Assembly: GCA_004322215.1 (NCBI GenBank)
Contig: SCSM01000007.1
Coordinates: 124,001-188,000 of the forward strand
Direction of reading: 5' to 3'
Length of the DNA: 64,000 nucleotides
Source: Bacteroidota bacterium
GTDB lineage: Bacteria > Bacteroidota > Ignavibacteria > Kapaibacteriales > UBA2268
The notes beneath the pieces are model-generated. The model was not told the origin of the DNA. It ran no database searches and saw nothing but the letters and a program-made list of their open reading frames with translations. Each line of letters starts with the position of its first letter. Position 1 is the stretch's first letter. Of this stretch, positions 1 to 64,000 are shown in pieces. A program made the translations under genes and the position numbers.

Positions 1-79
1 TAGATATTAAAACTACAATTAATGTGATAACTATCAATTTGCTTTTCATATATCCTCCGTTATAATATTATTCTTTTTA

Positions 80-1474
80 TTATTTAGTTACAAAAAGTTT
101 AACAGTTTGAGTGTATCCATCTGTTTTTAAGGTACAGTAATAGACACCTGAAGGTAGGCCACTTGCATCAAAAGCTAAACTATTTGTACCTTGCTCTATG
201 AAAACATTATCAATTAATCTTTTAACTTCAATTCCCAGATTATTCGAAATAGAAATTGTAACACTTGATGGTTTATTAATTTTATATTTAATTTCTACAA
301 AGTTATGAGTTGGATTCGGAGATAAACTTAGAATTTGATTTGAAAAAGTTATTTTATCATCAACACCAACAAATAGTCTGTCTAATACAACAATAATATC
401 ATATTGAGGCTTTTCTTGATCATTTGAAAAAATAGAAATTTTCCCATAATTTAATCCCAAGGATGCTTTAGAATAATCAAAGGAAAAATTAACCGTTTTT
501 TCTGATTTGTAAGGGATTATTAATGTATCAGGATTTATATCTGTAATCCAATCCTTATCAGATATGATTTTAGTGATATTAAGATTTTCTAAACCAATAT
601 TTTTAAGGCTAATAGTACCTATTTCACTTAATGGAACATTATATTTAACTATTGTATTAATGAAATATGTTTCAGAGGAATTAAACCAATCAGTCCCATC
701 ATAAAGCCATGCTCTTCCAAAAGGGAACCACTTATTATATCCTAAAGTTGCAATAGTATCAATCATATTAAAAGATGCAACAAAATCCTTATCAACTTCA
801 ATGTTATTATTTGAAATATCTACTGTAAACCAGCCTTCATCTTTTGATGTTAAGATTTGAGATTCGAAAAGCCTAATACCCGGTTTATTATTTTTAAATT
901 CATAGATGCCAATTTTGAAATCTTGTTTTTTTGAACCACAATAAACCTGAACTTTTTGGATTTTACAAAGAGCGAGTGGGCTCATCAGCATACCCATTCT
1001 AGTATTTGGATACCAATAATGAAAACCATCTAATTCTCCACGGAATGGAGAAGTATCATAATACAACGTATCAAATTGAACTGGTCCTATGAAATTTAAT
1101 GTATCTTCGGATACAACAATTTTGGGAGAAGGATTGGCACCGGTAACTTTAATAAATCCTCCTAATGTTGTATGTTTACATGTAATTGGTATTGGATAAT
1201 CATCAGACATTATCTCAAATTCAGCAACAACATTATATGAACCTGAATCATTATAAGTATGAATTGGGTAATCTAATGAAGAAGTATAACCATCTCCGAA
1301 TTTCCAATATGAGGAAATAAGTGTACCACCGGTAATAATAGGTGTAAATTGTACACTAAGAGGTTCTGGTCCTTCCCTTGGAGTTGCTGAAATATCACAT
1401 TTTTGACAAAGAGCTATATTTGTCATAAAACCTAATAAAAAGAATGCTAATAAAGTAATTATACCCTTTTTCAT
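80..1474 (-). CDS. Secreted PKD-domain protein with T9SS sorting domain
   Basis: A 464-residue exported protein. I start it at the ATG at 1474 because a clear AGGAG lies just upstream and the protein then begins with a signal peptide (MKKG, hydrophobic LLAFFLLGF, cleavage near ALCQ); the frame stays open to 1555. A PKD fold follows at about residues 25-110 (WKFGDGYTSS and an HTY motif). The middle has Ig-like/ASPM-type segments. The last ~75 residues are a type A T9SS sorting domain (SPNPTHN, SGVYYCTL, ending VKLFVTK), so the protein should cross the outer membrane by T9SS. It is the last minus-strand gene of the cluster, 175 bases after the TPR-CHAT gene. Its specific role is unknown; adhesion or surface display is an inference from PKD families. 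Confidence 0.85.
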   Translation of the reverse strand: MKKGIITLLAFFLLGFMTNIALCQKCDISATPREGPEPLSVQFTPIITGGTLISSYWKFGDGYTSSLDYPIHTYNDSGSYNVVAEFEIMSDDYPIPITCKHTTLGGFIKVTGANPSPKIVVSEDTLNFIGPVQFDTLYYDTSPFRGELDGFHYWYPNTRMGMLMSPLALCKIQKVQVYCGSKKQDFKIGIYEFKNNKPGIRLFESQILTSKDEGWFTVDISNNNIEVDKDFVASFNMIDTIATLGYNKWFPFGRAWLYDGTDWFNSSETYFINTIVKYNVPLSEIGTISLKNIGLENLNITKIISDKDWITDINPDTLIIPYKSEKTVNFSFDYSKASLGLNYGKISIFSNDQEKPQYDIIVVLDRLFVGVDDKITFSNQILSLSPNPTHNFVEIKYKINKPSSVTISISNNLGIEVKRLIDNVFIEQGTNSLAFDASGLPSGVYYCTLKTDGYTQTVKLFVTK

Positions 1475-1649
1475 GATACTCTCCTTAATTAATTTTTTAA
1501 AATCTGTTACCTTGCCTTTAATATGTATGTTCCACAAAAGGGCATTATCTTGCATATAAATTTTAAAATATTTTTAAATGAGTATAATTATTTTATTCAA
1601 TCAATTATTATTATTCGATTTAAAGTAATCAAAATGATTTAAATATCTT

Positions 1650-4600
1650 TCAATGTTGACCCACTAAGATAAATGGAGCCCAAAGAAATGGATGCGAGAA
1701 AGATATACCGTTCTCCCTTGTTTTGATGAGCATCAGCTTTGCTTGTCTTAATGCTTCGGATTTTGAAAGTCCATTAATAATATTTTGATAAAAGTATTTC
1801 ATTATTGTTGAAGTTGTTTCATCTACACTCCATAAACTGACGAGTACTGATGTTGCACCGGAATATAGGAATGCTCTTGTCAAACCAATAAGACCTTCTC
1901 CTCTGCTTAGCTTTCCTAAACCTGTTTCACAAGCACTCAGAGTAACAAGGTCAGCATTTAATTGTAAATTATATACTTCATAAGTGTGTAGCAATCCGTC
2001 TTCCTGAAGACTGTCGTCCTGAGCCAAAGCTATTAGGGAATACATAGGCTGGATTTCGTCTGCTAATGCATGGGTTGATAAATAAATATATGGGTAATAT
2101 TTCGCATTTTCTTTGAATTTCTTTTCAGTTGCTTTTTTACCAATAAATATAGCTGAAGGTTTGACTATATTTGATACCTCAATAACATCTTTGTCTGATA
2201 ATTGCTTAAAAGCAAGACTTTTACTATTCTTCAAAAGAAAATTATATTTATCCTCGGATTCCTTTTCCTTTTTTAAATAGGGACCGAAGTCGGGACTTCC
2301 AAAAGCTAAGAGACTGTCTTGGTTTTGCTCTTTAAGTTTAATGGTTGAATCTTTTCTTAAAGTTAAAATACTTGCTGAAGGGACATAGGATAATGAATAT
2401 TTTTCTATTAGATAATGGAGGTTTTCGTATCTGGAAAAGATTATATTTTGATCATTTGTCTTTTCTTCTTTGTTTGTAACAAGTGCGTCGAATGGCAGAT
2501 AATGTAGAATGCCATCCGGCACGATAATAAGCTCTGTGTTTTGTGGTATAAATTTTTCAATAGGTTTAAATATTTTTTTGTAAAGTTTATTGGATTTCTC
2601 AACATCAAAATTTACGTCCGCCAGGTTGTTTATTTTACCTTCCTTGGCATCAATAAATGGCTGGCGGAATGCCATTACTAATTTTTCTATCTCATTCTGG
2701 TTTGTAGGTAATTTGATAAAATTGATTGTATCTTTCTTAATAATCCAGGCGGCAACAGTTGCATCACTAACATAATATTCAATTATGACATCTCCCTCAC
2801 TTATAGCATTTTCTTGTATATCTTTTAATTCAGGTGTTTTTGCATTTCCAGTAAGTTCTGCCCAATGAGGATGGTTCAGGCGGATTTCATCAATCAGGTT
2901 CTCAAGTACTGTTTTTGTGGTTTTCAGACTGTCATTTATTTCAGATATTATTTTTAAATCTTGTTTTTCAGATGCCTTTGATTTTTCATAGGCGAGCATT
3001 AAATTATAATTTCTCATTTTGAGTTCTGAATTTTTGTACTTTTCGTGCATTTGAGTTGGTATTCCCACATTATGAGTTAGTCTATCGGGAGACATCATAT
3101 CAAGGAAATTTCTCATTTTGAATCTTTGCAGATAACTGTATGCTTCCTCATGTCTTTTCATCTCTATTAAAAGCGAAATAATAGATTCATATTCTGAATA
3201 TTTTCCTTCCATAAATGATGTCTTATAAGTTTCAATTTCTAAGTTTTCTCTAACAGATTCAATTTCATTTATTGATTGTTGATAAAACTTTAATGCTTTA
3301 TCCATTTCTCTCTTTTCATAATAGACATTACCTAATTTATCGAATGATTGAGAAACCAAATGAAATGAATTTAATTCTTTACCAATCTCATTCGCCCTAT
3401 AATAATATTTTTGTGCAGGGTCCAATCTTTTATTACTAAAGTAATTGTCTCCAAGATTCATGTATATCTTACCTATCCATTTTTTAATCCCAATTTCTTT
3501 TGCAATTAAAAATGCTTTATTATACAAAGCCCTTGCTTTCGAATAGTTATCATTATTCTGGTAATAATTCGCGATAGCTATCAACGCAGACACCATTTCA
3601 TCTTTGTTACCGAATGATTCAGCGGAATCAAGTACCTCATTATAAATTATTAAAGCAGTAGAATCATCACCATCACGTTCTTTATTTACTCCTAAATTGA
3701 ATAAAATACTTAATATATAATCTTTATTTGAGATTGATTTAGCTATTTTATAAGCATCAAAGAAATAATCATTTGCTTCCTTAAATTTTCCAAGCTTACA
3801 ATAAACATTTCCGATATTTTGTCGAAATATGCATGAATAATCCAATATGTCAATTGAGTCTGAAATGTTTAAACATTTTTTTTGAATTTTTAAAGCTTCG
3901 ATGTAGTTCCCTTGTTCTTCAAAAATGTTGGCTAAATTTATTTTGTGGCGAATTACACCTCTTAAATCACTAGTTTTAGTGTCCTCGATGATTGCCTGAT
4001 TAATATAACTTAATGCCTTTGGAATATCACCCCATATCTTGTAAATTAAACCAATGTTGCCAAGAAGTGTCCCCTTCGATAGCTTAAGGTTTAAGCTGTC
4101 TGACATATATAATGCTCTTAGCAAGTAGTTTAAAGCAGTTGCATAATCACAAAGCCCAGTATATGCGTAACCAATTTTACCGAGTATCTGTGATTCAAGT
4201 ATTAATGATGGGATACTCCTTGCAATTCCCAAAGACTTCTGTAAGGAATCTAAGGCTATTCGGGCTTCTCCTTTAGCTCGATAAACTATAGCAATATTAT
4301 TTAATAAATCGCAAATACTTCTTTTATCGTTAGTAGTATAAATAATTTTCAAAGCTCTGTTATTATAAATCAATGCTTCATCGTAATTGGCAATATCACT
4401 AAGTGTAGCTCCCAAATTCAAACAACTTGTAAATACTTTCATCGAATCACCAAGTTCAATTGCCATTTTCAATGCTAATTTGGAATATTTAATACTTTCT
4501 TCATAACTGGATATATCTTTATAATCAGCACCTATATTTCCTATTATCATCCAAATATTATTGCTATCATTAATTTCTTTTGCGATATCGAATGCTTTAT

Positions 4601-5513
4601 TGTGAACAATTAAAGCAGAATCTGGTTTCCCAATGTCCTTAAGTGTATTTCCGATTCCATTTAGGATTCTGAATACTTCATTTTTTTTATTTATTCTTTC
4701 AGCTAATTTCAGAGATTTATCGTAATATTTTAAAGAACTATCAGGTTTACCGATATCCTTAAATGTGTTACCGACATTGCAGGTCATACCTATCTGGTTT
4801 TCTAAATCATTTAATTTTTCAGAAATGTCCTTCCCTATATCCCACACTTCTAATGCTTTTTCATATTCATGAAAGTTTTTATGATATAACACACCTATTA
4901 AATAATATGCATAAGGTATTTCCGGATTAATTTTCAGAGAGCGTTCAAACGATTTAATAGCTTTGTTAGTTTCCTTCATTTTTCTATATATGCAGCCTAA
5001 TCCATAAAATGCAGCTGAATTTGATGAATCGTCTTGAATCTCTTTATTTATTAAATTCAATATATTTTCTAAATCAACTTTTTTTTGAAAATCTTCAACA
5101 AGGTGAAAATAGGCAGTCTCGAAGCGAGGAATTAGTTCCAAGCATTTATTGTAATTGGTAATAGCAGAATCATATTTCTTTTGAAATTTGTATAGTAAAC
5201 CTTTTGTAAAGTATAAGTATCCATTTTTGGAATGAAAATTCAAAATCGAATCAATAATATTCATCCCCTTCTTAAATTGTTTTGAATCTCTGAAAGTTAG
5301 TGCAATAGATTCATATATATAAGGAAAATCAGGATATTTGTCTATTATATTCATACCTGATGAGATAGCTTCATCATATTTTTCTGAATAGGAGCTTCTT
5401 AGAAAATCAAGATATTCCTCTTTTAGCTGACATTTGCAAACTGTGTAATTTTGAATAAGGAAAAGAATTGTCAAAAATGTCCAAATGAGAATGTTTTTTC
5501 TTTTAACAAGCAT
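1650..5513 (-). CDS. Exported TPR-CHAT caspase-like protease
   Basis: 1287 residues. An N-terminal signal peptide (LIWTFLTILFLIQ) is followed by TPR repeats of about 40 residues from ~35 to ~780, a helical linker, and a C-terminal CHAT domain (~960-1287). The CHAT catalytic pair is intact: His in LSTHALAD (about residue 1148) and Cys in LSACETG (about 1195), with the typical RGEGLIGLTRAF and SLW-V motifs after it. CHAT domains are clan CD (caspase-like) cysteine peptidases, and TPRs usually bind the partner or trigger. There is no T9SS tail, so a periplasmic location is likely. ATG at 5513 follows a GGTGA ribosome site. It is the second CHAT protease of the cluster and diverges strongly from the one at 8939-12316. 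Substrate unknown. Confidence 0.9.
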   Translation of the reverse strand: MLVKRKNILIWTFLTILFLIQNYTVCKCQLKEEYLDFLRSSYSEKYDEAISSGMNIIDKYPDFPYIYESIALTFRDSKQFKKGMNIIDSILNFHSKNGYLYFTKGLLYKFQKKYDSAITNYNKCLELIPRFETAYFHLVEDFQKKVDLENILNLINKEIQDDSSNSAAFYGLGCIYRKMKETNKAIKSFERSLKINPEIPYAYYLIGVLYHKNFHEYEKALEVWDIGKDISEKLNDLENQIGMTCNVGNTFKDIGKPDSSLKYYDKSLKLAERINKKNEVFRILNGIGNTLKDIGKPDSALIVHNKAFDIAKEINDSNNIWMIIGNIGADYKDISSYEESIKYSKLALKMAIELGDSMKVFTSCLNLGATLSDIANYDEALIYNNRALKIIYTTNDKRSICDLLNNIAIVYRAKGEARIALDSLQKSLGIARSIPSLILESQILGKIGYAYTGLCDYATALNYLLRALYMSDSLNLKLSKGTLLGNIGLIYKIWGDIPKALSYINQAIIEDTKTSDLRGVIRHKINLANIFEEQGNYIEALKIQKKCLNISDSIDILDYSCIFRQNIGNVYCKLGKFKEANDYFFDAYKIAKSISNKDYILSILFNLGVNKERDGDDSTALIIYNEVLDSAESFGNKDEMVSALIAIANYYQNNDNYSKARALYNKAFLIAKEIGIKKWIGKIYMNLGDNYFSNKRLDPAQKYYYRANEIGKELNSFHLVSQSFDKLGNVYYEKREMDKALKFYQQSINEIESVRENLEIETYKTSFMEGKYSEYESIISLLIEMKRHEEAYSYLQRFKMRNFLDMMSPDRLTHNVGIPTQMHEKYKNSELKMRNYNLMLAYEKSKASEKQDLKIISEINDSLKTTKTVLENLIDEIRLNHPHWAELTGNAKTPELKDIQENAISEGDVIIEYYVSDATVAAWIIKKDTINFIKLPTNQNEIEKLVMAFRQPFIDAKEGKINNLADVNFDVEKSNKLYKKIFKPIEKFIPQNTELIIVPDGILHYLPFDALVTNKEEKTNDQNIIFSRYENLHYLIEKYSLSYVPSASILTLRKDSTIKLKEQNQDSLLAFGSPDFGPYLKKEKESEDKYNFLLKNSKSLAFKQLSDKDVIEVSNIVKPSAIFIGKKATEKKFKENAKYYPYIYLSTHALADEIQPMYSLIALAQDDSLQEDGLLHTYEVYNLQLNADLVTLSACETGLGKLSRGEGLIGLTRAFLYSGATSVLVSLWSVDETTSTIMKYFYQNIINGLSKSEALRQAKLMLIKTRENGISFSHPFLWAPFILVGQH

Positions 5514-5909
5514 ATTTTCACCATGTAAATTTTAAAAAAGTCTTTGAAAAATTCTATAATTATTTAAAAGACAATCCCGCAGCAGAAAACTTTATATATA
5601 TAAGATTGAAAGAGTTTAAATATACTCCGACAAAATCCGAATTATTGAAATTGTGAAAAATATTTCAAAGATAGAATATTTTTCTTCTATACTGCTTTTG
5701 CTGGATATTATACCAGCACTTATATTATAGAACTTTGTTTCAGGTGAAATTAAATAAGTAATTATATTTATTGAAATAATGTAAATATAATTTTAGACCC
5801 AACTGTAAACCAAAATATGAAATTTTATTATACTTTTCAAAATTCCATTTTCATTTGAAGCATCACAAGCTCAAAATACTTTGAAAAGATGTAGTGATAA
5901 TTGCTTATC
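5514..5909. other. Gene-free spacer of about 400 bases
   Basis: AT-rich DNA between the 116-residue gene and the second TPR-CHAT gene, both on the minus strand. I see no ORF with a ribosome site, no convincing terminator hairpin and no repeat. It is long enough to hold an independent promoter for the downstream protease gene, but I cannot point to one. Confidence 0.5.
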
Positions 5910-6260
5910 TTAGTTTTCGACTTTTTGCGGTAAATCAGAATTTTCATGCTCTTGCAACCACAAATTTATTGCCTCTCTTTCGTATGCTTCCCCATCCTCA
6001 GCGGGTTCAATTCTAATAAATTCGAATTTGTAATCAGAAAAGGGAGAAAAAATAATATTAAGAAAAGCTAATTGTATCTCTGTCCCACTTTTTTCAAAGT
6101 TGATTCGGTAAAATTCTTCCTCATATCCTTTTGAAAAAAGAGTGAAAGCAAAACGACAACCTGTTAAACCTTCACTTGCATAAGCTCCACTATAAAGTTC
6201 TTCACTTAAGTTTTTCAACTTACTTTCAGTTGATTCTGTTTTTTTTACATAAATATACAT
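5910..6260 (-). CDS. Small hypothetical protein (116 aa)
   Basis: A 116-residue soluble protein with no signal peptide or membrane segment. ATG at 6260 follows AAAGG at a normal distance. It contains a predicted alternation of beta-strands (CRFAFTLF, IQLAFLNIIF, YKFEFIRIEP) and an acidic C-terminus. I do not recognise a family. It lies 46 bases after the 227-residue gene and shares its direction, so it is probably co-transcribed with the other small cytoplasmic proteins between the two CHAT protease genes. Confidence 0.7.
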   Translation of the reverse strand: MYIYVKKTESTESKLKNLSEELYSGAYASEGLTGCRFAFTLFSKGYEEEFYRINFEKSGTEIQLAFLNIIFSPFSDYKFEFIRIEPAEDGEAYEREAINLWLQEHENSDLPQKVEN

Positions 6261-6306
6261 ATCAATACCTTTAAATTTTGAATAATTTATTATAATAAAA
6301 CATATT

Positions 6307-6990
6307 TCAAGTTTTTGAAGCTTTTAAATTGTTAACTTTTTCTAATGAACATTTTTTCAAATCATTCAAATTTTTTGCTTTTTTTACATCTATTTCTGTA
6401 CAAAAGAAATTAATTATGGAATTCATTAGTACTTCTTTTTCAACATCCTCAATAATTACAACTTTTTCATCAGCAGAATAAAGCTCAAAGAAAGGATAGA
6501 CAGTCTCTTCATAAATCAATTTTGCTATTGCACCTTCATTTGCTTTTCCAACTTCCGAAATATTAATAAGAAATTTTTGTAATTCTTGAGGGGTAGCTCC
6601 AAAACCGAATGCATTTCCAGTAATCCCTAAAGCTGTTTGAAGTAATCCGATTTTAAAGGCAAATTCCATTCCTTCTTCTCGATTTAAACCATCAGGTGGA
6701 AAGGTACACATCCAACCTTCTTTAACTCTTTTAAGAACAACTTTCCTAGGATCAAAGTAACCAATTCTTTCAGTTCCTACATTTGATTTATATAAGCCCT
6801 CCTTAACATAAGATTGACCTACAATATAATCAAGGTTGATAGTTCCAATAATCTTTTCTTCATCAACTGTTTTTTCAGTATCGTCCTTTTTTCCAATTTC
6901 AATTTTCTCATTAGCTTTGTTAAGATTCTCTTCTTTCCCTTGATAATTGCTTACCTTTTGCTTCTTCTTAAATAAATTTTTTAAAAACAT
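6307..6990 (-). CDS. Hypothetical cytoplasmic protein (227 aa)
   Basis: Family not recognised. I place the start at the ATG at 6990 (protein begins MFLKNLFKKKQK) because AAAGGTGA lies just before it. A longer frame to 7071 would overlap the upstream Zn-ribbon gene and lacks such a site. The N-terminus is basic, followed by a Lys/Glu-rich linker of about 45 residues and then a compact domain (~50-215) with motifs FPPDGLNREEG and GFGATPQELQKFL. No signal peptide. It is one of four co-directional cytoplasmic genes between the two exported CHAT proteases. Confidence 0.7.
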   Translation of the reverse strand: MFLKNLFKKKQKVSNYQGKEENLNKANEKIEIGKKDDTEKTVDEEKIIGTINLDYIVGQSYVKEGLYKSNVGTERIGYFDPRKVVLKRVKEGWMCTFPPDGLNREEGMEFAFKIGLLQTALGITGNAFGFGATPQELQKFLINISEVGKANEGAIAKLIYEETVYPFFELYSADEKVVIIEDVEKEVLMNSIINFFCTEIDVKKAKNLNDLKKCSLEKVNNLKASKT

Positions 6991-7024
6991 ATTTTCACCT
7001 TTGAATATTAATAAAATTATTCTA

Positions 7025-7237
7025 TTACTTATCTGCCGGCCCTTCAAAGAGCGTTTTAGCTGATTTTCCACATTTAGGACACGGAGTTTCTAATCTGAAA
7101 TCATTCCATGGATTATGCTCAATGCAAAAAACATGGCCACAGTTAAAACATTTAGCGCCGACCATTTTACTAAGTCGCATTGACTCATTATTAAAATGAG
7201 CTTCAAAATTCTTATTGCAAATATTACAAGTATACAT
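7025..7237 (-). CDS. Small zinc-finger protein (70 aa)
   Basis: A 70-residue protein rich in paired cysteines: C4/C7, C30/C33, C38/H41 and C53/C56. This fits two zinc sites, like a small RING or treble-clef double ribbon. A strong AGGAGG precedes the ATG at 7237. It ends 34 bases before the start of the next gene, so the two are probably translated together. Such small Zn proteins often bind nucleic acid or act as adaptor proteins; its role here is unknown. Confidence 0.75.
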   Translation of the reverse strand: MYTCNICNKNFEAHFNNESMRLSKMVGAKCFNCGHVFCIEHNPWNDFRLETPCPKCGKSAKTLFEGPADK

Positions 7238-7481
7238 GACTTTTTCCTCCTATAATATTAATGAAAATAATTAAATGTATAATTTTTTACATTACTATCA
7301 TATACCCTATATATCTAGTTACTTTAAAAATAGTTACCATTTTTCCTCTTTAAATTTAAATTAAATATTTCTTTTATTTGATTTTGAACCCATTCAATCC
7401 ACATTAATTTATTATAACCAAAATCCTAAATTTGACATAATTACAAACTTCCTTTTATTAATAATAATAACTTTATTTTAT

Positions 7482-8837
7482 TTAATCCTTGATACAGCGA
7501 ATAGACAATCCAGAAGCTTTATCAATCATGCTCATCCACAGGTTAGGGTTATTATAATTCAAAGACCAAATCCATGAATTTGTGCTATTAGGTTCAGGTG
7601 TGGTTGACCAAAACTCACAGTTTTCTCCTAAGGAATAAAATTCACCCCCAAAAAATACATACTTTGTATAATTTTCAATAAGAGCCTTGACACTACGGTA
7701 TCCGCCAGGTATTGCTGAGAATCCTGTTAAATTTGTTGCACCTTCATTTGGGAAAGACCAAATACCATCCCCCTTTTCTTTATTTCCAACACTTTTTAAA
7801 ATTCCTCCTACTTCTTTATTTGAAGAGGCTAAATAATTACATAACACTTTCCATTCTTCATGTGATGGAATATGCCAACCTATAGGTGCCAATCCTCTGG
7901 AGTCATTTACAGCATACCAGTTATATAACCTTCCATAAATTTCTCCGAAAGCAGGATCATTATTGTAATAACACCAAGCCCCAATTTTTAAGTTTGTCCA
8001 TTCTTCTGTATTTGAAACTTGTGGAATTCGTTCACCATTCCTATAATGGTCTATATTGAGGTTTTTCTTCATCCAGACTTGATTTCCGATAGTAATCAAT
8101 TCAAATTCCTTGTTGTTTTGTTGCACTTCTTCTTTAGGTACCTTTTTCCAAAATTGCCACCAAGCCTTTTTGGGAAAATTTCTCTTTTCTTCTATTAATG
8201 TTTGAATAGATTTAGTGTTAGTTTTCTGAAGTGTATTAATAGCATTTTCACATGCAATTTTCACTTCATCAACTTGTTCAACTCTGAGCTGTTTCTGGAG
8301 GGCTTCAACTGCTTGAACGTTATTAAATCCATACTTTCCTAAAATTTTAGCTGCTATCGCTCTTTTTTCAGGTGTTTCTCCTAAAGGAAGAAAAATATTT
8401 ATTACCTCATCAATTGTTTCTGGTGCATAAATCCATCCTGTTTCATTACAAAGATCCTCATCAACTCGTGACCATTTTTTAGTAACAAATCTACCTTGTT
8501 CATCCACTCCTCCAATTTGAACGAGTGGTTGATAACCTCCTGTCATATTTGTAACCTGACCCTCTATAAAACGGTTTTTAAGAGGTAAAAGCCCTTTATC
8601 TGTAGCTAAACTCATCACCTCCTTAATATACATAATGTTTGAATAAATTAGAGTATATGCAGAAATACAGAAATGATTTGCTTGACCCCTAATTGTTTCT
8701 GCTGTATCTCCATCAAAGATAGTAGTTGCTGGAATTTTTTCACCTCTACAATGACTCATAAATATCTTGTAAGCCTTGTATCCATAAAAACCTCCTTCAA
8801 GATCATCGATATCAAATAAAATTCCAATTTCAAACAA
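7482..8837 (-). CDS. Cytoplasmic fusion: unknown N-domain, HEAT-like helices, Fib_succ_major domain
   Basis: 451 residues. The start appears to be TTG at 8837, placed behind AAAAGGTGAAAC; no in-frame ATG lies close. There is no signal peptide. Residues ~1-150 are an unrecognised domain (GGFYGYKAYKIFM). Residues ~155-205 look like HEAT-type helices (AIAAKILGKYG, QAVEALQKQL). A basic Trp-rich linker (KKAWWQFWKK) follows, then from ~247 to the end a Fibrobacter succinogenes major paralogous domain (QVWMKKNLNID, YGRLYNWYAVND, FWSTTPE, SIRCIKD), a C-type-lectin/FGE-like fold. These domains are usually on exported proteins, so an apparently cytoplasmic copy is odd. The same domain occurs on the lipoprotein at 52678-53637. 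Confidence 0.8.
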   Translation of the reverse strand: MFEIGILFDIDDLEGGFYGYKAYKIFMSHCRGEKIPATTIFDGDTAETIRGQANHFCISAYTLIYSNIMYIKEVMSLATDKGLLPLKNRFIEGQVTNMTGGYQPLVQIGGVDEQGRFVTKKWSRVDEDLCNETGWIYAPETIDEVINIFLPLGETPEKRAIAAKILGKYGFNNVQAVEALQKQLRVEQVDEVKIACENAINTLQKTNTKSIQTLIEEKRNFPKKAWWQFWKKVPKEEVQQNNKEFELITIGNQVWMKKNLNIDHYRNGERIPQVSNTEEWTNLKIGAWCYYNNDPAFGEIYGRLYNWYAVNDSRGLAPIGWHIPSHEEWKVLCNYLASSNKEVGGILKSVGNKEKGDGIWSFPNEGATNLTGFSAIPGGYRSVKALIENYTKYVFFGGEFYSLGENCEFWSTTPEPNSTNSWIWSLNYNNPNLWMSMIDKASGLSIRCIKD

Positions 8838-8938
8838 TGTTTCACCTTTTAATATCTAAAAAATCATTATTTCACATACTTTATAACAGTTTCGTTATAA
8901 ACAATTCTCTTTGAATACATTTTTAAAATTTTTTAAAT

Positions 8939-11900
8939 TTACTCTCCTACCATCACAAACGCACCCCATACTATTAGTCTCTCATCTTTAGCAAGCATAT
9001 CTAACTGGGCTTTGCGAAAAGCTTCACGCTTGCTCATACCTTTTTCTATCCAGTTTTCATAAAACATACTCATAAATTCCTGAGTCTCACTATCGGGTAC
9101 TTTCCATAAACTCATTATCAGATTCTCTGCACCTGCAACGATGAATGCCCTCTGCAAGCCATAAACACCTTCCCCATTACGAACGTCACCAAGTCCTGTT
9201 TCACAAGCGGATAAAACAACAAGCCCGGTGTTATCCAAATTCAAATTCATTGCTTCCGAGGCAGTAAGAAAGCCATCTTCTGTCTTTCGTTCAGTTGCTT
9301 CCTGTTTAAAGGCTGCATCTGCACCAGCGAAGATTAATCCCGAACGCAAAAGAGGATTCTCATATACTTTACTGGTTTCCATACCAAACTTTTTTGAGCC
9401 AATTTTGCCGCTTCTGTACTGTTCATAAATATCTTTACTTGAATAAAAGAAACCATGCGTTGAAATATGCAGTATCGTCGGACTATTCAATATTTTGATT
9501 TCTTCTTCGAGTGCTTTCTCTCCTATGAAGAGTTCGGTTTTCCATTTATTCCTTCTTAATATTTTATCAATTTTTTCAACTTCTACTTTTGTTCCGGGCA
9601 ATTCAGGAATTCCTTTTCTTGCCAAACTATCCCTCAAACTGCCAAAGTAATCAAATTCTCTTTTCATATCGTATCTCATTGCATATTTTTCATATTCCTT
9701 CGAATCGAGATTATACTTCGGATATCCGAAAATGCTTGCGGTCGAGGGCTGTTCTGTTGACTTTTTCTGAACTTCGAGCAGGTCGCGGGTGCTTGTCAGA
9801 TAGCATATATCGAGGTCTTTTATTAAATAATTATTTGTTTCAGGATTAAGCAGCACATTCAGATTTATTTTATTATATATTCCATCCAGCGAAATATATA
9901 CCTTCTTAATTCCCTTCAGCTTTTCCTGAACCGGTTTCCAGTAAGCATCGAAATAGACAGGGCTCATAATAGATTCACCATTTTTAAATACTATTGAGTA
10001 CTTCCCAAATATATCATTTGGTTTACTGCCCTCGAGTTCGTTCCCATTTTCGAAAAGTACAAGCTCCGGCAATTTGCTGTCTTTCTTGATGATTAGGAAA
10101 GCGTAATAAACCGTATCAGTCCAGCGTTTGTCAAATAAATTGAATCTGACAATTTCGATTGCACATTCATCATCCTTCAGGATTGACTGAACATCCCGCC
10201 ATGTGTATTGTTTCTTTTCGTAAGCTTGCCTGAATTCTTCAGAAGCATTGGATAGATATTTCTCTAAGTTATTTGCGGAGTTTTCGATGGAATCTCGATT
10301 AATACCCCGTTTTATCAATTCCTGAGAGGTTGAACTATAAAGTTTATTTATATAGTTTTTCAAATCGAGCCATTCATCGAATTTTTTGTTCAATTCCTGG
10401 TTACCACTGTTTTTAATTCTTTCACGCACTTTTTTTGTGGAGTTGAGCAACATTCCTTTTGTTACGAGTTGGTTATTGTACATAGTCTCAACAATAGCAG
10501 GATTTTCTTTCATTCTTTTGATGGCAAATGAATTGAAAACCGTAAAGTTATTACTCATTGTACTCCAGAATTGCTGCTTTTCTTTTTCTGAGAGATAGGG
10601 AAAATTTTTATTTAATTGTTTTATATAAATTGCTAATTCCTCTATGAATAATTGCTCGGATGATTCGTTACGTCCCATTGCATAATAAAGCGTGGCAAGA
10701 TTATATAAACTTGTAGCAAAGTAGGGATGCTCTTCGCCAGATATTTTCCTATAGATTTCCACCGCCTTCTTATATAATGGTTCTGTTAATTCATAGCGTC
10801 CCATTGTATTATAAAGATTAGCAAGATTGTTTAAACTTGTCGCATAGTAAGGATGCTCTTCACCAAGTTTTTTTCTATAAATTTCCACTGCTTTCTTATA
10901 TAATGTTTCCGCTAGTTCATAGCGTTCCATCGCATTATAAAGATTAGCAAGATTGTATAAACTCATAGCATAGTCGGGATGCTCTTCGCCAAGTATTTTT
11001 CTTCTTATTTCCACAGCCTTCTTATATAATGGCTCTGTTAATTCATAGCGTCCCAATGCTTGATAAAGTTCCGCAAGATTGTTTAAACTCATAGCATAGT
11101 CTGGATGTTCTTCGCCAATTTTTTTTCTATAGATTACCACCGCCTTTTTATATAATGGTTCTGCTAATTCGTAGCGTCCCATTGTTCGATAAAGCGTCGC
11201 AAGATTGTTTAAACTCATAGCATAGTCTGGATGTTCTTCTCCAAGTATTTTTCTTCTCATTTCCATAGCCTTCTTATATAATGGCTCTGCTAATTCATAG
11301 CGTCCCATTGCTCGATAAAGCTCCGCAAGATTGTTTAAACTGCTCGCATAGTAGGGATGCTCTTCACTTAGCGTTTTTCTAATTATTTCCATCGCCTTCT
11401 TATATAATGGCTCTGCTGATTCGTAACGTCCCATTGCATAAGAAAGAAAGGCAAGATTGTTTAAACTCGCAGCATAGTCTGGATGTTCTTCGCCAAGTAT
11501 TTTTCTTCTTATTTCCATCGCCTTCTTATATAATGGTTCAGCTAATTCGTAGCTTCCTATTGCTTGATAAAGTGAAGCGAGATTGTTTAAACTCGTTGCA
11601 TATCCCGGATGTTCTTCGCCAAGTATTTTTCTTTTTATTTCCACTGCCTTCTTATATAATGGCTCTGCTAATTCGTAGCGTACCATTGCATAATAAAGCG
11701 CGGCAAGATTGTTTAAACTCGCCGCATAGTCTGGATGCTCTTCGCCAAGTACTTTTCTTCTTATTTCTATCGTTTTCTTATATAATGGCTCTGCTAATTC
11801 GTAGCGTACCATCACTCGATAAAGCTCCGCGAGATTGTCTAAACTGCTCGCATAGTCGGAATGTTCCTCGCCAAGTATTTTTCTATATATTTCCACCGCC

Positions 11901-12316
11901 TTCTTATATAATGGCTCTGCTAATTCATAGCGTCCCATTGCATAATAAAGCATTGCAAGAATATTTAAACTGCTAGCATAGTCAGGATGTTCTTCTCCAA
12001 GTATTTTCCTATCTATTTCAATACCCTTCTTCATTAATGGTTCTGCTTTAGCGTAATCATTTGCTTTATAGTATAAATATCCAAGATTATCTAATAGAAA
12101 TGCATAATCTTTTGAATCTCCTTTCCCGAATATTTTCTCATATTCAATTTTTGCTTTATTCAAATATTCGATTGCTTTTTCCATATCTCCATTATTATAA
12201 TATTCCCTTGACATGACAACTAAAGATTTCAAATCATTACTAATATTCTGAGCATTAATATTACATATTAAAGGGAACAAGAGGTAAAGTATTAGTGATA
12301 AATATTTTGTTTTCAT
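8939..12316 (-). CDS. Exported TPR-CHAT protease with tandem kinesin-light-chain-like TPRs
   Basis: 1125 residues. I choose the ATG at 12316, which has GGAG eight bases upstream and starts a signal peptide (MKTKYLSLILYLLFPL, cleavage near NINAQ); an upstream in-frame TTG at 12331 is less likely. Residues ~30-580 are TPRs, of which about eleven are nearly identical 42-residue units with core AEPLYKKA.EI.RKILGEEHP. A helical linker follows, then the CHAT domain with both catalytic residues: His in ISTHGFF (about residue 954) and Cys in LSACETG (about 1038). It is expected to be a caspase-like cysteine protease in the periplasm. It sits 30 bases downstream of a membrane Zn-ribbon gene, within the ECF sigma operon. 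Confidence 0.93.
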   Translation of the reverse strand: MKTKYLSLILYLLFPLICNINAQNISNDLKSLVVMSREYYNNGDMEKAIEYLNKAKIEYEKIFGKGDSKDYAFLLDNLGYLYYKANDYAKAEPLMKKGIEIDRKILGEEHPDYASSLNILAMLYYAMGRYELAEPLYKKAVEIYRKILGEEHSDYASSLDNLAELYRVMVRYELAEPLYKKTIEIRRKVLGEEHPDYAASLNNLAALYYAMVRYELAEPLYKKAVEIKRKILGEEHPGYATSLNNLASLYQAIGSYELAEPLYKKAMEIRRKILGEEHPDYAASLNNLAFLSYAMGRYESAEPLYKKAMEIIRKTLSEEHPYYASSLNNLAELYRAMGRYELAEPLYKKAMEMRRKILGEEHPDYAMSLNNLATLYRTMGRYELAEPLYKKAVVIYRKKIGEEHPDYAMSLNNLAELYQALGRYELTEPLYKKAVEIRRKILGEEHPDYAMSLYNLANLYNAMERYELAETLYKKAVEIYRKKLGEEHPYYATSLNNLANLYNTMGRYELTEPLYKKAVEIYRKISGEEHPYFATSLYNLATLYYAMGRNESSEQLFIEELAIYIKQLNKNFPYLSEKEKQQFWSTMSNNFTVFNSFAIKRMKENPAIVETMYNNQLVTKGMLLNSTKKVRERIKNSGNQELNKKFDEWLDLKNYINKLYSSTSQELIKRGINRDSIENSANNLEKYLSNASEEFRQAYEKKQYTWRDVQSILKDDECAIEIVRFNLFDKRWTDTVYYAFLIIKKDSKLPELVLFENGNELEGSKPNDIFGKYSIVFKNGESIMSPVYFDAYWKPVQEKLKGIKKVYISLDGIYNKINLNVLLNPETNNYLIKDLDICYLTSTRDLLEVQKKSTEQPSTASIFGYPKYNLDSKEYEKYAMRYDMKREFDYFGSLRDSLARKGIPELPGTKVEVEKIDKILRRNKWKTELFIGEKALEEEIKILNSPTILHISTHGFFYSSKDIYEQYRSGKIGSKKFGMETSKVYENPLLRSGLIFAGADAAFKQEATERKTEDGFLTASEAMNLNLDNTGLVVLSACETGLGDVRNGEGVYGLQRAFIVAGAENLIMSLWKVPDSETQEFMSMFYENWIEKGMSKREAFRKAQLDMLAKDERLIVWGAFVMVGE
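10730..12015 (-). repeat. 126-bp tandem repeat array inside the TPR-CHAT gene
   Basis: About ten to eleven direct copies of a 126-base unit, each encoding one 42-residue TPR. Copies are highly similar at the DNA level: the stretch coding for CGxSLNNLA and that for GEEHPDYA recur with only a few base changes. The period is constant, so copy number can change without shifting the frame. It is coding sequence, not a CRISPR: there are no spacers and the unit is too long. Confidence 0.9.
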
Positions 12317-12346
12317 TTCATCAATCTCCAAATAATTTCTATAACT

Positions 12347-12730
12347 TTATTCTCCTCTAACGCCAGAAATTCCAATTTCAGTTCCACATTTAACACATTT
12401 GTATTTTGTATCCCAAACTAAACGGTCTAAAATATGGGGCGATTGTTTCTTTATTTGTTTAATTACTTCAGTTCTCTTATGAACTGTACTACAATTGTGG
12501 CAAACAGGATCGATACCTTTAATGCTTTTCATTTCGTATTTTTTATTTAAATAATTCCCAATTACTACTAAAATTATTCCGATGATAAAAAAACCAGAAC
12601 AAATTAAAATTACTATTAAAGTAAAATCAAAAATTTGATCATGAAAGGCTATATAGGCAATCATACGAATTGTTGATATTAATATAGCCGAAGTACCCAA
12701 AGTAATTAATAATCTACTTAAAGCTTTCAT
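12347..12730 (-). CDS. Membrane protein with C-terminal zinc ribbon (127 aa)
   Basis: Two hydrophobic segments (about residues 5-30 and 36-62) are followed by a soluble tail with two CxxC pairs (CHNC near residue 79 and CVKC near 113), consistent with a zinc ribbon facing the cytoplasm. ATG at 12730 follows AAAAGGTGA. The gene lies between an exported hypothetical and the TPR-CHAT protease gene, with short gaps on both sides, so it is likely part of the sigma operon. No family recognised. Confidence 0.75.
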   Translation of the reverse strand: MKALSRLLITLGTSAILISTIRMIAYIAFHDQIFDFTLIVILICSGFFIIGIILVVIGNYLNKKYEMKSIKGIDPVCHNCSTVHKRTEVIKQIKKQSPHILDRLVWDTKYKCVKCGTEIGISGVRGE

Positions 12731-12758
12731 AATTTCACCTTTTTAATTTTAAAAATCA

Positions 12759-13505
12759 TTACTTCACATACTTTATTACAGGCTCGTTATAAACAATTTT
12801 CACAATGAATTCCCCTTGATACATTCCCGGTTTCTGTTTTGCATAAATAAAAAGAATGCCGCCTAAATTCAATTCCTGTTCGCCTGATGAATCTAATCTA
12901 TGGTTTCTTGTTGATGTAGTTAAATACCTAACAATCATCCAGGTATTTTTATCCGACACGTTTTTTATTATCACAGAGTCAGGTAGATAGATTTTATAGC
13001 TCATATCCATTTCTCCTTTTAAATTAATTTGAGCAGCACCTGTGGGTACTCTATACAAGCGGTCAAGAATTTTCTCTTTAATATCATTACCCCCATCAAA
13101 AATAACTCCACCCCAATTTTCGATACCATTTTGATTTATTGAAACACAGCCCGGTAAGTTACTTGCTTTTATAGAACCATAATTCAAATGTTTAAAAGTA
13201 GTATCATAATAACCACTACCTTGTAGAATAAGAGGAGCAACAATTTTTGGTTGAATAGTATGGAATACCTCCTTCTTTGCCTCAAGTACCTTACCTACAC
13301 CACCACCTTGGATATAATTTATATCAACATTATCGGCAGTTAAGCTTTTTCTGTAAATCACCGAATCTTTAACTTCTGTTATTAAAGTATCCTCTGAAAT
13401 AGTAGCAAAAATTTTAATTTTCAATTCAGCCTTATTTTGAGATAAAAGAAATTGAACTGAACATAATAAAAATAAATTCAAACAAAAAAAGAAATATAAT
13501 TTCAT
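12759..13505 (-). CDS. Exported hypothetical protein (248 aa)
   Basis: It starts with a signal peptide (LYFFFCLNLFLLCSVQFLLSQ) behind GGGAG. The rest is predicted beta-rich without cysteine pairs. The C-terminal half (PGMYQGEFIVKIVYNEPVIKYVK) resembles the beta-sandwich tail of proteins reporting small exported ligands, but I do not recognise a family. It is 28 bases upstream of the membrane Zn-ribbon gene and 31 bases after the preceding gene, so it belongs to the same transcript. It should be periplasmic or surface exposed. Confidence 0.75.
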   Translation of the reverse strand: MKLYFFFCLNLFLLCSVQFLLSQNKAELKIKIFATISEDTLITEVKDSVIYRKSLTADNVDINYIQGGGVGKVLEAKKEVFHTIQPKIVAPLILQGSGYYDTTFKHLNYGSIKASNLPGCVSINQNGIENWGGVIFDGGNDIKEKILDRLYRVPTGAAQINLKGEMDMSYKIYLPDSVIIKNVSDKNTWMIVRYLTTSTRNHRLDSSGEQELNLGGILFIYAKQKPGMYQGEFIVKIVYNEPVIKYVK

Positions 13506-13536
13506 GGTTTTCTCCCAAATAATAAATTATTTGATG

Positions 13537-14088
13537 TCATTTGATTATTATATAAAATTTTGAATCATACTCGCATCCTGTTAAATTATGCTTGCCATAA
13601 AAATCACGAACATAATACTCTGGTGGCACAGACGCAGATACGTCATAAGAACCATTTAAAAGTTTAATTCCTATTTTCCCTTGAGGAGGTATTAAATACC
13701 TTTGATTTTCAACACCAACATAACGTAGAGTAAGTATATATTTTGTATCGTTGAACGTTATTATTTTTGTGTATTTTTTGTTTGGATGTGAACAATCCCC
13801 TGAGTCTTGGGGGAAAGGATTATACTTACTTTCTTTGATTTCCTGCATTTTTTCAAGATTGATTACCTGTAAAAGACTATCTATTTGGCTTTCAAATTCA
13901 GTGTCCTTGTATTTTAATTTTATTGTATCTAAATACAGCTCTAATTCATCCAGATTCTCATCCAATCTAATTAATTGAACCTTGTTCCAGTCTTTTATAA
14001 AATCCTCTTTAATAGTTGAGCAGGAAATTAAAGAGATAAAAATTGTTAATAATAACAATTTCATGAATATTGTAAATGAAGCTTTCAT
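13537..14088 (-). CDS. Putative lipoprotein (183 aa)
   Basis: The N-terminus has a lipoprotein signal: hydrophobic LLLLTIFISLI followed by SCS, with the lipid-bearing Cys near residue 23. A helical segment of about 60 residues (LDENLDELELYLDTIKLKY) and a beta-rich C-terminus follow. Start ATG at 14088 has AAAAGGTGA; a second in-frame ATG at 14064 is possible. It lies only three bases after the anti-sigma gene, so the two are translationally linked. Function unknown; it may be an envelope sensor for the sigma system (inference from position). Confidence 0.75.
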   Translation of the reverse strand: MKASFTIFMKLLLLTIFISLISCSTIKEDFIKDWNKVQLIRLDENLDELELYLDTIKLKYKDTEFESQIDSLLQVINLEKMQEIKESKYNPFPQDSGDCSHPNKKYTKIITFNDTKYILTLRYVGVENQRYLIPPQGKIGIKLLNGSYDVSASVPPEYYVRDFYGKHNLTGCEYDSKFYIIIK

Positions 14089-14091
14089 AAA

Positions 14092-15045
14092 TCACCTTTT
14101 AATACCCTGATTTATTTCATTAATTTTTCTTATCATTTCTTTTGCTTTCAATTTGTATTCGCCTTTCATAGCCGCAGTTTTTTCAAATTCACTTATGGCT
14201 TTTGTTCCATCCCCTTTCAATAAATAAGTATTGCCGAGATACCAGAAAGCTTTCTCAGTGTATATTTTTGTGGTATCAATTTTAATTACAATCTGAAACT
14301 TTTTGATTGCTTTGTTTTTGTTGCTATCGAGCAGGTAACATAAGCCGAGATAAAAATGTATTTTTGATTGGTTTGTATCTTCAGATAACGCTGTTTCTAA
14401 CTTTTTAATTGCTTCAGGATAATTATTTGTGTTATACAACTTCATCCCATCTTCAAATGGGTTATCAACCTCATCAATATCTCTCGAGTTCATTAGTGAT
14501 ATAGGTTTATAAGGAATTTTTTGTATAACAGCTAAAGAGGAAATTTTCTTGCTTGTTTCTGCTAAATCTGTTTCTACTGTTTGTTCTTTTTTTGTTAAAG
14601 TTTGTTCTTTAACGATTTTCTCAATTTTATCTTTTTTTAAATGTGCAATTTCAATTTTCTTTTTGCTTCCAAAAAAATCATTCCATGTAATTAAAGTTGT
14701 AATCATTAAAATCAGAACTAATGATAAACTAATTGTCAATGTACGGTGTTTTATCCAGAGTAGAATTGCTAATGTAGATAGGAATTGAGAGATTTTATTA
14801 TCGGTTTTTTTTTGACGAGTTCCAACAAAACTCTTTTTCTCATTTATGCTTTTCTCTAATAATGATATTAACTCTTTGGAATTATCTTTCATGGTATCAA
14901 AAACGCCGGACATAGAATACAGGTCGCCGAAACATTTATCACATTCCAGAATATGTGCTTCAAAAGCTCTTCTTTCATCATCAGAAAGCAAGCCAAATTC
15001 ATAACGTGCAATTAATTTTTCCATGTCAGGGTTAGTACATTCCAT
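14092..15045 (-). CDS. Putative anti-sigma factor, zf-HC2-like with periplasmic TPRs
   Basis: 317 residues. The N-terminal ~60 residues match the zf-HC2 anti-sigma pattern (RYEFGLLSDDERRAFEAH, then LECDKCFGDL, giving H-x3-C-x2-C). A single membrane helix lies at about residues 98-118 (LTISLSLVLILMITTLI). The outer part has a Lys/Glu linker and then TPRs (~195-305: AIKKLETALSED, AISEFEKTA). It overlaps the ECF sigma gene by 14 bases, the usual sigma/anti-sigma arrangement. Known role of the family: hold the sigma factor at the membrane until a signal releases it. The external TPRs are an attractive contact for the TPR-CHAT proteases of the same operon (inference). Confidence 0.85.
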   Translation of the reverse strand: MECTNPDMEKLIARYEFGLLSDDERRAFEAHILECDKCFGDLYSMSGVFDTMKDNSKELISLLEKSINEKKSFVGTRQKKTDNKISQFLSTLAILLWIKHRTLTISLSLVLILMITTLITWNDFFGSKKKIEIAHLKKDKIEKIVKEQTLTKKEQTVETDLAETSKKISSLAVIQKIPYKPISLMNSRDIDEVDNPFEDGMKLYNTNNYPEAIKKLETALSEDTNQSKIHFYLGLCYLLDSNKNKAIKKFQIVIKIDTTKIYTEKAFWYLGNTYLLKGDGTKAISEFEKTAAMKGEYKLKAKEMIRKINEINQGIKR

Positions 15046-15643
15046 CTAAGCACCCTTCTTTTTTTAATTCGCTTTTCAAACTTTTCCTACATCTCCAAAC
15101 CATATTATCTATTGTAGCTCGGGGAGTCCCTGGGAAAAATTTCATATTGATTTCTTTTATTTTATATCCATTAAGAAAAGCAAGAAATATCTTTTGACAA
15201 TCATTACTTAACTTAGTGATGACCACTTTAATATATTGCAAAAGGTCATCAGTTTCTGGATTCTCACCCTTTGAATCAAAGTCAGGAATTTCAATATCGG
15301 ATTCACAATCATATTGAATTGTCTCTTTCAATTTATCCTTCTCTTTATTCTTAAAATAAATAAATACTTTATTCCTGAAAATAACGTTTGAATATTGCAA
15401 AAGACCTTTATCTAATATGAAATTACTGTCTCTAAGTTTATCTAACAGAGCAATTATTGTTTCAGAAACAATTTCTTCTCGATCCTTTTCAACTTCATCG
15501 TCAATTTTGTATTCGTTCCATATTATATGTTTCGCAATTTTCAAATATCTTGCATATAGGTTTGAAAAAAGTTGATTTTCGGAGTTTTTATCACCGTTAC
15601 GTGCTTCCTTCCATAATTCCATGATACCACTCTGATGACTCAT
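15032..15643 (-). CDS. ECF-type RNA polymerase sigma factor
   Basis: 203 residues with a sigma region 2 (~20-100, EIVSETIIALLDKLRDSN) and region 4 helix-turn-helix (~135-195, LSNDCQKIFLAFLNGYKIKEI and TIDNMVWRCRKSLKSEL). It directs RNA polymerase to a dedicated set of promoters. The start at 15643 is uncertain: AAAGGG lies somewhat far upstream, and an internal ATG at 15622 has no better site. It is the first gene of the minus-strand run, overlapping the anti-sigma gene, and about 1 kb of gene-free DNA lies upstream. The region 2 sequence diverges from the classic ECF pattern seen in the second sigma factor at 44088. Confidence 0.88.
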   Translation of the reverse strand: MSHQSGIMELWKEARNGDKNSENQLFSNLYARYLKIAKHIIWNEYKIDDEVEKDREEIVSETIIALLDKLRDSNFILDKGLLQYSNVIFRNKVFIYFKNKEKDKLKETIQYDCESDIEIPDFDSKGENPETDDLLQYIKVVITKLSNDCQKIFLAFLNGYKIKEINMKFFPGTPRATIDNMVWRCRKSLKSELKKEGCLDGMY

Positions 15644-16633
15644 CGATTGTATTCTTTCCCTTTAAAATTTATTAAAATCGATACAAATATTTCTGATAAG
15701 ATACACCTTGTTCAACATTTTGGAAATTTAACAAACTTAATAATAAAAAGAAAGAAAATATATAGCGATTATAAAATACTTATTAATATAAAATATATCA
15801 ACGATATTAGATTTTAACTTTGACTATTTAATATAATTTTGGTTCACATTTTTCTCATTGCATCTAATACTTCTGTATACACTATTTTAATATACTTTTT
15901 GAAAGCTGAACGGCTCTTGTGACAAGAGATTTGCATTACTATTTCATATGAGGAAATTTTCATCATTGTTCAGTTAATTATCTTAATAAAAACCTGAATA
16001 ATAGCATTCAAAGCAGAACCTATCTATATATGAGTTATTTTTATCTAATGTTGTTCGGCAACAATTCTATTGTTAAATTAAGCTATTCACGAATATAACT
16101 TAACAAATATAATGATGTTTTGCAAAGTTTTTTAACATAGATGAAACTATTTTTCTAACACCTGATTGATGCTGCTTAATCATTCATCTTTTTTTGAATG
16201 AAGTAAACTTAATCCACCAGATAAATTTCTTAGGAATTTAATGGAATGGCAGTGATAATGACCAATGATACTTAAAATACCACATCGTACCAATTTCATA
16301 TTCCCCACTGGAACCAATGACTTTTTAATAAGTTTCAGAAGTATTCTATTAGTGAAGTAAAGACCTCCTTAAAAGTAGTCAATAAGTACGCATAAAATTT
16401 CAATCATAATTAATGATTTTTATTGATGCTAAGTAAAAAATTTAATGTATCCTTTATACTTAAAATTAAGTTTTTGCTAAAATATTTTTAATTTATGCTG
16501 CTTTATTAATGAAAAGTGATGAAAATTGCTAATAACCACTGAAAACCATATATTAATTAGTAGAAATTATTGATTTTATATTAAATTATGTGTGAAAATT
16601 GTAACTCATTTTACCCATTTTTAAGGCATATTA
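15644..16633. other. Gene-free region of about 1 kb upstream of the sigma operon
   Basis: Strongly AT-rich with stops in all frames; short open stretches near 15635-15817 have no ribosome site or protein-like composition. It must hold the promoter of the minus-strand sigma operon. Visible structure is limited to a 15-base palindrome at 15914-15928 and a small GTTG/CAAC hairpin near 16050-16065. It could be a decayed gene region adjoining the pseudogene at 16634. Confidence 0.5.
15914..15928. promoter_or_regulatory. 15-base palindrome CTCTTGTGACAAGAG
   Basis: A perfect inverted repeat, CTCTTGT-G-ACAAGAG, about 270 bases upstream of the ECF sigma start. It could be a protein-binding site or a short hairpin (six-base stem, three-base loop). 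There is no T-tract on either side that would make it a typical terminator. Function not established. Confidence 0.3.
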
Positions 16634-16909
16634 TCAAATAAGTTTTCTTATTAGAAATTTCTTATTACCATTTTTCAATAAGTTAGCAGTGCGTAAATGA
16701 CTCTCCAATGTCTTGATTAACCAATCTTTCTCCTGAATTTCCTTGTAATATGCATCATTTTACTTCATTAACTTCATCAATCTTCATTTTTAATGGTTTT
16801 GAACATCTTTCAACCTATATTCCGGCAAATAGCTATTCTTGATTCTTTCCAATTCAATGAAATTTTCCAAATAATCATTTAATCTTGTTGCTTCACATCA
16901 TCTTTCATA
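16634..16909 (-). pseudogene. Decayed small coiled-coil gene
   Basis: An ATG at 16909 follows a good AAGGTGA site and reads MKDDV before a stop. After a one-base shift the frame continues with protein-like sequence (LNDYLENFIELERIKNSYL), meets several stops near the middle, and resumes in the same frame (AYYKEIQEKDWLIKTLESHL) to a stop at 16634. The charged, heptad-like composition resembles the coiled-coil tail of the gene at 17061. I read it as one gene broken by a frameshift and nonsense changes. Confidence 0.5.
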
Positions 16910-17060
16910 AAATCACCTTAATATTTATTAATAATCCAATTAAAACATTTCATTCTTGCATGTTCATAATGCTTTGGCAATTTGACGACTAACTTTGCTC
17001 ATTAAATTATTGCATAATTTCTGTAGTTATCATGAAAATTCTGACAATAATCAACTTTTA

Positions 17061-17702
17061 TCATGTGTTTTCCACAACCTTATAATTTTCAACTGTCAAA
17101 GGCGGTTCAGATTTCAATGAGATATTCTCAAATTTTTTATTCTCAAATCGCTGTTCCAATCTTCTAATAATCATTTTTAACTTGTCATTTTCTTCCGATA
17201 ATTTAGTGTTCTTATCCATCTCATCATTAAGAAAATCCATTATATCCTGATAACCAAGTTTTGTTTTTTCCTCAGGAAAGTTTTTCCAATTAAATTCTTC
17301 AATCCTTAATTCATTTTCAAGTTTTTCAATTTTCTCCTCCAATTCCCGAATTTTTTTATTATTAAAATTTTTTAAAATTCGTGAAACTTCTTCTTCGGTG
17401 AATACCTTCATTCCAATATTTTTAATCGCATTGATTTTTTCCGGAGTCAGGTTGAAATCTTTAAGCATTAATATTTTTGGACTTCTATACTGCAAATCCT
17501 CAATTGCAATAGAAGTCAAAATAAAATCCTTATTCTTATAAATAAGTGGTGCGTGCTTATAAAGTATATCAGTTATTTCTGATAAAGTATCTAAAGGTGT
17601 TTCATAACCGTAAAGTTTTTTAAATAATATGGCACACTCATTAATGAAGTCCATTAGCATCCTTTTATCAACTTCCTTTTTCGAGATATTTTCTGTTTTC
17701 AT
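17061..17702 (-). CDS. Hypothetical coiled-coil protein (213 aa)
   Basis: A soluble protein with a helical N-terminal domain (~10-100) and a long coiled coil (~110-195; RELEEKIEKLENELR and ENDKLKMIIRRLEQR). ATG at 17702 follows AAAGGAT. It overlaps the end of the phage-type replication gene by 35 bases, so the two are coupled. Family not recognised; the setting suggests a mobile-element accessory or replication partner. Confidence 0.7.
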   Translation of the reverse strand: MKTENISKKEVDKRMLMDFINECAILFKKLYGYETPLDTLSEITDILYKHAPLIYKNKDFILTSIAIEDLQYRSPKILMLKDFNLTPEKINAIKNIGMKVFTEEEVSRILKNFNNKKIRELEEKIEKLENELRIEEFNWKNFPEEKTKLGYQDIMDFLNDEMDKNTKLSEENDKLKMIIRRLEQRFENKKFENISLKSEPPLTVENYKVVENT

Positions 17703-18519
17703 CTGTAGTCATCCTTTCATTTTTATTATTAATAATATTTTTATCATATTCCTTTTTTTCGTTTGCTAACCAAACATTTAAATCTAGTTCCAATTCTTCA
17801 AGCGATTTTACTTCAATCCCATTTTTATTGCAGAAGTATTTTGACTTGAAGTGTAACTGGAATTTTTTTCGGACTGCAATATATTTTTCGGCTATTAAAG
17901 TTGCTTGGTCCCTTGATAATTCATGTTTATCGGAAAAATAATCTATAATTTCTTCCATTTGTGGAATAAATTTTATTTCCGGTGGTATAATTTCCTTCTT
18001 CCCTTCCTCTATAATACATTTACTTTCATTTCCTTTACAAACCAATACACTACTATATGTCGTAACTGGTTCTTGTAAAGGTAGTGGATTATTCGTCGAA
18101 GGCTCTTGGATGATTCCTTGATGATTCTCAGAATGGTTAAGTAATAATTTAAATTTATCTTCGTATTGCTTAATAACTTGATTTATGACATCTTGTGGTA
18201 TCTTGGAAACTTGTGGTTTATCAATTCTTTGATGTTCATTAAAAGTTCTGATTAATAAATAATCCGAATTTTTAAATTGGAAAGGTATAATAAAATTCTT
18301 TTCTTTTAATTCCTGAAGCCACGTTTGAACGTGATGTGACTTTACATCTTTTCTCCAAGCGAATATCTCTGATTTAAGATAATCGGAATCATCTCTTATA
18401 CAACCTGAATCATCAGCGAAATTCCATAAGGCTATATATAGTAAATTTGCTTGCATCGAGACTTTAGCAATATCCTCATCCTTCCAATGTTCAGGTTTTA
18501 TCGTTCTTATGCGAGCCAT
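17668..18519 (-). CDS. Phage-type replication protein (winged-helix N-domain)
   Basis: 283 residues. It opens with MARIRTIKPEHWKDEDIA, a signature common to phage and plasmid replication-organiser proteins. An N-terminal winged-helix-like domain (~1-115: LLYIALWNFADDSGCI, VQTWLQELKEKNFI, LLIRTFNEHQRIDKPQ) is followed by a variable linker and a helical C-terminal part with KKEYDKNI. In such elements the protein helps load the helicase at the origin. It lies three bases after the excisionase-like gene. No helicase or integrase gene is visible nearby, so the element is incomplete here. Confidence 0.7.
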   Translation of the reverse strand: MARIRTIKPEHWKDEDIAKVSMQANLLYIALWNFADDSGCIRDDSDYLKSEIFAWRKDVKSHHVQTWLQELKEKNFIIPFQFKNSDYLLIRTFNEHQRIDKPQVSKIPQDVINQVIKQYEDKFKLLLNHSENHQGIIQEPSTNNPLPLQEPVTTYSSVLVCKGNESKCIIEEGKKEIIPPEIKFIPQMEEIIDYFSDKHELSRDQATLIAEKYIAVRKKFQLHFKSKYFCNKNGIEVKSLEELELDLNVWLANEKKEYDKNIINNKNERMTTDENRKYLEKGS

Positions 18520-18522
18520 ACC

Positions 18523-18828
18523 TTACCTGTTTGAAAAATTTAATTTTTTCTGATTTTCTTCAAGAGTTTTAAAAACAATTTCCTCGTCAAAAATTATTTT
18601 TCGCCCTATTCTTACGTATGGTAAAATCCCCTGCTTCATGTGTTTCCAGAGTGTCGGTAAAGATATGTTGAGCTTTTCACACAATTGCTTACGAGTTAAA
18701 AAAATCTTTTGAGATTGTTCCGGCAATTGTTTACCAGTTAATTTTGTTAATTCGTGTTCATTTAGGGCCTCGCTTATAATTAGCTTCAGCTCTTCTATGT
18801 TTGGCATTGATGAATTTTGATTTTCCAT
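18523..18828 (-). CDS. HTH_17 / excisionase-family DNA-binding protein (101 aa)
   Basis: A MerR-like helix-turn-helix of the excisionase family occupies ~45-100 (LTRKQLCEKLNISLPTLWKHM, then PYVRIGRKIIFDEE). Such proteins act as Xis-type architectural factors or as regulators in integrative elements. ATG at 18828 has GAGGT upstream. The gene heads a three-gene overlapping run with the replication protein and the coiled-coil protein. Confidence 0.82.
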   Translation of the reverse strand: MENQNSSMPNIEELKLIISEALNEHELTKLTGKQLPEQSQKIFLTRKQLCEKLNISLPTLWKHMKQGILPYVRIGRKIIFDEEIVFKTLEENQKKLNFSNR

Positions 18829-18938
18829 AATTTTACCTCATTTTATATTAAATATTTTTGAGATAAAGACAAGAACAGTTTATAGATGTTTTAAGTCGAA
18901 ATGTGCATTTAAGTGTAGAAATGTGTATAAAATTGAAA

Positions 18939-19664
18939 TTAATTTATTAAACGAGATATAATATCAGTAATATCATCAATATAAGGATTAATAATATTGG
19001 CAATATTATAATTATTGAATTCATCAAAGTGTTTGTTTGCTCGGGTGAATTGGGTATTCAAATCGAATGATTTAATTGGCATACATTTAAATAAGAATTT
19101 ATCAGAAATAAGCCCCTTTAAAGCATTATCATTATATGGGCGAATTGATGTTTTATTTCTAAGATCCAAAATAATATTTACTAATTGTTGTAAATCTTCA
19201 TGCCAGCAGAATTTTTCTTCTTGCCAATGTCCGATTATAATATCAATCTTCCTTTTTTTCTCCGGTTCAGTATCAAACAATCCAATGGTTAATTTATTAA
19301 ATTCATCAACAATATTTTCATAACGCATAATCTCATCGGTTATTAAGACAATATAATTTTCACAATAACCGAGGGTTTCTTTAAAATAAATTGTCGTTTG
19401 TAACTTATCTTCAACCTTGTTGTTTTTATCAGAATAAAATTTTATCTTTTCAATATATTGATTTCTTAAATTTTGAGCAGTTTTATATTCTGTGATTAGA
19501 TAATTCAATTTGTCTTTAGGCTCATTGAATCCTCCAATTTCCTTTTTCAATTCTTGCCACATTGTTGAGAATGCCTGATTATGCTTCTCGTACTTGTTAG
19601 TGAAATGATTATATATTTCAAATGTTGGGCCACCAATCATATATCCTTCGTATTCAGTTAACAT
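18939..19664 (-). CDS. Hypothetical helical protein (241 aa)
   Basis: A soluble, mostly helical protein with charged helices (NLRNQYIEKIKFYSDKNNK) and a C-terminal part with short hydrophobic turns. The motif EEKFCWHEDLQQLVNIILDL is consistent with phage or conjugative-element proteins of unknown function seen in Bacteroidota, but I do not recognise a family. The ribosome site is weak (AAAGAAA). It lies 110 bases upstream of the excisionase-like gene. Confidence 0.65.
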   Translation of the reverse strand: MLTEYEGYMIGGPTFEIYNHFTNKYEKHNQAFSTMWQELKKEIGGFNEPKDKLNYLITEYKTAQNLRNQYIEKIKFYSDKNNKVEDKLQTTIYFKETLGYCENYIVLITDEIMRYENIVDEFNKLTIGLFDTEPEKKRKIDIIIGHWQEEKFCWHEDLQQLVNIILDLRNKTSIRPYNDNALKGLISDKFLFKCMPIKSFDLNTQFTRANKHFDEFNNYNIANIINPYIDDITDIISRLIN

Positions 19665-19863
19665 TTTCTTTTTATCAATCTAAGTATTTTAAGATAAAAT
19701 TAAAAAAATAATTTATCTCCACTTTAAAAATTATAACTTCAACTGTTTTGTCTTAATATTACTTGATTTTACAGTTTGGAAATATTATATTTGTTTTTGG
19801 GTTATAAATATTTATAGTTAATTAAATTTACATCCCTTTAATTTCATTCAGAGGATACGAGTA

Positions 19864-19980
19864 ATGAGTACAGACCTTAATTTTATTAAAAAGAAAAAGG
19901 TTAGAACTTATAGGAATAGTTCAGATTACTATTTATTGATTCAAAAATATACATGTCAATTGTTATTTAATGGAAATTGA
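19864..19980 (+). CDS. Possible 38-residue leader peptide
   Basis: A short ATG frame behind AGAGGATA, reading MSTDLNFIKKKKVRTYRN and ending 26 bases before the helicase start. It could be a small leader gene of the defence-type operon, or the remnant of a longer DNA-binding protein. Basic composition; no family. Its reality is uncertain. Confidence 0.3.
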   Translation: MSTDLNFIKKKKVRTYRNSSDYYLLIQKYTCQLLFNGN

Positions 19981-20006
19981 ATTATAATATTATAAATTGA
20001 ATTGTT

Positions 20007-23000
20007 ATGGAAATTAATAAAATCAAACCCAATGTTATTCTTAAGAGTACGATATTTCCTGAAGAGGTTCAAGTTATCACCACAATTTCTTTAGGAGCCA
20101 AATTCAAACTTGTTGGCAAGGGATTAAAATCCAGTAAATTATATGAACCTATTATTGACAATGAGCTTTTAACCAAAATTGAAATAATCCATGATATTGA
20201 GCATTTTGATGGAGACCCGAATAAATTACGTTTGGTTGTGGAAGCTTTAAGACTTGGACTTGCCTATGAATATGATCCTTACTTTAGTTTATCAATAGCA
20301 CGAGTTGACCCACTACCACATCAACTCGAAGCAGTTTATGATTATTTTCTAAAGCTACCAAGAATAAGGTTTCTTCTTGCTGATGACCCAGGTTCCGGTA
20401 AAACAATAATGGCTGGATTACTGATAAAAGAACTAAAAATTCGTGGTCTTATTGATAGAGTTTTGATTGTTGCTCCTGCTAATTTAACATTTCAATGGCA
20501 GAGAGAATTAAAAGATAAATTCAGAGAAAAATTCGATATAATAAGAGGTGATGTTCTCAGGTCAAATTACGGCTCAAATCCTTGGCAGGAACATAATCAA
20601 GTTCTCACATCAATTTCTTGGATTTCAAGAGTCGAGGATGCAAATGAAAGTTTAATGCGAAGTAATTGGGATTTAATCATTGTTGATGAAGCACATAAAA
20701 TGAGTACTTATAGTTCCGACAGAACTACATTAGCTTATGACCTTGGTAAAAGATTATCTGAATTAACTGATCATTATTTGTTAATGACAGCCACGCCACA
20801 TAAAGGAGACCCGGAAAACTTCAGATTGTTCCTTGAATTATTAGATAAAGATGTTTATGGCGATGTTAAAAGTATTGACGAAGCTATGAATAAAAGAGAA
20901 GCACCATTCTATTTAAGAAGGGTAAAAGAAGCACTTGTCTCATTCCCGGATCCTGAAACCGGAGAAGTAAAACAATTATTTACAAAAAGAAATGTTAGTA
21001 CTGCAAAATTCACCCTTACACCTGATGAGATAGATTTTTATGACGATTTGACTACCTATGTCGAAGACCAATCAATAAAAGCATCAACTGATGATTCTGC
21101 TCGTGGGAGGGCTCTCGGTTTTACTATGGCTATGTTGCAACGTAGATTTGCTTCCAGTACCTACGCTGTTCGACGTTCATTGGAGAGAATGAAAGAAAAA
21201 CGTGAAGACATTCTTGCTGACCCGGATGGGTATCGTCAAACTTTGATGAAGAAAAAATACCCTGAAGATTTTGATGATTTGACTGAAGAAGAACAACTCG
21301 AAATAATGAATCAGCTTGAGGAGCTTGTTGCTTCAATTGACCCCAATCAATTAAAGGAAGAAATAACGATAATAAGTAGATTAGTTGATAAAGCTAAAAT
21401 TATTGAACAAAAAGAAATAGAAACAAAATTGGTAAAACTGAGAGAGGTTATTACTGAGAAGGGTGTTTTGAGCGATCCAAGCATGAAACTTCTGATATTT
21501 ACCGAACACAAAGACACTCTTGATTATTTATGTGGTGATGGTAAAGATGGAAGACCTTATGGAAAGTTAATAGATTGGGGATTAAATGTCACTAAGATTC
21601 ATGGTGGAATGAAAATAGGCGATAGAGATACACCAAACACAAGAATATTTGCTGAAAGGGATTTTAAGGAAAATGCTCAGATATTAGTTGCTACAGAAGC
21701 CGCCGGGGAAGGAATAAATCTTCAATTCTGTTGGTTTATGATAAATTATGATATTCCCTGGAATCCTGTTAGGCTTGAACAAAGGATGGGGCGTATTCAT
21801 CGGTACGGTCAGGAAAAGGATTGTTTGATAATCAATTTCGTTTCTACAAATACCAGAGAAGGAAGAGTTTTAGACAAGCTATTTGAAAGAATCAAAGAAA
21901 TCGAAATAGCACTTGATCCAAAACAAAATGGTACTGTCTTTAATGTTCTAGGTGATGTTTTCCCATCAAATCTTCTCGAAAAAATGTTAAGGGATATGTA
22001 TGCCAAAAATAACATGACAGAACAACTTATCAAAGAACGAATCGTTGATAATATTGATATTGAAAAATTTAAAAAAATTACTAATTCCACTCTAGAAGGA
22101 TTAGCAAAACGTGAATTAAACTTATCGGCTATTGTAGGAAAAGCCTCTGAAGCAAAGGAAAGGAGATTAGTTCCTGAAGTAATCGAAGATTTCTTTATTT
22201 CGGCTTCAAAATATAATAGTATTTCTACAAAAGGAGCAAAATCCGATAATCATATTTACAGGATTGGTAGAGTACCACGAAACCTATGGACTATCGGTGA
22301 ACAACTGGAAATGAAGTATGGTAAATTAGGCAAGGAATATTCAAAAATAACTTTTGATAAAAAGTATTTGCCCGAAGACCCTACACTTGAGTGGGTAACA
22401 CCCGGACATCCCCTTTTTGAGACTGTTAGGGAAGATGTTGTTCAAAAGTTTACTGAAGAACTTAGAAATGGTGCTGTGTTTTACGATATTCATAAAAAAG
22501 AACCTGCAAGATTAGATGTTTTTACTGCATCAATACATGATGGACGAGGCAATGTTCTTCAAAGAAGATTGTTTGTTGCTGAAACATCAATTAACGGTGA
22601 TATATCAGTTAAGCAACCCACAATATTTCTTGATATTATTCCTGCAAAAGAAGAATCAAACTTGCCTGATGATAGCTTATTGCCCGATAAAAACAGTGTT
22701 GAACAATTTCTAATCGAAAATCCTCTCAAATCGTTACTAGAAGAGATAACTGCTAATCGTGAAAAAGAAATTGTAATCATAAAAAACCATGTCCAAATCA
22801 GCTTAAATGAGCTTATAAATTGTGAGAATATTCGTTTCGCTGAACTTTATGAAAGAATTGAAAAAGGTGATTCGAGTGCTGGGACCAAGCAAGCATTAAG
22901 CAACTCTGAAGATAAACTTGAAGTTCTTAATCATCGCCTTGAAAAAAGATTATCTGAATTAGAAATGGAAAGGAACTGTACAATATCTGATGTTCAACAT

Positions 23001-23453
23001 ATAGGCAGAGCTTGGATACTTCCACACCCGGAGAGACAAACTCCTGAAATTCAAAATATGGTTCGTGATGATGAAATCGAAAAATTTGCAATTGATTTCG
23101 TTATTAAATATGAGGAACAGCGTGGCTGGGAAGTCAAGAGTGTAGAGAAAGAAAACCGAGGTTTCGATTTAATATCAAGGCGACCTCATCCGGAAGATCC
23201 ACAGACAGCTATAGAAGTAAGATTCATTGAGGTAAAAGGAAGGTCTGGTATTGGTGATATAGCAGTAACTTCTAACGAATATAAAACAGCAGAAAGGCTT
23301 GGCAAAGATTACTGGCTTTATGTAGTGTTCAATTGTGCCGGCAAACCTGAGCTTAAAATTATTCAAAACCCGGCACGACTTGGTTGGAATCCAATAATTA
23401 AAATAGAACATTATTCAATTAATGCCGACAAAGTTCTTAAAGCATCGGTATAA
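20007..23453 (+). CDS. SNF2-family helicase with C-terminal DUF3883
   Basis: 1148 residues. The helicase core has Walker A (DDPGSGKTIMAG, about residue 126), DEAH (IVDEAHKM, about 226), the TATPHKGD motif III and QRMGRIHRYGQ motif VI (about 590). Residues ~1040-1130 form a DUF3883 domain with a nuclease-like FDLI...FIEVKGR signature. The architecture matches DrmD of class 1 DISARM and the BrxHII helicase of type 3 BREX, both translocases that act on foreign DNA. It is first in the operon; the methyltransferase starts ten bases after its stop. I assign no gene symbol because the rest of either system is absent. Confidence 0.92.
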   Translation: MEINKIKPNVILKSTIFPEEVQVITTISLGAKFKLVGKGLKSSKLYEPIIDNELLTKIEIIHDIEHFDGDPNKLRLVVEALRLGLAYEYDPYFSLSIARVDPLPHQLEAVYDYFLKLPRIRFLLADDPGSGKTIMAGLLIKELKIRGLIDRVLIVAPANLTFQWQRELKDKFREKFDIIRGDVLRSNYGSNPWQEHNQVLTSISWISRVEDANESLMRSNWDLIIVDEAHKMSTYSSDRTTLAYDLGKRLSELTDHYLLMTATPHKGDPENFRLFLELLDKDVYGDVKSIDEAMNKREAPFYLRRVKEALVSFPDPETGEVKQLFTKRNVSTAKFTLTPDEIDFYDDLTTYVEDQSIKASTDDSARGRALGFTMAMLQRRFASSTYAVRRSLERMKEKREDILADPDGYRQTLMKKKYPEDFDDLTEEEQLEIMNQLEELVASIDPNQLKEEITIISRLVDKAKIIEQKEIETKLVKLREVITEKGVLSDPSMKLLIFTEHKDTLDYLCGDGKDGRPYGKLIDWGLNVTKIHGGMKIGDRDTPNTRIFAERDFKENAQILVATEAAGEGINLQFCWFMINYDIPWNPVRLEQRMGRIHRYGQEKDCLIINFVSTNTREGRVLDKLFERIKEIEIALDPKQNGTVFNVLGDVFPSNLLEKMLRDMYAKNNMTEQLIKERIVDNIDIEKFKKITNSTLEGLAKRELNLSAIVGKASEAKERRLVPEVIEDFFISASKYNSISTKGAKSDNHIYRIGRVPRNLWTIGEQLEMKYGKLGKEYSKITFDKKYLPEDPTLEWVTPGHPLFETVREDVVQKFTEELRNGAVFYDIHKKEPARLDVFTASIHDGRGNVLQRRLFVAETSINGDISVKQPTIFLDIIPAKEESNLPDDSLLPDKNSVEQFLIENPLKSLLEEITANREKEIVIIKNHVQISLNELINCENIRFAELYERIEKGDSSAGTKQALSNSEDKLEVLNHRLEKRLSELEMERNCTISDVQHIGRAWILPHPERQTPEIQNMVRDDEIEKFAIDFVIKYEEQRGWEVKSVEKENRGFDLISRRPHPEDPQTAIEVRFIEVKGRSGIGDIAVTSNEYKTAERLGKDYWLYVVFNCAGKPELKIIQNPARLGWNPIIKIEHYSINADKVLKASV

Positions 23454-23463
23454 CGGAAAGATT

Positions 23464-26400
23464 ATGAAATATCCAAAACGACTCATTGAAGTAGATTTAC
23501 CTATAAAGAGAATATCGGCTCATGCCCGTAGAGAAAAGTCAATCAGGCATGGACATATCTCAACTTTACATATTTGGTGGGCCCGCCGTCCTCTTGCTGC
23601 CTGTCGTGCTGTTTTGTGTGCATCTCTCTGGATTGACCCGGTTGATGAATTATGCCCACAAAAATTTCGTGATGATGCTACTAATTTGATAAATGCTTTT
23701 GCTAAAAAAGCAGCATCCGAAATAGATTTGAGAGAGCATTGTTCTGAGGATATTTGGGCTAAGTGGAATGCTGTTGCAAAAAACAAATTAGATTCAAAAA
23801 ATCCGACTCATCTGAATATACTTCGTTTTGCTCTACTTGATTTTATTGCGGACTTTGCCAATTGGGATAATTCAACTCAAAAAGACTACCTTGAAACTGC
23901 AAGAGCTTTAACACAATCCTCACACGAAGCATTGGGAGGACTTCCCGGTACTCGTCCTCTTGTAGTTGACCCTTTTGCAGGTGGAGGTTCGATTCCCTTG
24001 GAGGCACTGCGTGTCGGTGGGGATGCCTTTGCTTCGGATTTGAATCCTGTGGCTGTTCTGCTTAATAAAGTAGTATTGGAATATATACCGAAATACGGAC
24101 AAAAACTTGCTGACGAAGTTCGCAAATGGGGAAATTGGATAAAAGAACAAGCTGAAAAAGAGCTTGGCGAGTTTTATCCAAAAGATGAAGACGGCTCTAC
24201 ACCTATTGCCTATCTTTGGGCAAGGACAATAAAATGTGAAGGTCCCGGTTGCGGTGCTGAAGTACCTTTAATGCGTTCTTTATGGTTAGTAAAGAAAAGT
24301 AATAAATCTGTTGCTTTGCAAATTATACCAAATCCCAAAGAAAAAAAAGTTGATTTTGAAATAATAAAGAAAGACGGAAAAAAATGGATTAAACAGGACA
24401 ATCCCGAAATTGAGGTAAAAAATCCAAGTTTTGAAGGGACAGTAAAAAGGGGATCTACTACTTGTCCTTGCTGTGGATTTACAACACCTGTTACATCAGC
24501 AAGAACGCAACTTAGAGGAAGAAAAGGGGGAACAGATGATGCAAGAATGTATACTGTTGTTTTAATTGAGAACGACTCTTTGAACAAAAAATACAGACTG
24601 CCAAATCCTAAAGATATTATTTCAATTATTCATTCTAAGAAAAAGATTATATCAATTCAAAATGATGAATCAAATTCTTTATCAATAAGTAAAATCCCTA
24701 ATGAACCTCTTCTGTCAGATGGGGCTCTTGGATTTAGGGTGCAAAAATATGGTATTACAAAATGGTGTGACTTATTTATGTCAAGGCAATTACTAGCATT
24801 AATTTATTATTCCAATTATTTTCATAAAGTATCAGTATTAACACATATAAATGAATTGAACATTATTTTATTAGCATTGGGTAAGATTTCTCAAAATATG
24901 TCATCTGTAACAAGGTGGCGTTCAGATGTTGAAAGAACAGAAGGAGCATTTAGTATGCAAACTCTTCAAATGGTCTGGGATTTTGCAGAAGTTAATCCAT
25001 TATATGAAAATTATCCTATAAATCAAATTAATTTAATTGAAAAAATTATCGAACATATCAATGCTTCTAATATCTTTCCTGGAAATGCTGAAATGATGGA
25101 TGCATCTCAAAACAAATTACCAGATGATAGTGTGTCATACTTTTTTACAGATCCGCCTTATTATGATGCAATTTCTTATGCTGATTTATCTGATTTTTTT
25201 TATATATGGTTACGACGTGGTACCGAAAACCTATTAACTAATATTTTTAAGGATGATTTAACCCCAAAGGTTCAACAAGCCATAATGAATAAGTATGAAT
25301 TGGATGAAAATAATAATAAAAAAGATGCAAAAAATTATGAAAATAAAATGCAATCTGCTTTTAATAATTCAAGACGTATTTTAATCCCACATGGCATAGC
25401 AACAATTGTATTTGCTCATAAAAGTACTTCTGGTTGGGAAAATCTTATTGAAGCAACATTAAAAGCAGGATGGGTTATAACTGGATCATGGCCTATTGAT
25501 ACTGAAATGTCATCACGCATGAGGGCAATGGATTCTGCTGCTCTTGCTTCTTCTGTACATTTAGTTTGTCGTCCACGTGAAAATGAAGATGGTAGCGTTA
25601 CAGAAGAAATTGGAGACTGGCGAGAAGTATTAACAGAATTACCAAAACGAATTGCAGATTGGATGCCACGACTTGCAAGTGAAGGTGTTGTAGGAGCAGA
25701 TGCTATATTTGCATGTATAGGTCCAGCTTTGGAAATTTTTTCAAGGTATTCAAAAGTTGAAAAAACAAATGGTGATGTTGTAACTTTACGTGAATACCTT
25801 GAACAAGTTTGGGCGGCAGTTGCCAAAGAAGCATTAAAGTTGATTCTCAAAGATTCCGATTCATTGGGATTTGAAGAAGACGCCAGACTGACTGCTATTT
25901 GGCTTTGGACTTTATCAACTAACGGAAATGGTAAAAGCAAAGATAATGAAGATGAAGAAGTCCAAGATGAAGATGATGAAGAGTCAAAACCCAAAGGCAA
26001 ATTATCGGGTTTCTTGCTTGAGTACGATGCGGCAAGAAAAATTGCACAAGGACTTGGAGCTCATTTAGAAAAATTAAGTCATTTGGTCGAAGTAAAAGGA
26101 GATAAAGCAAGGTTGTTACCTGTATCCGAAAGAATGAAATATCTGTTTGGCAAAGATAATCAGGCTCTCCAAGCCAAACCCCAAAAAAAAGAAGTACAGT
26201 CGAATCTGTTCAAGGAAATGGACGAAGTTATGAAGCAAGAATACAAAATAGAAATAGATACCGGAGATTCGGGTTTTACTGCCGGGAAAACTGTTTTGGA
26301 TAAAGTACATCAATCAATGCTCTTATTTGCTTCAGGAAGAACCGAAGCATTGAAACGGATGCTGATTGAAGAAGGTGTAGGCAGAGACACACGCTATTGG

Positions 26401-26499
26401 AAGCTTGCTCAATCGCTATCTGCATTATATCCTTCAACCACCGATGAAAAACGTTGGGTGGATGGCGTTTTGGCAAAAAAGAAAGGTTTTGGGTTTTGA
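23464..26499 (+). CDS. DUF1156 adenine-specific DNA methyltransferase
   Basis: 1011 residues. I start at the ATG at 23464 (MKYPKRLIEVDLPI) because GGAAAG lies between it and the helicase stop; an upstream ATG at 23422 would overlap the helicase. DUF1156 is at the N-terminus (HARREKSIRHGH, WWARRPLAACRA). SAM motif I is DPFAGGGS at about residue 170, and the catalytic DPPY is at about 563. A Zn-ribbon-like pair (CEGPGCG, CPCCGF) lies at ~258-340. DrmMI and PglXI of defence systems share this family; modification of host DNA would mark self. The sequence is complete and the key residues are present. Confidence 0.92.
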   Translation: MKYPKRLIEVDLPIKRISAHARREKSIRHGHISTLHIWWARRPLAACRAVLCASLWIDPVDELCPQKFRDDATNLINAFAKKAASEIDLREHCSEDIWAKWNAVAKNKLDSKNPTHLNILRFALLDFIADFANWDNSTQKDYLETARALTQSSHEALGGLPGTRPLVVDPFAGGGSIPLEALRVGGDAFASDLNPVAVLLNKVVLEYIPKYGQKLADEVRKWGNWIKEQAEKELGEFYPKDEDGSTPIAYLWARTIKCEGPGCGAEVPLMRSLWLVKKSNKSVALQIIPNPKEKKVDFEIIKKDGKKWIKQDNPEIEVKNPSFEGTVKRGSTTCPCCGFTTPVTSARTQLRGRKGGTDDARMYTVVLIENDSLNKKYRLPNPKDIISIIHSKKKIISIQNDESNSLSISKIPNEPLLSDGALGFRVQKYGITKWCDLFMSRQLLALIYYSNYFHKVSVLTHINELNIILLALGKISQNMSSVTRWRSDVERTEGAFSMQTLQMVWDFAEVNPLYENYPINQINLIEKIIEHINASNIFPGNAEMMDASQNKLPDDSVSYFFTDPPYYDAISYADLSDFFYIWLRRGTENLLTNIFKDDLTPKVQQAIMNKYELDENNNKKDAKNYENKMQSAFNNSRRILIPHGIATIVFAHKSTSGWENLIEATLKAGWVITGSWPIDTEMSSRMRAMDSAALASSVHLVCRPRENEDGSVTEEIGDWREVLTELPKRIADWMPRLASEGVVGADAIFACIGPALEIFSRYSKVEKTNGDVVTLREYLEQVWAAVAKEALKLILKDSDSLGFEEDARLTAIWLWTLSTNGNGKSKDNEDEEVQDEDDEESKPKGKLSGFLLEYDAARKIAQGLGAHLEKLSHLVEVKGDKARLLPVSERMKYLFGKDNQALQAKPQKKEVQSNLFKEMDEVMKQEYKIEIDTGDSGFTAGKTVLDKVHQSMLLFASGRTEALKRMLIEEGVGRDTRYWKLAQSLSALYPSTTDEKRWVDGVLAKKKGFGF

Positions 26500-26522
26500 A
26501 TTATATATATTGAGGTATAAAA

Positions 26523-27212
26523 ATGAAAAAGTCATTATTCTTAATAGTTATTCTTATTAACACTACCAATTTTTGTATTAGTCAGAATTGGGGTAATGTA
26601 AATGTTTTCTTTTATAATCAAGAACCCTCTGATTACGCTTTGCAAATATTTAATAAAGTATTAGCTTCAAGTGATTATGAAGGACCGGATATAACATTAA
26701 AAGCTAATTATTATATACCAAATGCAATGGCTATTTCAGAACCTATTTTTCAAGCTGTATGGAATGGTTATATAATGGTTAATCAATTTAATGGGTATAA
26801 GAGATATATGTTATACAATCCAAATTTTATGACTCAGATTCAATTCGGGTGTGGTAATGAATTTGTAGCTTTAAGTATATTCGCACATGAATTGGGACAT
26901 CATAAATACAATCATTGTGATAACTCACAAGATCCATGGTTAGTGTTTAAACATCCATGGCAAAAAGAATGGGAATCTGACTATTATAGTGGTTTTATAC
27001 TTGCAAAATTAGGGGCTGATAGTAGCGATTTACAAATTTCTCAAAGATTAATGTTTAGTATGTGGGGTTCTTTAACCCATCCTAATACAGTTACCAGAAT
27101 TCAGAAAATCTCAGAAGGATATCGAGATGGTGGAGGTATAGATAATATTCAAACTGGATTAATGAATATTTACAAACAGATAATGAATGATTTTACAAAA
27201 TGGCACCAATGA
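26523..27212 (+). CDS. Exported M48-like zinc metallopeptidase
   Basis: 229 residues with a signal peptide (SLFLIVILINTTNFCISQ). The zinc motif HELGHH lies at about residue 124, and EWESDYYSG downstream fits the ExxxD third-ligand region of gluzincin peptidases. It is therefore probably a secreted peptidase, unlike the cytoplasmic proteins on both sides. ATG at 26523 follows GAGGT, 23 bases after the methyltransferase. Its presence inside a defence-type operon is unexpected and may mark an insertion. Confidence 0.82.
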   Translation: MKKSLFLIVILINTTNFCISQNWGNVNVFFYNQEPSDYALQIFNKVLASSDYEGPDITLKANYYIPNAMAISEPIFQAVWNGYIMVNQFNGYKRYMLYNPNFMTQIQFGCGNEFVALSIFAHELGHHKYNHCDNSQDPWLVFKHPWQKEWESDYYSGFILAKLGADSSDLQISQRLMFSMWGSLTHPNTVTRIQKISEGYRDGGGIDNIQTGLMNIYKQIMNDFTKWHQ

Positions 27213-27305
27213 ATTATTAAAATGATATTTAATTATCGGGAAAAGACTTTATATGAGATATTTTTTTATTGGAACTTGCACAAAATTTGACTGTATTTTT
27301 TTTAT

Positions 27306-27372
27306 CACTGATGAAAAACGTTGTGTGGATGGTGTGTTAGCAAAAAATGAAAGGATTTGGGTTATTAAATTC
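27306..27372 (+). pseudogene. Degraded copy of the DUF1156 gene 3' end
   Basis: About 65 bases that closely match the last codons of the methyltransferase gene (26437-26503), including the stretch GATGAAAAACGTTG. One inserted T and several substitutions break the frame; the original reads DEKRWVDGVLAKKKGFGF. It lies 93 bases after the metallopeptidase gene. It shows that the DNA between carries a partial duplication of the methyltransferase tail. Confidence 0.75.
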
Positions 27373-27480
27373 ATATTACTAATGGATTAATCGTAAGTTA
27401 AGTATAAATTGTTTCATTTAATATTATAAATAGAAATTTTAATAAGTAATTATGTTGTATAAAATTATAGGAGTTATTTT

Positions 27481-28392
27481 ATGAAATATTTTATTGTAAT
27501 TTCCATTGGTTCATTAGCATTATTTATTGGATGTAGTACGATTTCTCCTACTCAAGAAATATTTGAGGGGCCATTAAAACATGTAAAAGTCAAGAAAGTA
27601 GTTGATGAAGACGATCGTTTAAAGGATTTATGGAGTGTTCAATCTATAGGTATTTCAAACAAAAAAATCCTTGAAAAAGAAGATGCTATCCTAATGGTCC
27701 CAGATACACTTAGTAATAACAAAGATGTAGAAATTTGGTTGTCATCAGATAGAGTAGGATCAAAAAATACATCTATTAAATTAAATAATGAAATTGATTG
27801 GAACTTTACTGATTTATCTACTGGAATACAAGGTTTCAAAATTTCTGTTGAAAGAATTGCAAAAGAAGCAAAAAAAGCACAAGTTAATCTATTACCTTAC
27901 GGAATAATAAATATAAAATCAAAATTTACGTTCAGTGAAAAAAGACAAATAGAATATAAAAAAGATGACGGTACTAAGGCGATGAAAGACACTTTTGAAA
28001 TTGTACTAGATCCAATAGATTATAAATTTAGATTTGACAAACCATTCAGTTGGTGGAATGGAATGATTACACCTCCAGTTCTTTACAAGATAGTTAGTGG
28101 TGATTTGGCAGAGTGGACATTAAAAGAATTCACACCATCTCTAGGTTATAATTTTTTTCAGTTCAATTTTAACAGTGATATTTTTCCATATTTAAGTACT
28201 GATATTTTATTAGTAACTACAAAGCTGCAGGAAGAGGGAACATATTCAATGTCAGGAGGTATTTGTTTAGATCTTTCTGGATATTTTCAGATAGGTGTAA
28301 TTTTAACAGGAGTTAAACCCATATCAGGCAGATTAATTGTAGGTTTAGGAGTAGTAGACATTGTTAATAAAGCAACTAACATTGTAAAGTAG
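27481..28392 (+). CDS. Putative lipoprotein (303 aa)
   Basis: It starts with a lipoprotein signal (hydrophobic FIVISIGSLALFIG followed by CST; Cys near residue 18) behind AGGAG. The rest has many charged and beta-strand segments and a Trp-rich run (KPFSWWNGMITPP). The C-terminus is hydrophobic and Gly-rich (LIVGLGVVDIV), like the strands of an outer-membrane protein. No family recognised. It follows the metallopeptidase gene and may form a pair with it, inserted between methyltransferase and DUF499 ATPase. Confidence 0.75.
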   Translation: MKYFIVISIGSLALFIGCSTISPTQEIFEGPLKHVKVKKVVDEDDRLKDLWSVQSIGISNKKILEKEDAILMVPDTLSNNKDVEIWLSSDRVGSKNTSIKLNNEIDWNFTDLSTGIQGFKISVERIAKEAKKAQVNLLPYGIINIKSKFTFSEKRQIEYKKDDGTKAMKDTFEIVLDPIDYKFRFDKPFSWWNGMITPPVLYKIVSGDLAEWTLKEFTPSLGYNFFQFNFNSDIFPYLSTDILLVTTKLQEEGTYSMSGGICLDLSGYFQIGVILTGVKPISGRLIVGLGVVDIVNKATNIVK

Positions 28393-28662
28393 TTAATTAA
28401 TCAGAAAAAGAAAGTAATTTAAACTAGGTAAGTTCACAGTGTGAATAATTAACTATGTATGTATTTTTACTTAAATAAAAATGATAAAGAACTATAAAGG
28501 TTTTAGAGACAATCTAGAGAAGATATAGAGAGGATACAGAGAATTTGATAGAAAATAATATTACTCATTGAAAAATAAAGAGATGTTCTATTAATTAAAA
28601 TTGAGATTCTCGATAACAGTTTTTGAAAAATGATATAGAAAAAAAAATACAGAAGGTAATTT

Positions 28663-31605
28663 ATGTCAATTAAACCTTGGTACAAAATAGTAACTCCTCG
28701 AGAGGATTTGAGGGAAGGAAAACCACTTGATGCTTCCGAATTTGCCGTACATTTAGACCATGTCAGGGATGGACATGCAGTAAAAGATTATCAAAATCCA
28801 GAGAGGTTCTTTGAAAGAACTTTTTTGTCGAAAAATTTAACTCAACTTGCTTGTGAAACAATAAGAAGATTATCGGGAATTACTACCGAAACATCTTCTG
28901 TATTCAATATGAGTACACAATTCGGAGGCGGTAAAACCCATGCTTTAACATTGCTATATCATTTGGCAAAAAACGGAAGTGCTTCTCATTCTTGGATGGG
29001 CGTCAATAAATTATTAAGTTCAGCCGGTGTAAAATCAATTCCTGAAGCTTCAACAGCAGTATTTGTCGGTACAGAATTCGATTCGTTAAGAGGACGAGGA
29101 GGAGATGATGGAATTCCTCTTAGAAAAACTCCCTGGGGAGAGATAGCTTTCCAATTGCGTGGCGAAGAAGGTTTTAAAATAATGAAAGCTCACGATGGAA
29201 AAGGAATCGCTCCGGCTGGTGATGTGATTCGTGAATTGTTTAAAGAAGGTAGTCCATGTCTGATTTTGATGGATGAAGTTATGAATTATATCAGTAGAAA
29301 TCGAAAAAGCGGACTTTCAACACAATTATATGATTTTATTCAGAGCTTGTCTGAGACTGTACGAGGTAAAAAAAATGTTTCATTAGTAATATCCATTCCG
29401 AAGTCTGATACAGAAATGTCAACCGAAGATTTTAATGATTTTAACATTCTTAAAAAGATGCTCGATAGGGTTGGCAAGGCTTTTATAATATCGTCTGATA
29501 GTGAAACCATTGAAATTATTAGAAGGAGACTGTTTGAATGGGATTCAAAAGAAATTTCAGTAGATGGAAAAGTAAGTCTTTGTAAAGAAGCCATAGCTAC
29601 TTGTAATGAATACTCTGATTGGATATTAGAGTATCGTAATCAGATTCCAAATTGGTTCCCAATTGATAATTCAAGAGAAGCTTTTTACTCATGTTATCCC
29701 TTCCACCCGGCATTAATTTCTGTATTTGAAAGAAAATGGCAGTCATTACCGAGGTTCCAACAAACCAGAGGCATACTAAGGTTACTTGCACTCTGGGTAT
29801 CCCACGCTTTTATTAACGGTTTTAAGGGTTCTCATTCTGATGGATTAATTGGGTTAGGGACTGCACCATTAGAAGATGCTTTATTCAGGCAAGCAGTATT
29901 TGAACAACTTGGCGAATCCAAATTAGAAGTAGCAGTTTTATCAGACATAACAGGAAAGAATGATTCTTTTGCCGGAAGATTGGATAAAGAATCAACTGAT
30001 TCAATTAAAAAAGCCCGATTACATCAAAAAGTATCAACATCTATATTCTTCGAATCATCCGGAGGCCAACTAAATAAAGTTGCTACATTGCCTGAAATCA
30101 GGCTTGCAGTCTCTGAGCCTATATTAGACATAGGAAATGTAGAAACCGTTTTAGATGAATTGTCTCGAAACTGCTATTATCTAAACATTGAAAAGAATAG
30201 CTATAGATTTGGATTAACACCTAACCTCAATAAACTTCTTTCGGATAGACAAGCAAGTATGAAAGATGAAGATATTGATGAATTGATTAAGGAAGAAATT
30301 GCTAAAGTATTTGTTGCCAAACCCGGAATCGAGAGAATATTGTTCCCAGAGCTATCAAATCAAATTCCTGATAGACCTCAATTAACATTGATTGTAATGG
30401 CAATTGATAAACATCTCAACAGCAAAGCTACGACCAATTTTATTGAATCTTGCACAAAAGATTACGGTCGGTCCGGCAGAACTTATAAATCCGCTTTGAT
30501 ATGGATAATACCTGATTCGTCAAATTCTTTAATAGAAGATGCGAGAAAGGTATTAGCTTGGGAAGATATTAAAGTGAATGAAATTAGTAAACTGAGTGAG
30601 GACCAACAAAGAGAGTTGAGTGAGAATTTTAAAAAATCAAAAAGAGATTTAATTGAAACGATATGGAGAACATATAAAAATGTGGGAATGTTAGGCAGAG
30701 ACAATTCGATTATATATAAAGATCTGGGTTTGATTCACTCAAGTTCTTCGGATAGTATGCCATCATTCATTATTAACAGATTAAAAGAGGACGAGGAAAT
30801 TACTGATGCTGTCAATCCAAACTTTTTAATTAGGAATTGGCCCCCTGCTATTAAAGAATGGTCAACCAAATCTCTTAAGGACATTTTCTTTGCCTCACCT
30901 ATATTCCCAAGACTGCTTAATGCTGAAAGATTAAAGGAAACCATTTCAAGAGGTGTTTCTGGAGGTGTGTTTGCATATATTGGAAAAACATCTGATATTC
31001 ATTATGAACCACTTTATTTTGAAACCGATTTAAATGCAAACGAAATTGAATTTTCTGATGAAATGTTTATTATCCAGGCAGATGAAGCAAGAAAACATAT
31101 AGAACCTCCTATACTAACTTATTTAGAGATAGTACCATCGTATGTTACTATAACAAAAGGTCAGAAGTTCTCTTTTTCTGCTAAAGGAAAAGACCAGTAC
31201 GGACAGCAATGTGAAATTCCAAAAGTTACATGGAATGCAACCGGAGGAATTATAGAAAATAATGGGTTATTCACTTCCGGTAAAGATGAAGGAGAATTTT
31301 TAGTATTTGCAGAAGCAAATGGAATCAAATCTGATGCAAGGGTAACAATATTGGAACAGAAGAAGCCTGGGAGTGAAACTAAACAACCATTAGGAAAAAA
31401 TGTAATTAATTGGGAAGGTGAAATTCCGTATTTAAAGTGGATGAACTTCTATCAAAAAATAATTGCTAAATATGCAGGCACTTCTATTATCAAAATTGGA
31501 GTAAGTTTGGAGATAGAGAATAAATCTAAATTCTCCGAACAAACAATAGATGATATTAAAGCTGCTCTTAAAGAATTGGGTTTGAATGATGATATTAATT
31601 TTTAA
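28663..31605 (+). CDS. DUF499 AAA ATPase, BrxC/PglY-like
   Basis: 980 residues. The N-terminal domain of DUF499 proteins is present (SIKPWYKIVTPREDLREGKPLD). Walker A is FGGGKTH at about residue 88, and Walker B LILMDEV is at about 204. The middle is a long helical part with an R-rich segment. At ~825-900 an Ig-like (BIG2-type) domain reads PSYVTITKGQKFSFSAKGKD and WNATGGIIENNGLF. DUF499 ATPases are core members of BREX and related defence loci; an Ig domain here is uncommon. ATG at 28663 has GAAGG. It is 270 bases after the lipoprotein gene and 78 bases before the HEPN-like gene. Confidence 0.88.
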   Translation: MSIKPWYKIVTPREDLREGKPLDASEFAVHLDHVRDGHAVKDYQNPERFFERTFLSKNLTQLACETIRRLSGITTETSSVFNMSTQFGGGKTHALTLLYHLAKNGSASHSWMGVNKLLSSAGVKSIPEASTAVFVGTEFDSLRGRGGDDGIPLRKTPWGEIAFQLRGEEGFKIMKAHDGKGIAPAGDVIRELFKEGSPCLILMDEVMNYISRNRKSGLSTQLYDFIQSLSETVRGKKNVSLVISIPKSDTEMSTEDFNDFNILKKMLDRVGKAFIISSDSETIEIIRRRLFEWDSKEISVDGKVSLCKEAIATCNEYSDWILEYRNQIPNWFPIDNSREAFYSCYPFHPALISVFERKWQSLPRFQQTRGILRLLALWVSHAFINGFKGSHSDGLIGLGTAPLEDALFRQAVFEQLGESKLEVAVLSDITGKNDSFAGRLDKESTDSIKKARLHQKVSTSIFFESSGGQLNKVATLPEIRLAVSEPILDIGNVETVLDELSRNCYYLNIEKNSYRFGLTPNLNKLLSDRQASMKDEDIDELIKEEIAKVFVAKPGIERILFPELSNQIPDRPQLTLIVMAIDKHLNSKATTNFIESCTKDYGRSGRTYKSALIWIIPDSSNSLIEDARKVLAWEDIKVNEISKLSEDQQRELSENFKKSKRDLIETIWRTYKNVGMLGRDNSIIYKDLGLIHSSSSDSMPSFIINRLKEDEEITDAVNPNFLIRNWPPAIKEWSTKSLKDIFFASPIFPRLLNAERLKETISRGVSGGVFAYIGKTSDIHYEPLYFETDLNANEIEFSDEMFIIQADEARKHIEPPILTYLEIVPSYVTITKGQKFSFSAKGKDQYGQQCEIPKVTWNATGGIIENNGLFTSGKDEGEFLVFAEANGIKSDARVTILEQKKPGSETKQPLGKNVINWEGEIPYLKWMNFYQKIIAKYAGTSIIKIGVSLEIENKSKFSEQTIDDIKAALKELGLNDDINF

Positions 31606-31689
31606 TATATCAAATACAATTACAAATCTATTTTCATTAGATATTGATATGAGCTGGAAAGAGTATTAGAAATTTGAGGCGGAGTGAAG

Positions 31690-32199
31690 ATGAGAAAAGA
31701 ACTAAAAGACTTCTACCAAAAGGTTTATGGTCTTAGCATTAAAGATTATGATTATACTTACAGGATAATAAAAAATATCATTGAAGATAGGTTAGCAATG
31801 ACAATGCAAAAAATAATTAAGTTGGGTAAGAAAGCAGACCAAGACCATATTTCAGATGTTGCATATTATGATTTTTTAGAGTGCGAATATTTATGGCACT
31901 TCTGTCTGATTAGGTTACAAGGCATTTTTGAGGGTATCTTAAAACAGGAATTTTTTCCCAATAAAGAATTAATTGGATTAAAATCAAAAGTAAAAGAAAT
32001 TGAAAGAAAAGGATTTATCATTGATAAATATAAAATCGAACTAATTGAGTGGGGAAAAGTCAGAAATAAACTGGTACACGAACCACCTGAACAGTATAGA
32101 CCGGGTACAATTATTGAAAGTGATGTAAAAAAATATTTGAAATTTATAAAAACATTAACAAAAATTATTTTCAACCAAAAGACGAAATTAGGTCTTTAA
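31690..32199 (+). CDS. HEPN-like small protein (169 aa)
   Basis: I start at the ATG at 31690 behind GGAGTGAAG rather than a GTG two codons upstream. The protein is helical and carries RNKLVH at R125-x4-H130, the RxxxxH signature of HEPN nucleases and nucleotidyltransferase partners. HEPN proteins often act as RNases or toxin parts in defence loci. It is the last gene of the plus-strand operon. The fold is inferred from the motif and helical content only. Confidence 0.6.
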   Translation: MRKELKDFYQKVYGLSIKDYDYTYRIIKNIIEDRLAMTMQKIIKLGKKADQDHISDVAYYDFLECEYLWHFCLIRLQGIFEGILKQEFFPNKELIGLKSKVKEIERKGFIIDKYKIELIEWGKVRNKLVHEPPEQYRPGTIIESDVKKYLKFIKTLTKIIFNQKTKLGL

Positions 32200-32273
32200 T
32201 TTTGTGATATTATTTTATAAAAAGATTGAAAAATTCAATGGAAAAGCAAACTTATTTTACATACTTAAAAAAA

Positions 32274-33767
32274 TCATTTAAGTATTTCAATCTTTCTTAT
32301 AAATGCAAAATTATCTAACATTAACCTGCAATAATATGAACCTGATGAAAGTTGAGTGCTATTAAATGAATATTCATAACTGCCAAGATATAAATTCTTA
32401 TCATCAATTTTTAATCTTGTAATCCCATTTATATCCAATATTGAAAGATTAACTTTTCCTGATTTTCTTAGTTTAAATTTTATTGTGGTTATTCCGGATG
32501 TTGGATTTGGGAAAATTTCAAATGATTCAATACTATTCACTGAAGAGTTTATATCATCATCAACTGACATTGGATTATCTTTCAGTTTTAATACATGGAT
32601 TTTGCCAATTATTGTATCAACATCGCTATTGTTATATGGACTTGAATAAATTAATGCAGAAGCAGTTTCTTCGGGACCAAATTCCAATCTCTGAACCATA
32701 CAGGAAGCCCAGCCCATAAAATCTCCTGCCACTTTACCATAAATTATAACATCATTTGTTGTTCCCATATTATTTGTTTTATTGAACCAATACTGAGCCC
32801 CTACCAAATCTTTATTACCAATGCTTTCTCTAACTGCACCGATTGCGAACCCTCCAACTCCGGCAAGTGATGGATCAATTGCTGTTAAAGAGAATCCAAA
32901 TTTACTATCAGTTGAAAGTCCATTAATGATTTCAGGCTCAACATCAAAACCTTTAGATAAATCATAAATGTAAACCCTGCCGTTATGTGTTTCTCCTTCG
33001 GATGTTGCTGATATTAACAATTCAGGAATACTATCACCGGTAATATCAATTGCTGCTAGTGTTGCTCCGAAATTCCCGAAAGGTTCTTTACCTGATAATG
33101 TTTTAACTAATAGTGGATTTCCATCGTTCCAATTATAAATTAGAACTTTTCCTGCTTCTTCATTGTCATTTACAGAATAAGGACAGCCAATAGCTATGAA
33201 GGATTCACCCTGCTTTGAAAAGATTGACAAAGTTGAGTTGTAGTTAATATCATTATCATTCATATCAAGAATCTGGAAATCTCCGGTTAAATCAGAAGAA
33301 CTGTAGAAATATGCTATCTGACCGGCTTGGTTTGTTGTAGCAATAATATCATTATATCCGTCATCGTTTAAATCGGAGATGTTGGACAAATTGAAATAGG
33401 TAGTATTTTGTGGAGCATTGAAAACCTTTTCGGCATCAGTTTCAGGATTAATTATTTTTATTTGGCTTATTTCAGGGATAGCAAAAATCAATTCATAGTT
33501 TTTGTCTGAGTTTATATCACCTGATGAGATTGCAATTGTGAATTGATTTTCTGTTAGTGTTTTGATATATTGGAATTTTTCATTTCTATATATTTTATAT
33601 CTTGTGTACTCTGGTTTAGAGTTACAAACAATGAATGAAGAAATATTTTTTTCAAACAAAGATATTATGTTTTGCGAAATAATTTGACCTTTACAAATGA
33701 ATGTAACCATATATAATAATAAAAAAAATAAAATTAATATCATTTTTGTTTTATTTAAATTATTCAT
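32274..33767 (-). CDS. Secreted FG-GAP/integrin-repeat protein with T9SS sorting domain
   Basis: 497 residues with a signal peptide (LILFFLLLYMVTFI). FG-GAP style beta-propeller repeats run from ~90 to ~370 (DINSDKNYELIF, DLNDDGYNDIIA, DITGDSIPELLI), each with a calcium-binding-like D-x-[DN]-x-D loop. The last ~75 residues are a T9SS sorting domain (FPNPTSGITT, LSSGSYYC, IRKIEILK). Probably a surface or secreted adhesion-type protein. It lies 17 bases after the RHS-type gene, so it is in the same operon. Confidence 0.88.
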   Translation of the reverse strand: MNNLNKTKMILILFFLLLYMVTFICKGQIISQNIISLFEKNISSFIVCNSKPEYTRYKIYRNEKFQYIKTLTENQFTIAISSGDINSDKNYELIFAIPEISQIKIINPETDAEKVFNAPQNTTYFNLSNISDLNDDGYNDIIATTNQAGQIAYFYSSSDLTGDFQILDMNDNDINYNSTLSIFSKQGESFIAIGCPYSVNDNEEAGKVLIYNWNDGNPLLVKTLSGKEPFGNFGATLAAIDITGDSIPELLISATSEGETHNGRVYIYDLSKGFDVEPEIINGLSTDSKFGFSLTAIDPSLAGVGGFAIGAVRESIGNKDLVGAQYWFNKTNNMGTTNDVIIYGKVAGDFMGWASCMVQRLEFGPEETASALIYSSPYNNSDVDTIIGKIHVLKLKDNPMSVDDDINSSVNSIESFEIFPNPTSGITTIKFKLRKSGKVNLSILDINGITRLKIDDKNLYLGSYEYSFNSTQLSSGSYYCRLMLDNFAFIRKIEILK

Positions 33768-33784
33768 AACTAATCCTTATTATT

Positions 33785-36700
33785 TTATTGATTTACAAAT
33801 TTTGTTAGACAAATTGTTCTTGTAATTTTTTTATCATATCTTCCAGTAACTGACGGACCTAGACTTAAATAATCAAGTGGATCAAAACCAAATTTCAATT
33901 TTTCTATGTTACAAGATACACCAAGGATACTTACAGTTGGTATTAAATGGCCTTTATCCTCCCAGTCTAGTCCAGCAGATATTCCTTTACTAATTCCAGC
34001 ATTTAAGGCTGGTCCAGCTTCTTCCTGAGAAATGACACAATCTCCAACTTTTAATGTACCATTAAGAAATTCTTCAGGTACCTTTGTTTCTATATAAGAT
34101 TCTAAATGTAATTCAACACCACTAATACTTCCCGACTCAGTAATTGTCATCTGAATGAATTTATTTGTTTTACATACTCCAGAACAAAAATATACATTTT
34201 CATAACCTGTGCCAACATTTGGATTTCGTGGTATTCCAACTGATGGTATTAGTGGATTAAAGCATGTTAATATACAAGGTGGTGAATCTGGAACTGTTAC
34301 AGGAGTATTACCTGAAGGATCTATTAGTAAAATTGGATTATTTTTTACATAAATAAAAGAATATAAAGAAGGTTTACAGTTTGTATTTTTATTTAGTTTA
34401 TCCCTACTTTCAAATCTTCCCATCTTATAATTATAAAACCTTGCTCTATAATAATATAAACCATTAAACTTTTCCTTCTCCCTTCCAGTATAAGAATACC
34501 TACTTAACCGAGATAAATAATTTACTCTTCCAAACCCATCAAAATCATTCTGCCCTACAACATTATAATTGGCATCAACATAACCGATATGACTTCCAAG
34601 CCCGTCTTTCAAAACCGAATAATTTTTGTCTCCATTCTGAATTTGGTAAATATCATCTATACCAAAGCCTGTTATATAGAATGTTGTGTCATCTGTTTGT
34701 GTATTGACATCATAGATTGCATCGAGGTCATCACCATAAACAACTTTTGTTTTTACTCCATTATTGATTATTGCTATTCTTCTGTCAAGGGCATCATAAA
34801 CATATTCATACTTATTACCCTTTTTATCTGTTATTTCAATCAACCTTCCTCTTATATCCCATTTGTAGTTTACAGAATCATTGTTGTTTTTTTCAAGTAT
34901 TGTATTGCCAGCAGAGTCATATTCAAAATTAGTTTTTCCTGCAATGGTAAGCCTGTCTTCGTTATAGGTATATATTGTTGTATCCTTCTCATTTGTTATG
35001 AGAGAATCCCTGTTATAATTTTTATCATAAGAATATGCTTTACTTTCAAAATAATTACCTGCTTCGTATGTAAGCTGGTTCATTCCGTCATAAGAATAAT
35101 TGACTGTATTTACAATATTCTGAGAGCAAAAAGTATCCAAATCCTGTCTTGTTTTCGTTGTTAGATTCTCTGTTGCTAAAATATATATCGTATCAATCTG
35201 AATACCGGAATTGTAAATTGAATAGAGCCGGGCAGGATAATTTTCAGGTTTGTCCGAAATAACTAATAAACCTTTATTCTTTGTAATAGCAGATGCCAAC
35301 GAAATGTTTTCACGGAATTTATCGTATTCTCCCAGGCAAACATTTACAGTAACAGGCATTTTATTTGCATTGTCATTCAAAATATTGATAACATTTATTT
35401 CAGGTGAGTCATTATTGTATTCTTTAATAATATTTATATTTTGTTCTTTCAATTTTGCCCTGAAAACATCCGTATAATTTTGTCCCAACAAATACACATT
35501 TTTGGCACCGAATTTCTGCATACCATTAAGTGTTTCTTGTGGAATATCGTTTGGATAGGTAAGTAGTACCGGAAATCCTGTTTGCACTGAAATTGATGAT
35601 AGCATTGCTGCATCATAAGGTGTTTTTGAATCAACAAGGAAGCATGTGCCCTTTTTATTTGAATGATTCTCTGCAATATTTACTGCTAAAGCAATTCTGT
35701 CTTTTGTATAGATTCTTTCTGTTGAAGCTCCAAGAGCTTCGATTTCATATTTCACTCTATCTGTAATTATCGCTTCATCTCCCATTAGAATTGCATGTTT
35801 AGTAATCCCCGAAAATAATCTTTTTATTTCGTTGAATTCGTCAGGTGAAGCTATCAATTCTTTCGGGTCAACAAAAACGACAGGTACTTTTATACTTGAA
35901 AACATTGGGGACATCGAAATATAAGATTCAAAGCCATATTTTGGGCAGACAATAATTGTATCTGCACCATTTGGGAAGAATTGATTTGAAATTGATAAAG
36001 CTAAATTATTTTGAGAGTCTTCAATAAAGATAAGTTTCCTATCTAATCCGGGTCTTGTCTTAATATGCTGAGTCCTGTTCCCGTTTAAATCATATAAATA
36101 ATTATCTCCAAAAGAAATATTCCCATTTATTTTACTAGTAATACTTTCAATCCAGTTTGCATTATTGTATTTATATTCTGTTGCCAGTTTATCTGTATGT
36201 AGTATTTTTCTAACAAGTCCATTTTCATAGTAGTCAAGTTGAATATTATTTATGGCTGTAAGGATATTATTATTATCATAAGAATAGACAATGGTATCTC
36301 CATTTGGATAAACCATTTTTGTTCTGTTTGGACCTTGATATTCGTACTTTATTGTATCACCATTGGATAATAGTGATATTAATTGATTTTTTTCATTATA
36401 TTGAAATTCAATTCTTCCAGTTTTGTCCGTTGCGGAGGACATCAAGCCGTTTAGATTATATGTATATTCATTAACATCTTCATTATTATAGGTCTTTCTT
36501 ATTAATTGGTGAGCATTATCATAGTCAAAATCAATAATATTTCCATTTGCATCTTTTTCCTGAATCATATTGCTTTGATTATCATATATATAGGTTGTCG
36601 GTGGGTCCGGTTCATAGGTCTTTCTATTCATTTTATCATACTCATAACCATCTACAGTTCTACTATTCCCATATTTAATCTGAATAAGATTCCCTGATAT

Positions 36701-39700
36701 GTCATATTGATATTCAACTTTACATTGAAGTGCATCAGTAACACTGGTAAGCTGACTTAATGAATCGTAAGTGTATTGGATTGGATTCCCTTTGTTATCC
36801 CTATATTCGAGCTTATTATTTAATTTATCGTACACAGTCGAATCTGAATAGCCTAAAGGATTAATAGTAGAAGTTAATCTGTTTAAACCATCGTAAACGA
36901 ATTTAGTTGTATCATTAAGAGGGTCAATTACTGCGATTTGATTAAAGTTATTATCATAAAGATAATTGTAAACTCTGTTTTGGAAATCAATTATTGATTT
37001 AACCTTGTTATTAGCATCGTATATATATTGAGTGATTTTTCCCTGAATATCTTGTTTATAAGTTAAATTTCCATTTTTATCATAAGTGTTTAACTCGTAT
37101 CCTCCACTTGGAAGGATAGTTTTGATAAGTTTGTTATTATAATCATATTGATAGGTTGTTTGCCTTCCAAGAGCATCAATTTTTGATATGGTATTTCCAT
37201 TACCATCATAGCTATATTGAGTATATGAGCCACCACAGCAATTATATGAAGCAATTTTTCTACCTCTTTGGTCATAAATATATTTGGTAGTATCACCATT
37301 GGGATTAATTTCCCGGATGAGTAGATTTGTACTATCGTATGTATAAATGCTGGAATCCCCTTCTGGAGTTGTTTTCCAAATCATATTTTCATTAGCATCA
37401 TAACCATATTTTATTATTCTACCTTGAGGTGGGTTTTCTTCTTTCAGTTTACCGTTTTCATCATTTTTGTAAATAAAGATATTACCATTCGCATCAATCA
37501 TTTTTGTTTTAAGATTTAAACTATCGTATTGGAACTGGGTTGTTTTTCCTAATGGTTGATTTACCGAAATCAAATTATTATTTGCATCATAATTATAGGT
37601 TGTGATATTACCGTTACCATCACTTTCCCAAGTTTTATTTCCATTAGCATCATAATTATATTGTAAAATGATATTATTTGGTTTTGTAACTTTTATCAAT
37701 CTATTCATTGAATCATATTCAAAAATTGTTGTGTTACTGTTTGGATCTGTTTCGCTCAATTTATTACCCAAACAATCAAAAGTTCTTGTAATAATAGTGC
37801 TGTCGCCATTAAAAACCCTGATTTCTTTTACAACATATCCAGAAGTATCATACTCAAAATATGTTGGTATATTATTCCCATCATAAACAACCGTTGGTAA
37901 TCCTTTATCGTTGTATTCAATCGTCTTTATTGTTCCTAATGTATCCCGCATTTTTATCATATTTCCAAGCGAATCATAGTCAAAATGCAGAATATTACCG
38001 GAAGCATTTTTTTCAGAATTAGCATCTCCATACTGGTTATAAGTGTAACTGTAAGGATAGCCATTCATATCTTTCAAAGTATCCCTGTTATTTTTGTTAT
38101 CATAAGTATAAGATTCAATTTTGCTATCTGGAGTTTGTTGAGATGTTATTCTATGATGAACATCCCACAAGTAAATAGTTGAATCTCCTTTATAATTAAA
38201 AACAGTGGTTTTATGGTTGCTGGTATCATATTTAAATAATGTTACAGCTCCAAGAACATTTGTTTGTTGTATTACTCTGTTTGAATCACTACCAGTATCA
38301 CCATATAAATTAGTAACAAATAAATTACCCCTAAAATCATAATATTTGATAAGTCTCTTATTTGAATCATACTCATATTTTGCTGTGTCACCGACTTGAT
38401 TAACAAATGCATTTAAAGTAGAGTCCGGATTATAAAAATATTGTGTACTTCTATTTTTGCAGTCGGTAATTTGGGATATTAGGTTTGAATTATTGTAATA
38501 GATTGTATATTTTCTTTGTACTGGATCTGTGATTGTTTCTAGTCTATTATTTGTATCATAATCACAAACAACCTGATTGTTATTCCTATCAGATATTGAT
38601 AATAATAAGCCACTGCTATCAAAGTTGTATTTAAATCCATATCTGCTTTTATATAGGAATTGGTTATTTATGAAAAATAAAGAATCCAAGTTAAAAGTAT
38701 GTTTTTGCAAAAACATACCATTAAACTCTTGTTCTGTAAAAGTCCCATTATTATTATTAAGAAAATAAACTCTTGAGCCGTCTCCTTTATTGAGAATAAT
38801 ATAATCGAGACTATCATCGTTTACATTAGGATATTTTCTAAATAACAATTTTGCTCCAAAAGTGAAATTCCATCCTCTACCAAAAGCTAAAGTAGTGTCA
38901 ACCAGACTGTTATATGTCCTCTCTAAAGAAATCCCAAATTTCCCTGGAATTTCAAAATCATTTTCATTTAGATAATAATTCCCATTCACAACATCCACAG
39001 GGTCTGCAATATAAATAGAATGACCCCAATAACCAGGTAAAGAATTTACACTACCCATTAATGGATCTTGAATTTTAATACCATTATACCAATTTGAATA
39101 ATGATAGATATAATTTCCTATACAGGCCCATCCAGAATCTATTGTTTGAAGATTTAAATGTTTAATGAGTGTATAATTAAATTTCCAAACTAAGGAATTA
39201 CCTTTTAAATTTTGTACTATACACAATTCATTAGATTCATTAAAAAAACAAACTGAACTATCCCCAAGAACTTGAAGATACATTATTCTACTCGACCTTT
39301 TTATACCATCAACATCATATATTTCCCAATATTTATTTCCGCTACTCCAACCTTGTATCGTTCTAAATAATGTTCCAATAGGGTTGTTTGGACATATTGA
39401 ATTATCAGTTGCAATCCAGATTTGATTTGAGTTTTTGGGATTGAATGAAATCGACCAACTCGTAATATTGCCATGACAGTCCTGATTTTCAGGAGGAGTG
39501 TCTTCAAAAATCCTCCATGAATTGCCACCATCCGATGTCCTTAATCCACCATATTTGAAACCATTCATTGAATCCTTAAATAATCCAACCAAAAAGCCAT
39601 TGTTTCTATCTTTAAATGTAAAAGCTTTAAATTCATTATGATATATCGGCTTAGGAGGATTACCTTGGAACAAGGATTCAATTGTTCTCATATTATTTGT

Positions 39701-40153
39701 AGCTCTATAAACCATATTATTATTATAAAAAAAACTTGTATTCTCATCTAAATACTGAAAATGTCCTATAGCATCCGGACATTTATCTGTACCCAAAGGT
39801 TCTGAACTACTTCGATTCCAAGTTTCGCCTTGATCCGTTGTATAATACCAAACGTAATAGTTAGAACAGGCATATCCACTTTCTGCAGCTATGAAAAACA
39901 CAAAAATCGGTTGATATGGATTATTCTGGTATAATAAATTAATTTTTTTAGGACTCCAGGTAACACCTGAATTTGTTGATATTCTTAAAGTATCAGGATT
40001 ATCCCAAACAATTACATTCTGTCCAAAAGCATATATGAATTGTGGATTCTGTGCTTTTGTTAATGACTTTGGCAATTTACTCCAAAATGCTTCTTGGCAG
40101 AAGGAACTATAAAGAAAGCATAATAGTATGATGACAAATGAAATCTTTCTCAT
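33785..40153 (-). CDS. Giant YD/RHS-repeat protein with inserted CWB2-like domain
   Basis: 2122 residues. Signal peptide (ISFVIILLCFLYSSF), then a sialidase/Ycf48-like propeller (~25-370; TSGVTWSPK, TTDQGETWN). A DUF6531-like segment (~385-470) leads into many YD repeats (about 480-1400). At ~1400-1665 lies an insertion resembling putative cell-wall-binding repeat 2 (ILMGDEAIITDRV, NVYLLGQNYTDVF). YD repeats resume and the RHS core follows at ~1850-1950 (YTGREKEKFNGLYYYRARFY, DPSGN). The last ~170 residues form a variable tip. RHS proteins encapsulate a C-terminal effector; whether this tip is toxic is unknown. It lies 109 bases after the TPR-CHAT gene. Confidence 0.9.
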   Translation of the reverse strand: MRKISFVIILLCFLYSSFCQEAFWSKLPKSLTKAQNPQFIYAFGQNVIVWDNPDTLRISTNSGVTWSPKKINLLYQNNPYQPIFVFFIAAESGYACSNYYVWYYTTDQGETWNRSSSEPLGTDKCPDAIGHFQYLDENTSFFYNNNMVYRATNNMRTIESLFQGNPPKPIYHNEFKAFTFKDRNNGFLVGLFKDSMNGFKYGGLRTSDGGNSWRIFEDTPPENQDCHGNITSWSISFNPKNSNQIWIATDNSICPNNPIGTLFRTIQGWSSGNKYWEIYDVDGIKRSSRIMYLQVLGDSSVCFFNESNELCIVQNLKGNSLVWKFNYTLIKHLNLQTIDSGWACIGNYIYHYSNWYNGIKIQDPLMGSVNSLPGYWGHSIYIADPVDVVNGNYYLNENDFEIPGKFGISLERTYNSLVDTTLAFGRGWNFTFGAKLLFRKYPNVNDDSLDYIILNKGDGSRVYFLNNNNGTFTEQEFNGMFLQKHTFNLDSLFFINNQFLYKSRYGFKYNFDSSGLLLSISDRNNNQVVCDYDTNNRLETITDPVQRKYTIYYNNSNLISQITDCKNRSTQYFYNPDSTLNAFVNQVGDTAKYEYDSNKRLIKYYDFRGNLFVTNLYGDTGSDSNRVIQQTNVLGAVTLFKYDTSNHKTTVFNYKGDSTIYLWDVHHRITSQQTPDSKIESYTYDNKNNRDTLKDMNGYPYSYTYNQYGDANSEKNASGNILHFDYDSLGNMIKMRDTLGTIKTIEYNDKGLPTVVYDGNNIPTYFEYDTSGYVVKEIRVFNGDSTIITRTFDCLGNKLSETDPNSNTTIFEYDSMNRLIKVTKPNNIILQYNYDANGNKTWESDGNGNITTYNYDANNNLISVNQPLGKTTQFQYDSLNLKTKMIDANGNIFIYKNDENGKLKEENPPQGRIIKYGYDANENMIWKTTPEGDSSIYTYDSTNLLIREINPNGDTTKYIYDQRGRKIASYNCCGGSYTQYSYDGNGNTISKIDALGRQTTYQYDYNNKLIKTILPSGGYELNTYDKNGNLTYKQDIQGKITQYIYDANNKVKSIIDFQNRVYNYLYDNNFNQIAVIDPLNDTTKFVYDGLNRLTSTINPLGYSDSTVYDKLNNKLEYRDNKGNPIQYTYDSLSQLTSVTDALQCKVEYQYDISGNLIQIKYGNSRTVDGYEYDKMNRKTYEPDPPTTYIYDNQSNMIQEKDANGNIIDFDYDNAHQLIRKTYNNEDVNEYTYNLNGLMSSATDKTGRIEFQYNEKNQLISLLSNGDTIKYEYQGPNRTKMVYPNGDTIVYSYDNNNILTAINNIQLDYYENGLVRKILHTDKLATEYKYNNANWIESITSKINGNISFGDNYLYDLNGNRTQHIKTRPGLDRKLIFIEDSQNNLALSISNQFFPNGADTIIVCPKYGFESYISMSPMFSSIKVPVVFVDPKELIASPDEFNEIKRLFSGITKHAILMGDEAIITDRVKYEIEALGASTERIYTKDRIALAVNIAENHSNKKGTCFLVDSKTPYDAAMLSSISVQTGFPVLLTYPNDIPQETLNGMQKFGAKNVYLLGQNYTDVFRAKLKEQNINIIKEYNNDSPEINVINILNDNANKMPVTVNVCLGEYDKFRENISLASAITKNKGLLVISDKPENYPARLYSIYNSGIQIDTIYILATENLTTKTRQDLDTFCSQNIVNTVNYSYDGMNQLTYEAGNYFESKAYSYDKNYNRDSLITNEKDTTIYTYNEDRLTIAGKTNFEYDSAGNTILEKNNNDSVNYKWDIRGRLIEITDKKGNKYEYVYDALDRRIAIINNGVKTKVVYGDDLDAIYDVNTQTDDTTFYITGFGIDDIYQIQNGDKNYSVLKDGLGSHIGYVDANYNVVGQNDFDGFGRVNYLSRLSRYSYTGREKEKFNGLYYYRARFYNYKMGRFESRDKLNKNTNCKPSLYSFIYVKNNPILLIDPSGNTPVTVPDSPPCILTCFNPLIPSVGIPRNPNVGTGYENVYFCSGVCKTNKFIQMTITESGSISGVELHLESYIETKVPEEFLNGTLKVGDCVISQEEAGPALNAGISKGISAGLDWEDKGHLIPTVSILGVSCNIEKLKFGFDPLDYLSLGPSVTGRYDKKITRTICLTKFVNQ

Positions 40154-40262
40154 AATAAATTCCTATGAAATTTACAAATGATTTATTTAAAAGTACATAA
40201 TTTATTTGTTTAAAACAATAATCTTGTAAAAATTTATTCGATAATAGCTTTTAACCTTATCC

Positions 40263-43232
40263 TCAATCCCTCCCCAACACCACAAAACCTCCCCAGAAGC
40301 GAGGATGACTGTACTTAGGATTTTTCTTCATTTCCTTTTGTGCAGCTTTTAATGATGATTGTGCATTGCCTGTTTTCAACCAATTGTCATAAAACAATGT
40401 CATCAATTTTTGTGTGGCTTCATCATCCACTTCCCAAAGACTCATCACAATGTTTTTAGCTCCGGCAACCTGGAAAGCTCTCTGCAAGCCAAACACACCT
40501 TCTCCATTCATTACCTCACCTAATCCCGTTTCACAGGCAGAGAGAACAACTAAATCAGTATTACTGAGATTCATATTCATTATTTCATAAGCAGTAAGCA
40601 ATCCGTCATCATTATATTGAAGAAAGTTTGTATCAGAATTATTTTGCAATAATTTAATAACATCATTTGCACCGGCAAAGACCAAACCAGAACGAAGTAA
40701 AGGATTATTCAATATGGAATAATCATCTTCTTTTGCATTTAGGTCTTCATCAAAGTAGCCATGAGTTGCTATATGTAATACATTGGGACTCACAATTTCC
40801 TTAATAGCACTTTCAGAACATGAATTTTCAATAAAAGCACTCGCTTGCCAGCCATTTAAATTGAATTGTTTCTTGATAGATTTTACTTCGTTTTTTGTTG
40901 CAGGCAATTCTGTCCAAAAATTTCCATCTTTTGTGCGTTTGAGTGAAACACCACTTTTATCATCTTTATTTTCAGTATTAATTTCTAATAGATTCTTGTT
41001 ATCCATTCTATAATTATAATTCGGATTACCAAATAGAATTGCTTTTTTATTATAAGATAAATTATGAGTGATTTCTTCAGCTAAATCTTTTGTTGAAGAT
41101 AAAAGATATATGTCAGGTGAATGTTCATTATTGTTATATGAAAAAAGAGAATTCAGATTAATTTTATTATATATTCCATCTGCAGAGAGATAAACTTTGC
41201 TGATTCCAGATAGTTTTTCCTGAATTTTACCCCAAAATCCATTTCTTAATTCTTTCAATACTATAGGTAAATTATTTAAATATTTTTTAATTTCAATGTG
41301 ATTATGAATTAAAGAATCCTTGGGGTTCATCGCAAACATATATTTCTTGTATGAAGCAGATTCAAGTTCATTTCCGTTCTCAATTAATACATATTCAGGT
41401 GAATTCAATCCTTTTTTAATAATCAAAGCAGCATAGCTTATTGTATCAGTGAATCCCGGCTCCATCACATCCGATTTGTATTTATTCGATACTTTACCGA
41501 AATGCCTGAATCTGATTATTTCTATTGCAGCTTCATTATCCTTTAATGTGAATTGAATATCTTTCCAAGTTATATTTTTACTCCGATTGTATTGATACAT
41601 CAATGGACAACTCAAGGATAATTCTCTTTCTGAATTATTTATACTTTGTTCTAATGTATCAGTATTAATTCTTGTATTTGGATTTTGTGAAGCATGATAA
41701 ATTTTAGATAATAAATTAGTTTTTCGCTCAAGTTCAATATATTTTCTTTTTAATTCTTCATCATCAGTATTACAAATAAAATCGTGAAGTTTTTTTGATT
41801 TGTATAGTAATAACCCTTTGAATGTAAGATTATAGTCGTAAAGTTCCTGTATTAATTCCGGATTTGTTTTATATCGTATAGATAGAACATACCAACATAA
41901 GTAATCATAGTCTTTTTTCAAATCTTTAAGGAAAGCAATTCTCTCACTACTGCTTAAATTAGAAAAAGCATACTGAATCCTCATTAAATCATTTTTAATT
42001 ACTTTTAATAAAAGGGAATCAGCTTCATCAAATCTGTTAAGTGCAACAAAAGTTTTTGCTAAATTGAAATTGTATCTGTAATAAAAATAACTGTTTCTTC
42101 CATTTGAAAGTTCAATCCATTCAATAGCTTTCTTAAACAATTCAATTGCATTATAATATTTCCCCCTTTTAAAAAATAAATTGGCGTATTCATTATTATA
42201 TGATGACATTACAAATTGGTAATAAGCAAAATATTTTCTTTCGAAGAAGTACCATTCCTGACAATGATCTCTTACGGAATAAACATATTCCAATTGTTTG
42301 CCCGCTAATAAAAAAAAGGAATCGGCTTTTTCATATTCACCTAAACCGGTATAAATTACACCAAATCTTCTTGTTGTATTAGCTGTCTCAAGATATATAA
42401 TGTCATTAATGTTTTTAATTTTAGATGCTTTTTCATTATATTTTAAAGCATCTCTAATGCTTCCTAATATTATATATATTTCAGATAAAAAATTCAAAGG
42501 TGTGTATGGTTGACTAATCGGTTCATACTTTAAAGCAAGATTTAATGATAAATTATAGGTTTCTATTGCTTCTTTATATCTTTTATTATATTCATAATAT
42601 TTGCCAAGCCACCTTATTACCCAACCATAACATAAATTATCATTACCATACTTTTCCACAAAAATCTTTGCAGTCAATTTTAGTACAAATTCATCAAAAA
42701 ATTCTTCATCAACATTTTCAGCATAATAACTAAGCATTGGTAATAATCTTGTTATATATTGACAACTTCCAATATCAATCGTTTTATCCAATTTCCATGT
42801 AATTGTAAAATTGATAACTATATCTATACCTCTCCTTATCATTTTTTCAACATCTAAATAATTATTCTTCTTCAATTGAATTGCTGCTATTTCAAAAATA
42901 CTGTTAGCGTATTCTAAACTGTTTTCGGTATAAATTTTTCTTTTAAGTGAAGTATCCATTATAGCATATTGAAGTGCAATATCATATTCATCCAACTTTA
43001 AATTTAATTCTGCTAACATTGCAATTGTTTTTGAATAATTAGAATCCAGATTACCGAATACCTTTTCAGTTTGAGTTAGTGCCTTTTCTGCAATTGGCAA
43101 TGCAGATTGATAATCTTCTATATTAATGTATGTGTTGGCACTATCGTACAATGCCTGCCATGTTTGTGAGGAAGCAGCTAAAAATGAAAATATTAATAAG
43201 ATAGAAACGAAAATAATATTGATAATTCTCAT
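40263..43232 (-). CDS. Exported TPR-CHAT caspase-like protease
   Basis: 989 residues: a signal peptide (IIFVSILLIFSFLAASSQ), TPRs (~30-450), a helical linker, and a C-terminal CHAT domain (~690-989). Catalytic residues are present: His in IATHGYF at about 824 and Cys in LSACETG at about 900, followed by GEGVFGLQRAF and SLWEVDD. Predicted clan CD cysteine protease, probably periplasmic. It follows the anti-sigma-like gene by 32 bases. It is closer in the CHAT part to the protease at 8939-12316 than to the one at 1650-5513. The ribosome site before ATG at 43232 is weak. Confidence 0.92.
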   Translation of the reverse strand: MRIINIIFVSILLIFSFLAASSQTWQALYDSANTYINIEDYQSALPIAEKALTQTEKVFGNLDSNYSKTIAMLAELNLKLDEYDIALQYAIMDTSLKRKIYTENSLEYANSIFEIAAIQLKKNNYLDVEKMIRRGIDIVINFTITWKLDKTIDIGSCQYITRLLPMLSYYAENVDEEFFDEFVLKLTAKIFVEKYGNDNLCYGWVIRWLGKYYEYNKRYKEAIETYNLSLNLALKYEPISQPYTPLNFLSEIYIILGSIRDALKYNEKASKIKNINDIIYLETANTTRRFGVIYTGLGEYEKADSFFLLAGKQLEYVYSVRDHCQEWYFFERKYFAYYQFVMSSYNNEYANLFFKRGKYYNAIELFKKAIEWIELSNGRNSYFYYRYNFNLAKTFVALNRFDEADSLLLKVIKNDLMRIQYAFSNLSSSERIAFLKDLKKDYDYLCWYVLSIRYKTNPELIQELYDYNLTFKGLLLYKSKKLHDFICNTDDEELKRKYIELERKTNLLSKIYHASQNPNTRINTDTLEQSINNSERELSLSCPLMYQYNRSKNITWKDIQFTLKDNEAAIEIIRFRHFGKVSNKYKSDVMEPGFTDTISYAALIIKKGLNSPEYVLIENGNELESASYKKYMFAMNPKDSLIHNHIEIKKYLNNLPIVLKELRNGFWGKIQEKLSGISKVYLSADGIYNKINLNSLFSYNNNEHSPDIYLLSSTKDLAEEITHNLSYNKKAILFGNPNYNYRMDNKNLLEINTENKDDKSGVSLKRTKDGNFWTELPATKNEVKSIKKQFNLNGWQASAFIENSCSESAIKEIVSPNVLHIATHGYFDEDLNAKEDDYSILNNPLLRSGLVFAGANDVIKLLQNNSDTNFLQYNDDGLLTAYEIMNMNLSNTDLVVLSACETGLGEVMNGEGVFGLQRAFQVAGAKNIVMSLWEVDDEATQKLMTLFYDNWLKTGNAQSSLKAAQKEMKKNPKYSHPRFWGGFVVLGRD

Positions 43233-43264
43233 AACTATTTATTTTGTGTTAATAAAAACGTAAT

Positions 43265-44077
43265 CTATTTGCTAAGTTTTATCAATTGATAAACTTCAGC
43301 ATCTATTTTCTTATATACATTCTTAAGGTTTTTCTTCTTTGTGATTAAGTTTTCTTTTGGCTTCTGTTCTATGTTAACAACAATTCTATTATGTGATTTA
43401 TTGACATTCAAAATCAATCTCGATTGCAATTCTTCGCTTTTTTTTGAATCAATATTTATTACCCATTCAGTAATAATATTTTTCCCTTTGCTTTGTATCG
43501 CTTTAATACCATTTTCTTTTAATACATCCCGAATTAACAAGAACACATTTTGCAATTTATTTTCGCTTATGGAAGAATCCTGTGAATTACTCCTATCAGA
43601 ATAAATCAGAGGTATTGCTTTTAAAGAAATTGTTTCATATTCTTTATCTACCTCTAATTTGGCAAAATCCTGTTCCTGTGATTGCTTTTCAGTATAAGAT
43701 TCCTGTTCTTTATTTTGTTTTTCAATTTTCGACTTCTCAGTAATAATCATTTGAGATTTTTCGGTTTTGCTTGAATATTTGAGTATAAGAAAAACCGATA
43801 AGCCGATAATGAAAATAATAGGAAATGCAAATTGAGGAGATAAAATTCTAATATTCCCAATTCTTAATCCATCATAAATATTAGTAGTAAATACCTTGAG
43901 CTTCCTTGCTTGCATTGAAAAAAAACCTGGCTTTTGGCTTTTTAGTAAACGGCTTTTTATCATTATTTCGTTTATCATTTCTTTTTCTTCATCAGGAGAT
44001 ATATCCCGTTTTGGAATCTCATCAAAATGATTTTTAAAAAATGAATCAATGTCTTTTATTTCTATTTTATAAGGCAT
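43265..44077 (-). CDS. Putative anti-sigma factor, single-pass membrane protein
   Basis: 270 residues. A cytoplasmic N-terminal part (~1-82), one membrane helix (~85-101, FAFPIIFIIGLSVFLIL), a Lys/Glu/Gln-rich linker (~105-145) and an outer beta-rich domain (~150-270). No zf-HC2 motif is visible, so the anti-sigma assignment rests on topology and on lying ten bases after the ECF sigma gene. ATG at 44077 follows AAAGGTGA. The outer domain would be accessible to the exported CHAT protease encoded next (inference). Confidence 0.72.
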   Translation of the reverse strand: MPYKIEIKDIDSFFKNHFDEIPKRDISPDEEKEMINEIMIKSRLLKSQKPGFFSMQARKLKVFTTNIYDGLRIGNIRILSPQFAFPIIFIIGLSVFLILKYSSKTEKSQMIITEKSKIEKQNKEQESYTEKQSQEQDFAKLEVDKEYETISLKAIPLIYSDRSNSQDSSISENKLQNVFLLIRDVLKENGIKAIQSKGKNIITEWVINIDSKKSEELQSRLILNVNKSHNRIVVNIEQKPKENLITKKKNLKNVYKKIDAEVYQLIKLSK

Positions 44078-44087
44078 TATTTCACCT

Positions 44088-44663
44088 TTAATTATTGCCT
44101 AAATAATTTTTTAAATATTTTTTTAGTTTTTCTCTGCCCCTATCGAGCCATGTTTTCACTGTTCCTTCCGGAATATTCAATTGAACGGCAATCTTGTTTA
44201 CACTTAAATCAGAATAATAATACAACAACATCACATCCTGATAATCCTTATTCAATTTACTAATAGCATTTCTCATTGCTTCGCTTTTTTCATAAAATAA
44301 GTGCAAAATTTCCGGATTATTATTATTCATATGATTAGCATTAATTCCTAAATAATTTTGATAATTTTTCTCGGCAATCCTGTCTTTCCGTTTCCATTGC
44401 AATGCCTCATTCTTAGCAATAGTGAATATAAGGTTATTTATATTACCTTTCTTCGGGTCATACTTATCACCTGAGTTTATCAATTTTATCCAAGCATTTT
44501 GCATAATATCTTTAGCATCGTCATAATCTGCAACAATCCTATAAATCATCTTAAACAGCCAGGGCTTGACAAGCCGGAACAGCTCTTCAAAACTATTATT
44601 GTTCCCATTATCACGGAAATCAATAAACAATTGATTTTCAATATCTCTTTTATCTATATCCAT
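44088..44663 (-). CDS. ECF-type RNA polymerase sigma factor
   Basis: 191 residues with a standard region 2 (~25-90: LFKMIYRIVADYDDAKDIMQNAWIKL is spread over it) and region 4 helix-turn-helix (~130-185: LNKDYQDVMLLYYYSDLSVNKI, IPEGTVKTWLDRGREKL). It is the first gene of the minus-strand operon that leads to the anti-sigma-like protein, TPR-CHAT protease, RHS-type protein and FG-GAP protein. It is divergent from the plus-strand gene at 44849. The site before ATG at 44663 is weak. Confidence 0.92.
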   Translation of the reverse strand: MDIDKRDIENQLFIDFRDNGNNNSFEELFRLVKPWLFKMIYRIVADYDDAKDIMQNAWIKLINSGDKYDPKKGNINNLIFTIAKNEALQWKRKDRIAEKNYQNYLGINANHMNNNNPEILHLFYEKSEAMRNAISKLNKDYQDVMLLYYYSDLSVNKIAVQLNIPEGTVKTWLDRGREKLKKYLKNYLGNN

Positions 44664-44848
44664 ATATACTTTTTCGGTTCATCAGGTTTCATATATTTTC
44701 GGAAGAACAAACGAAAAGTTTAGTAAATGTATTACAAACATAAACTTACGGAATATTTTATAAAAAATCAAAAAATAATTGAAACCGATGGGGGAAGGAG
44801 AGGATATATAGGTGAAAAAGTATAATCAATAAGTTTATGAGGTTCAAA
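44664..44848. promoter_or_regulatory. Divergent promoter region between sigma operon and OMP gene
   Basis: A 185-base gap between oppositely oriented starts, so it must carry at least one promoter in each direction. Both leaders contain a similar pair of elements: GAAACC(T)GATG followed by GAAAAAGTATA. The first pair is near 44662-44692 on the minus strand and the second near 44781-44823 on the plus strand. Spacing differs, and the minus-strand copy abuts the start codon, so these may be leader elements rather than promoter boxes. Confidence 0.4.
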
Positions 44849-45919
44849 ATGAAATCATTTATCATCCTTTTAGCTGTAATTATCCTTTCAAGTTATAATC
44901 TCATTTGTAGAGGGAATTTCGTAACTAAGTCACTAAAGCAACAATATCTGACATTAGACAATGGACGCCAGTTCATAAAATTGGGAAATACATGGCGTGA
45001 AGCTAATAACTATGAATTGGCTAAATATTATCTCGACAAAGGATATGATATTATTAAAAATAATAATAATGAATATTGGATTGCCGTTGCTTATGAATTT
45101 TATGGTTATTATTATAAAGATATTGGAGAATATGAAACAGCACTTCAGTATTTATATTCTGCATATAATATTTATAAAAGAATTATTACATTGCCCAATG
45201 GCAGTCCAAAAGCAGTGAAGAAGGTTATTTCAGATATTGAGAACAGTCTTGAACCAGAACTACAAGAGAGAACATACCCCGGTCCTGAACCTGATCATGA
45301 ACCACCAGATGAATCAGAGTCAAATAATGATATTGAGAAAAGACTTAGCAGATTAGAAATTAGAGTAGATAATTTAGAGGAACGTGTCGAAGAAGTAAGC
45401 GGCGAAATATCAGAAATCAGAAACACTGTTGATAAGATATGGGAAAAGGTTAAAATCCCTACACCTCCACCTCTAATAATCCCTCCTTCATTCCATGGTA
45501 ATGCCATTTCAATGATTGGAGTCGGTTTTGGTTCAACTTATGGAATAGGAGATATGAGATTTCCACCAATAAGTATTTCGATGAACTATAGAGTATCTGA
45601 AAACTATGAAATAGGATTATTTCTTGGTTATTCAAGTGAGTTGTATCAAAATATAAAATTTGACTATAGGATAGTAGGTTTGAGATTGCTATTAAGGATG
45701 TGGAAAGGTGAAGATTGGGATATTTCTTCAAGTTTAATGATTGGATATAATAGTTTGAGTGCTAATGCTCCATTAACTGGAATAAATGTATCACAAGAAA
45801 AAATTCTTTATGGCGGCATTGTTGATTTTCGATATTTCTTTTCACAAAATATTGGTGTATTCCTTGAAACCGGTTATGGATTGACTTATGCATCCGGTGG
45901 TGTTGTTTTTAGTTTTTAA
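44849..45919 (+). CDS. TPR / coiled-coil / outer-membrane beta-barrel protein
   Basis: 356 residues. I take the ATG at 44849 because GAGG precedes it; an in-frame ATG at 44837 has no site. Signal peptide (FIILLAVIILSS), TPR-like helices (~40-130), a Pro/Glu-rich linker, a coiled coil (~155-195: RLSRLEIRVDNLEERVEEV), then amphipathic beta-strands to the C-terminal Phe (ASGGVVFSF), typical of a beta-barrel inserted by BAM. It probably anchors a periplasmic TPR platform to the outer membrane. It is the first gene of a plus-strand run with the caspase-like lipoprotein 13 bases downstream. Confidence 0.75.
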   Translation: MKSFIILLAVIILSSYNLICRGNFVTKSLKQQYLTLDNGRQFIKLGNTWREANNYELAKYYLDKGYDIIKNNNNEYWIAVAYEFYGYYYKDIGEYETALQYLYSAYNIYKRIITLPNGSPKAVKKVISDIENSLEPELQERTYPGPEPDHEPPDESESNNDIEKRLSRLEIRVDNLEERVEEVSGEISEIRNTVDKIWEKVKIPTPPPLIIPPSFHGNAISMIGVGFGSTYGIGDMRFPPISISMNYRVSENYEIGLFLGYSSELYQNIKFDYRIVGLRLLLRMWKGEDWDISSSLMIGYNSLSANAPLTGINVSQEKILYGGIVDFRYFFSQNIGVFLETGYGLTYASGGVVFSF

Positions 45920-45931
45920 AGTGGAGAAAAT

Positions 45932-47851
45932 ATGAAAAATATAAAATTTAATAAAATATTTATATATCTATCAATGTTGATTTTCATTGGATGTAACCGT
46001 TTTGATATACCCGTTGATACATCTCAACAGCATTTAACTAGTGAGCAAAAATCGAATATTATTAAAAGTATGAGAAATATATCTGATAAATTCAATGATA
46101 TAATTATTAATGATTCTCTTTCCTTTGAGCAATTAGATCTGATTTTGAATGCAGATACAACAATTGATTATTTTTGGTATGACAGAGATAATCTATATGT
46201 TAAATATAAAAATGGTGGAACTGTTAATTGGACGAAACCAATTATATTTATTAAACCACCTTGGATAAACAAAGTTGACAAAAATTCTAAGAGTAAAGAA
46301 ATACCGCTTGGGAAAAACCTTGATAATAACCTAATAAATGAAATAATTGGTAATAAAAAGGTATGTTTAATAAATCAGGCATATAATGATGAAAATAATT
46401 CTTATTGCAAAGAAATTATACAAGAGCTTCAGAATAATTTTCAGGGCAATGGGTTTGAAGTAGACATTATTAATGGTGAATCATTCAATCTTGAATTTAT
46501 TAAAACAAAACTTACGAAATATGGAGTTATTTTTTTAATTACTCATGGCGGATTTAATAGTAATTATACTTGGTTTTTAAGTGGTGAAATAAATAAAGAC
46601 TTGATGTCACTTTCAATAGATATTGAAGAGCAATGGAGAAATGAGAAAATTATATTTTCTAGAGGCAGAAAAGAATTAAGAGGAGGTATAGAAAAAGAAA
46701 TTGAATATATTGGATTATCCAGTAAATTTATTGATGAAATATATAATATTAATTCTTTTCCAAATTCATTTTTTTATACTGTAGCATGTCAATCTTTGAA
46801 AGGTTTCGATTTAGCTACTGTTTTATATAATAAAGGAGTATCCATTTATCTTGGTTGGGATGAAAAGAATAGCATAGGAGCTTCATCAGGTAAATTACTA
46901 TTTGATTTTTTACTTTGTGGAAGGACCGTCGGTGAAGCAATTGATGATTTACCATTTGAAGCAAAACATGAATATTTCAACCTTTCCAACCCAGATAGAA
47001 ATGAGACAATAAATTATGAAGCTAATTTGAAATTATTCCCAAGAAACAATTATGTATTGGGAAGAAAAATAATAGGTAATCCAATCAATAATAATATTTA
47101 TATTGATCTACTATGCCCTTTAAATGGTGCAGATTATGGAGACCGTGTATTAACTGTTACTGGCTCACTGATGAATGCAGAACTTGAAAGAGGTTATTTA
47201 GAGATTAATGGAATAACATCACAACTTTCTACTATTGATAATAATTTTGAACAAAGGGTATTAATTAAAAGTGGGGAGAATAGAATTAAAATTGTATGTT
47301 TTGGCTTTGATTACAATAATTCAAGAGCTATTGAAGTATCTAAAGATATTGTTTTCCAAGGAATTTTTGACCCATTTGCCTTATTCACAGAATTAAGATG
47401 GAATACTGATGATTCAGACGTTGACTTACATTTATTACCTCCAAATAGTACTATTAATGACCTTTGGACCGATATCGATTGTTATTTCCTTCATAAAAAT
47501 CCATTATGGGGTGCCTTCTTAGATATCGATGATGTTAATGGCTGGGGACCTGAACATATTACAATTCCTAATTACATTTTAAGTGGTGAATACACACTAT
47601 ATATTCATTATTATGATAACCACGGAGCGGTCGGTCCAACTAATGCTTTTATTTCAGTTGTTACAAGTCAAAATAAACTAAATAATTTTGGACCATATAG
47701 TTTAACAACAAGCGGGAAAGAACCAAATTTCCACTTAGGTGATGTCTATGAGGTTTGTAAAATTATTTATCCAAGTGGTGAAATAATTCCAGTTAATAGA
47801 AAAGTATATTTAACAGGTATATCAGGTAATAGAAAAAATATATCAAAATAA
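45932..47851 (+). CDS. Lipoprotein with caspase-like (clan CD) domain and DUF2135-like domain
   Basis: 639 residues. Lipobox FIGC with Cys21. A domain at ~130-360 has an alpha/beta pattern, with His205 in ITHGGF and Cys286 in TVACQSLKG placed after strands, as in clan CD peptidases (CHAT, gingipain-like C25); downstream SIYLGWDEKNS and GRTVGEAID fit the same fold. At ~485-610 there is a DUF2135/YfaP-like domain (LRWNTDDSDVDLHLLPP, NGWGPEHITI). It would sit on the inner or outer membrane facing the periplasm or surface. Start behind GGAG. The peptidase call rests on motif order alone. Confidence 0.7.
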   Translation: MKNIKFNKIFIYLSMLIFIGCNRFDIPVDTSQQHLTSEQKSNIIKSMRNISDKFNDIIINDSLSFEQLDLILNADTTIDYFWYDRDNLYVKYKNGGTVNWTKPIIFIKPPWINKVDKNSKSKEIPLGKNLDNNLINEIIGNKKVCLINQAYNDENNSYCKEIIQELQNNFQGNGFEVDIINGESFNLEFIKTKLTKYGVIFLITHGGFNSNYTWFLSGEINKDLMSLSIDIEEQWRNEKIIFSRGRKELRGGIEKEIEYIGLSSKFIDEIYNINSFPNSFFYTVACQSLKGFDLATVLYNKGVSIYLGWDEKNSIGASSGKLLFDFLLCGRTVGEAIDDLPFEAKHEYFNLSNPDRNETINYEANLKLFPRNNYVLGRKIIGNPINNNIYIDLLCPLNGADYGDRVLTVTGSLMNAELERGYLEINGITSQLSTIDNNFEQRVLIKSGENRIKIVCFGFDYNNSRAIEVSKDIVFQGIFDPFALFTELRWNTDDSDVDLHLLPPNSTINDLWTDIDCYFLHKNPLWGAFLDIDDVNGWGPEHITIPNYILSGEYTLYIHYYDNHGAVGPTNAFISVVTSQNKLNNFGPYSLTTSGKEPNFHLGDVYEVCKIIYPSGEIIPVNRKVYLTGISGNRKNISK

Positions 47852-47872
47852 AAGTTATAAATTAGGTGGTTT

Positions 47873-48196
47873 ATGAAATTAAAATTTTATACATTGCTTC
47901 TTGTATTAGTCATTTTCATCTCCTCCTGTGCCTCACCCGGCTATGGGACCTTAATCACTGCATCAAAATCACCGGGAAATTATATTGTTAATATTCCTCA
48001 AAATAATGAGGTGAAGTTCAGAAAAGAAGGGAGTGGTTCGGTCGTTACAATTTTGTGGTTGTTTTCTTTCGGAGATGCAAGCATATCATCAGCAATGGAA
48101 GATGGTAATATAGTTAAACTTCATCATGTAGATAATCAGGTAATCTCGATATTAGGATTGGTGCATGTTTATACAATAAGGGTATATGGGGAGTGA
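47873..48196 (+). CDS. TRL-family lipoprotein (107 aa)
   Basis: A short lipoprotein (signal LLLVLVIFISSC, Cys near residue 19) with the TRL-like pattern GSVVTILWLFSFGDASISSAMEDG, followed by a VDNQVISILGLVHVYTIRV segment. TRL proteins are small envelope lipoproteins of unknown biochemical role. Behind AGGTGG, 21 bases after the caspase-like lipoprotein gene. Confidence 0.8.
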   Translation: MKLKFYTLLLVLVIFISSCASPGYGTLITASKSPGNYIVNIPQNNEVKFRKEGSGSVVTILWLFSFGDASISSAMEDGNIVKLHHVDNQVISILGLVHVYTIRVYGE

Positions 48197-48282
48197 AATA
48201 AAGTCATTAAAAATTCTAAAAATGTATATTTGATGAATAATTATTTCTTATAATTTTATTTCAATTTAATCATGAGGGAAAT

Positions 48283-51200
48283 ATGAATAAGCTTTTCTAT
48301 CTTTGGTCTATAATCCTAATTCTATTACAATTATCTTTTGTATTTCCACAGCCATATTATAATAATAAAACCGAAAATAATTACTTCATCGAAAACAAGG
48401 GACAATGGAATCAAGAAATTAAATATCTGGCTAAACTCAACGGTCTGAATTACTGGATAACTACTAATGGCGTTGTATATGATTTTTATAATATTGAAAA
48501 ATCTAATGTTATTTCTAAGGAAAATAAATTGCTTGATTCAAAATCAGAATCCTTGTCTGATGATATTTTGCAAGAGACTTTTACCGGTCAAGTAGTTCAA
48601 ATGGTATTTGAAGGGCAACTATGCAACGCAATTTATGAACCATGCAACAAGCAGGATACTTATTATAATTTTTTTTGCAGTAATGACAAATCTAAATGGA
48701 TTTCTTATATACCTGTTTATAGAGAAGTAGTTGTAAAAAATATATATAGAGGTATAGACAACCGATACTATTTCGATAATGGCAGGATTCGTTATGACAT
48801 TATAATAAATGCTGGGGCTGATTTATCACAAATTAAAATGCTTTACAAAGGACATAGTGGAATGCGAAATAATGACAAAGGCGAATTGGTTTTTGAGACC
48901 TGCCTTGGAAATATAGAACAAAAAAATATTTATGCTTATCAGGAAATCAATGGGTTAAAACAACAAGTAGAATGCAAATTTAAATTTAATTATGATGAGA
49001 CGATTGGCTTCGTTATTAAGAATTATGATTCAAGTTTGGCTTTAGTAATTGATCCACTAATATGGTCAACTTATATTGGTGGAAAAGATTATGACTTTGC
49101 ACGTGCAATCTGTATTGACTCATCACAAAATGTAATTGTTTCAGGTTATACAAATTCCAATGATTTTCCAACTACAGTAGGTGCTTATGAAAGAATTCAA
49201 AGATATAAAGATTTATACGTAAGTAAACTAAATTCATTTGGCTCTGAACTTATTTTTTCCACTTTAATTGGTGGGTCAGATCAAGATTATTTAAGAGCAA
49301 TGAAAATTGATGATCAAATGGATATTTACCTTACTGGTATAACATATTCTAATGATTATCCATGTACTTCTGAAGCATTAAAAAACACATACGAACCATC
49401 TGGTGATGCATTCATTACTAAATTAAATAAATTCGGTAACGATTTAATTTATTCATCTTATTTTGGACATGGGTGTTCTGCAGCTGCTTTAGCTATTGAT
49501 TCAAATAAAAATGTATATATAGCTGGACAAGAGCATGTAATTAATTTTCCGACAACAGAAGGAGCTTTTTCAAGAAATACCAAAGGGTTAAATGATGGAT
49601 TTGTCGCAAAATTTAATTTGGAAACTCCCGAAATAATTTATTCAACACTTCTTGGAGGAGACCGAAGTGAATATATAAATGACATTGCGGTTAATAATCA
49701 AGGAAATGCGTATGTTATCGGTGAAACAACTTCTGAAAATTATCCTACTTCTTCCGATTCTTATTGCAGAGAAAAAATAAATGGAACTGGGAAAATGGAT
49801 GTTTTCGTTTCTATATTGAATTCTGGAGGTACAGATATAATAAGTTCTACATATTTTGGCGGTAATGAAAATGAGTGGGGAAAAAGTTTAGTATTAGACG
49901 ATTCAAATAATGTAATCATAGCCGGATATACTCTTTCTGATAATTTACCAACTTCTAATAATGCTTATTGCAGATATAGAAAAGGGAGTAATGGGTATGA
50001 TTGTTTTATTACAAAATTCAATACAAATCTTTCAAAATATCATTTTTCAACTTTTTATGGTGGTGATGCAGGCGAAGTAAATGGTGAGAATATGGATTAT
50101 ATTGACAAGTGGAAATCAAATATTGTAATAGATAAATTCAGAAATGTTTATATTTGTGGGGTAACTTCTTCTAAAAATTTACCAATAACAAATGATGCAT
50201 TTCAAACAACATATTCTTTTTTACCAGATGCATTTATTGCTAAGATTAATTCAGATGGGAGTGATTTACTATATGGTTCATATTATGGTGGTGGTGGACT
50301 TGATATATTTACTGGCTTAGCAATAGATAAATTAGGTAATGTATATTTATGTGGTGATACTGAAAGTAAAGATTTACAAACTACAACAGGGGCTTTTGAT
50401 GAATCATATAATTATGGATTTGGTGATGGTTTTGTTGTCAAGATTAAATTGTCTATTGATACATTAACTCCATCAATTATCATTACTAATCCAAAGTCAG
50501 GTGAAGAATATAAATGTGGGGAAAAAAATTGTATAATTAAATGGAATGCAAAAAACATTGAAAAAGTGAATATTTATTATTCATATAATAATCAACAATG
50601 GATAAATATTGCTGATGATATTGATGCTTCTGTCGGCTTATATACAGAATGGGTAATACCTTTTAATTTGAGCTGTAATTATCAAATAAAAATAATTGAT
50701 TCAAAAAATTTAAATAATTTTGGAGTGAGTGCCGATTTTTGTATAATAGATAAGATCGATTTTCAACCAAATCCAGATGGTTTCAGATTTAATAATTCTG
50801 AAGAAAACATTTGGCCCCATTCCTGGTGGGAAAGTATTAGATCTAATGAACCATATGATGATATAATTTTCAAATTTTATGCTGGCTATTTATCAGGTGA
50901 ATCAATACCCCCAGAAATCTTTCCTGATTGGAATTTATTTGTTAATGCATTTGGAAGTGATTATGCTTATTTTTTAAATAGATGGTTTAATCCTTTTGCA
51001 ATTTGGAAATGGAAAAGAATATCTGATGTTTGGGGTGGTTCTTGTTATGGTTTTACTAATTCAAGCTTATTATATTATTCCAATTATCTTCAACTTCCTG
51101 ATAACATTATTCATACTTATGATATTCCAATTAATGGTGAATCAAGAACTACAATTAATAAGTATTTTCTTTATCAATTTAGTTCAGAATTTTCCAACCA

Positions 51201-52620
51201 TTTTCGGGATGTTTATAAATATACACCAAATCAAACAGTAGAAGCATTAAAGACAAGTTTTACAAATGATAAAAGCCATAATTGTGGTCTTAATTATTAT
51301 TGGAAGAATGGCAATGGCAAAGATTGCGGACATTCAGTTGTACCTTATAAAATTTCAAGAGGTATAGATATTCAGTCAAGCCATCAAATAGATTCTGTGT
51401 TTATTTATGACAACAGGTATCCAAATGATTTTAATCAATGCATTTTAGTGGATGTTGATGATAATTCTTGGAAAAATAATAAAAATCCTGAAGAGAAAGG
51501 TGGTTTATTTATACCAGATATTGACATTGAAAAGTATAGTATTCCTATTCATCCTGGAATTAAAGCTGGAGTAGTAATAAAAAATAACCTATATAATAAT
51601 ATTTTGTCAGAAACCAATTTTTATGATATTTATTTCAATCCCTCTTCAGATGTAGTTCTAACAAATTCAAATAATGAACAAATCAATAATAGTTCACTTA
51701 ATAATACTAACATTCCCGGGGCTATACCAATTTTTCCAATAACAGGTAGTGAAAGCTTAATAATTGGTTATAATATTCCAAATTCCAACAATAAAATTTC
51801 TATTACCTATAAACCTGAAAGTACGATTAACAATTATTTGACTGTATTAGGGGAAAATATCGGCTTTTGTAGTAATTTTATAACGAATTCAACAAATGAT
51901 TTTCAAAAATTTTACATTGACCAGAGTAATGATAGTGTTAGTATTTACTCGCCATTTTTAATTAATAAATTCGATGTTTCATTAGTCTTTCAAGGTTCAA
52001 AAGTTGTTAATTTGATAAATTGTACGCTAAAACCTGATGATATTTTAAATTTTAAATTTATAAATAATGCAAAAAATTTTATTATTTATAATCCTAATTC
52101 ATTAAAGACTTATTATTTATCATTAAATAATTTTGGTAACAAATTCGATAGTATCAGTTTTGAAAGATTACAAATAAATAGAAATGAAACCCATGAAATT
52201 ATTGTTAATAATTGGGAAAACATGCAAATGAATGCCACGCAATCAAATGAAATTTATCTTAGGGTATATCTTGGAACTTCAGTGAATCCTTCTGCTATAA
52301 TAAAGGATAGCTGTTTGAATTGTGTACAAACAGGAGTCAATGAAAATGAAAATAAGCCAACTACAACATTTAAAGTTTCTCCAAATCCAACATCAAATAA
52401 AATTTTAATAAAATATGATTTGTACAATCAAGGGTATATATCTATGTATTTGATAAATGAATTAGGATTGGAAGTTGCTAAATTAATAGACAATAAATTT
52501 GTCGGATCTGGTGAGCATAATCTTACAGTTGATGTAAGCAACCTGCAAACCGGAATTTATTTCTGTATTATTAAAAATGGTAATCAATTTAGTATAGAAA
52601 AAATAATTATAATAAAATGA
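48283..52620 (+). CDS. Secreted SBBP beta-propeller protein with peptidase-like insert and T9SS domain
   Basis: 1445 residues. Signal peptide (FYLWSIILILLQLSFVF). DUF7948-like N-domain (~30-265; FIENKGQWNQEI). SBBP repeats (~265-735; STYIGGKDYDFA, NDFPTT). An Ig/Fn3-like segment (~735-835) precedes a region with Cys921 in GGSCYGFTN, His1017 in CGHSVVPYK and Asp1043/Asn1044 in IYDNRYP, the order of a papain or transglutaminase-like triad. The last ~75 residues are a T9SS sorting domain (SPNPTSNKI, QTGIYFC, IEKIIIIK). Probably a surface-exposed enzyme or adhesin; the peptidase reading is from motifs only. Confidence 0.85.
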   Translation: MNKLFYLWSIILILLQLSFVFPQPYYNNKTENNYFIENKGQWNQEIKYLAKLNGLNYWITTNGVVYDFYNIEKSNVISKENKLLDSKSESLSDDILQETFTGQVVQMVFEGQLCNAIYEPCNKQDTYYNFFCSNDKSKWISYIPVYREVVVKNIYRGIDNRYYFDNGRIRYDIIINAGADLSQIKMLYKGHSGMRNNDKGELVFETCLGNIEQKNIYAYQEINGLKQQVECKFKFNYDETIGFVIKNYDSSLALVIDPLIWSTYIGGKDYDFARAICIDSSQNVIVSGYTNSNDFPTTVGAYERIQRYKDLYVSKLNSFGSELIFSTLIGGSDQDYLRAMKIDDQMDIYLTGITYSNDYPCTSEALKNTYEPSGDAFITKLNKFGNDLIYSSYFGHGCSAAALAIDSNKNVYIAGQEHVINFPTTEGAFSRNTKGLNDGFVAKFNLETPEIIYSTLLGGDRSEYINDIAVNNQGNAYVIGETTSENYPTSSDSYCREKINGTGKMDVFVSILNSGGTDIISSTYFGGNENEWGKSLVLDDSNNVIIAGYTLSDNLPTSNNAYCRYRKGSNGYDCFITKFNTNLSKYHFSTFYGGDAGEVNGENMDYIDKWKSNIVIDKFRNVYICGVTSSKNLPITNDAFQTTYSFLPDAFIAKINSDGSDLLYGSYYGGGGLDIFTGLAIDKLGNVYLCGDTESKDLQTTTGAFDESYNYGFGDGFVVKIKLSIDTLTPSIIITNPKSGEEYKCGEKNCIIKWNAKNIEKVNIYYSYNNQQWINIADDIDASVGLYTEWVIPFNLSCNYQIKIIDSKNLNNFGVSADFCIIDKIDFQPNPDGFRFNNSEENIWPHSWWESIRSNEPYDDIIFKFYAGYLSGESIPPEIFPDWNLFVNAFGSDYAYFLNRWFNPFAIWKWKRISDVWGGSCYGFTNSSLLYYSNYLQLPDNIIHTYDIPINGESRTTINKYFLYQFSSEFSNHFRDVYKYTPNQTVEALKTSFTNDKSHNCGLNYYWKNGNGKDCGHSVVPYKISRGIDIQSSHQIDSVFIYDNRYPNDFNQCILVDVDDNSWKNNKNPEEKGGLFIPDIDIEKYSIPIHPGIKAGVVIKNNLYNNILSETNFYDIYFNPSSDVVLTNSNNEQINNSSLNNTNIPGAIPIFPITGSESLIIGYNIPNSNNKISITYKPESTINNYLTVLGENIGFCSNFITNSTNDFQKFYIDQSNDSVSIYSPFLINKFDVSLVFQGSKVVNLINCTLKPDDILNFKFINNAKNFIIYNPNSLKTYYLSLNNFGNKFDSISFERLQINRNETHEIIVNNWENMQMNATQSNEIYLRVYLGTSVNPSAIIKDSCLNCVQTGVNENENKPTTTFKVSPNPTSNKILIKYDLYNQGYISMYLINELGLEVAKLIDNKFVGSGEHNLTVDVSNLQTGIYFCIIKNGNQFSIEKIIIIK

Positions 52621-52677
52621 AAAATTTCTTCATATTAAAATTATTCTATTTTTATTTTTATAATTTTTGAGGTTAAT

Positions 52678-53637
52678 ATGTGTTACAGAATTTTTGTAAT
52701 ATTAATCATCTCATTATCTTTCTTGATTAGCTGTAAGAAAGATAATACTACAAATCCTGAATTATCATTGAAAATTACAACCCTCTCACCATCTGCAGGT
52801 TGTATCGGAGGTTTAATTACCATTACCGGAACAGGCTTCGGTTTTTCACAAGGCATAGTCAATTTTAACGGAACAGTCGCAAGTGTTTATTCAAGATGGA
52901 GTGATGATGTAATAGAAGTAAACATACCAAATGGCGCAACAAGCGGAAAAGTTTCAGTTATAGTAAATGGTTTGAAAAGCAATGAAGTTGATTTTATTGT
53001 ACATATATTTGATACAACAATTGCAATAAATATATTTGGTCAAATATGGATGAAAAAGAATCTTGATGTTGACCACTATAGGAATGGTGATATTATACCT
53101 GAAGTAAAGGACTCAGTAGCCTGGTCAAAGTTAACAACGGGAGCGTGGTGTTATTACAACAACGACCCGGTTCTTGGGGCGATATATGGCAAGTTATATA
53201 ACTGGTATGCGGTGAATGATCCCCGAGGCTTAGCGCCTACGAGTTGGCATGTACCCAGTGAAGGAGAATGGACAGAACTCGAAACTAATATTCATCAATA
53301 TTGGGGAGGCTATCCAGAGCAAGTAGGAGGAAGGATGAAAGAGACTGGAACAACGCATTGGAAAACCCCAAATGAAGGAGCAAATAACGTATCCGGTTTT
53401 ACTGCCCTACCAGGAGGATTCCGCACCTTCGACGCCGGATTCGATACATCACACTATAGCGGTATAGGAGAAATCGGAGAATGGTGGTCCTCTACGGAAT
53501 GGCAACCAGACCGCTTTTACCAGGCAGGTGCACACTATAGGGTACTTGACAATACCTACTCAAATATTTTCAATAACGGCTATGGCATGGATAAGCGTCT
53601 AGGGCGATCTGTTCGTTGCGTATGGGATTACAGATAA
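52678..53637 (+). CDS. Lipoprotein with TIG/IPT domain and Fib_succ_major domain
   Basis: 319 residues. Lipobox with Cys19 (LISC KKD). An IPT/TIG Ig-like domain at ~30-110 (ITTLSPSAGCIGGLITITGTGF is its first part) and a Fibrobacter-type major paralogous domain at ~120-318 (QIWMKKNLDVDH, YGKLYNWYAVNDPRGLAP, EWWSSTEW, SVRCVWDY). The C-terminal domain closely resembles that of the protein at 7482-8837. The 3' half of the gene is visibly richer in G and C than its neighbours. Probably surface-anchored ligand binding. Confidence 0.85.
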   Translation: MCYRIFVILIISLSFLISCKKDNTTNPELSLKITTLSPSAGCIGGLITITGTGFGFSQGIVNFNGTVASVYSRWSDDVIEVNIPNGATSGKVSVIVNGLKSNEVDFIVHIFDTTIAINIFGQIWMKKNLDVDHYRNGDIIPEVKDSVAWSKLTTGAWCYYNNDPVLGAIYGKLYNWYAVNDPRGLAPTSWHVPSEGEWTELETNIHQYWGGYPEQVGGRMKETGTTHWKTPNEGANNVSGFTALPGGFRTFDAGFDTSHYSGIGEIGEWWSSTEWQPDRFYQAGAHYRVLDNTYSNIFNNGYGMDKRLGRSVRCVWDYR

Positions 53638-53820
53638 TGTAGTTTTGGGTGCTATTGAAGTCATTGAAGTAAATGATAATTTCATGAAAAATTATGATAA
53701 TAAATAGTCCGATCAATTGTGGCGATGCAAGTTTTTAAACATATTAGAATGGTGGTAAAATATCATACCATACCTTTTTTCGGAGCTTGATTTTGAGGTT
53801 TTTCCGAAATTGGCAAAACC

Positions 53821-54339
53821 TCAATTATCAGAAAATTCACTTTCAATAGCTAAAACATCAGCACAATTACTGACCATAGAATATGCTTTCGTCATTAGAT
53901 TGTTGTACCAATCCTCATCCTTCAAATGCAGAAGAATGGAATCAGCCAAACCTGAATAGTCTTCAATATCGACAGCAAGTTCTTCACTTTGTTTATATAC
54001 CTGTCGGGCAAACTCAAAATCTCCGAGTTCCTCAACGATGGTCTCAGCTACACGCTGATAAACATAACATGAAGATAGTGAAACAATAGTTGCATTATCA
54101 TCTTTTGCCTTTTCTTGTGGTATTTCATTTTTATTTTCTTCCCTTTCATAACAAAAGGTATCCCGATGGTTGTTTGCAAATTCTATAACATCCATTATTA
54201 CTTGACGTAAATTTTCCTTATTGAGCAAATTCCCACTAAAAAACCCAATAACCATATCATGCAAATTCACTTCTGCACTTTGTTCAAGTTGATTGACCTT
54301 ATCAATCCATGTTCCGTCTGAATTTTTTTTATGCCACAT
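53821..54339 (-). CDS. Hypothetical protein (172 aa)
   Basis: I start at the ATG at 54339 (MWHKKNSDGTW), which begins just after the stop of the upstream gene; the frame is open to 54444 but that would overlap it. A helical, acidic protein (EQSAEVNLHDMVIGFF, VAETIVEELGDFEFARQVYKQ), with TPR-like features in the C-terminal half. No signal peptide. It is the last of three co-directional genes. Family not recognised. Confidence 0.65.
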   Translation of the reverse strand: MWHKKNSDGTWIDKVNQLEQSAEVNLHDMVIGFFSGNLLNKENLRQVIMDVIEFANNHRDTFCYEREENKNEIPQEKAKDDNATIVSLSSCYVYQRVAETIVEELGDFEFARQVYKQSEELAVDIEDYSGLADSILLHLKDEDWYNNLMTKAYSMVSNCADVLAIESEFSDN

Positions 54340-54346
54340 AATAATT

Positions 54347-54856
54347 CTATTCAATGACAATACTTTTAATTTCTTCAATGAATTCATCAACACTAAGATT
54401 CTTGGTAAATCCCCAAAGTGTATGTTTGCATTCCGATAATTCACAGATTGCTGATTTTCTTTTGTTATGGTACTCTAAAGTAAAATACCGGAAATTCGGT
54501 TCAGAGTTCTTATCTGTTTTTCGATAAATTATACCAACATAATAAGATTCAGTCATTTCTTGGGGGACAGGAAGTGTAATTACAACAATAGTCAGAAATT
54601 CATCAATTACTTTTACTATATAAGGCAATCTATCAACTTCTATTTTCTCTGCATTCGTATCTAATTCTTGAATTTCAGAAAATGTAACATCCCAAAGTTC
54701 TTTAAGGTGTTCGGGAATTGAATCTCGCCAAAACTCTATGCTGAACATATCTAAACTCGCATCAGGATGTCTTTGTATAAAATCATAAAGAAAACCTTGA
54801 GCAAAGAAATAATGTTGTTCACGGATATCTTTTATTTCAGTTGATACTTTTTCCAT
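54347..54856 (-). CDS. Hypothetical protein (169 aa)
   Basis: A soluble protein with predicted mixed fold (EHYFF-type helices at the start, then strands LPYIVKVIDEFLTIVVITL, YYVGIIYRKT, FRYFTLEYH). ATG at 54856 lacks a clear ribosome site; a GTG three codons upstream is an alternative. It ends eight bases before the next start, so the two genes are linked. Family not recognised. Confidence 0.62.
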   Translation of the reverse strand: MEKVSTEIKDIREQHYFFAQGFLYDFIQRHPDASLDMFSIEFWRDSIPEHLKELWDVTFSEIQELDTNAEKIEVDRLPYIVKVIDEFLTIVVITLPVPQEMTESYYVGIIYRKTDKNSEPNFRYFTLEYHNKRKSAICELSECKHTLWGFTKNLSVDEFIEEIKSIVIE

Positions 54857-54885
54857 TTGTAACACTTTAACAAGTTAAATATTAT

Positions 54886-55317
54886 TTAATGTTTTTTTAC
54901 TTCATATTCGTCAAGTTCAGTAACATAATATTCAGCTAATCCTAAAGGTAGCTTATAAGTAAATTTGTCAGCTCTTTTAACAGAGTGAAAATAGTTTAAA
55001 ATCTTTCCATAATAATTATCATCATCTCTTGAATACATTAATTGAATCTTATAGCCTAATTCTACCATTTGGTTTTTAAATTTATCTATATCTTCTGGTT
55101 TTAATGTTTTAAAAGCTATATAATATGGCTTTCTAAAAAAGGAAAAACCGGATTTATTCACCTCATTTGTTGCATATTTACTTGCAGCTGCAACAACACC
55201 TGTAGCAACACCTGTAATAATCTCCTTCTTATGTTTTTTGGCTTCTTTTAAACCTTCTTTGGCAAGGTTTGTTCCAGTTTTTGAGATTGATTTCCATAAA
55301 TTAGAATATTTCGACAT
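54886..55317 (-). CDS. Hypothetical protein with glycine-zipper-like segment (143 aa)
   Basis: A basic N-terminal helix (NLAKEGLKEAKKHKKE) leads into a short hydrophobic Gly/Ala stretch (IITGVATGVVAAASKY), which could be a membrane-insertion or glycine-zipper segment. A soluble beta-alpha domain follows (YYIAFKTLKPEDIDKF, GYKIQLMYSRDDDNY). ATG at 55317 has GGAGGTATC close upstream. It is the first gene of the three-gene minus-strand run. No family recognised. Confidence 0.65.
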   Translation of the reverse strand: MSKYSNLWKSISKTGTNLAKEGLKEAKKHKKEIITGVATGVVAAASKYATNEVNKSGFSFFRKPYYIAFKTLKPEDIDKFKNQMVELGYKIQLMYSRDDDNYYGKILNYFHSVKRADKFTYKLPLGLAEYYVTELDEYEVKKH

Positions 55318-55365
55318 GATACCTCCAAAAATTTATTAATAAAAAGGATATTTCCACAATTTTGC

Positions 55366-55480
55366 TCTTCTGAATAGTATCGCTAAACACAGTAAGTGAA
55401 ACAAAATGGAAATCAGACAGTTATCTAGACGTGTCTTCTTACTGTACTCAAGCACTGAAATTAGCGATTTAATCAGAAGA
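55366..55480. repeat. Nested three-tier inverted repeat
   Basis: Three arms in order pair with three arms in reverse order: TCTTCTGA (55366-55373) with TCAGAAGA (55473-55480), ATCGCTAA (55379-55386) with TTAGCGAT (55461-55468), and ACAGTAAG (55389-55396) with CTTACTGT (55438-55445). The inner loop is about 41 bases. It could be a structured RNA leader, a MITE-like element or a large regulatory hairpin. No flanking target duplication is evident. Confidence 0.75.
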
Positions 55481-55516
55481 ACGATAATAAGAATACACTT
55501 ACAAATATTTAGAACA

Positions 55517-55534
55517 AGCTATAAGTTTATAGCT
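55517..55534. repeat. 18-base palindrome AGCTATAAGTTTATAGCT
   Basis: A perfect inverted repeat of eight bases per arm with GT between, just beyond the nested repeat. It may be a protein-binding site or a short hairpin. No T-tract supports a terminator. Confidence 0.45.
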
Positions 55535-55764
55535 TATGCATCCTCATAAATAAAAAATTTATTTTTTATATTAAAACAAAATTCTTTTCTATTTCACATT
55601 CTAAAGAATTTGGTATCAATCAATAATAAAAGCTATTTCAAAGAAAAGTAATTCGGTAAATCTATATTATTTTTATTGCTTATTGTTTTATTAAAGCATT
55701 AAATTAGATAATATTTTCAATACTAACAAGTAGTTTTTTCCGTTTAAATTGAAAATATTTATTT

Positions 55765-56748
55765 CTATTTCCCAATCGCTTCCTCATATATCTTCCTCAA
55801 TCGCTGCTTCAGTGATTCGGGTGATACCACTGTTATAGCTTCTGTCCAGCGGAGAATCCATGAAATGAAATCCGGCTGGAGTGGGACTTTAAGACGTAAA
55901 ATCATATTTCCTGTCTTATCAGAAGTTACTTTCTGTGAAGGATGCCAGGTACGGTTTTCAAAGTATACAGCAAAGTCTTTTCTTATCTTGAGAACCACAT
56001 CCGATAATTCACCATCCATTACAGCAAACCTTGCCTGACGGAACTTCTCATAATCGAACTCAGGATATTTCCTGGATTGATAACTTGATTCTTCAAGATT
56101 GATGATGTTTTGTACCGCAAAATTCAGGAATGCCTTATGTTTCGACAAATACCCAATAAGGTAGATTGTCCCTCCGTAAGTAAAGAACGATTCAGGAAAA
56201 ATATCATAGCTTCTTACAATCCCTTCATCCCACATTTTTTCATATTCCATTTTAACCCATGTTTTTTCGTTAATATAATTAAGTAACTTGCTGATTATTT
56301 TGTGCTTGTATTGGTAATTGTAGAAGCCGGGATTCTGGTCCCAATATAGGGCATCTTCCAGGATAGCATCACCCGGAGCAAGTGATTCTATTTTTGCTGT
56401 CAAACTGTTAATATCATTTTCAATTTCTGTTCCTTTGAATGTTTTAAGGTATGCTTTGAGAATATAGAATGAAAGCAGTTCGCTTGTTTTGATTTGTGTG
56501 GGAAGAGTAATCTTTTTGCCTCTATTGAGACGCCAGAAGCTGTTTCTGCCTTTGTTTTCGGATTGAATATAATCGGAATCTTTCAATACCTGCAAATCAC
56601 GCTGTACACTGCGTTTTGATACATCTCCAAATTCCTCATTTATTTTCTCCAGCACTACATTTGATGTAAGCTTAATATCCCGCAAAAAAAGGTTGTAGAT
56701 GATTAACACTCTTCTTGCCTGCTCTGATTTTTCTTCTGTATTAGCCAT
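55765..56748 (-). CDS. WYL-domain transcriptional regulator
   Basis: 327 residues. An N-terminal DeoR/HTH_11-like winged helix (~10-75: VVLEKINEEFGDVSKRSVQRDLQVL) is followed by a WYL sensor domain (~140-215, with the variant IYLIGYL) and a C-terminal WCX-type extension (~225-320). WYL regulators often repress phage-defence operons and respond to nucleic-acid ligands. It is divergent from the AAA-M41 gene with a 97-base gap that should contain its operator. The classic W-Y-L triplet is not exact here. Confidence 0.88.
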   Translation of the reverse strand: MANTEEKSEQARRVLIIYNLFLRDIKLTSNVVLEKINEEFGDVSKRSVQRDLQVLKDSDYIQSENKGRNSFWRLNRGKKITLPTQIKTSELLSFYILKAYLKTFKGTEIENDINSLTAKIESLAPGDAILEDALYWDQNPGFYNYQYKHKIISKLLNYINEKTWVKMEYEKMWDEGIVRSYDIFPESFFTYGGTIYLIGYLSKHKAFLNFAVQNIINLEESSYQSRKYPEFDYEKFRQARFAVMDGELSDVVLKIRKDFAVYFENRTWHPSQKVTSDKTGNMILRLKVPLQPDFISWILRWTEAITVVSPESLKQRLRKIYEEAIGK

Positions 56749-56845
56749 AATTTAAATTATCCTTTAATTATGCCACTTTATGACGCAATATAAATTAATT
56801 TTGAGTCAAAAGCAACAGTCACTAAACTTAATTTATAGGTGAATT

Positions 56846-58867
56846 ATGAAATTATCAATTGAGAAACAAAATGAGATAATCAATAAGAAAAAAAAACTTC
56901 AGGAAGTACAACAAATTCTAAAAACTGAATTTGTCGGCATCGACAAAGTTATTGATGAACTTATATATTTATTCGAATCATGGTATCTTTTCAGCGAATA
57001 CCAATTGAAACCACTTATAATAAATCTTTGGGGTATGACAGGCATCGGCAAGACATCTCTTATTAAAAGAGTAGTCGAGCTATTGGATTTAGATGATATT
57101 TATATTAATCTTGATATGGGTTATTATTCCGATTCCGGAAATATTAAAGCAATTTTAACAGATGATTTCGACCATGTGTTGGGTAATTCAGGTATTATAT
57201 GTTTTGATGAGTTTCAGCTTTGCAGAACAATTAACGAAGGGAAAAATGAAAAGAATCATTCAAATTCGAGAATATTATGGGAAATTCTGGATAAAGGGAA
57301 ATTTACAGTTTTTGATAAACCAAGATGTATATATAGACTTCAGGATTTAAAAAAAATTCTTAAAGAATGTATTAGAAGAAACATTGAAGCTGAGAACGGA
57401 ATGATTGTTAAGAATAAGGAATCATTTATAAACCTGGTTGACAAAAGTACTTTATTTCTGGGTAGTAGTTATGAATTTTACAATTATAAAAATCGGCATA
57501 AAGAAGAGATTGGGGATGTTTATTTATTTCCAAGAAATTATTATGATGACATTTATAAACTCGATAATTCAGGGTTTGATAATGTAACAGAATATGAACA
57601 GTTCATTATGAACAAACAGCCATCTGAGTTAATTGAATATATTGACAGTATAATAAAATTTGGAAATAAGCCCAGAGAGTATGATATGAGCAAGTTTCTA
57701 ATCTTCAATGTCGGTAACCTCGATGAAGTTTACCACTTCAGTTCTGATATGAATCCGGACAACGACCCGGACTGGTTCTACAATCAAACCTTGAAAATCA
57801 ATATTAATGATATTAAAATGGCACTGCAAAAACGTTTTAGAAATGAACAGATTTCCCGGCTCGGTAATAATCATATTATTTATCCTGCTTTCAGCTCTGA
57901 AGCCTATCGTAAACTAATTGAACTGAATCTTAATCAATTTAAACAAAAAGTACAAAACATGTTCGGTCTGAACATAATTTTTGATGCATCCCTTCAAGAT
58001 ATTATTTTTAAAGAAGGTGTTTATCCTACTCAGGGAGCAAGACCTGTGCTTACAACATTGGATAGACTTATTGAATCAACCACCGGAAAAATCATTAATG
58101 ATATTTTGGAGCAGAATGAAGAAATCAGCAAGCTTGAGTGGCTATTCGAAAACAGTGAACATCATATCAAATTCTATAATGGCAATGCCGTTCCTGCATT
58201 TGAGAGAAAATATCCTGCCGAACTCAAGATTGAGCCACACAGGAAAATAAAGAAAGATGACAGACAGTCATTGCTTGCAGTTCATGAATGCGGACATGCT
58301 ATTGTTGCCGGATTAATCACACATATTGTACCTGTTAAAATATCGTGCTATTCCTCTGTATCAAATAATAGCGGGTCTCTTCAGGATAATACACCTACTG
58401 ATATGATGACCAGGAGACTGCTGAAAGATAGAATTGCCATTGGGCTTGGAGGAATTATAGCAGAAAAAATAGTATTCGGCGAAGATAATGTAAGCACAGG
58501 CAGTTCCGGGGATATTAATAAAATCACTACATTGGCTATTGATTCAATAAAGGAGGATGGAATGGGCAGTATTCCGATTTCAATACAGAATCCTTCGCCA
58601 AGTACAAACAGCTACTTCCGCTACAAGGAAAAGTACGATAATGAAGCTATTGAACTTATAGAAGAAGGCAGGCAAACAGCAGAGGACATATTAACAAGGA
58701 ACAAAGAATTGCTATTGAAAATGGCAAAGTATCTTCTGAAACATCCGACAATGAACAAAGCAACGATGCTCAGATACTTCAGGAAATATGCAATTGAGGA
58801 CTGGGTTCGCACCGAAGGTTTCATCAAAAAAGAGAAATATTTTGGATTGTTGGAGTATATGAAATAA
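56846..58867 (+). CDS. Soluble AAA+ ATPase fused to FtsH-type M41 peptidase
   Basis: 673 residues. AAA+ domain: Walker A GMTGIGKTS at ~62-70 and Walker B IICFDEFQLC at ~117. An AAA lid-like part lies at ~330-430 (GARPVLTTLDRLIE, as in Clp/Lon lids). The C-terminal M41 domain has HECGH at 480-484 and, further on, STGSSGDINK with Asp556 as the likely third zinc ligand. FtsH proteins have membrane segments before the AAA module; I see none here, so this is a soluble variant. It heads a plus-strand run with two nuclease-like genes and is divergent from a WYL regulator. ATG at 56846 has AGGTGA. Confidence 0.85.
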   Translation: MKLSIEKQNEIINKKKKLQEVQQILKTEFVGIDKVIDELIYLFESWYLFSEYQLKPLIINLWGMTGIGKTSLIKRVVELLDLDDIYINLDMGYYSDSGNIKAILTDDFDHVLGNSGIICFDEFQLCRTINEGKNEKNHSNSRILWEILDKGKFTVFDKPRCIYRLQDLKKILKECIRRNIEAENGMIVKNKESFINLVDKSTLFLGSSYEFYNYKNRHKEEIGDVYLFPRNYYDDIYKLDNSGFDNVTEYEQFIMNKQPSELIEYIDSIIKFGNKPREYDMSKFLIFNVGNLDEVYHFSSDMNPDNDPDWFYNQTLKININDIKMALQKRFRNEQISRLGNNHIIYPAFSSEAYRKLIELNLNQFKQKVQNMFGLNIIFDASLQDIIFKEGVYPTQGARPVLTTLDRLIESTTGKIINDILEQNEEISKLEWLFENSEHHIKFYNGNAVPAFERKYPAELKIEPHRKIKKDDRQSLLAVHECGHAIVAGLITHIVPVKISCYSSVSNNSGSLQDNTPTDMMTRRLLKDRIAIGLGGIIAEKIVFGEDNVSTGSSGDINKITTLAIDSIKEDGMGSIPISIQNPSPSTNSYFRYKEKYDNEAIELIEEGRQTAEDILTRNKELLLKMAKYLLKHPTMNKATMLRYFRKYAIEDWVRTEGFIKKEKYFGLLEYMK

Positions 58868-59004
58868 TTGGTTATTTTACAATGTCAATATACTACCGAA
58901 ATAAACTTACTATATATAAATCAGGGCGGAAGTTCTGCGAGAAAGTGTGTGGGGATGTAGAGCAAGATTTAAAAATTTAAATTTAATAAATAATTTGGTG
59001 TTAT

Positions 59005-59793
59005 ATGAAAATTCTTAGCTATTCAGAACGAGGAATTGTTAATTCTTTATTCTATGAAATGAAATTCGGTAAAGCTCATCTCTTTCAGGAGTTTTTAAAA
59101 TTAATATTTTTCCCATTTCGAGAAACAGAGAAAATTGATTTCAATGTAAATCTCGAAAATGATATTACAATTTTTATTGAACAGTCTTTCTCAGATTTTG
59201 GTGATGCTGATATTGTTTTGCTTTTCAAAGATAATACAATAGGTAACACAATTATTTTCATTGAAGCAAAGGTTTGTGCTGAAAATGAGTGGTTATTATC
59301 GAAAAGTTATGAAGATTTTGTCTTTGGTGTCAATCAGATAAAAAAGGGCGAGAAGGCTGAAGGACACAGTTCAAATCTTTTTACTCAATTATATCATAAG
59401 TATCATTTGATAAAATTTCTTAATTCAAATGATGAAGAAGTATTACTTGAATTATCTCCAAAGGGCTTAAATGGAAAGAGGTCTATAGGAAAAAATGAGA
59501 CTGTAAGAGAAGCTATTGAAATATTTAAGAATCATGGAACTGATAATTGTTTTTATGTAGCATTGATTCCTGAAAAGGAAATGAATCATTCAACAGATTT
59601 ATCTTATATCCATTATGTAGAAGACTGGTCTGATGCCAAAAATAAATTTGGCATCATAACTTGGCGGGATGTACATGAATATGTGAAAAATAATATAAAG
59701 TATTTTACAAATACTGAAGCAGTATTTTCACATAATCAATCTTTAGGGAATCAGAAAAGAACAAAGAATCAAATTTATTATCCGGAAAATTAA
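59005..59793 (+). CDS. PD-(D/E)XK nuclease-like protein (262 aa)
   Basis: A PD-(D/E)XK core is readable: Asp69 in GDADIVLLF and Glu87-Ala-Lys89 in IIFIEAKV, with strands around both. A helical N-terminal part (LSYSERGIVNSLFYEM) and a C-terminal domain (DNCFYVALIPEKEM, FGIITWRDVHEYV) complete it. It resembles restriction-type or DUF4420-like nucleases, but the family is not fixed. No strong ribosome site (TTTGGTG). It lies 137 bases after the AAA-M41 gene. Confidence 0.7.
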   Translation: MKILSYSERGIVNSLFYEMKFGKAHLFQEFLKLIFFPFRETEKIDFNVNLENDITIFIEQSFSDFGDADIVLLFKDNTIGNTIIFIEAKVCAENEWLLSKSYEDFVFGVNQIKKGEKAEGHSSNLFTQLYHKYHLIKFLNSNDEEVLLELSPKGLNGKRSIGKNETVREAIEIFKNHGTDNCFYVALIPEKEMNHSTDLSYIHYVEDWSDAKNKFGIITWRDVHEYVKNNIKYFTNTEAVFSHNQSLGNQKRTKNQIYYPEN

Positions 59794-59855
59794 TGGTTTA
59801 ATTTAAAATGGAATAATAAATAATAATTGTATAATTACATATGGAGAAATTTTAA

Positions 59856-61166
59856 ATGGAACGGCTTAATTATTTTAATCCTTACAATTCTAAGGAACCA
59901 TATTATGAAGACCAATTGACAAGAACATTTTTGGTTTTGATGAAATATTCTTTTCATGTTGTATCAATTTTTTATAATTATTGTTTCAAACAGTTAAATA
60001 ATTCTAAATCATATACTGAGATTTCCTTGCCATATTTGGATGATTTGATTAATGAAGAATGGAAATTTGAAACACAAAAAATAAATCCTGAAATCAATTC
60101 TGAATTACTGCTTTCTGTGTTGATAACTGATGAAAATATTGAAAATGAGAAAATAAATATTGCCAGAATTAACAGAGATGCCCGGTACGATGGAATAATC
60201 ACAATTGGTAATGAAATAACAATAATAATTGAAGTGAAGCCACAATCTCAAAATGTAAGGGATGCTCAATTATCACCATCCGGGAAAAATCTAAGTGACG
60301 AAACTCTAATTATTGGCATACCGGTAATACTGCAATGGAAAGAAATCATACGCAAATTAAATAATTTACTTGTACTGCCTGTTTTGTCTTCACAAGAAAA
60401 ATTGATGATAAATGATTTCTTATTTTATATTAATGACAACTATCCTCAATATAATCCATTCATTAATTTTGGTCTATGTCAAAATATTGAAAACATCTTA
60501 TACAATAGAATAAAAAATTTACTAAAATCAATAGTAACAGATGAAGATTTTATTGAGTACCACAGAGGTTGGGGATATATAATAAATCTATCAGAAAAGT
60601 TTAATGAAATTTCTCAGATAGGTTTAATTCTAAACTATAATAATGATAATAGCTCCTGGTATATAGAATTAATATTTTGCTTCGGCTGTACAATTAGGCA
60701 ATCAAGATTTTTATATGATAAAACCTTAACTTTAGACATTCCAAAAAGAGAAGGATGGCTTATTGAACCTAATCCACATGTTTCCTTTAGAAGTCAAAAT
60801 TTAGTCTTTTTCAAATCTAAGATAGAGGTTGATGCATATTTAGATTATTGGAAAAACAATAAAGAAGAAATTAGGATGTATAAAAGAAATGAAATTGATA
60901 CTTTTTTAACTAAATTAAATGAAAACAATATTATAAATTATGACAATAATGCTATGGAAAAAATGCAGGAGAAGTTTTATAATACAAAAATTCCTTCTCT
61001 TAATTTTTCACCGGAAATTGCCTTCAAATTCAAAATTAATTCAGAAAAAGCAATCGTATTGGATAAAGATTTGAGTCTAGCAAATTTAATAAAATATAAA
61101 ATTGTCGAGTGTATTAGTTTTATAGGAGCTAAGGAAGAGGATTTAGCAGATATTATAAAAATTTGA
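59856..61166 (+). CDS. PD-(D/E)XK nuclease-like protein (436 aa)
   Basis: A PD-(D/E)XK core near the N-terminus: Asp112 in RYDGIITIG and Glu126-Val-Lys128 in IIIEVKPQ, with a conserved Gln two residues on. The rest (~170-436) is an unrecognised mixed helical and beta region (WGYIINLSEKFNEIS, EGWLIEPNPHVSFRS). Shares no obvious sequence with the 262-residue gene besides the motif. ATG at 59856 follows GGAG. 62 bases after the preceding gene, so likely the same transcript. Confidence 0.72.
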   Translation: MERLNYFNPYNSKEPYYEDQLTRTFLVLMKYSFHVVSIFYNYCFKQLNNSKSYTEISLPYLDDLINEEWKFETQKINPEINSELLLSVLITDENIENEKINIARINRDARYDGIITIGNEITIIIEVKPQSQNVRDAQLSPSGKNLSDETLIIGIPVILQWKEIIRKLNNLLVLPVLSSQEKLMINDFLFYINDNYPQYNPFINFGLCQNIENILYNRIKNLLKSIVTDEDFIEYHRGWGYIINLSEKFNEISQIGLILNYNNDNSSWYIELIFCFGCTIRQSRFLYDKTLTLDIPKREGWLIEPNPHVSFRSQNLVFFKSKIEVDAYLDYWKNNKEEIRMYKRNEIDTFLTKLNENNIINYDNNAMEKMQEKFYNTKIPSLNFSPEIAFKFKINSEKAIVLDKDLSLANLIKYKIVECISFIGAKEEDLADIIKI

Positions 61167-61248
61167 CTAATTGAATATACCGCCACATTGCGTCATCATT
61201 CTACTTATGTTTGAATTGGTAAAGATTCAATCAATTTAAGGAAACAAG

Positions 61249-61725
61249 ATGGTAATAAAATTAAAAGAAGATGTGGTGTATCCCCCGATTCATGAAAGCC
61301 ACGTTATTATTCTTTATAATAAGAACTGTGTTGACGAGGATAAGCTAAAAGATTTGTCTTTGGGAAATTCTTCATTGTTTTTCCCTGGAATAAGTACAAC
61401 CAATGCAACATCCACTACAACAGCCGGTTGGCTTCTGACTTATGACAAAAAATTCGACAGCATTGAAAAACTGAGAGAATTTATATCTGATTCGATAGAT
61501 GAAGATGGATTACCTTGTGTTTACTTTTTCTATGACCACTCAGCAAATGAATTACTTAACCTAACAGGTGATAATGTAGAAAAGTGTTTCACACATGCAC
61601 AAATAAACAATAACGAGCTTTCTTTTATTGCTTTACATCAGAAACTTTTCCCCTATGAGCATAGAGATGCAATATGGAATTCGGTAGACTTAGAAGAATA
61701 TACTGATTTTGTAAAGAGTGTGTAA
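61249..61725 (+). CDS. Hypothetical protein (158 aa)
   Basis: A soluble, slightly acidic protein (KLRE, DSIDEDGLPCVYFFYDHS, ELLNLTGDNVEKCF). ATG at 61249 has AAGGAAA upstream, 82 bases after the second nuclease-like gene. Family not recognised. It is the last plus-strand gene before the convergent histidine kinase. Confidence 0.68.
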   Translation: MVIKLKEDVVYPPIHESHVIILYNKNCVDEDKLKDLSLGNSSLFFPGISTTNATSTTTAGWLLTYDKKFDSIEKLREFISDSIDEDGLPCVYFFYDHSANELLNLTGDNVEKCFTHAQINNNELSFIALHQKLFPYEHRDAIWNSVDLEEYTDFVKSV

Positions 61726-61792
61726 TACAAATTAACTCTGACTCAAATATTGATTATCAAAATAAATATATCCGATTATTAAAATTAATGAA

Positions 61793-61813
61793 AGTGTCCG
61801 TTATAGTGTCCGT
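61793..61813. repeat. Short direct repeat AGTGTCCGT
   Basis: Two copies of AGTGTCCGT with a 12-base period (61793 and 61805), in the gap between convergent genes. A near-palindrome ACCCTCAGGGT lies at 61875-61885. Either could be a recombination or binding site, or the terminator zone of the two genes. Not established. Confidence 0.35.
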
Positions 61814-61909
61814 AAATATTTTTCGACATCGCAAAAAGCAAGTATACATCTATTAATTCAGGTAGTCAATTAATACCCTCAGGGTGTACTTAATTTTACA
61901 ATTTATAAA

Positions 61910-64000
61910 TTATTTGTCTTTAGATAAATACCTATCAATTATTTCGAGCAATTCATTTTGATTGTATGGTTTCGATATGTAATCATCACAGCCGCAGTTT
62001 ATAAATTCCTCCCTATCACCATACATGGCAAAGGCAGTTACGGCAATTATCGGAATTTTTTTATAATTGTCAAGTTTTCTGATTTCTCTTGTTGCATCTA
62101 TTCCACTTTCACCTTTCCCAAGATTTATATCCATGAGAATCATATTATATAAATTTGTCTTTGCTTTTTCGATTGCTTCTTTAGCTTTTCTTGCCACATC
62201 AATCAAATATTTATCCTTTGTGAGTATTTCCAAAAGTTTTATAGATACATCATCATCTTCGACATAAAGTAATTTTTTCTTTTCGGTTAATACTTTAGTA
62301 ATTGGAATATTTTGTGACTGCTTTTTATCGAGCTGGTCCGAATTAGCCGAATCAGATTTTGAATCCTTAAGGTAAGGTAATTTAATAGTAAACGTAGAGC
62401 CAACATTCAGCTTACTTTTAACATCAATAGTCCCACCGAGAAAATGAATATATCTTTTGCATATCGTCAATCCAAGTCCTGTTCCTTCAAAGCTACGGCT
62501 TAAGCCCTCACTAACCTGCCTGAATTCATCGAATATTGTATTAAAATCCTTTTCGTCAATTCCAATTCCGGTGTCAATGATATCAATAATCACCCATTCT
62601 TGTTTATCAGTTATTTCTTTACTGACTTTGACTGTTACACTTCCCTCATTAGTAAATTTGATGGCATTGTTCACAAGGTTGTTGAGCGAATCGTTAATCA
62701 TTCGCTCGTCGGTGAGTACAAGCAAAGATTCAAATTCCGATTCCATGTTTAAATCAATTTTCTTTTTTTCCGCCTCAATTCTGAATAGTTCAACCGTATT
62801 GAATGCAACATCAATTAAATTGACAATTTCCTTTTGCGGCTTGAGTTCCCCTGCTTCGACTCTCGATAAATTCAATATGGAATTTAATGTGTTCATCAAT
62901 CTTTTCCCACTCTTATTGATTACACTTGCTATTTCTCTAACGATTTCGAGTTGGTCTTCAAGCTGTAAAATTTCGGAGAACCCGAGAATGCCATTCATCG
63001 GGGTTCTAAGTTCATGGCTCATATTAGCAAGGAAGCTGGTTTTAAGGCGGTTCATTTCTTCGGCACGTTCTTTTGCAGCAATTAAATCTGTTTCTGCTTT
63101 TTTTCTTTCGGTTAAATCTTCGCCGACAAACATACTTCCCGAAACCTGACCATCCTCTTCTTTAATCAAATTCGATGACCAAGCAATAATCCTTTTTTCA
63201 CCATCTGCAGTATTAATCTCCGTTTCAATATCTTTAATGATTTCTCCATTTTTGATGATGTTCCTGCAAAACTCGAGCAGTTCATCTGCTTTATTACCCT
63301 CAGGATACATTAATTTCCATTTCCTACTATTTCCTAATAAAAGTTCCTTTTTGAATCCCGAAATCTCCTCTGCTTTTTTATTCCAAAAAACCAGTTTACC
63401 ATCAGAATCGATCGCATCTAACCAGACATTAGCATTTTCCAGGAGATTCTCAAAATATTTTTCCTGCCATCTTATGTACTCCTCTGCTTTTCTCCGTTTT
63501 TCTTCGATATCAAAATGATGAAGTGCATAGGAAATATCTCCGATAACTTCTTCTAATATTCTGAAACCTTCTTCAATTTCTATGAAATATTCAAAAACCG
63601 AAATAGTGATAAAGCCGTAAGTTTTACCTTCAAAAAATAGAATTGATGTTAATGATTTGGTATCATTAAGCGACTTATTTTCAAAAAAATCACATCCTTT
63701 GCAATCACGAATAGGATGCTTAGTCGAAATTTTATCGGGATTTGCCAGGGCATCCTTATAACAAAGCGGGTAATCTCCTTTTTGCAAACTTTCCCTGATT
63801 TTGTTATGATTCGGTACATCTCCCGAATAAGTAAAATCAATTAGTTTCATTGATTCATCGAATAATGAAATAAATGCATGGCGGAAACTACCTGTTTCAA
63901 CGAGAAGATTGCATGCTTGTCTGATTAATGCGGATTTGTCTTTCTCCCTGACAATTAATTGATTGACATTTCTTATTGCTTTCAGAACAATATTCAGATT
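61910..64000 (-). CDS. Hybrid sensor histidine kinase, 5' end beyond the window
   Basis: At least 696 residues; the ATG at 63850 is internal, because the frame stays open upstream to the window edge and encodes a good GAF start (VNQLIVREKDKSALIRQA, SFRHAFISLFDES). Order from the edge: GAF (with RDCKGCDFF cysteines), PAS (~180-290), HisKA with phospho-His in MSHELRTPMNG, HATPase (LVNNAIKF, DTGIGI, GTGLGLTI), and a C-terminal receiver with phospho-Asp in ILMDINLG and the KPY switch. No membrane segment is seen in the visible part. It senses an unknown signal and is convergent with the 158-residue gene. Confidence 0.93.
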   Translation of the reverse strand, partial: NLNIVLKAIRNVNQLIVREKDKSALIRQACNLLVETGSFRHAFISLFDESMKLIDFTYSGDVPNHNKIRESLQKGDYPLCYKDALANPDKISTKHPIRDCKGCDFFENKSLNDTKSLTSILFFEGKTYGFITISVFEYFIEIEEGFRILEEVIGDISYALHHFDIEEKRRKAEEYIRWQEKYFENLLENANVWLDAIDSDGKLVFWNKKAEEISGFKKELLLGNSRKWKLMYPEGNKADELLEFCRNIIKNGEIIKDIETEINTADGEKRIIAWSSNLIKEEDGQVSGSMFVGEDLTERKKAETDLIAAKERAEEMNRLKTSFLANMSHELRTPMNGILGFSEILQLEDQLEIVREIASVINKSGKRLMNTLNSILNLSRVEAGELKPQKEIVNLIDVAFNTVELFRIEAEKKKIDLNMESEFESLLVLTDERMINDSLNNLVNNAIKFTNEGSVTVKVSKEITDKQEWVIIDIIDTGIGIDEKDFNTIFDEFRQVSEGLSRSFEGTGLGLTICKRYIHFLGGTIDVKSKLNVGSTFTIKLPYLKDSKSDSANSDQLDKKQSQNIPITKVLTEKKKLLYVEDDDVSIKLLEILTKDKYLIDVARKAKEAIEKAKTNLYNMILMDINLGKGESGIDATREIRKLDNYKKIPIIAVTAFAMYGDREEFINCGCDDYISKPYNQNELLEIIDRYLSKDK

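Follow-up and report, generated by a model that had tools for sequence, protein, structure and literature searches.

Two loci with a sigma factor, an anti-sigma-type protein, and a CHAT protease

The window analyzed here is a 64,000-nucleotide stretch of assembly GCA_004322215.1 (contig SCSM01000007.1, positions 124,001 to 188,000, forward strand). Two loci in this window, A and B, each contain genes for an ECF sigma factor, a single-pass anti-sigma-type protein, and an exported TPR-CHAT protease with intact His and Cys residues, as an earlier note on this DNA had proposed. Also as described there, locus A carries three additional genes between those for the anti-sigma-type protein and the TPR-CHAT protease, and locus B is a direct triplet. 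A third TPR-CHAT protein is encoded at 1650-5513, with no adjoining sigma factor gene. The features of locus A are as follows.

15032-15643, minus strand: 203-aa sigma factor of the ECF type, its gene overlapping the start of the anti-sigma gene
14092-15045, minus strand: anti-sigma-type protein with a cytoplasmic zf-HC2-like domain, one transmembrane (TM) segment, a linker, and periplasmic TPRs
14482-14484, minus strand: codon of Arg188, candidate P1 residue (SLMNSR/DID, putative cleavage site) in the linker ahead of the TPRs, from the aligned anti-sigma column
13537-14088, minus strand: inserted gene 1, lipoprotein-like, 183 aa, no family; missing at the sister locus G001:C48
12759-13505, minus strand: inserted gene 2, exported DUF4402 protein (Pfam)
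12347-12730, minus strand: inserted gene 3, 127 aa, two TM or hydrophobic segments and a CxxC...CxxC C terminus (from sequence)
8939-12331, minus strand: exported TPR-CHAT protease, 1125 aa if translation begins at the alternative ATG at 12316

Group IV sigma factor domains were matched weakly by the locus A sigma factor, with an E value of 6e-4 for PF07638, just under the Pfam cutoff, and of 3e-10 for NCBIfam TIGR02985, below that model's own cutoff; its ortholog in the sister species (G001) was 65% identical. The anti-sigma-type protein had a zf-HC2 domain above the Pfam cutoff, a TM segment at approximately residues 102 to 120 with the TPRs beyond it, and an ortholog in G001 that was 73% identical. 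Against a held-out profile of TPR-bearing Bacteroidota anti-sigma factors, the whole protein gave an E value of 1e-29 and its TPR-free first 200 residues gave 1e-5. The protease matched PF12770 with an E value of 5e-61 (207 bits, against a cutoff of 24) and TPR_12 with an E value of 2e-182. At locus B, the triplet is faced by a divergent operon.

44088-44663, minus strand: ECF sigma factor, 191 aa; Sigma70_r2, r4, and r4_2 above cutoff (Pfam)
43265-44077, minus strand: anti-sigma-type protein, 270 aa; about 80 cytoplasmic residues, one TM segment (about 81-100), a disordered linker, and a folded periplasmic domain
43592-43594, minus strand: codon of Arg162, candidate P1 residue (IYSDR/SN, putative cleavage site), in a loop with pLDDT <50
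40263-43232, minus strand: exported TPR-CHAT protease, 989 aa, with H824, C900, and D937
44664-44691, minus strand: promoter-like site TGAAACC-N15-GTATAT directly 5' of the sigma gene; same place in G015 and G009
44780-44807, plus strand: second instance of this promoter-like site, oriented toward the divergent operon (pattern search, relatives)
44837-45919, plus strand: exported protein with N-terminal TPR-like repeats, behind the promoter-like site; same place in G015, 56% identity
45932-47851, plus strand: lipoprotein-like, 639 aa; its HGG...VAC motifs resemble those of caspases on visual inspection of the sequence only

The locus B sigma factor was 70% identical to its counterparts in G015 and G003 and 53% identical to that in G009. 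The adjoining anti-sigma-type protein had no Pfam hit and no recognized anti-sigma domain, and its homologs were found in six other genomes; in an AlphaFold2 model, its periplasmic domain resembled the N-terminal domain of BamC (Foldseek E value of 4e-4, TMt of 0.40). The protease matched PF12770 with an E value of 2e-56 (192 bits, against a cutoff of 24). The 639-aa divergent protein had no family match above cutoff and is swapped for another lipoprotein in G015. Locus B had earlier been taken for a second copy of locus A, a reading that we reject: the sigma factors, anti-sigma proteins, and inserted genes gave no phmmer cross-match, the sigma factors, anti-sigma proteins, and CHAT proteins of the two loci are not closely related to each other, and the sigma factors and CHAT proteins were placed separately in their trees.

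The promoter-like pattern matched twice in the window, against 0.05 matches expected, and its strict form occurred five times in 4.2 Mb. The pairing of one site ahead of the sigma gene with another facing the opposite operon suggests that the locus B sigma factor may autoregulate its own operon. A regulon beyond this locus was considered and dropped, as the other three matches in the genome were not ahead of an obvious target gene and a backward control also gave one.

The TPR-CHAT proteins of both loci are members of CHAT family PF12770 and putative proteases, with the catalytic motifs THG and SACETG kept in both; H824 and C900 of the locus B protein fall in invariant alignment columns. Signal peptides were predicted for both by a simple hydrophobicity test, and the C-terminal halves of both anti-sigma proteins were predicted to be periplasmic, so that the compartments agree, as the earlier note's reading assumed. 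A phmmer search of the locus B protein against PDB chains gave no significant match, but a profile search did, and the catalytic half had fold matches to Csx29 (the top match), DdvA, separase, and gingipain R. CHAT genes were present in 181 of 396 sampled Bacteroidota genomes, and the literature searched gave no account of what the exported ones do.

Conservation and linkage in the Bacteroidota

The first interpretation of these loci depended on the triplet being conserved in relatives, which it proved to be, and the wider association is found throughout the phylum, with the genes in other orientations. The direct triplet of locus B was present in four other genomes of the same family, with cargo genes inserted in a fifth, and locus A in the sister species is a direct triplet that lacks the three inserted genes, as far as the contig end. 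Within the order (own genome included), 11 of 54 CHAT genes had a same-strand sigma gene upstream followed directly by a gene for a single-TM protein, and the other 43 did not share a same-strand run with any sigma gene. The same test found none among 113 CHATs sampled outside the order, a sample that was read upstream only, such that tail-to-tail pairs were invisible to it. The idea that the same-strand triplet is the sole arrangement and is confined to the order was then overturned by an anti-sigma profile search, which revealed tail-to-tail and divergent pairs phylum-wide. TPR-bearing anti-sigma proteins like that of locus A occurred in 39 of the 396 Bacteroidota genomes. For 66 of 84 such proteins, from 38 genomes, a CHAT gene lay no more than 10 kb away, an approximately 50-fold excess over the 1.27 expected from random placement; the pairs were often tail-to-tail, and 24 genera were represented in the paired search.

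Phylogenies of the CHAT proteins and sigma factors placed the triplets in several separate clades. Four changes were needed to account for the triplet CHATs on the CHAT tree, and a single clade of triplet sigma factors was rejected (AU test, P = 0.023). A sigma factor, a membrane-bound anti-sigma factor, and an exported caspase-like protease have thus repeatedly been kept side by side in Bacteroidota. It is very improbable that this linkage has no functional meaning and reflects only neighbors that are coinherited or carried on mobile islands. Shared descent does contribute to the order-level signal, as the locus B loci form one clade on the CHAT tree, and the divergent block of locus B is common to G015; however, such an explanation does not fit the unrelated sigma factor and CHAT clades, the several orientations, the number of genera, or the size of the excess over chance.

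A conserved arginine in the anti-sigma linker

An alignment of 35 TPR-bearing anti-sigma proteins contained a linker column with Arg in 29 and Met in 4, and the next residue was Gly or Ser in 27. This Arg position lay 19 to 29 residues past the TM segment in 32 of 34 proteins. The locus B anti-sigma protein belongs to a different family, and there, an Arg followed by Ser or Gly was found in 7 of 7 members; Arg162 is one of only three residues invariant among the seven and lies in a disordered loop of the AlphaFold2 model (segment 160-167). A near-invariant Arg-[Gly/Ser] in a juxtamembrane linker suggests a protease site, and from the alignments, we regard it as a plausible point of cleavage.

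On the protease side, an Asp was found 37 residues after the catalytic Cys (D937 at locus B) in 184 of 189 CHATs, with Glu in the remaining 5. The CHAT partners of the four Met-type anti-sigma proteins carry Glu at this near-invariant position, and four of the five Glu-type CHATs adjoin Met-type anti-sigma proteins, the fourth pair having been found after the pattern was noticed. We rejected this switch as independent covariation, since the Met/Glu partners form one clade and therefore represent one event. Separase and gingipain R, the unrelated biology of which sets them apart, are both Arg specific at P1 (PMC4626109, PMC10317155), and the acidic S1 residues have no one-to-one mapping. In human separase, the Asp that binds the P1 Arg is Asp2070, at Cys+41 relative to Cys2029 (PMC10317155), four positions further on than D937; the equivalence of the two residues was therefore dropped, and a pocket role for D937 is only putative. 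The position aligned with D937 is a Ser in the TPR-CHAT chain of 7x8a. Mutation of Csx30 residues showed none to be essential for cleavage by Csx29 (PMC10028731), and a P1 Arg is therefore not necessarily a requirement of CHATs.

It is possible, although unlikely, that the CHAT protein is the output of these operons rather than their regulator, i.e., that the envelope is sensed otherwise and the sigma factor induces an exported CHAT that acts on other proteins, for example, as a death, defense, or remodeling protease. In this genome, a gene for a single-TM protein and then one for an exported non-CHAT protein come after most ECF genes, so the third gene could be such an output. ECF operons are usually self-regulated, the promoter-like sites imply coregulation, and in G009, WD40 and OmpA-type envelope proteins are encoded between the anti-sigma protein and the CHAT. 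However, an output role leaves unexplained the near-invariant Arg in otherwise variable linkers, the corresponding substitutions in the protease and the anti-sigma protein, and the tail-to-tail pairs in which the CHAT gene is outside the sigma operon; in addition, the anti-sigma factor DdvA of Myxococcus has a CHAT in the same chain.

A further alternative, which we consider improbable, is that the CHAT protein controls the anti-sigma protein without cutting it, TPR-TPR contact shielding or exposing the outer domain to another site-1 protease. Both partners do have TPRs at locus A and in its relatives, and a different periplasmic protease could act at the Arg-[Gly/Ser] site. Speaking against this reading, the catalytic His and Cys are retained in the CHATs that adjoin anti-sigma proteins, and the locus B anti-sigma protein keeps Arg-[Gly/Ser] in spite of having no TPRs.

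Proposed switch and its nearest known relatives

The most likely role of the CHAT protein is that of a site-1-type protease that would cut the anti-sigma protein; the earlier note had proposed such cleavage and release of the sigma factor, a reading that the results support in part. We lean, by a modest degree, toward a model in which loci A and B are envelope-signaling switches. The sigma factor would be held at the inner membrane by the single-pass anti-sigma protein, the outer part of which is predicted to share the periplasm with the exported TPR-CHAT, a clan CD cysteine protease. The TPR part of the protease may sense or dock; for locus A and its relatives, the docking site could be the TPRs of the anti-sigma protein. 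Once activated, the protease would cut the linker after the conserved Arg, approximately 20 to 30 residues past the membrane in most members, and further proteolysis would release the sigma factor. The freed sigma factor would then transcribe its own operon, which encodes the sigma factor, the anti-sigma protein, and the CHAT, as well as the envelope protein genes of the divergent operon in the case of locus B. The anti-sigma function, the cut and where it falls, the follow-up proteolysis, and the signal are all deductions of ours.

The chances seem to us evenly balanced that this scheme describes a phylum-wide family, in which exported TPR-CHATs serve as dedicated site-1 proteases of single-pass anti-sigma proteins, cut after Arg (or, in a single clade whose CHATs changed to match, after Met), and were recruited several times to unrelated sigma/anti-sigma pairs, with some lineages having a split caspase that consists of a TPR and pseudocaspase chain and a membrane-anchored catalytic chain. 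Bacteroidota may in this way switch on stress genes via a caspase relative outside the cytoplasm. If CHATs do cleave anti-sigma proteins, caspase-type proteases outside the cytoplasm would be transcriptional switches.

The earlier note had compared these loci with type III-E CRISPR systems, and the comparison stands as an analogy but not as membership. Ten window proteins included no cas or other specific defense family and matched generic TPR models only, no CRISPR repeat array was detected at window positions 1-8900, 12335-20000, or 33000-53000, and a CRISPR or other defense context was therefore rejected. The putative inhibitor proteins of the loci had no family match to Csx30. Analogous parts occur in Craspase (Cas7-11, the TPR-CHAT protein Csx29, Csx30, and CASP-sigma), where a TPR-CHAT protease is combined with an ECF-like sigma factor and its inhibitor; Csx30 binds CASP-sigma in an inhibition that is relieved by Csx30 cleavage (PMC10028731). 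However, the activation of Csx29, by Cas7-11-bound RNA, takes place in the cytoplasm, whereas the protease here is predicted to be exported and the anti-sigma protein to span the membrane. In the type III CRISPR system CalpL-CalpT-CalpS, a protease also cleaves an anti-sigma factor and frees a sigma factor (PMC11229360), but CalpL is a cytoplasmic Lon-family protease activated by cyclic oligoadenylate, unlike the exported CHATs.

Craspase, DegS/RseA, and Myxococcus DdvA are the nearest known systems. In the DegS-RseA and PrsW-RsiW pathways of regulated intramembrane proteolysis, the site-1 cut is made by a serine protease with a PDZ domain or by a membrane protease and not by a caspase-fold enzyme. 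These systems likewise have single-pass anti-sigma factors, which are cut outside the membrane, releasing an ECF sigma factor (RseA and RsiW are cited in PMC10028731). The DdvS/DdvA pair of Myxococcus xanthus, which controls an antiphage island through DdvS (PMC12288465), likewise comprises an ECF sigma factor and a transmembrane anti-sigma factor, the inactivating signal of which has been described as unknown (PMC4374960). Its CHAT-like domain (PDB 8rot/8rw5) lies inside the DdvA chain, whereas at both loci, and likewise in the mapped relatives, the protease has a gene of its own, apart from that of the anti-sigma protein. If the proposed cleavage is correct, both CRISPR Craspase and the DdvA of Myxococcus would be linked to an ordinary pathway of the envelope, a possible source of such systems.

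Sigma, anti-sigma and CHAT genes in the window and the order

The source genome (4.2 Mb, 47 contigs) encodes eight CHAT proteins, three of them inside the window. The earlier note had described two minus-strand runs in which a sigma gene precedes a single-pass protein and an exported TPR-CHAT protein, directly or after three additional genes, and both were seen here, with the His and Cys motifs intact in both CHAT domains:

8939-15643, minus strand: locus A; sigma, single-TM protein, three inserted genes, exported TPR-CHAT
40263-44663, minus strand: locus B; sigma, single-TM protein, exported TPR-CHAT

Locus B begins with a clear ECF sigma gene, and its second protein has one TM segment and no recognised domain. 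The locus A sigma is diverged (PF07638 just under the cut-off; TIGR02985 E 3e-10, under its own cut-off) and its anti-sigma combines zf-HC2, a TM segment and TPRs.

The triplet also held in the gene-order comparison that the note had proposed. Within the order, the locus B-type triplet is kept in G015, G003, G020 and G012 (a Candidatus Kapaibacterium MAG) with intergenic gaps no larger than about 40 nt, and G003 holds a second, diverged triplet. At L054 (G003, contig C92), a sigma/anti-sigma pair lies between two related, divergent CHAT genes, and the second of these seems to be split over two frames. The locus A arrangement is mirrored by G009, where three large exported proteins (WD40 and OmpA-type among them) separate anti-sigma from CHAT, on one strand throughout. 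In G001, orthologues of the locus A sigma (65% identity) and anti-sigma (73%) are directly followed by an exported TPR protein that is cut by the contig end, so that its CHAT half would fall beyond the contig; because this protein directly follows the anti-sigma, the three genes inserted in locus A lie outside the core.

Extent and origins of the linkage

The association of sigma, anti-sigma and CHAT is firm. Among 54 CHAT genes from the window's own genome and the order, 11 have a sigma upstream in a same-strand run, each followed by a single-TM protein; the same test found none for 71 and 42 CHATs elsewhere (survey entries L058 and L187 are one locus). A profile of TPR-bearing anti-sigmas, which recovers the window A anti-sigma when this is held out (E 1e-29; TPR-free part, E 1e-5), has matches in 39 of 396 Bacteroidota genomes. 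When 20 regions with such a match at the centre were inspected, 13 (including L272, which the script missed) had a CHAT gene immediately next to the anti-sigma. In 38 genomes chosen for holding the anti-sigma, so that the figures describe linkage and not prevalence, 66 of 84 matches have a CHAT domain within 10 kb (1.27 expected), 22 have one within 500 bp, and 70 of 89 CHATs have an anti-sigma nearby.

On the CHAT tree, the locus B CHATs form one clade, apart from those of locus A and of the second triplet in G003. Triplet CHATs require four changes, at least two forced by well-supported branches; triplet sigmas also require four, and a single sigma clade is rejected (p 0.023, on a tree with long branches). 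That unrelated parts have been paired repeatedly speaks for a functional link.

Most other ECF genes of the window's genome (L234-L253) precede a gene for a single-TM protein, with an exported protein or lipoprotein in third place. At L056, L057, L080, L189 (G038) and L265 (G229), CHAT is divided over two genes. One encodes an exported TPR protein of roughly 790 to 860 aa, and both of those checked in G038 end in the first 70 to 77 positions of the CHAT profile. Nearby, following the sigma and TPR anti-sigma genes, are catalytic CHATs of 250 to 276 aa with a TM segment at the C-terminus. The split agrees with the border between pseudo-caspase and active caspase reported in Csx29. Elsewhere in the Bacteroidota (L267-L283, L272), the CHATs that neighbour a TPR anti-sigma are anchored by a C-terminal TM, which the CHATs of loci A and B lack.

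Promoter-like sites and a candidate cut site

Locus B is bordered by two copies of one motif:

44664-44691, minus strand: TGAAACC-N15-GNATAT, upstream of the locus B sigma
44780-44807, plus strand: TGAAACC-N15-GNATAT, facing the divergent operon

These are the only matches in the window (0.05 expected); the genome has five (backward control, one), and the motif recurs at equivalent positions in related loci. Since the first site runs right up to the annotated start of sigma, the transcript would have a very short leader or none. The divergent block is partly common to G015 (a TPR-containing exported protein, a TRL-like protein and a DUF7948/SBBP protein with a type IX sorting tail). It also encodes a 639-aa lipoprotein-like protein (45932-47851) whose ITHGG and VACQS motifs resemble a caspase-fold dyad; a Pfam search with it gave nothing above cut-off. 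On the other side, a gap of 110 nt separates the locus B CHAT from a downstream gene of the same orientation, which encodes a 2,122-aa RHS-repeat protein (33785-40153; RHS_repeat, DUF6531, CW_binding_2) and did not turn up at the related loci mapped.

The main rival account makes CHAT the output of the sigma factor. We lean somewhat towards CHAT as the site-1 protease of the anti-sigma, the best reading of the mechanism, and a conserved linker Arg is a candidate cut site. An alignment of 35 TPR anti-sigmas has one column, immediately ahead of the TPR, that holds Arg in 29 sequences, Met in 4, His in 1 and Tyr in 1; Gly or Ser comes next in 27, and the remaining linker columns within ten positions reach an identity of at most about 0.43. 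The Arg/Met site lies 19 to 29 residues beyond the TM in 32 of 34 (66 to 68 in the window A pair). The locus B anti-sigma family is unrelated, and in its seven members M1, I38 and R162 are the sole invariant residues, R162 again preceding Ser or Gly. In the predicted structure, R162 occupies a loop with pLDDT below 50, ahead of an alpha/beta domain predicted with more confidence and similar to BamC (modest TM-score, mean pLDDT only 68.8). Separase substrates are unstructured around a P1 Arg (PMC10317155).

The protease may have changed in step. Thirty-seven residues after the catalytic Cys, 184 of 189 distinct CHAT sequences have Asp and five Glu. Three Glu CHATs adjoin Met-type anti-sigmas, and a fourth, in G399, had one beside it on look-up; the fifth (window 1650-5513, the third TPR-CHAT of the window) has neither anti-sigma nor adjoining sigma. 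The Glu/Met switch counts as one event, since the four form one clade and six further columns distinguish the first three. We do not equate this residue (D937 in locus B, catalytic C900) with the P1-Arg-binding Asp of human separase, which is Asp2070 relative to Cys2029, at Cys+41 and not Cys+37 (PMC10317155).

Comparison with known systems

The best structural matches of the predicted catalytic half of the locus B CHAT (pLDDT 81.5, pTM 0.85) are Csx29/TPR-CHAT; DdvA, separase and gingipain R come next. In the open literature, the link between CHAT and sigma/anti-sigma was found only in CRISPR-related papers; subscription literature may hold an earlier note of ECF/CHAT linkage. In Craspase, Csx29 cuts Csx30 between residues 427 and 429, which relieves inhibition of CASP-sigma (PMC10028731). 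A search with the CHAT sequence profile likewise finds DdvA (8rot, E 6e-8), a transmembrane anti-sigma of Myxococcus with CHAT-like domain and anti-sigma in one chain. The signal that inactivates DdvA was given as unknown (PMC4374960), and an antiphage island is under DdvS control (PMC12288465). Matched by both fold and profile, DdvA is a natural example of a CHAT-like domain fused to an anti-sigma.
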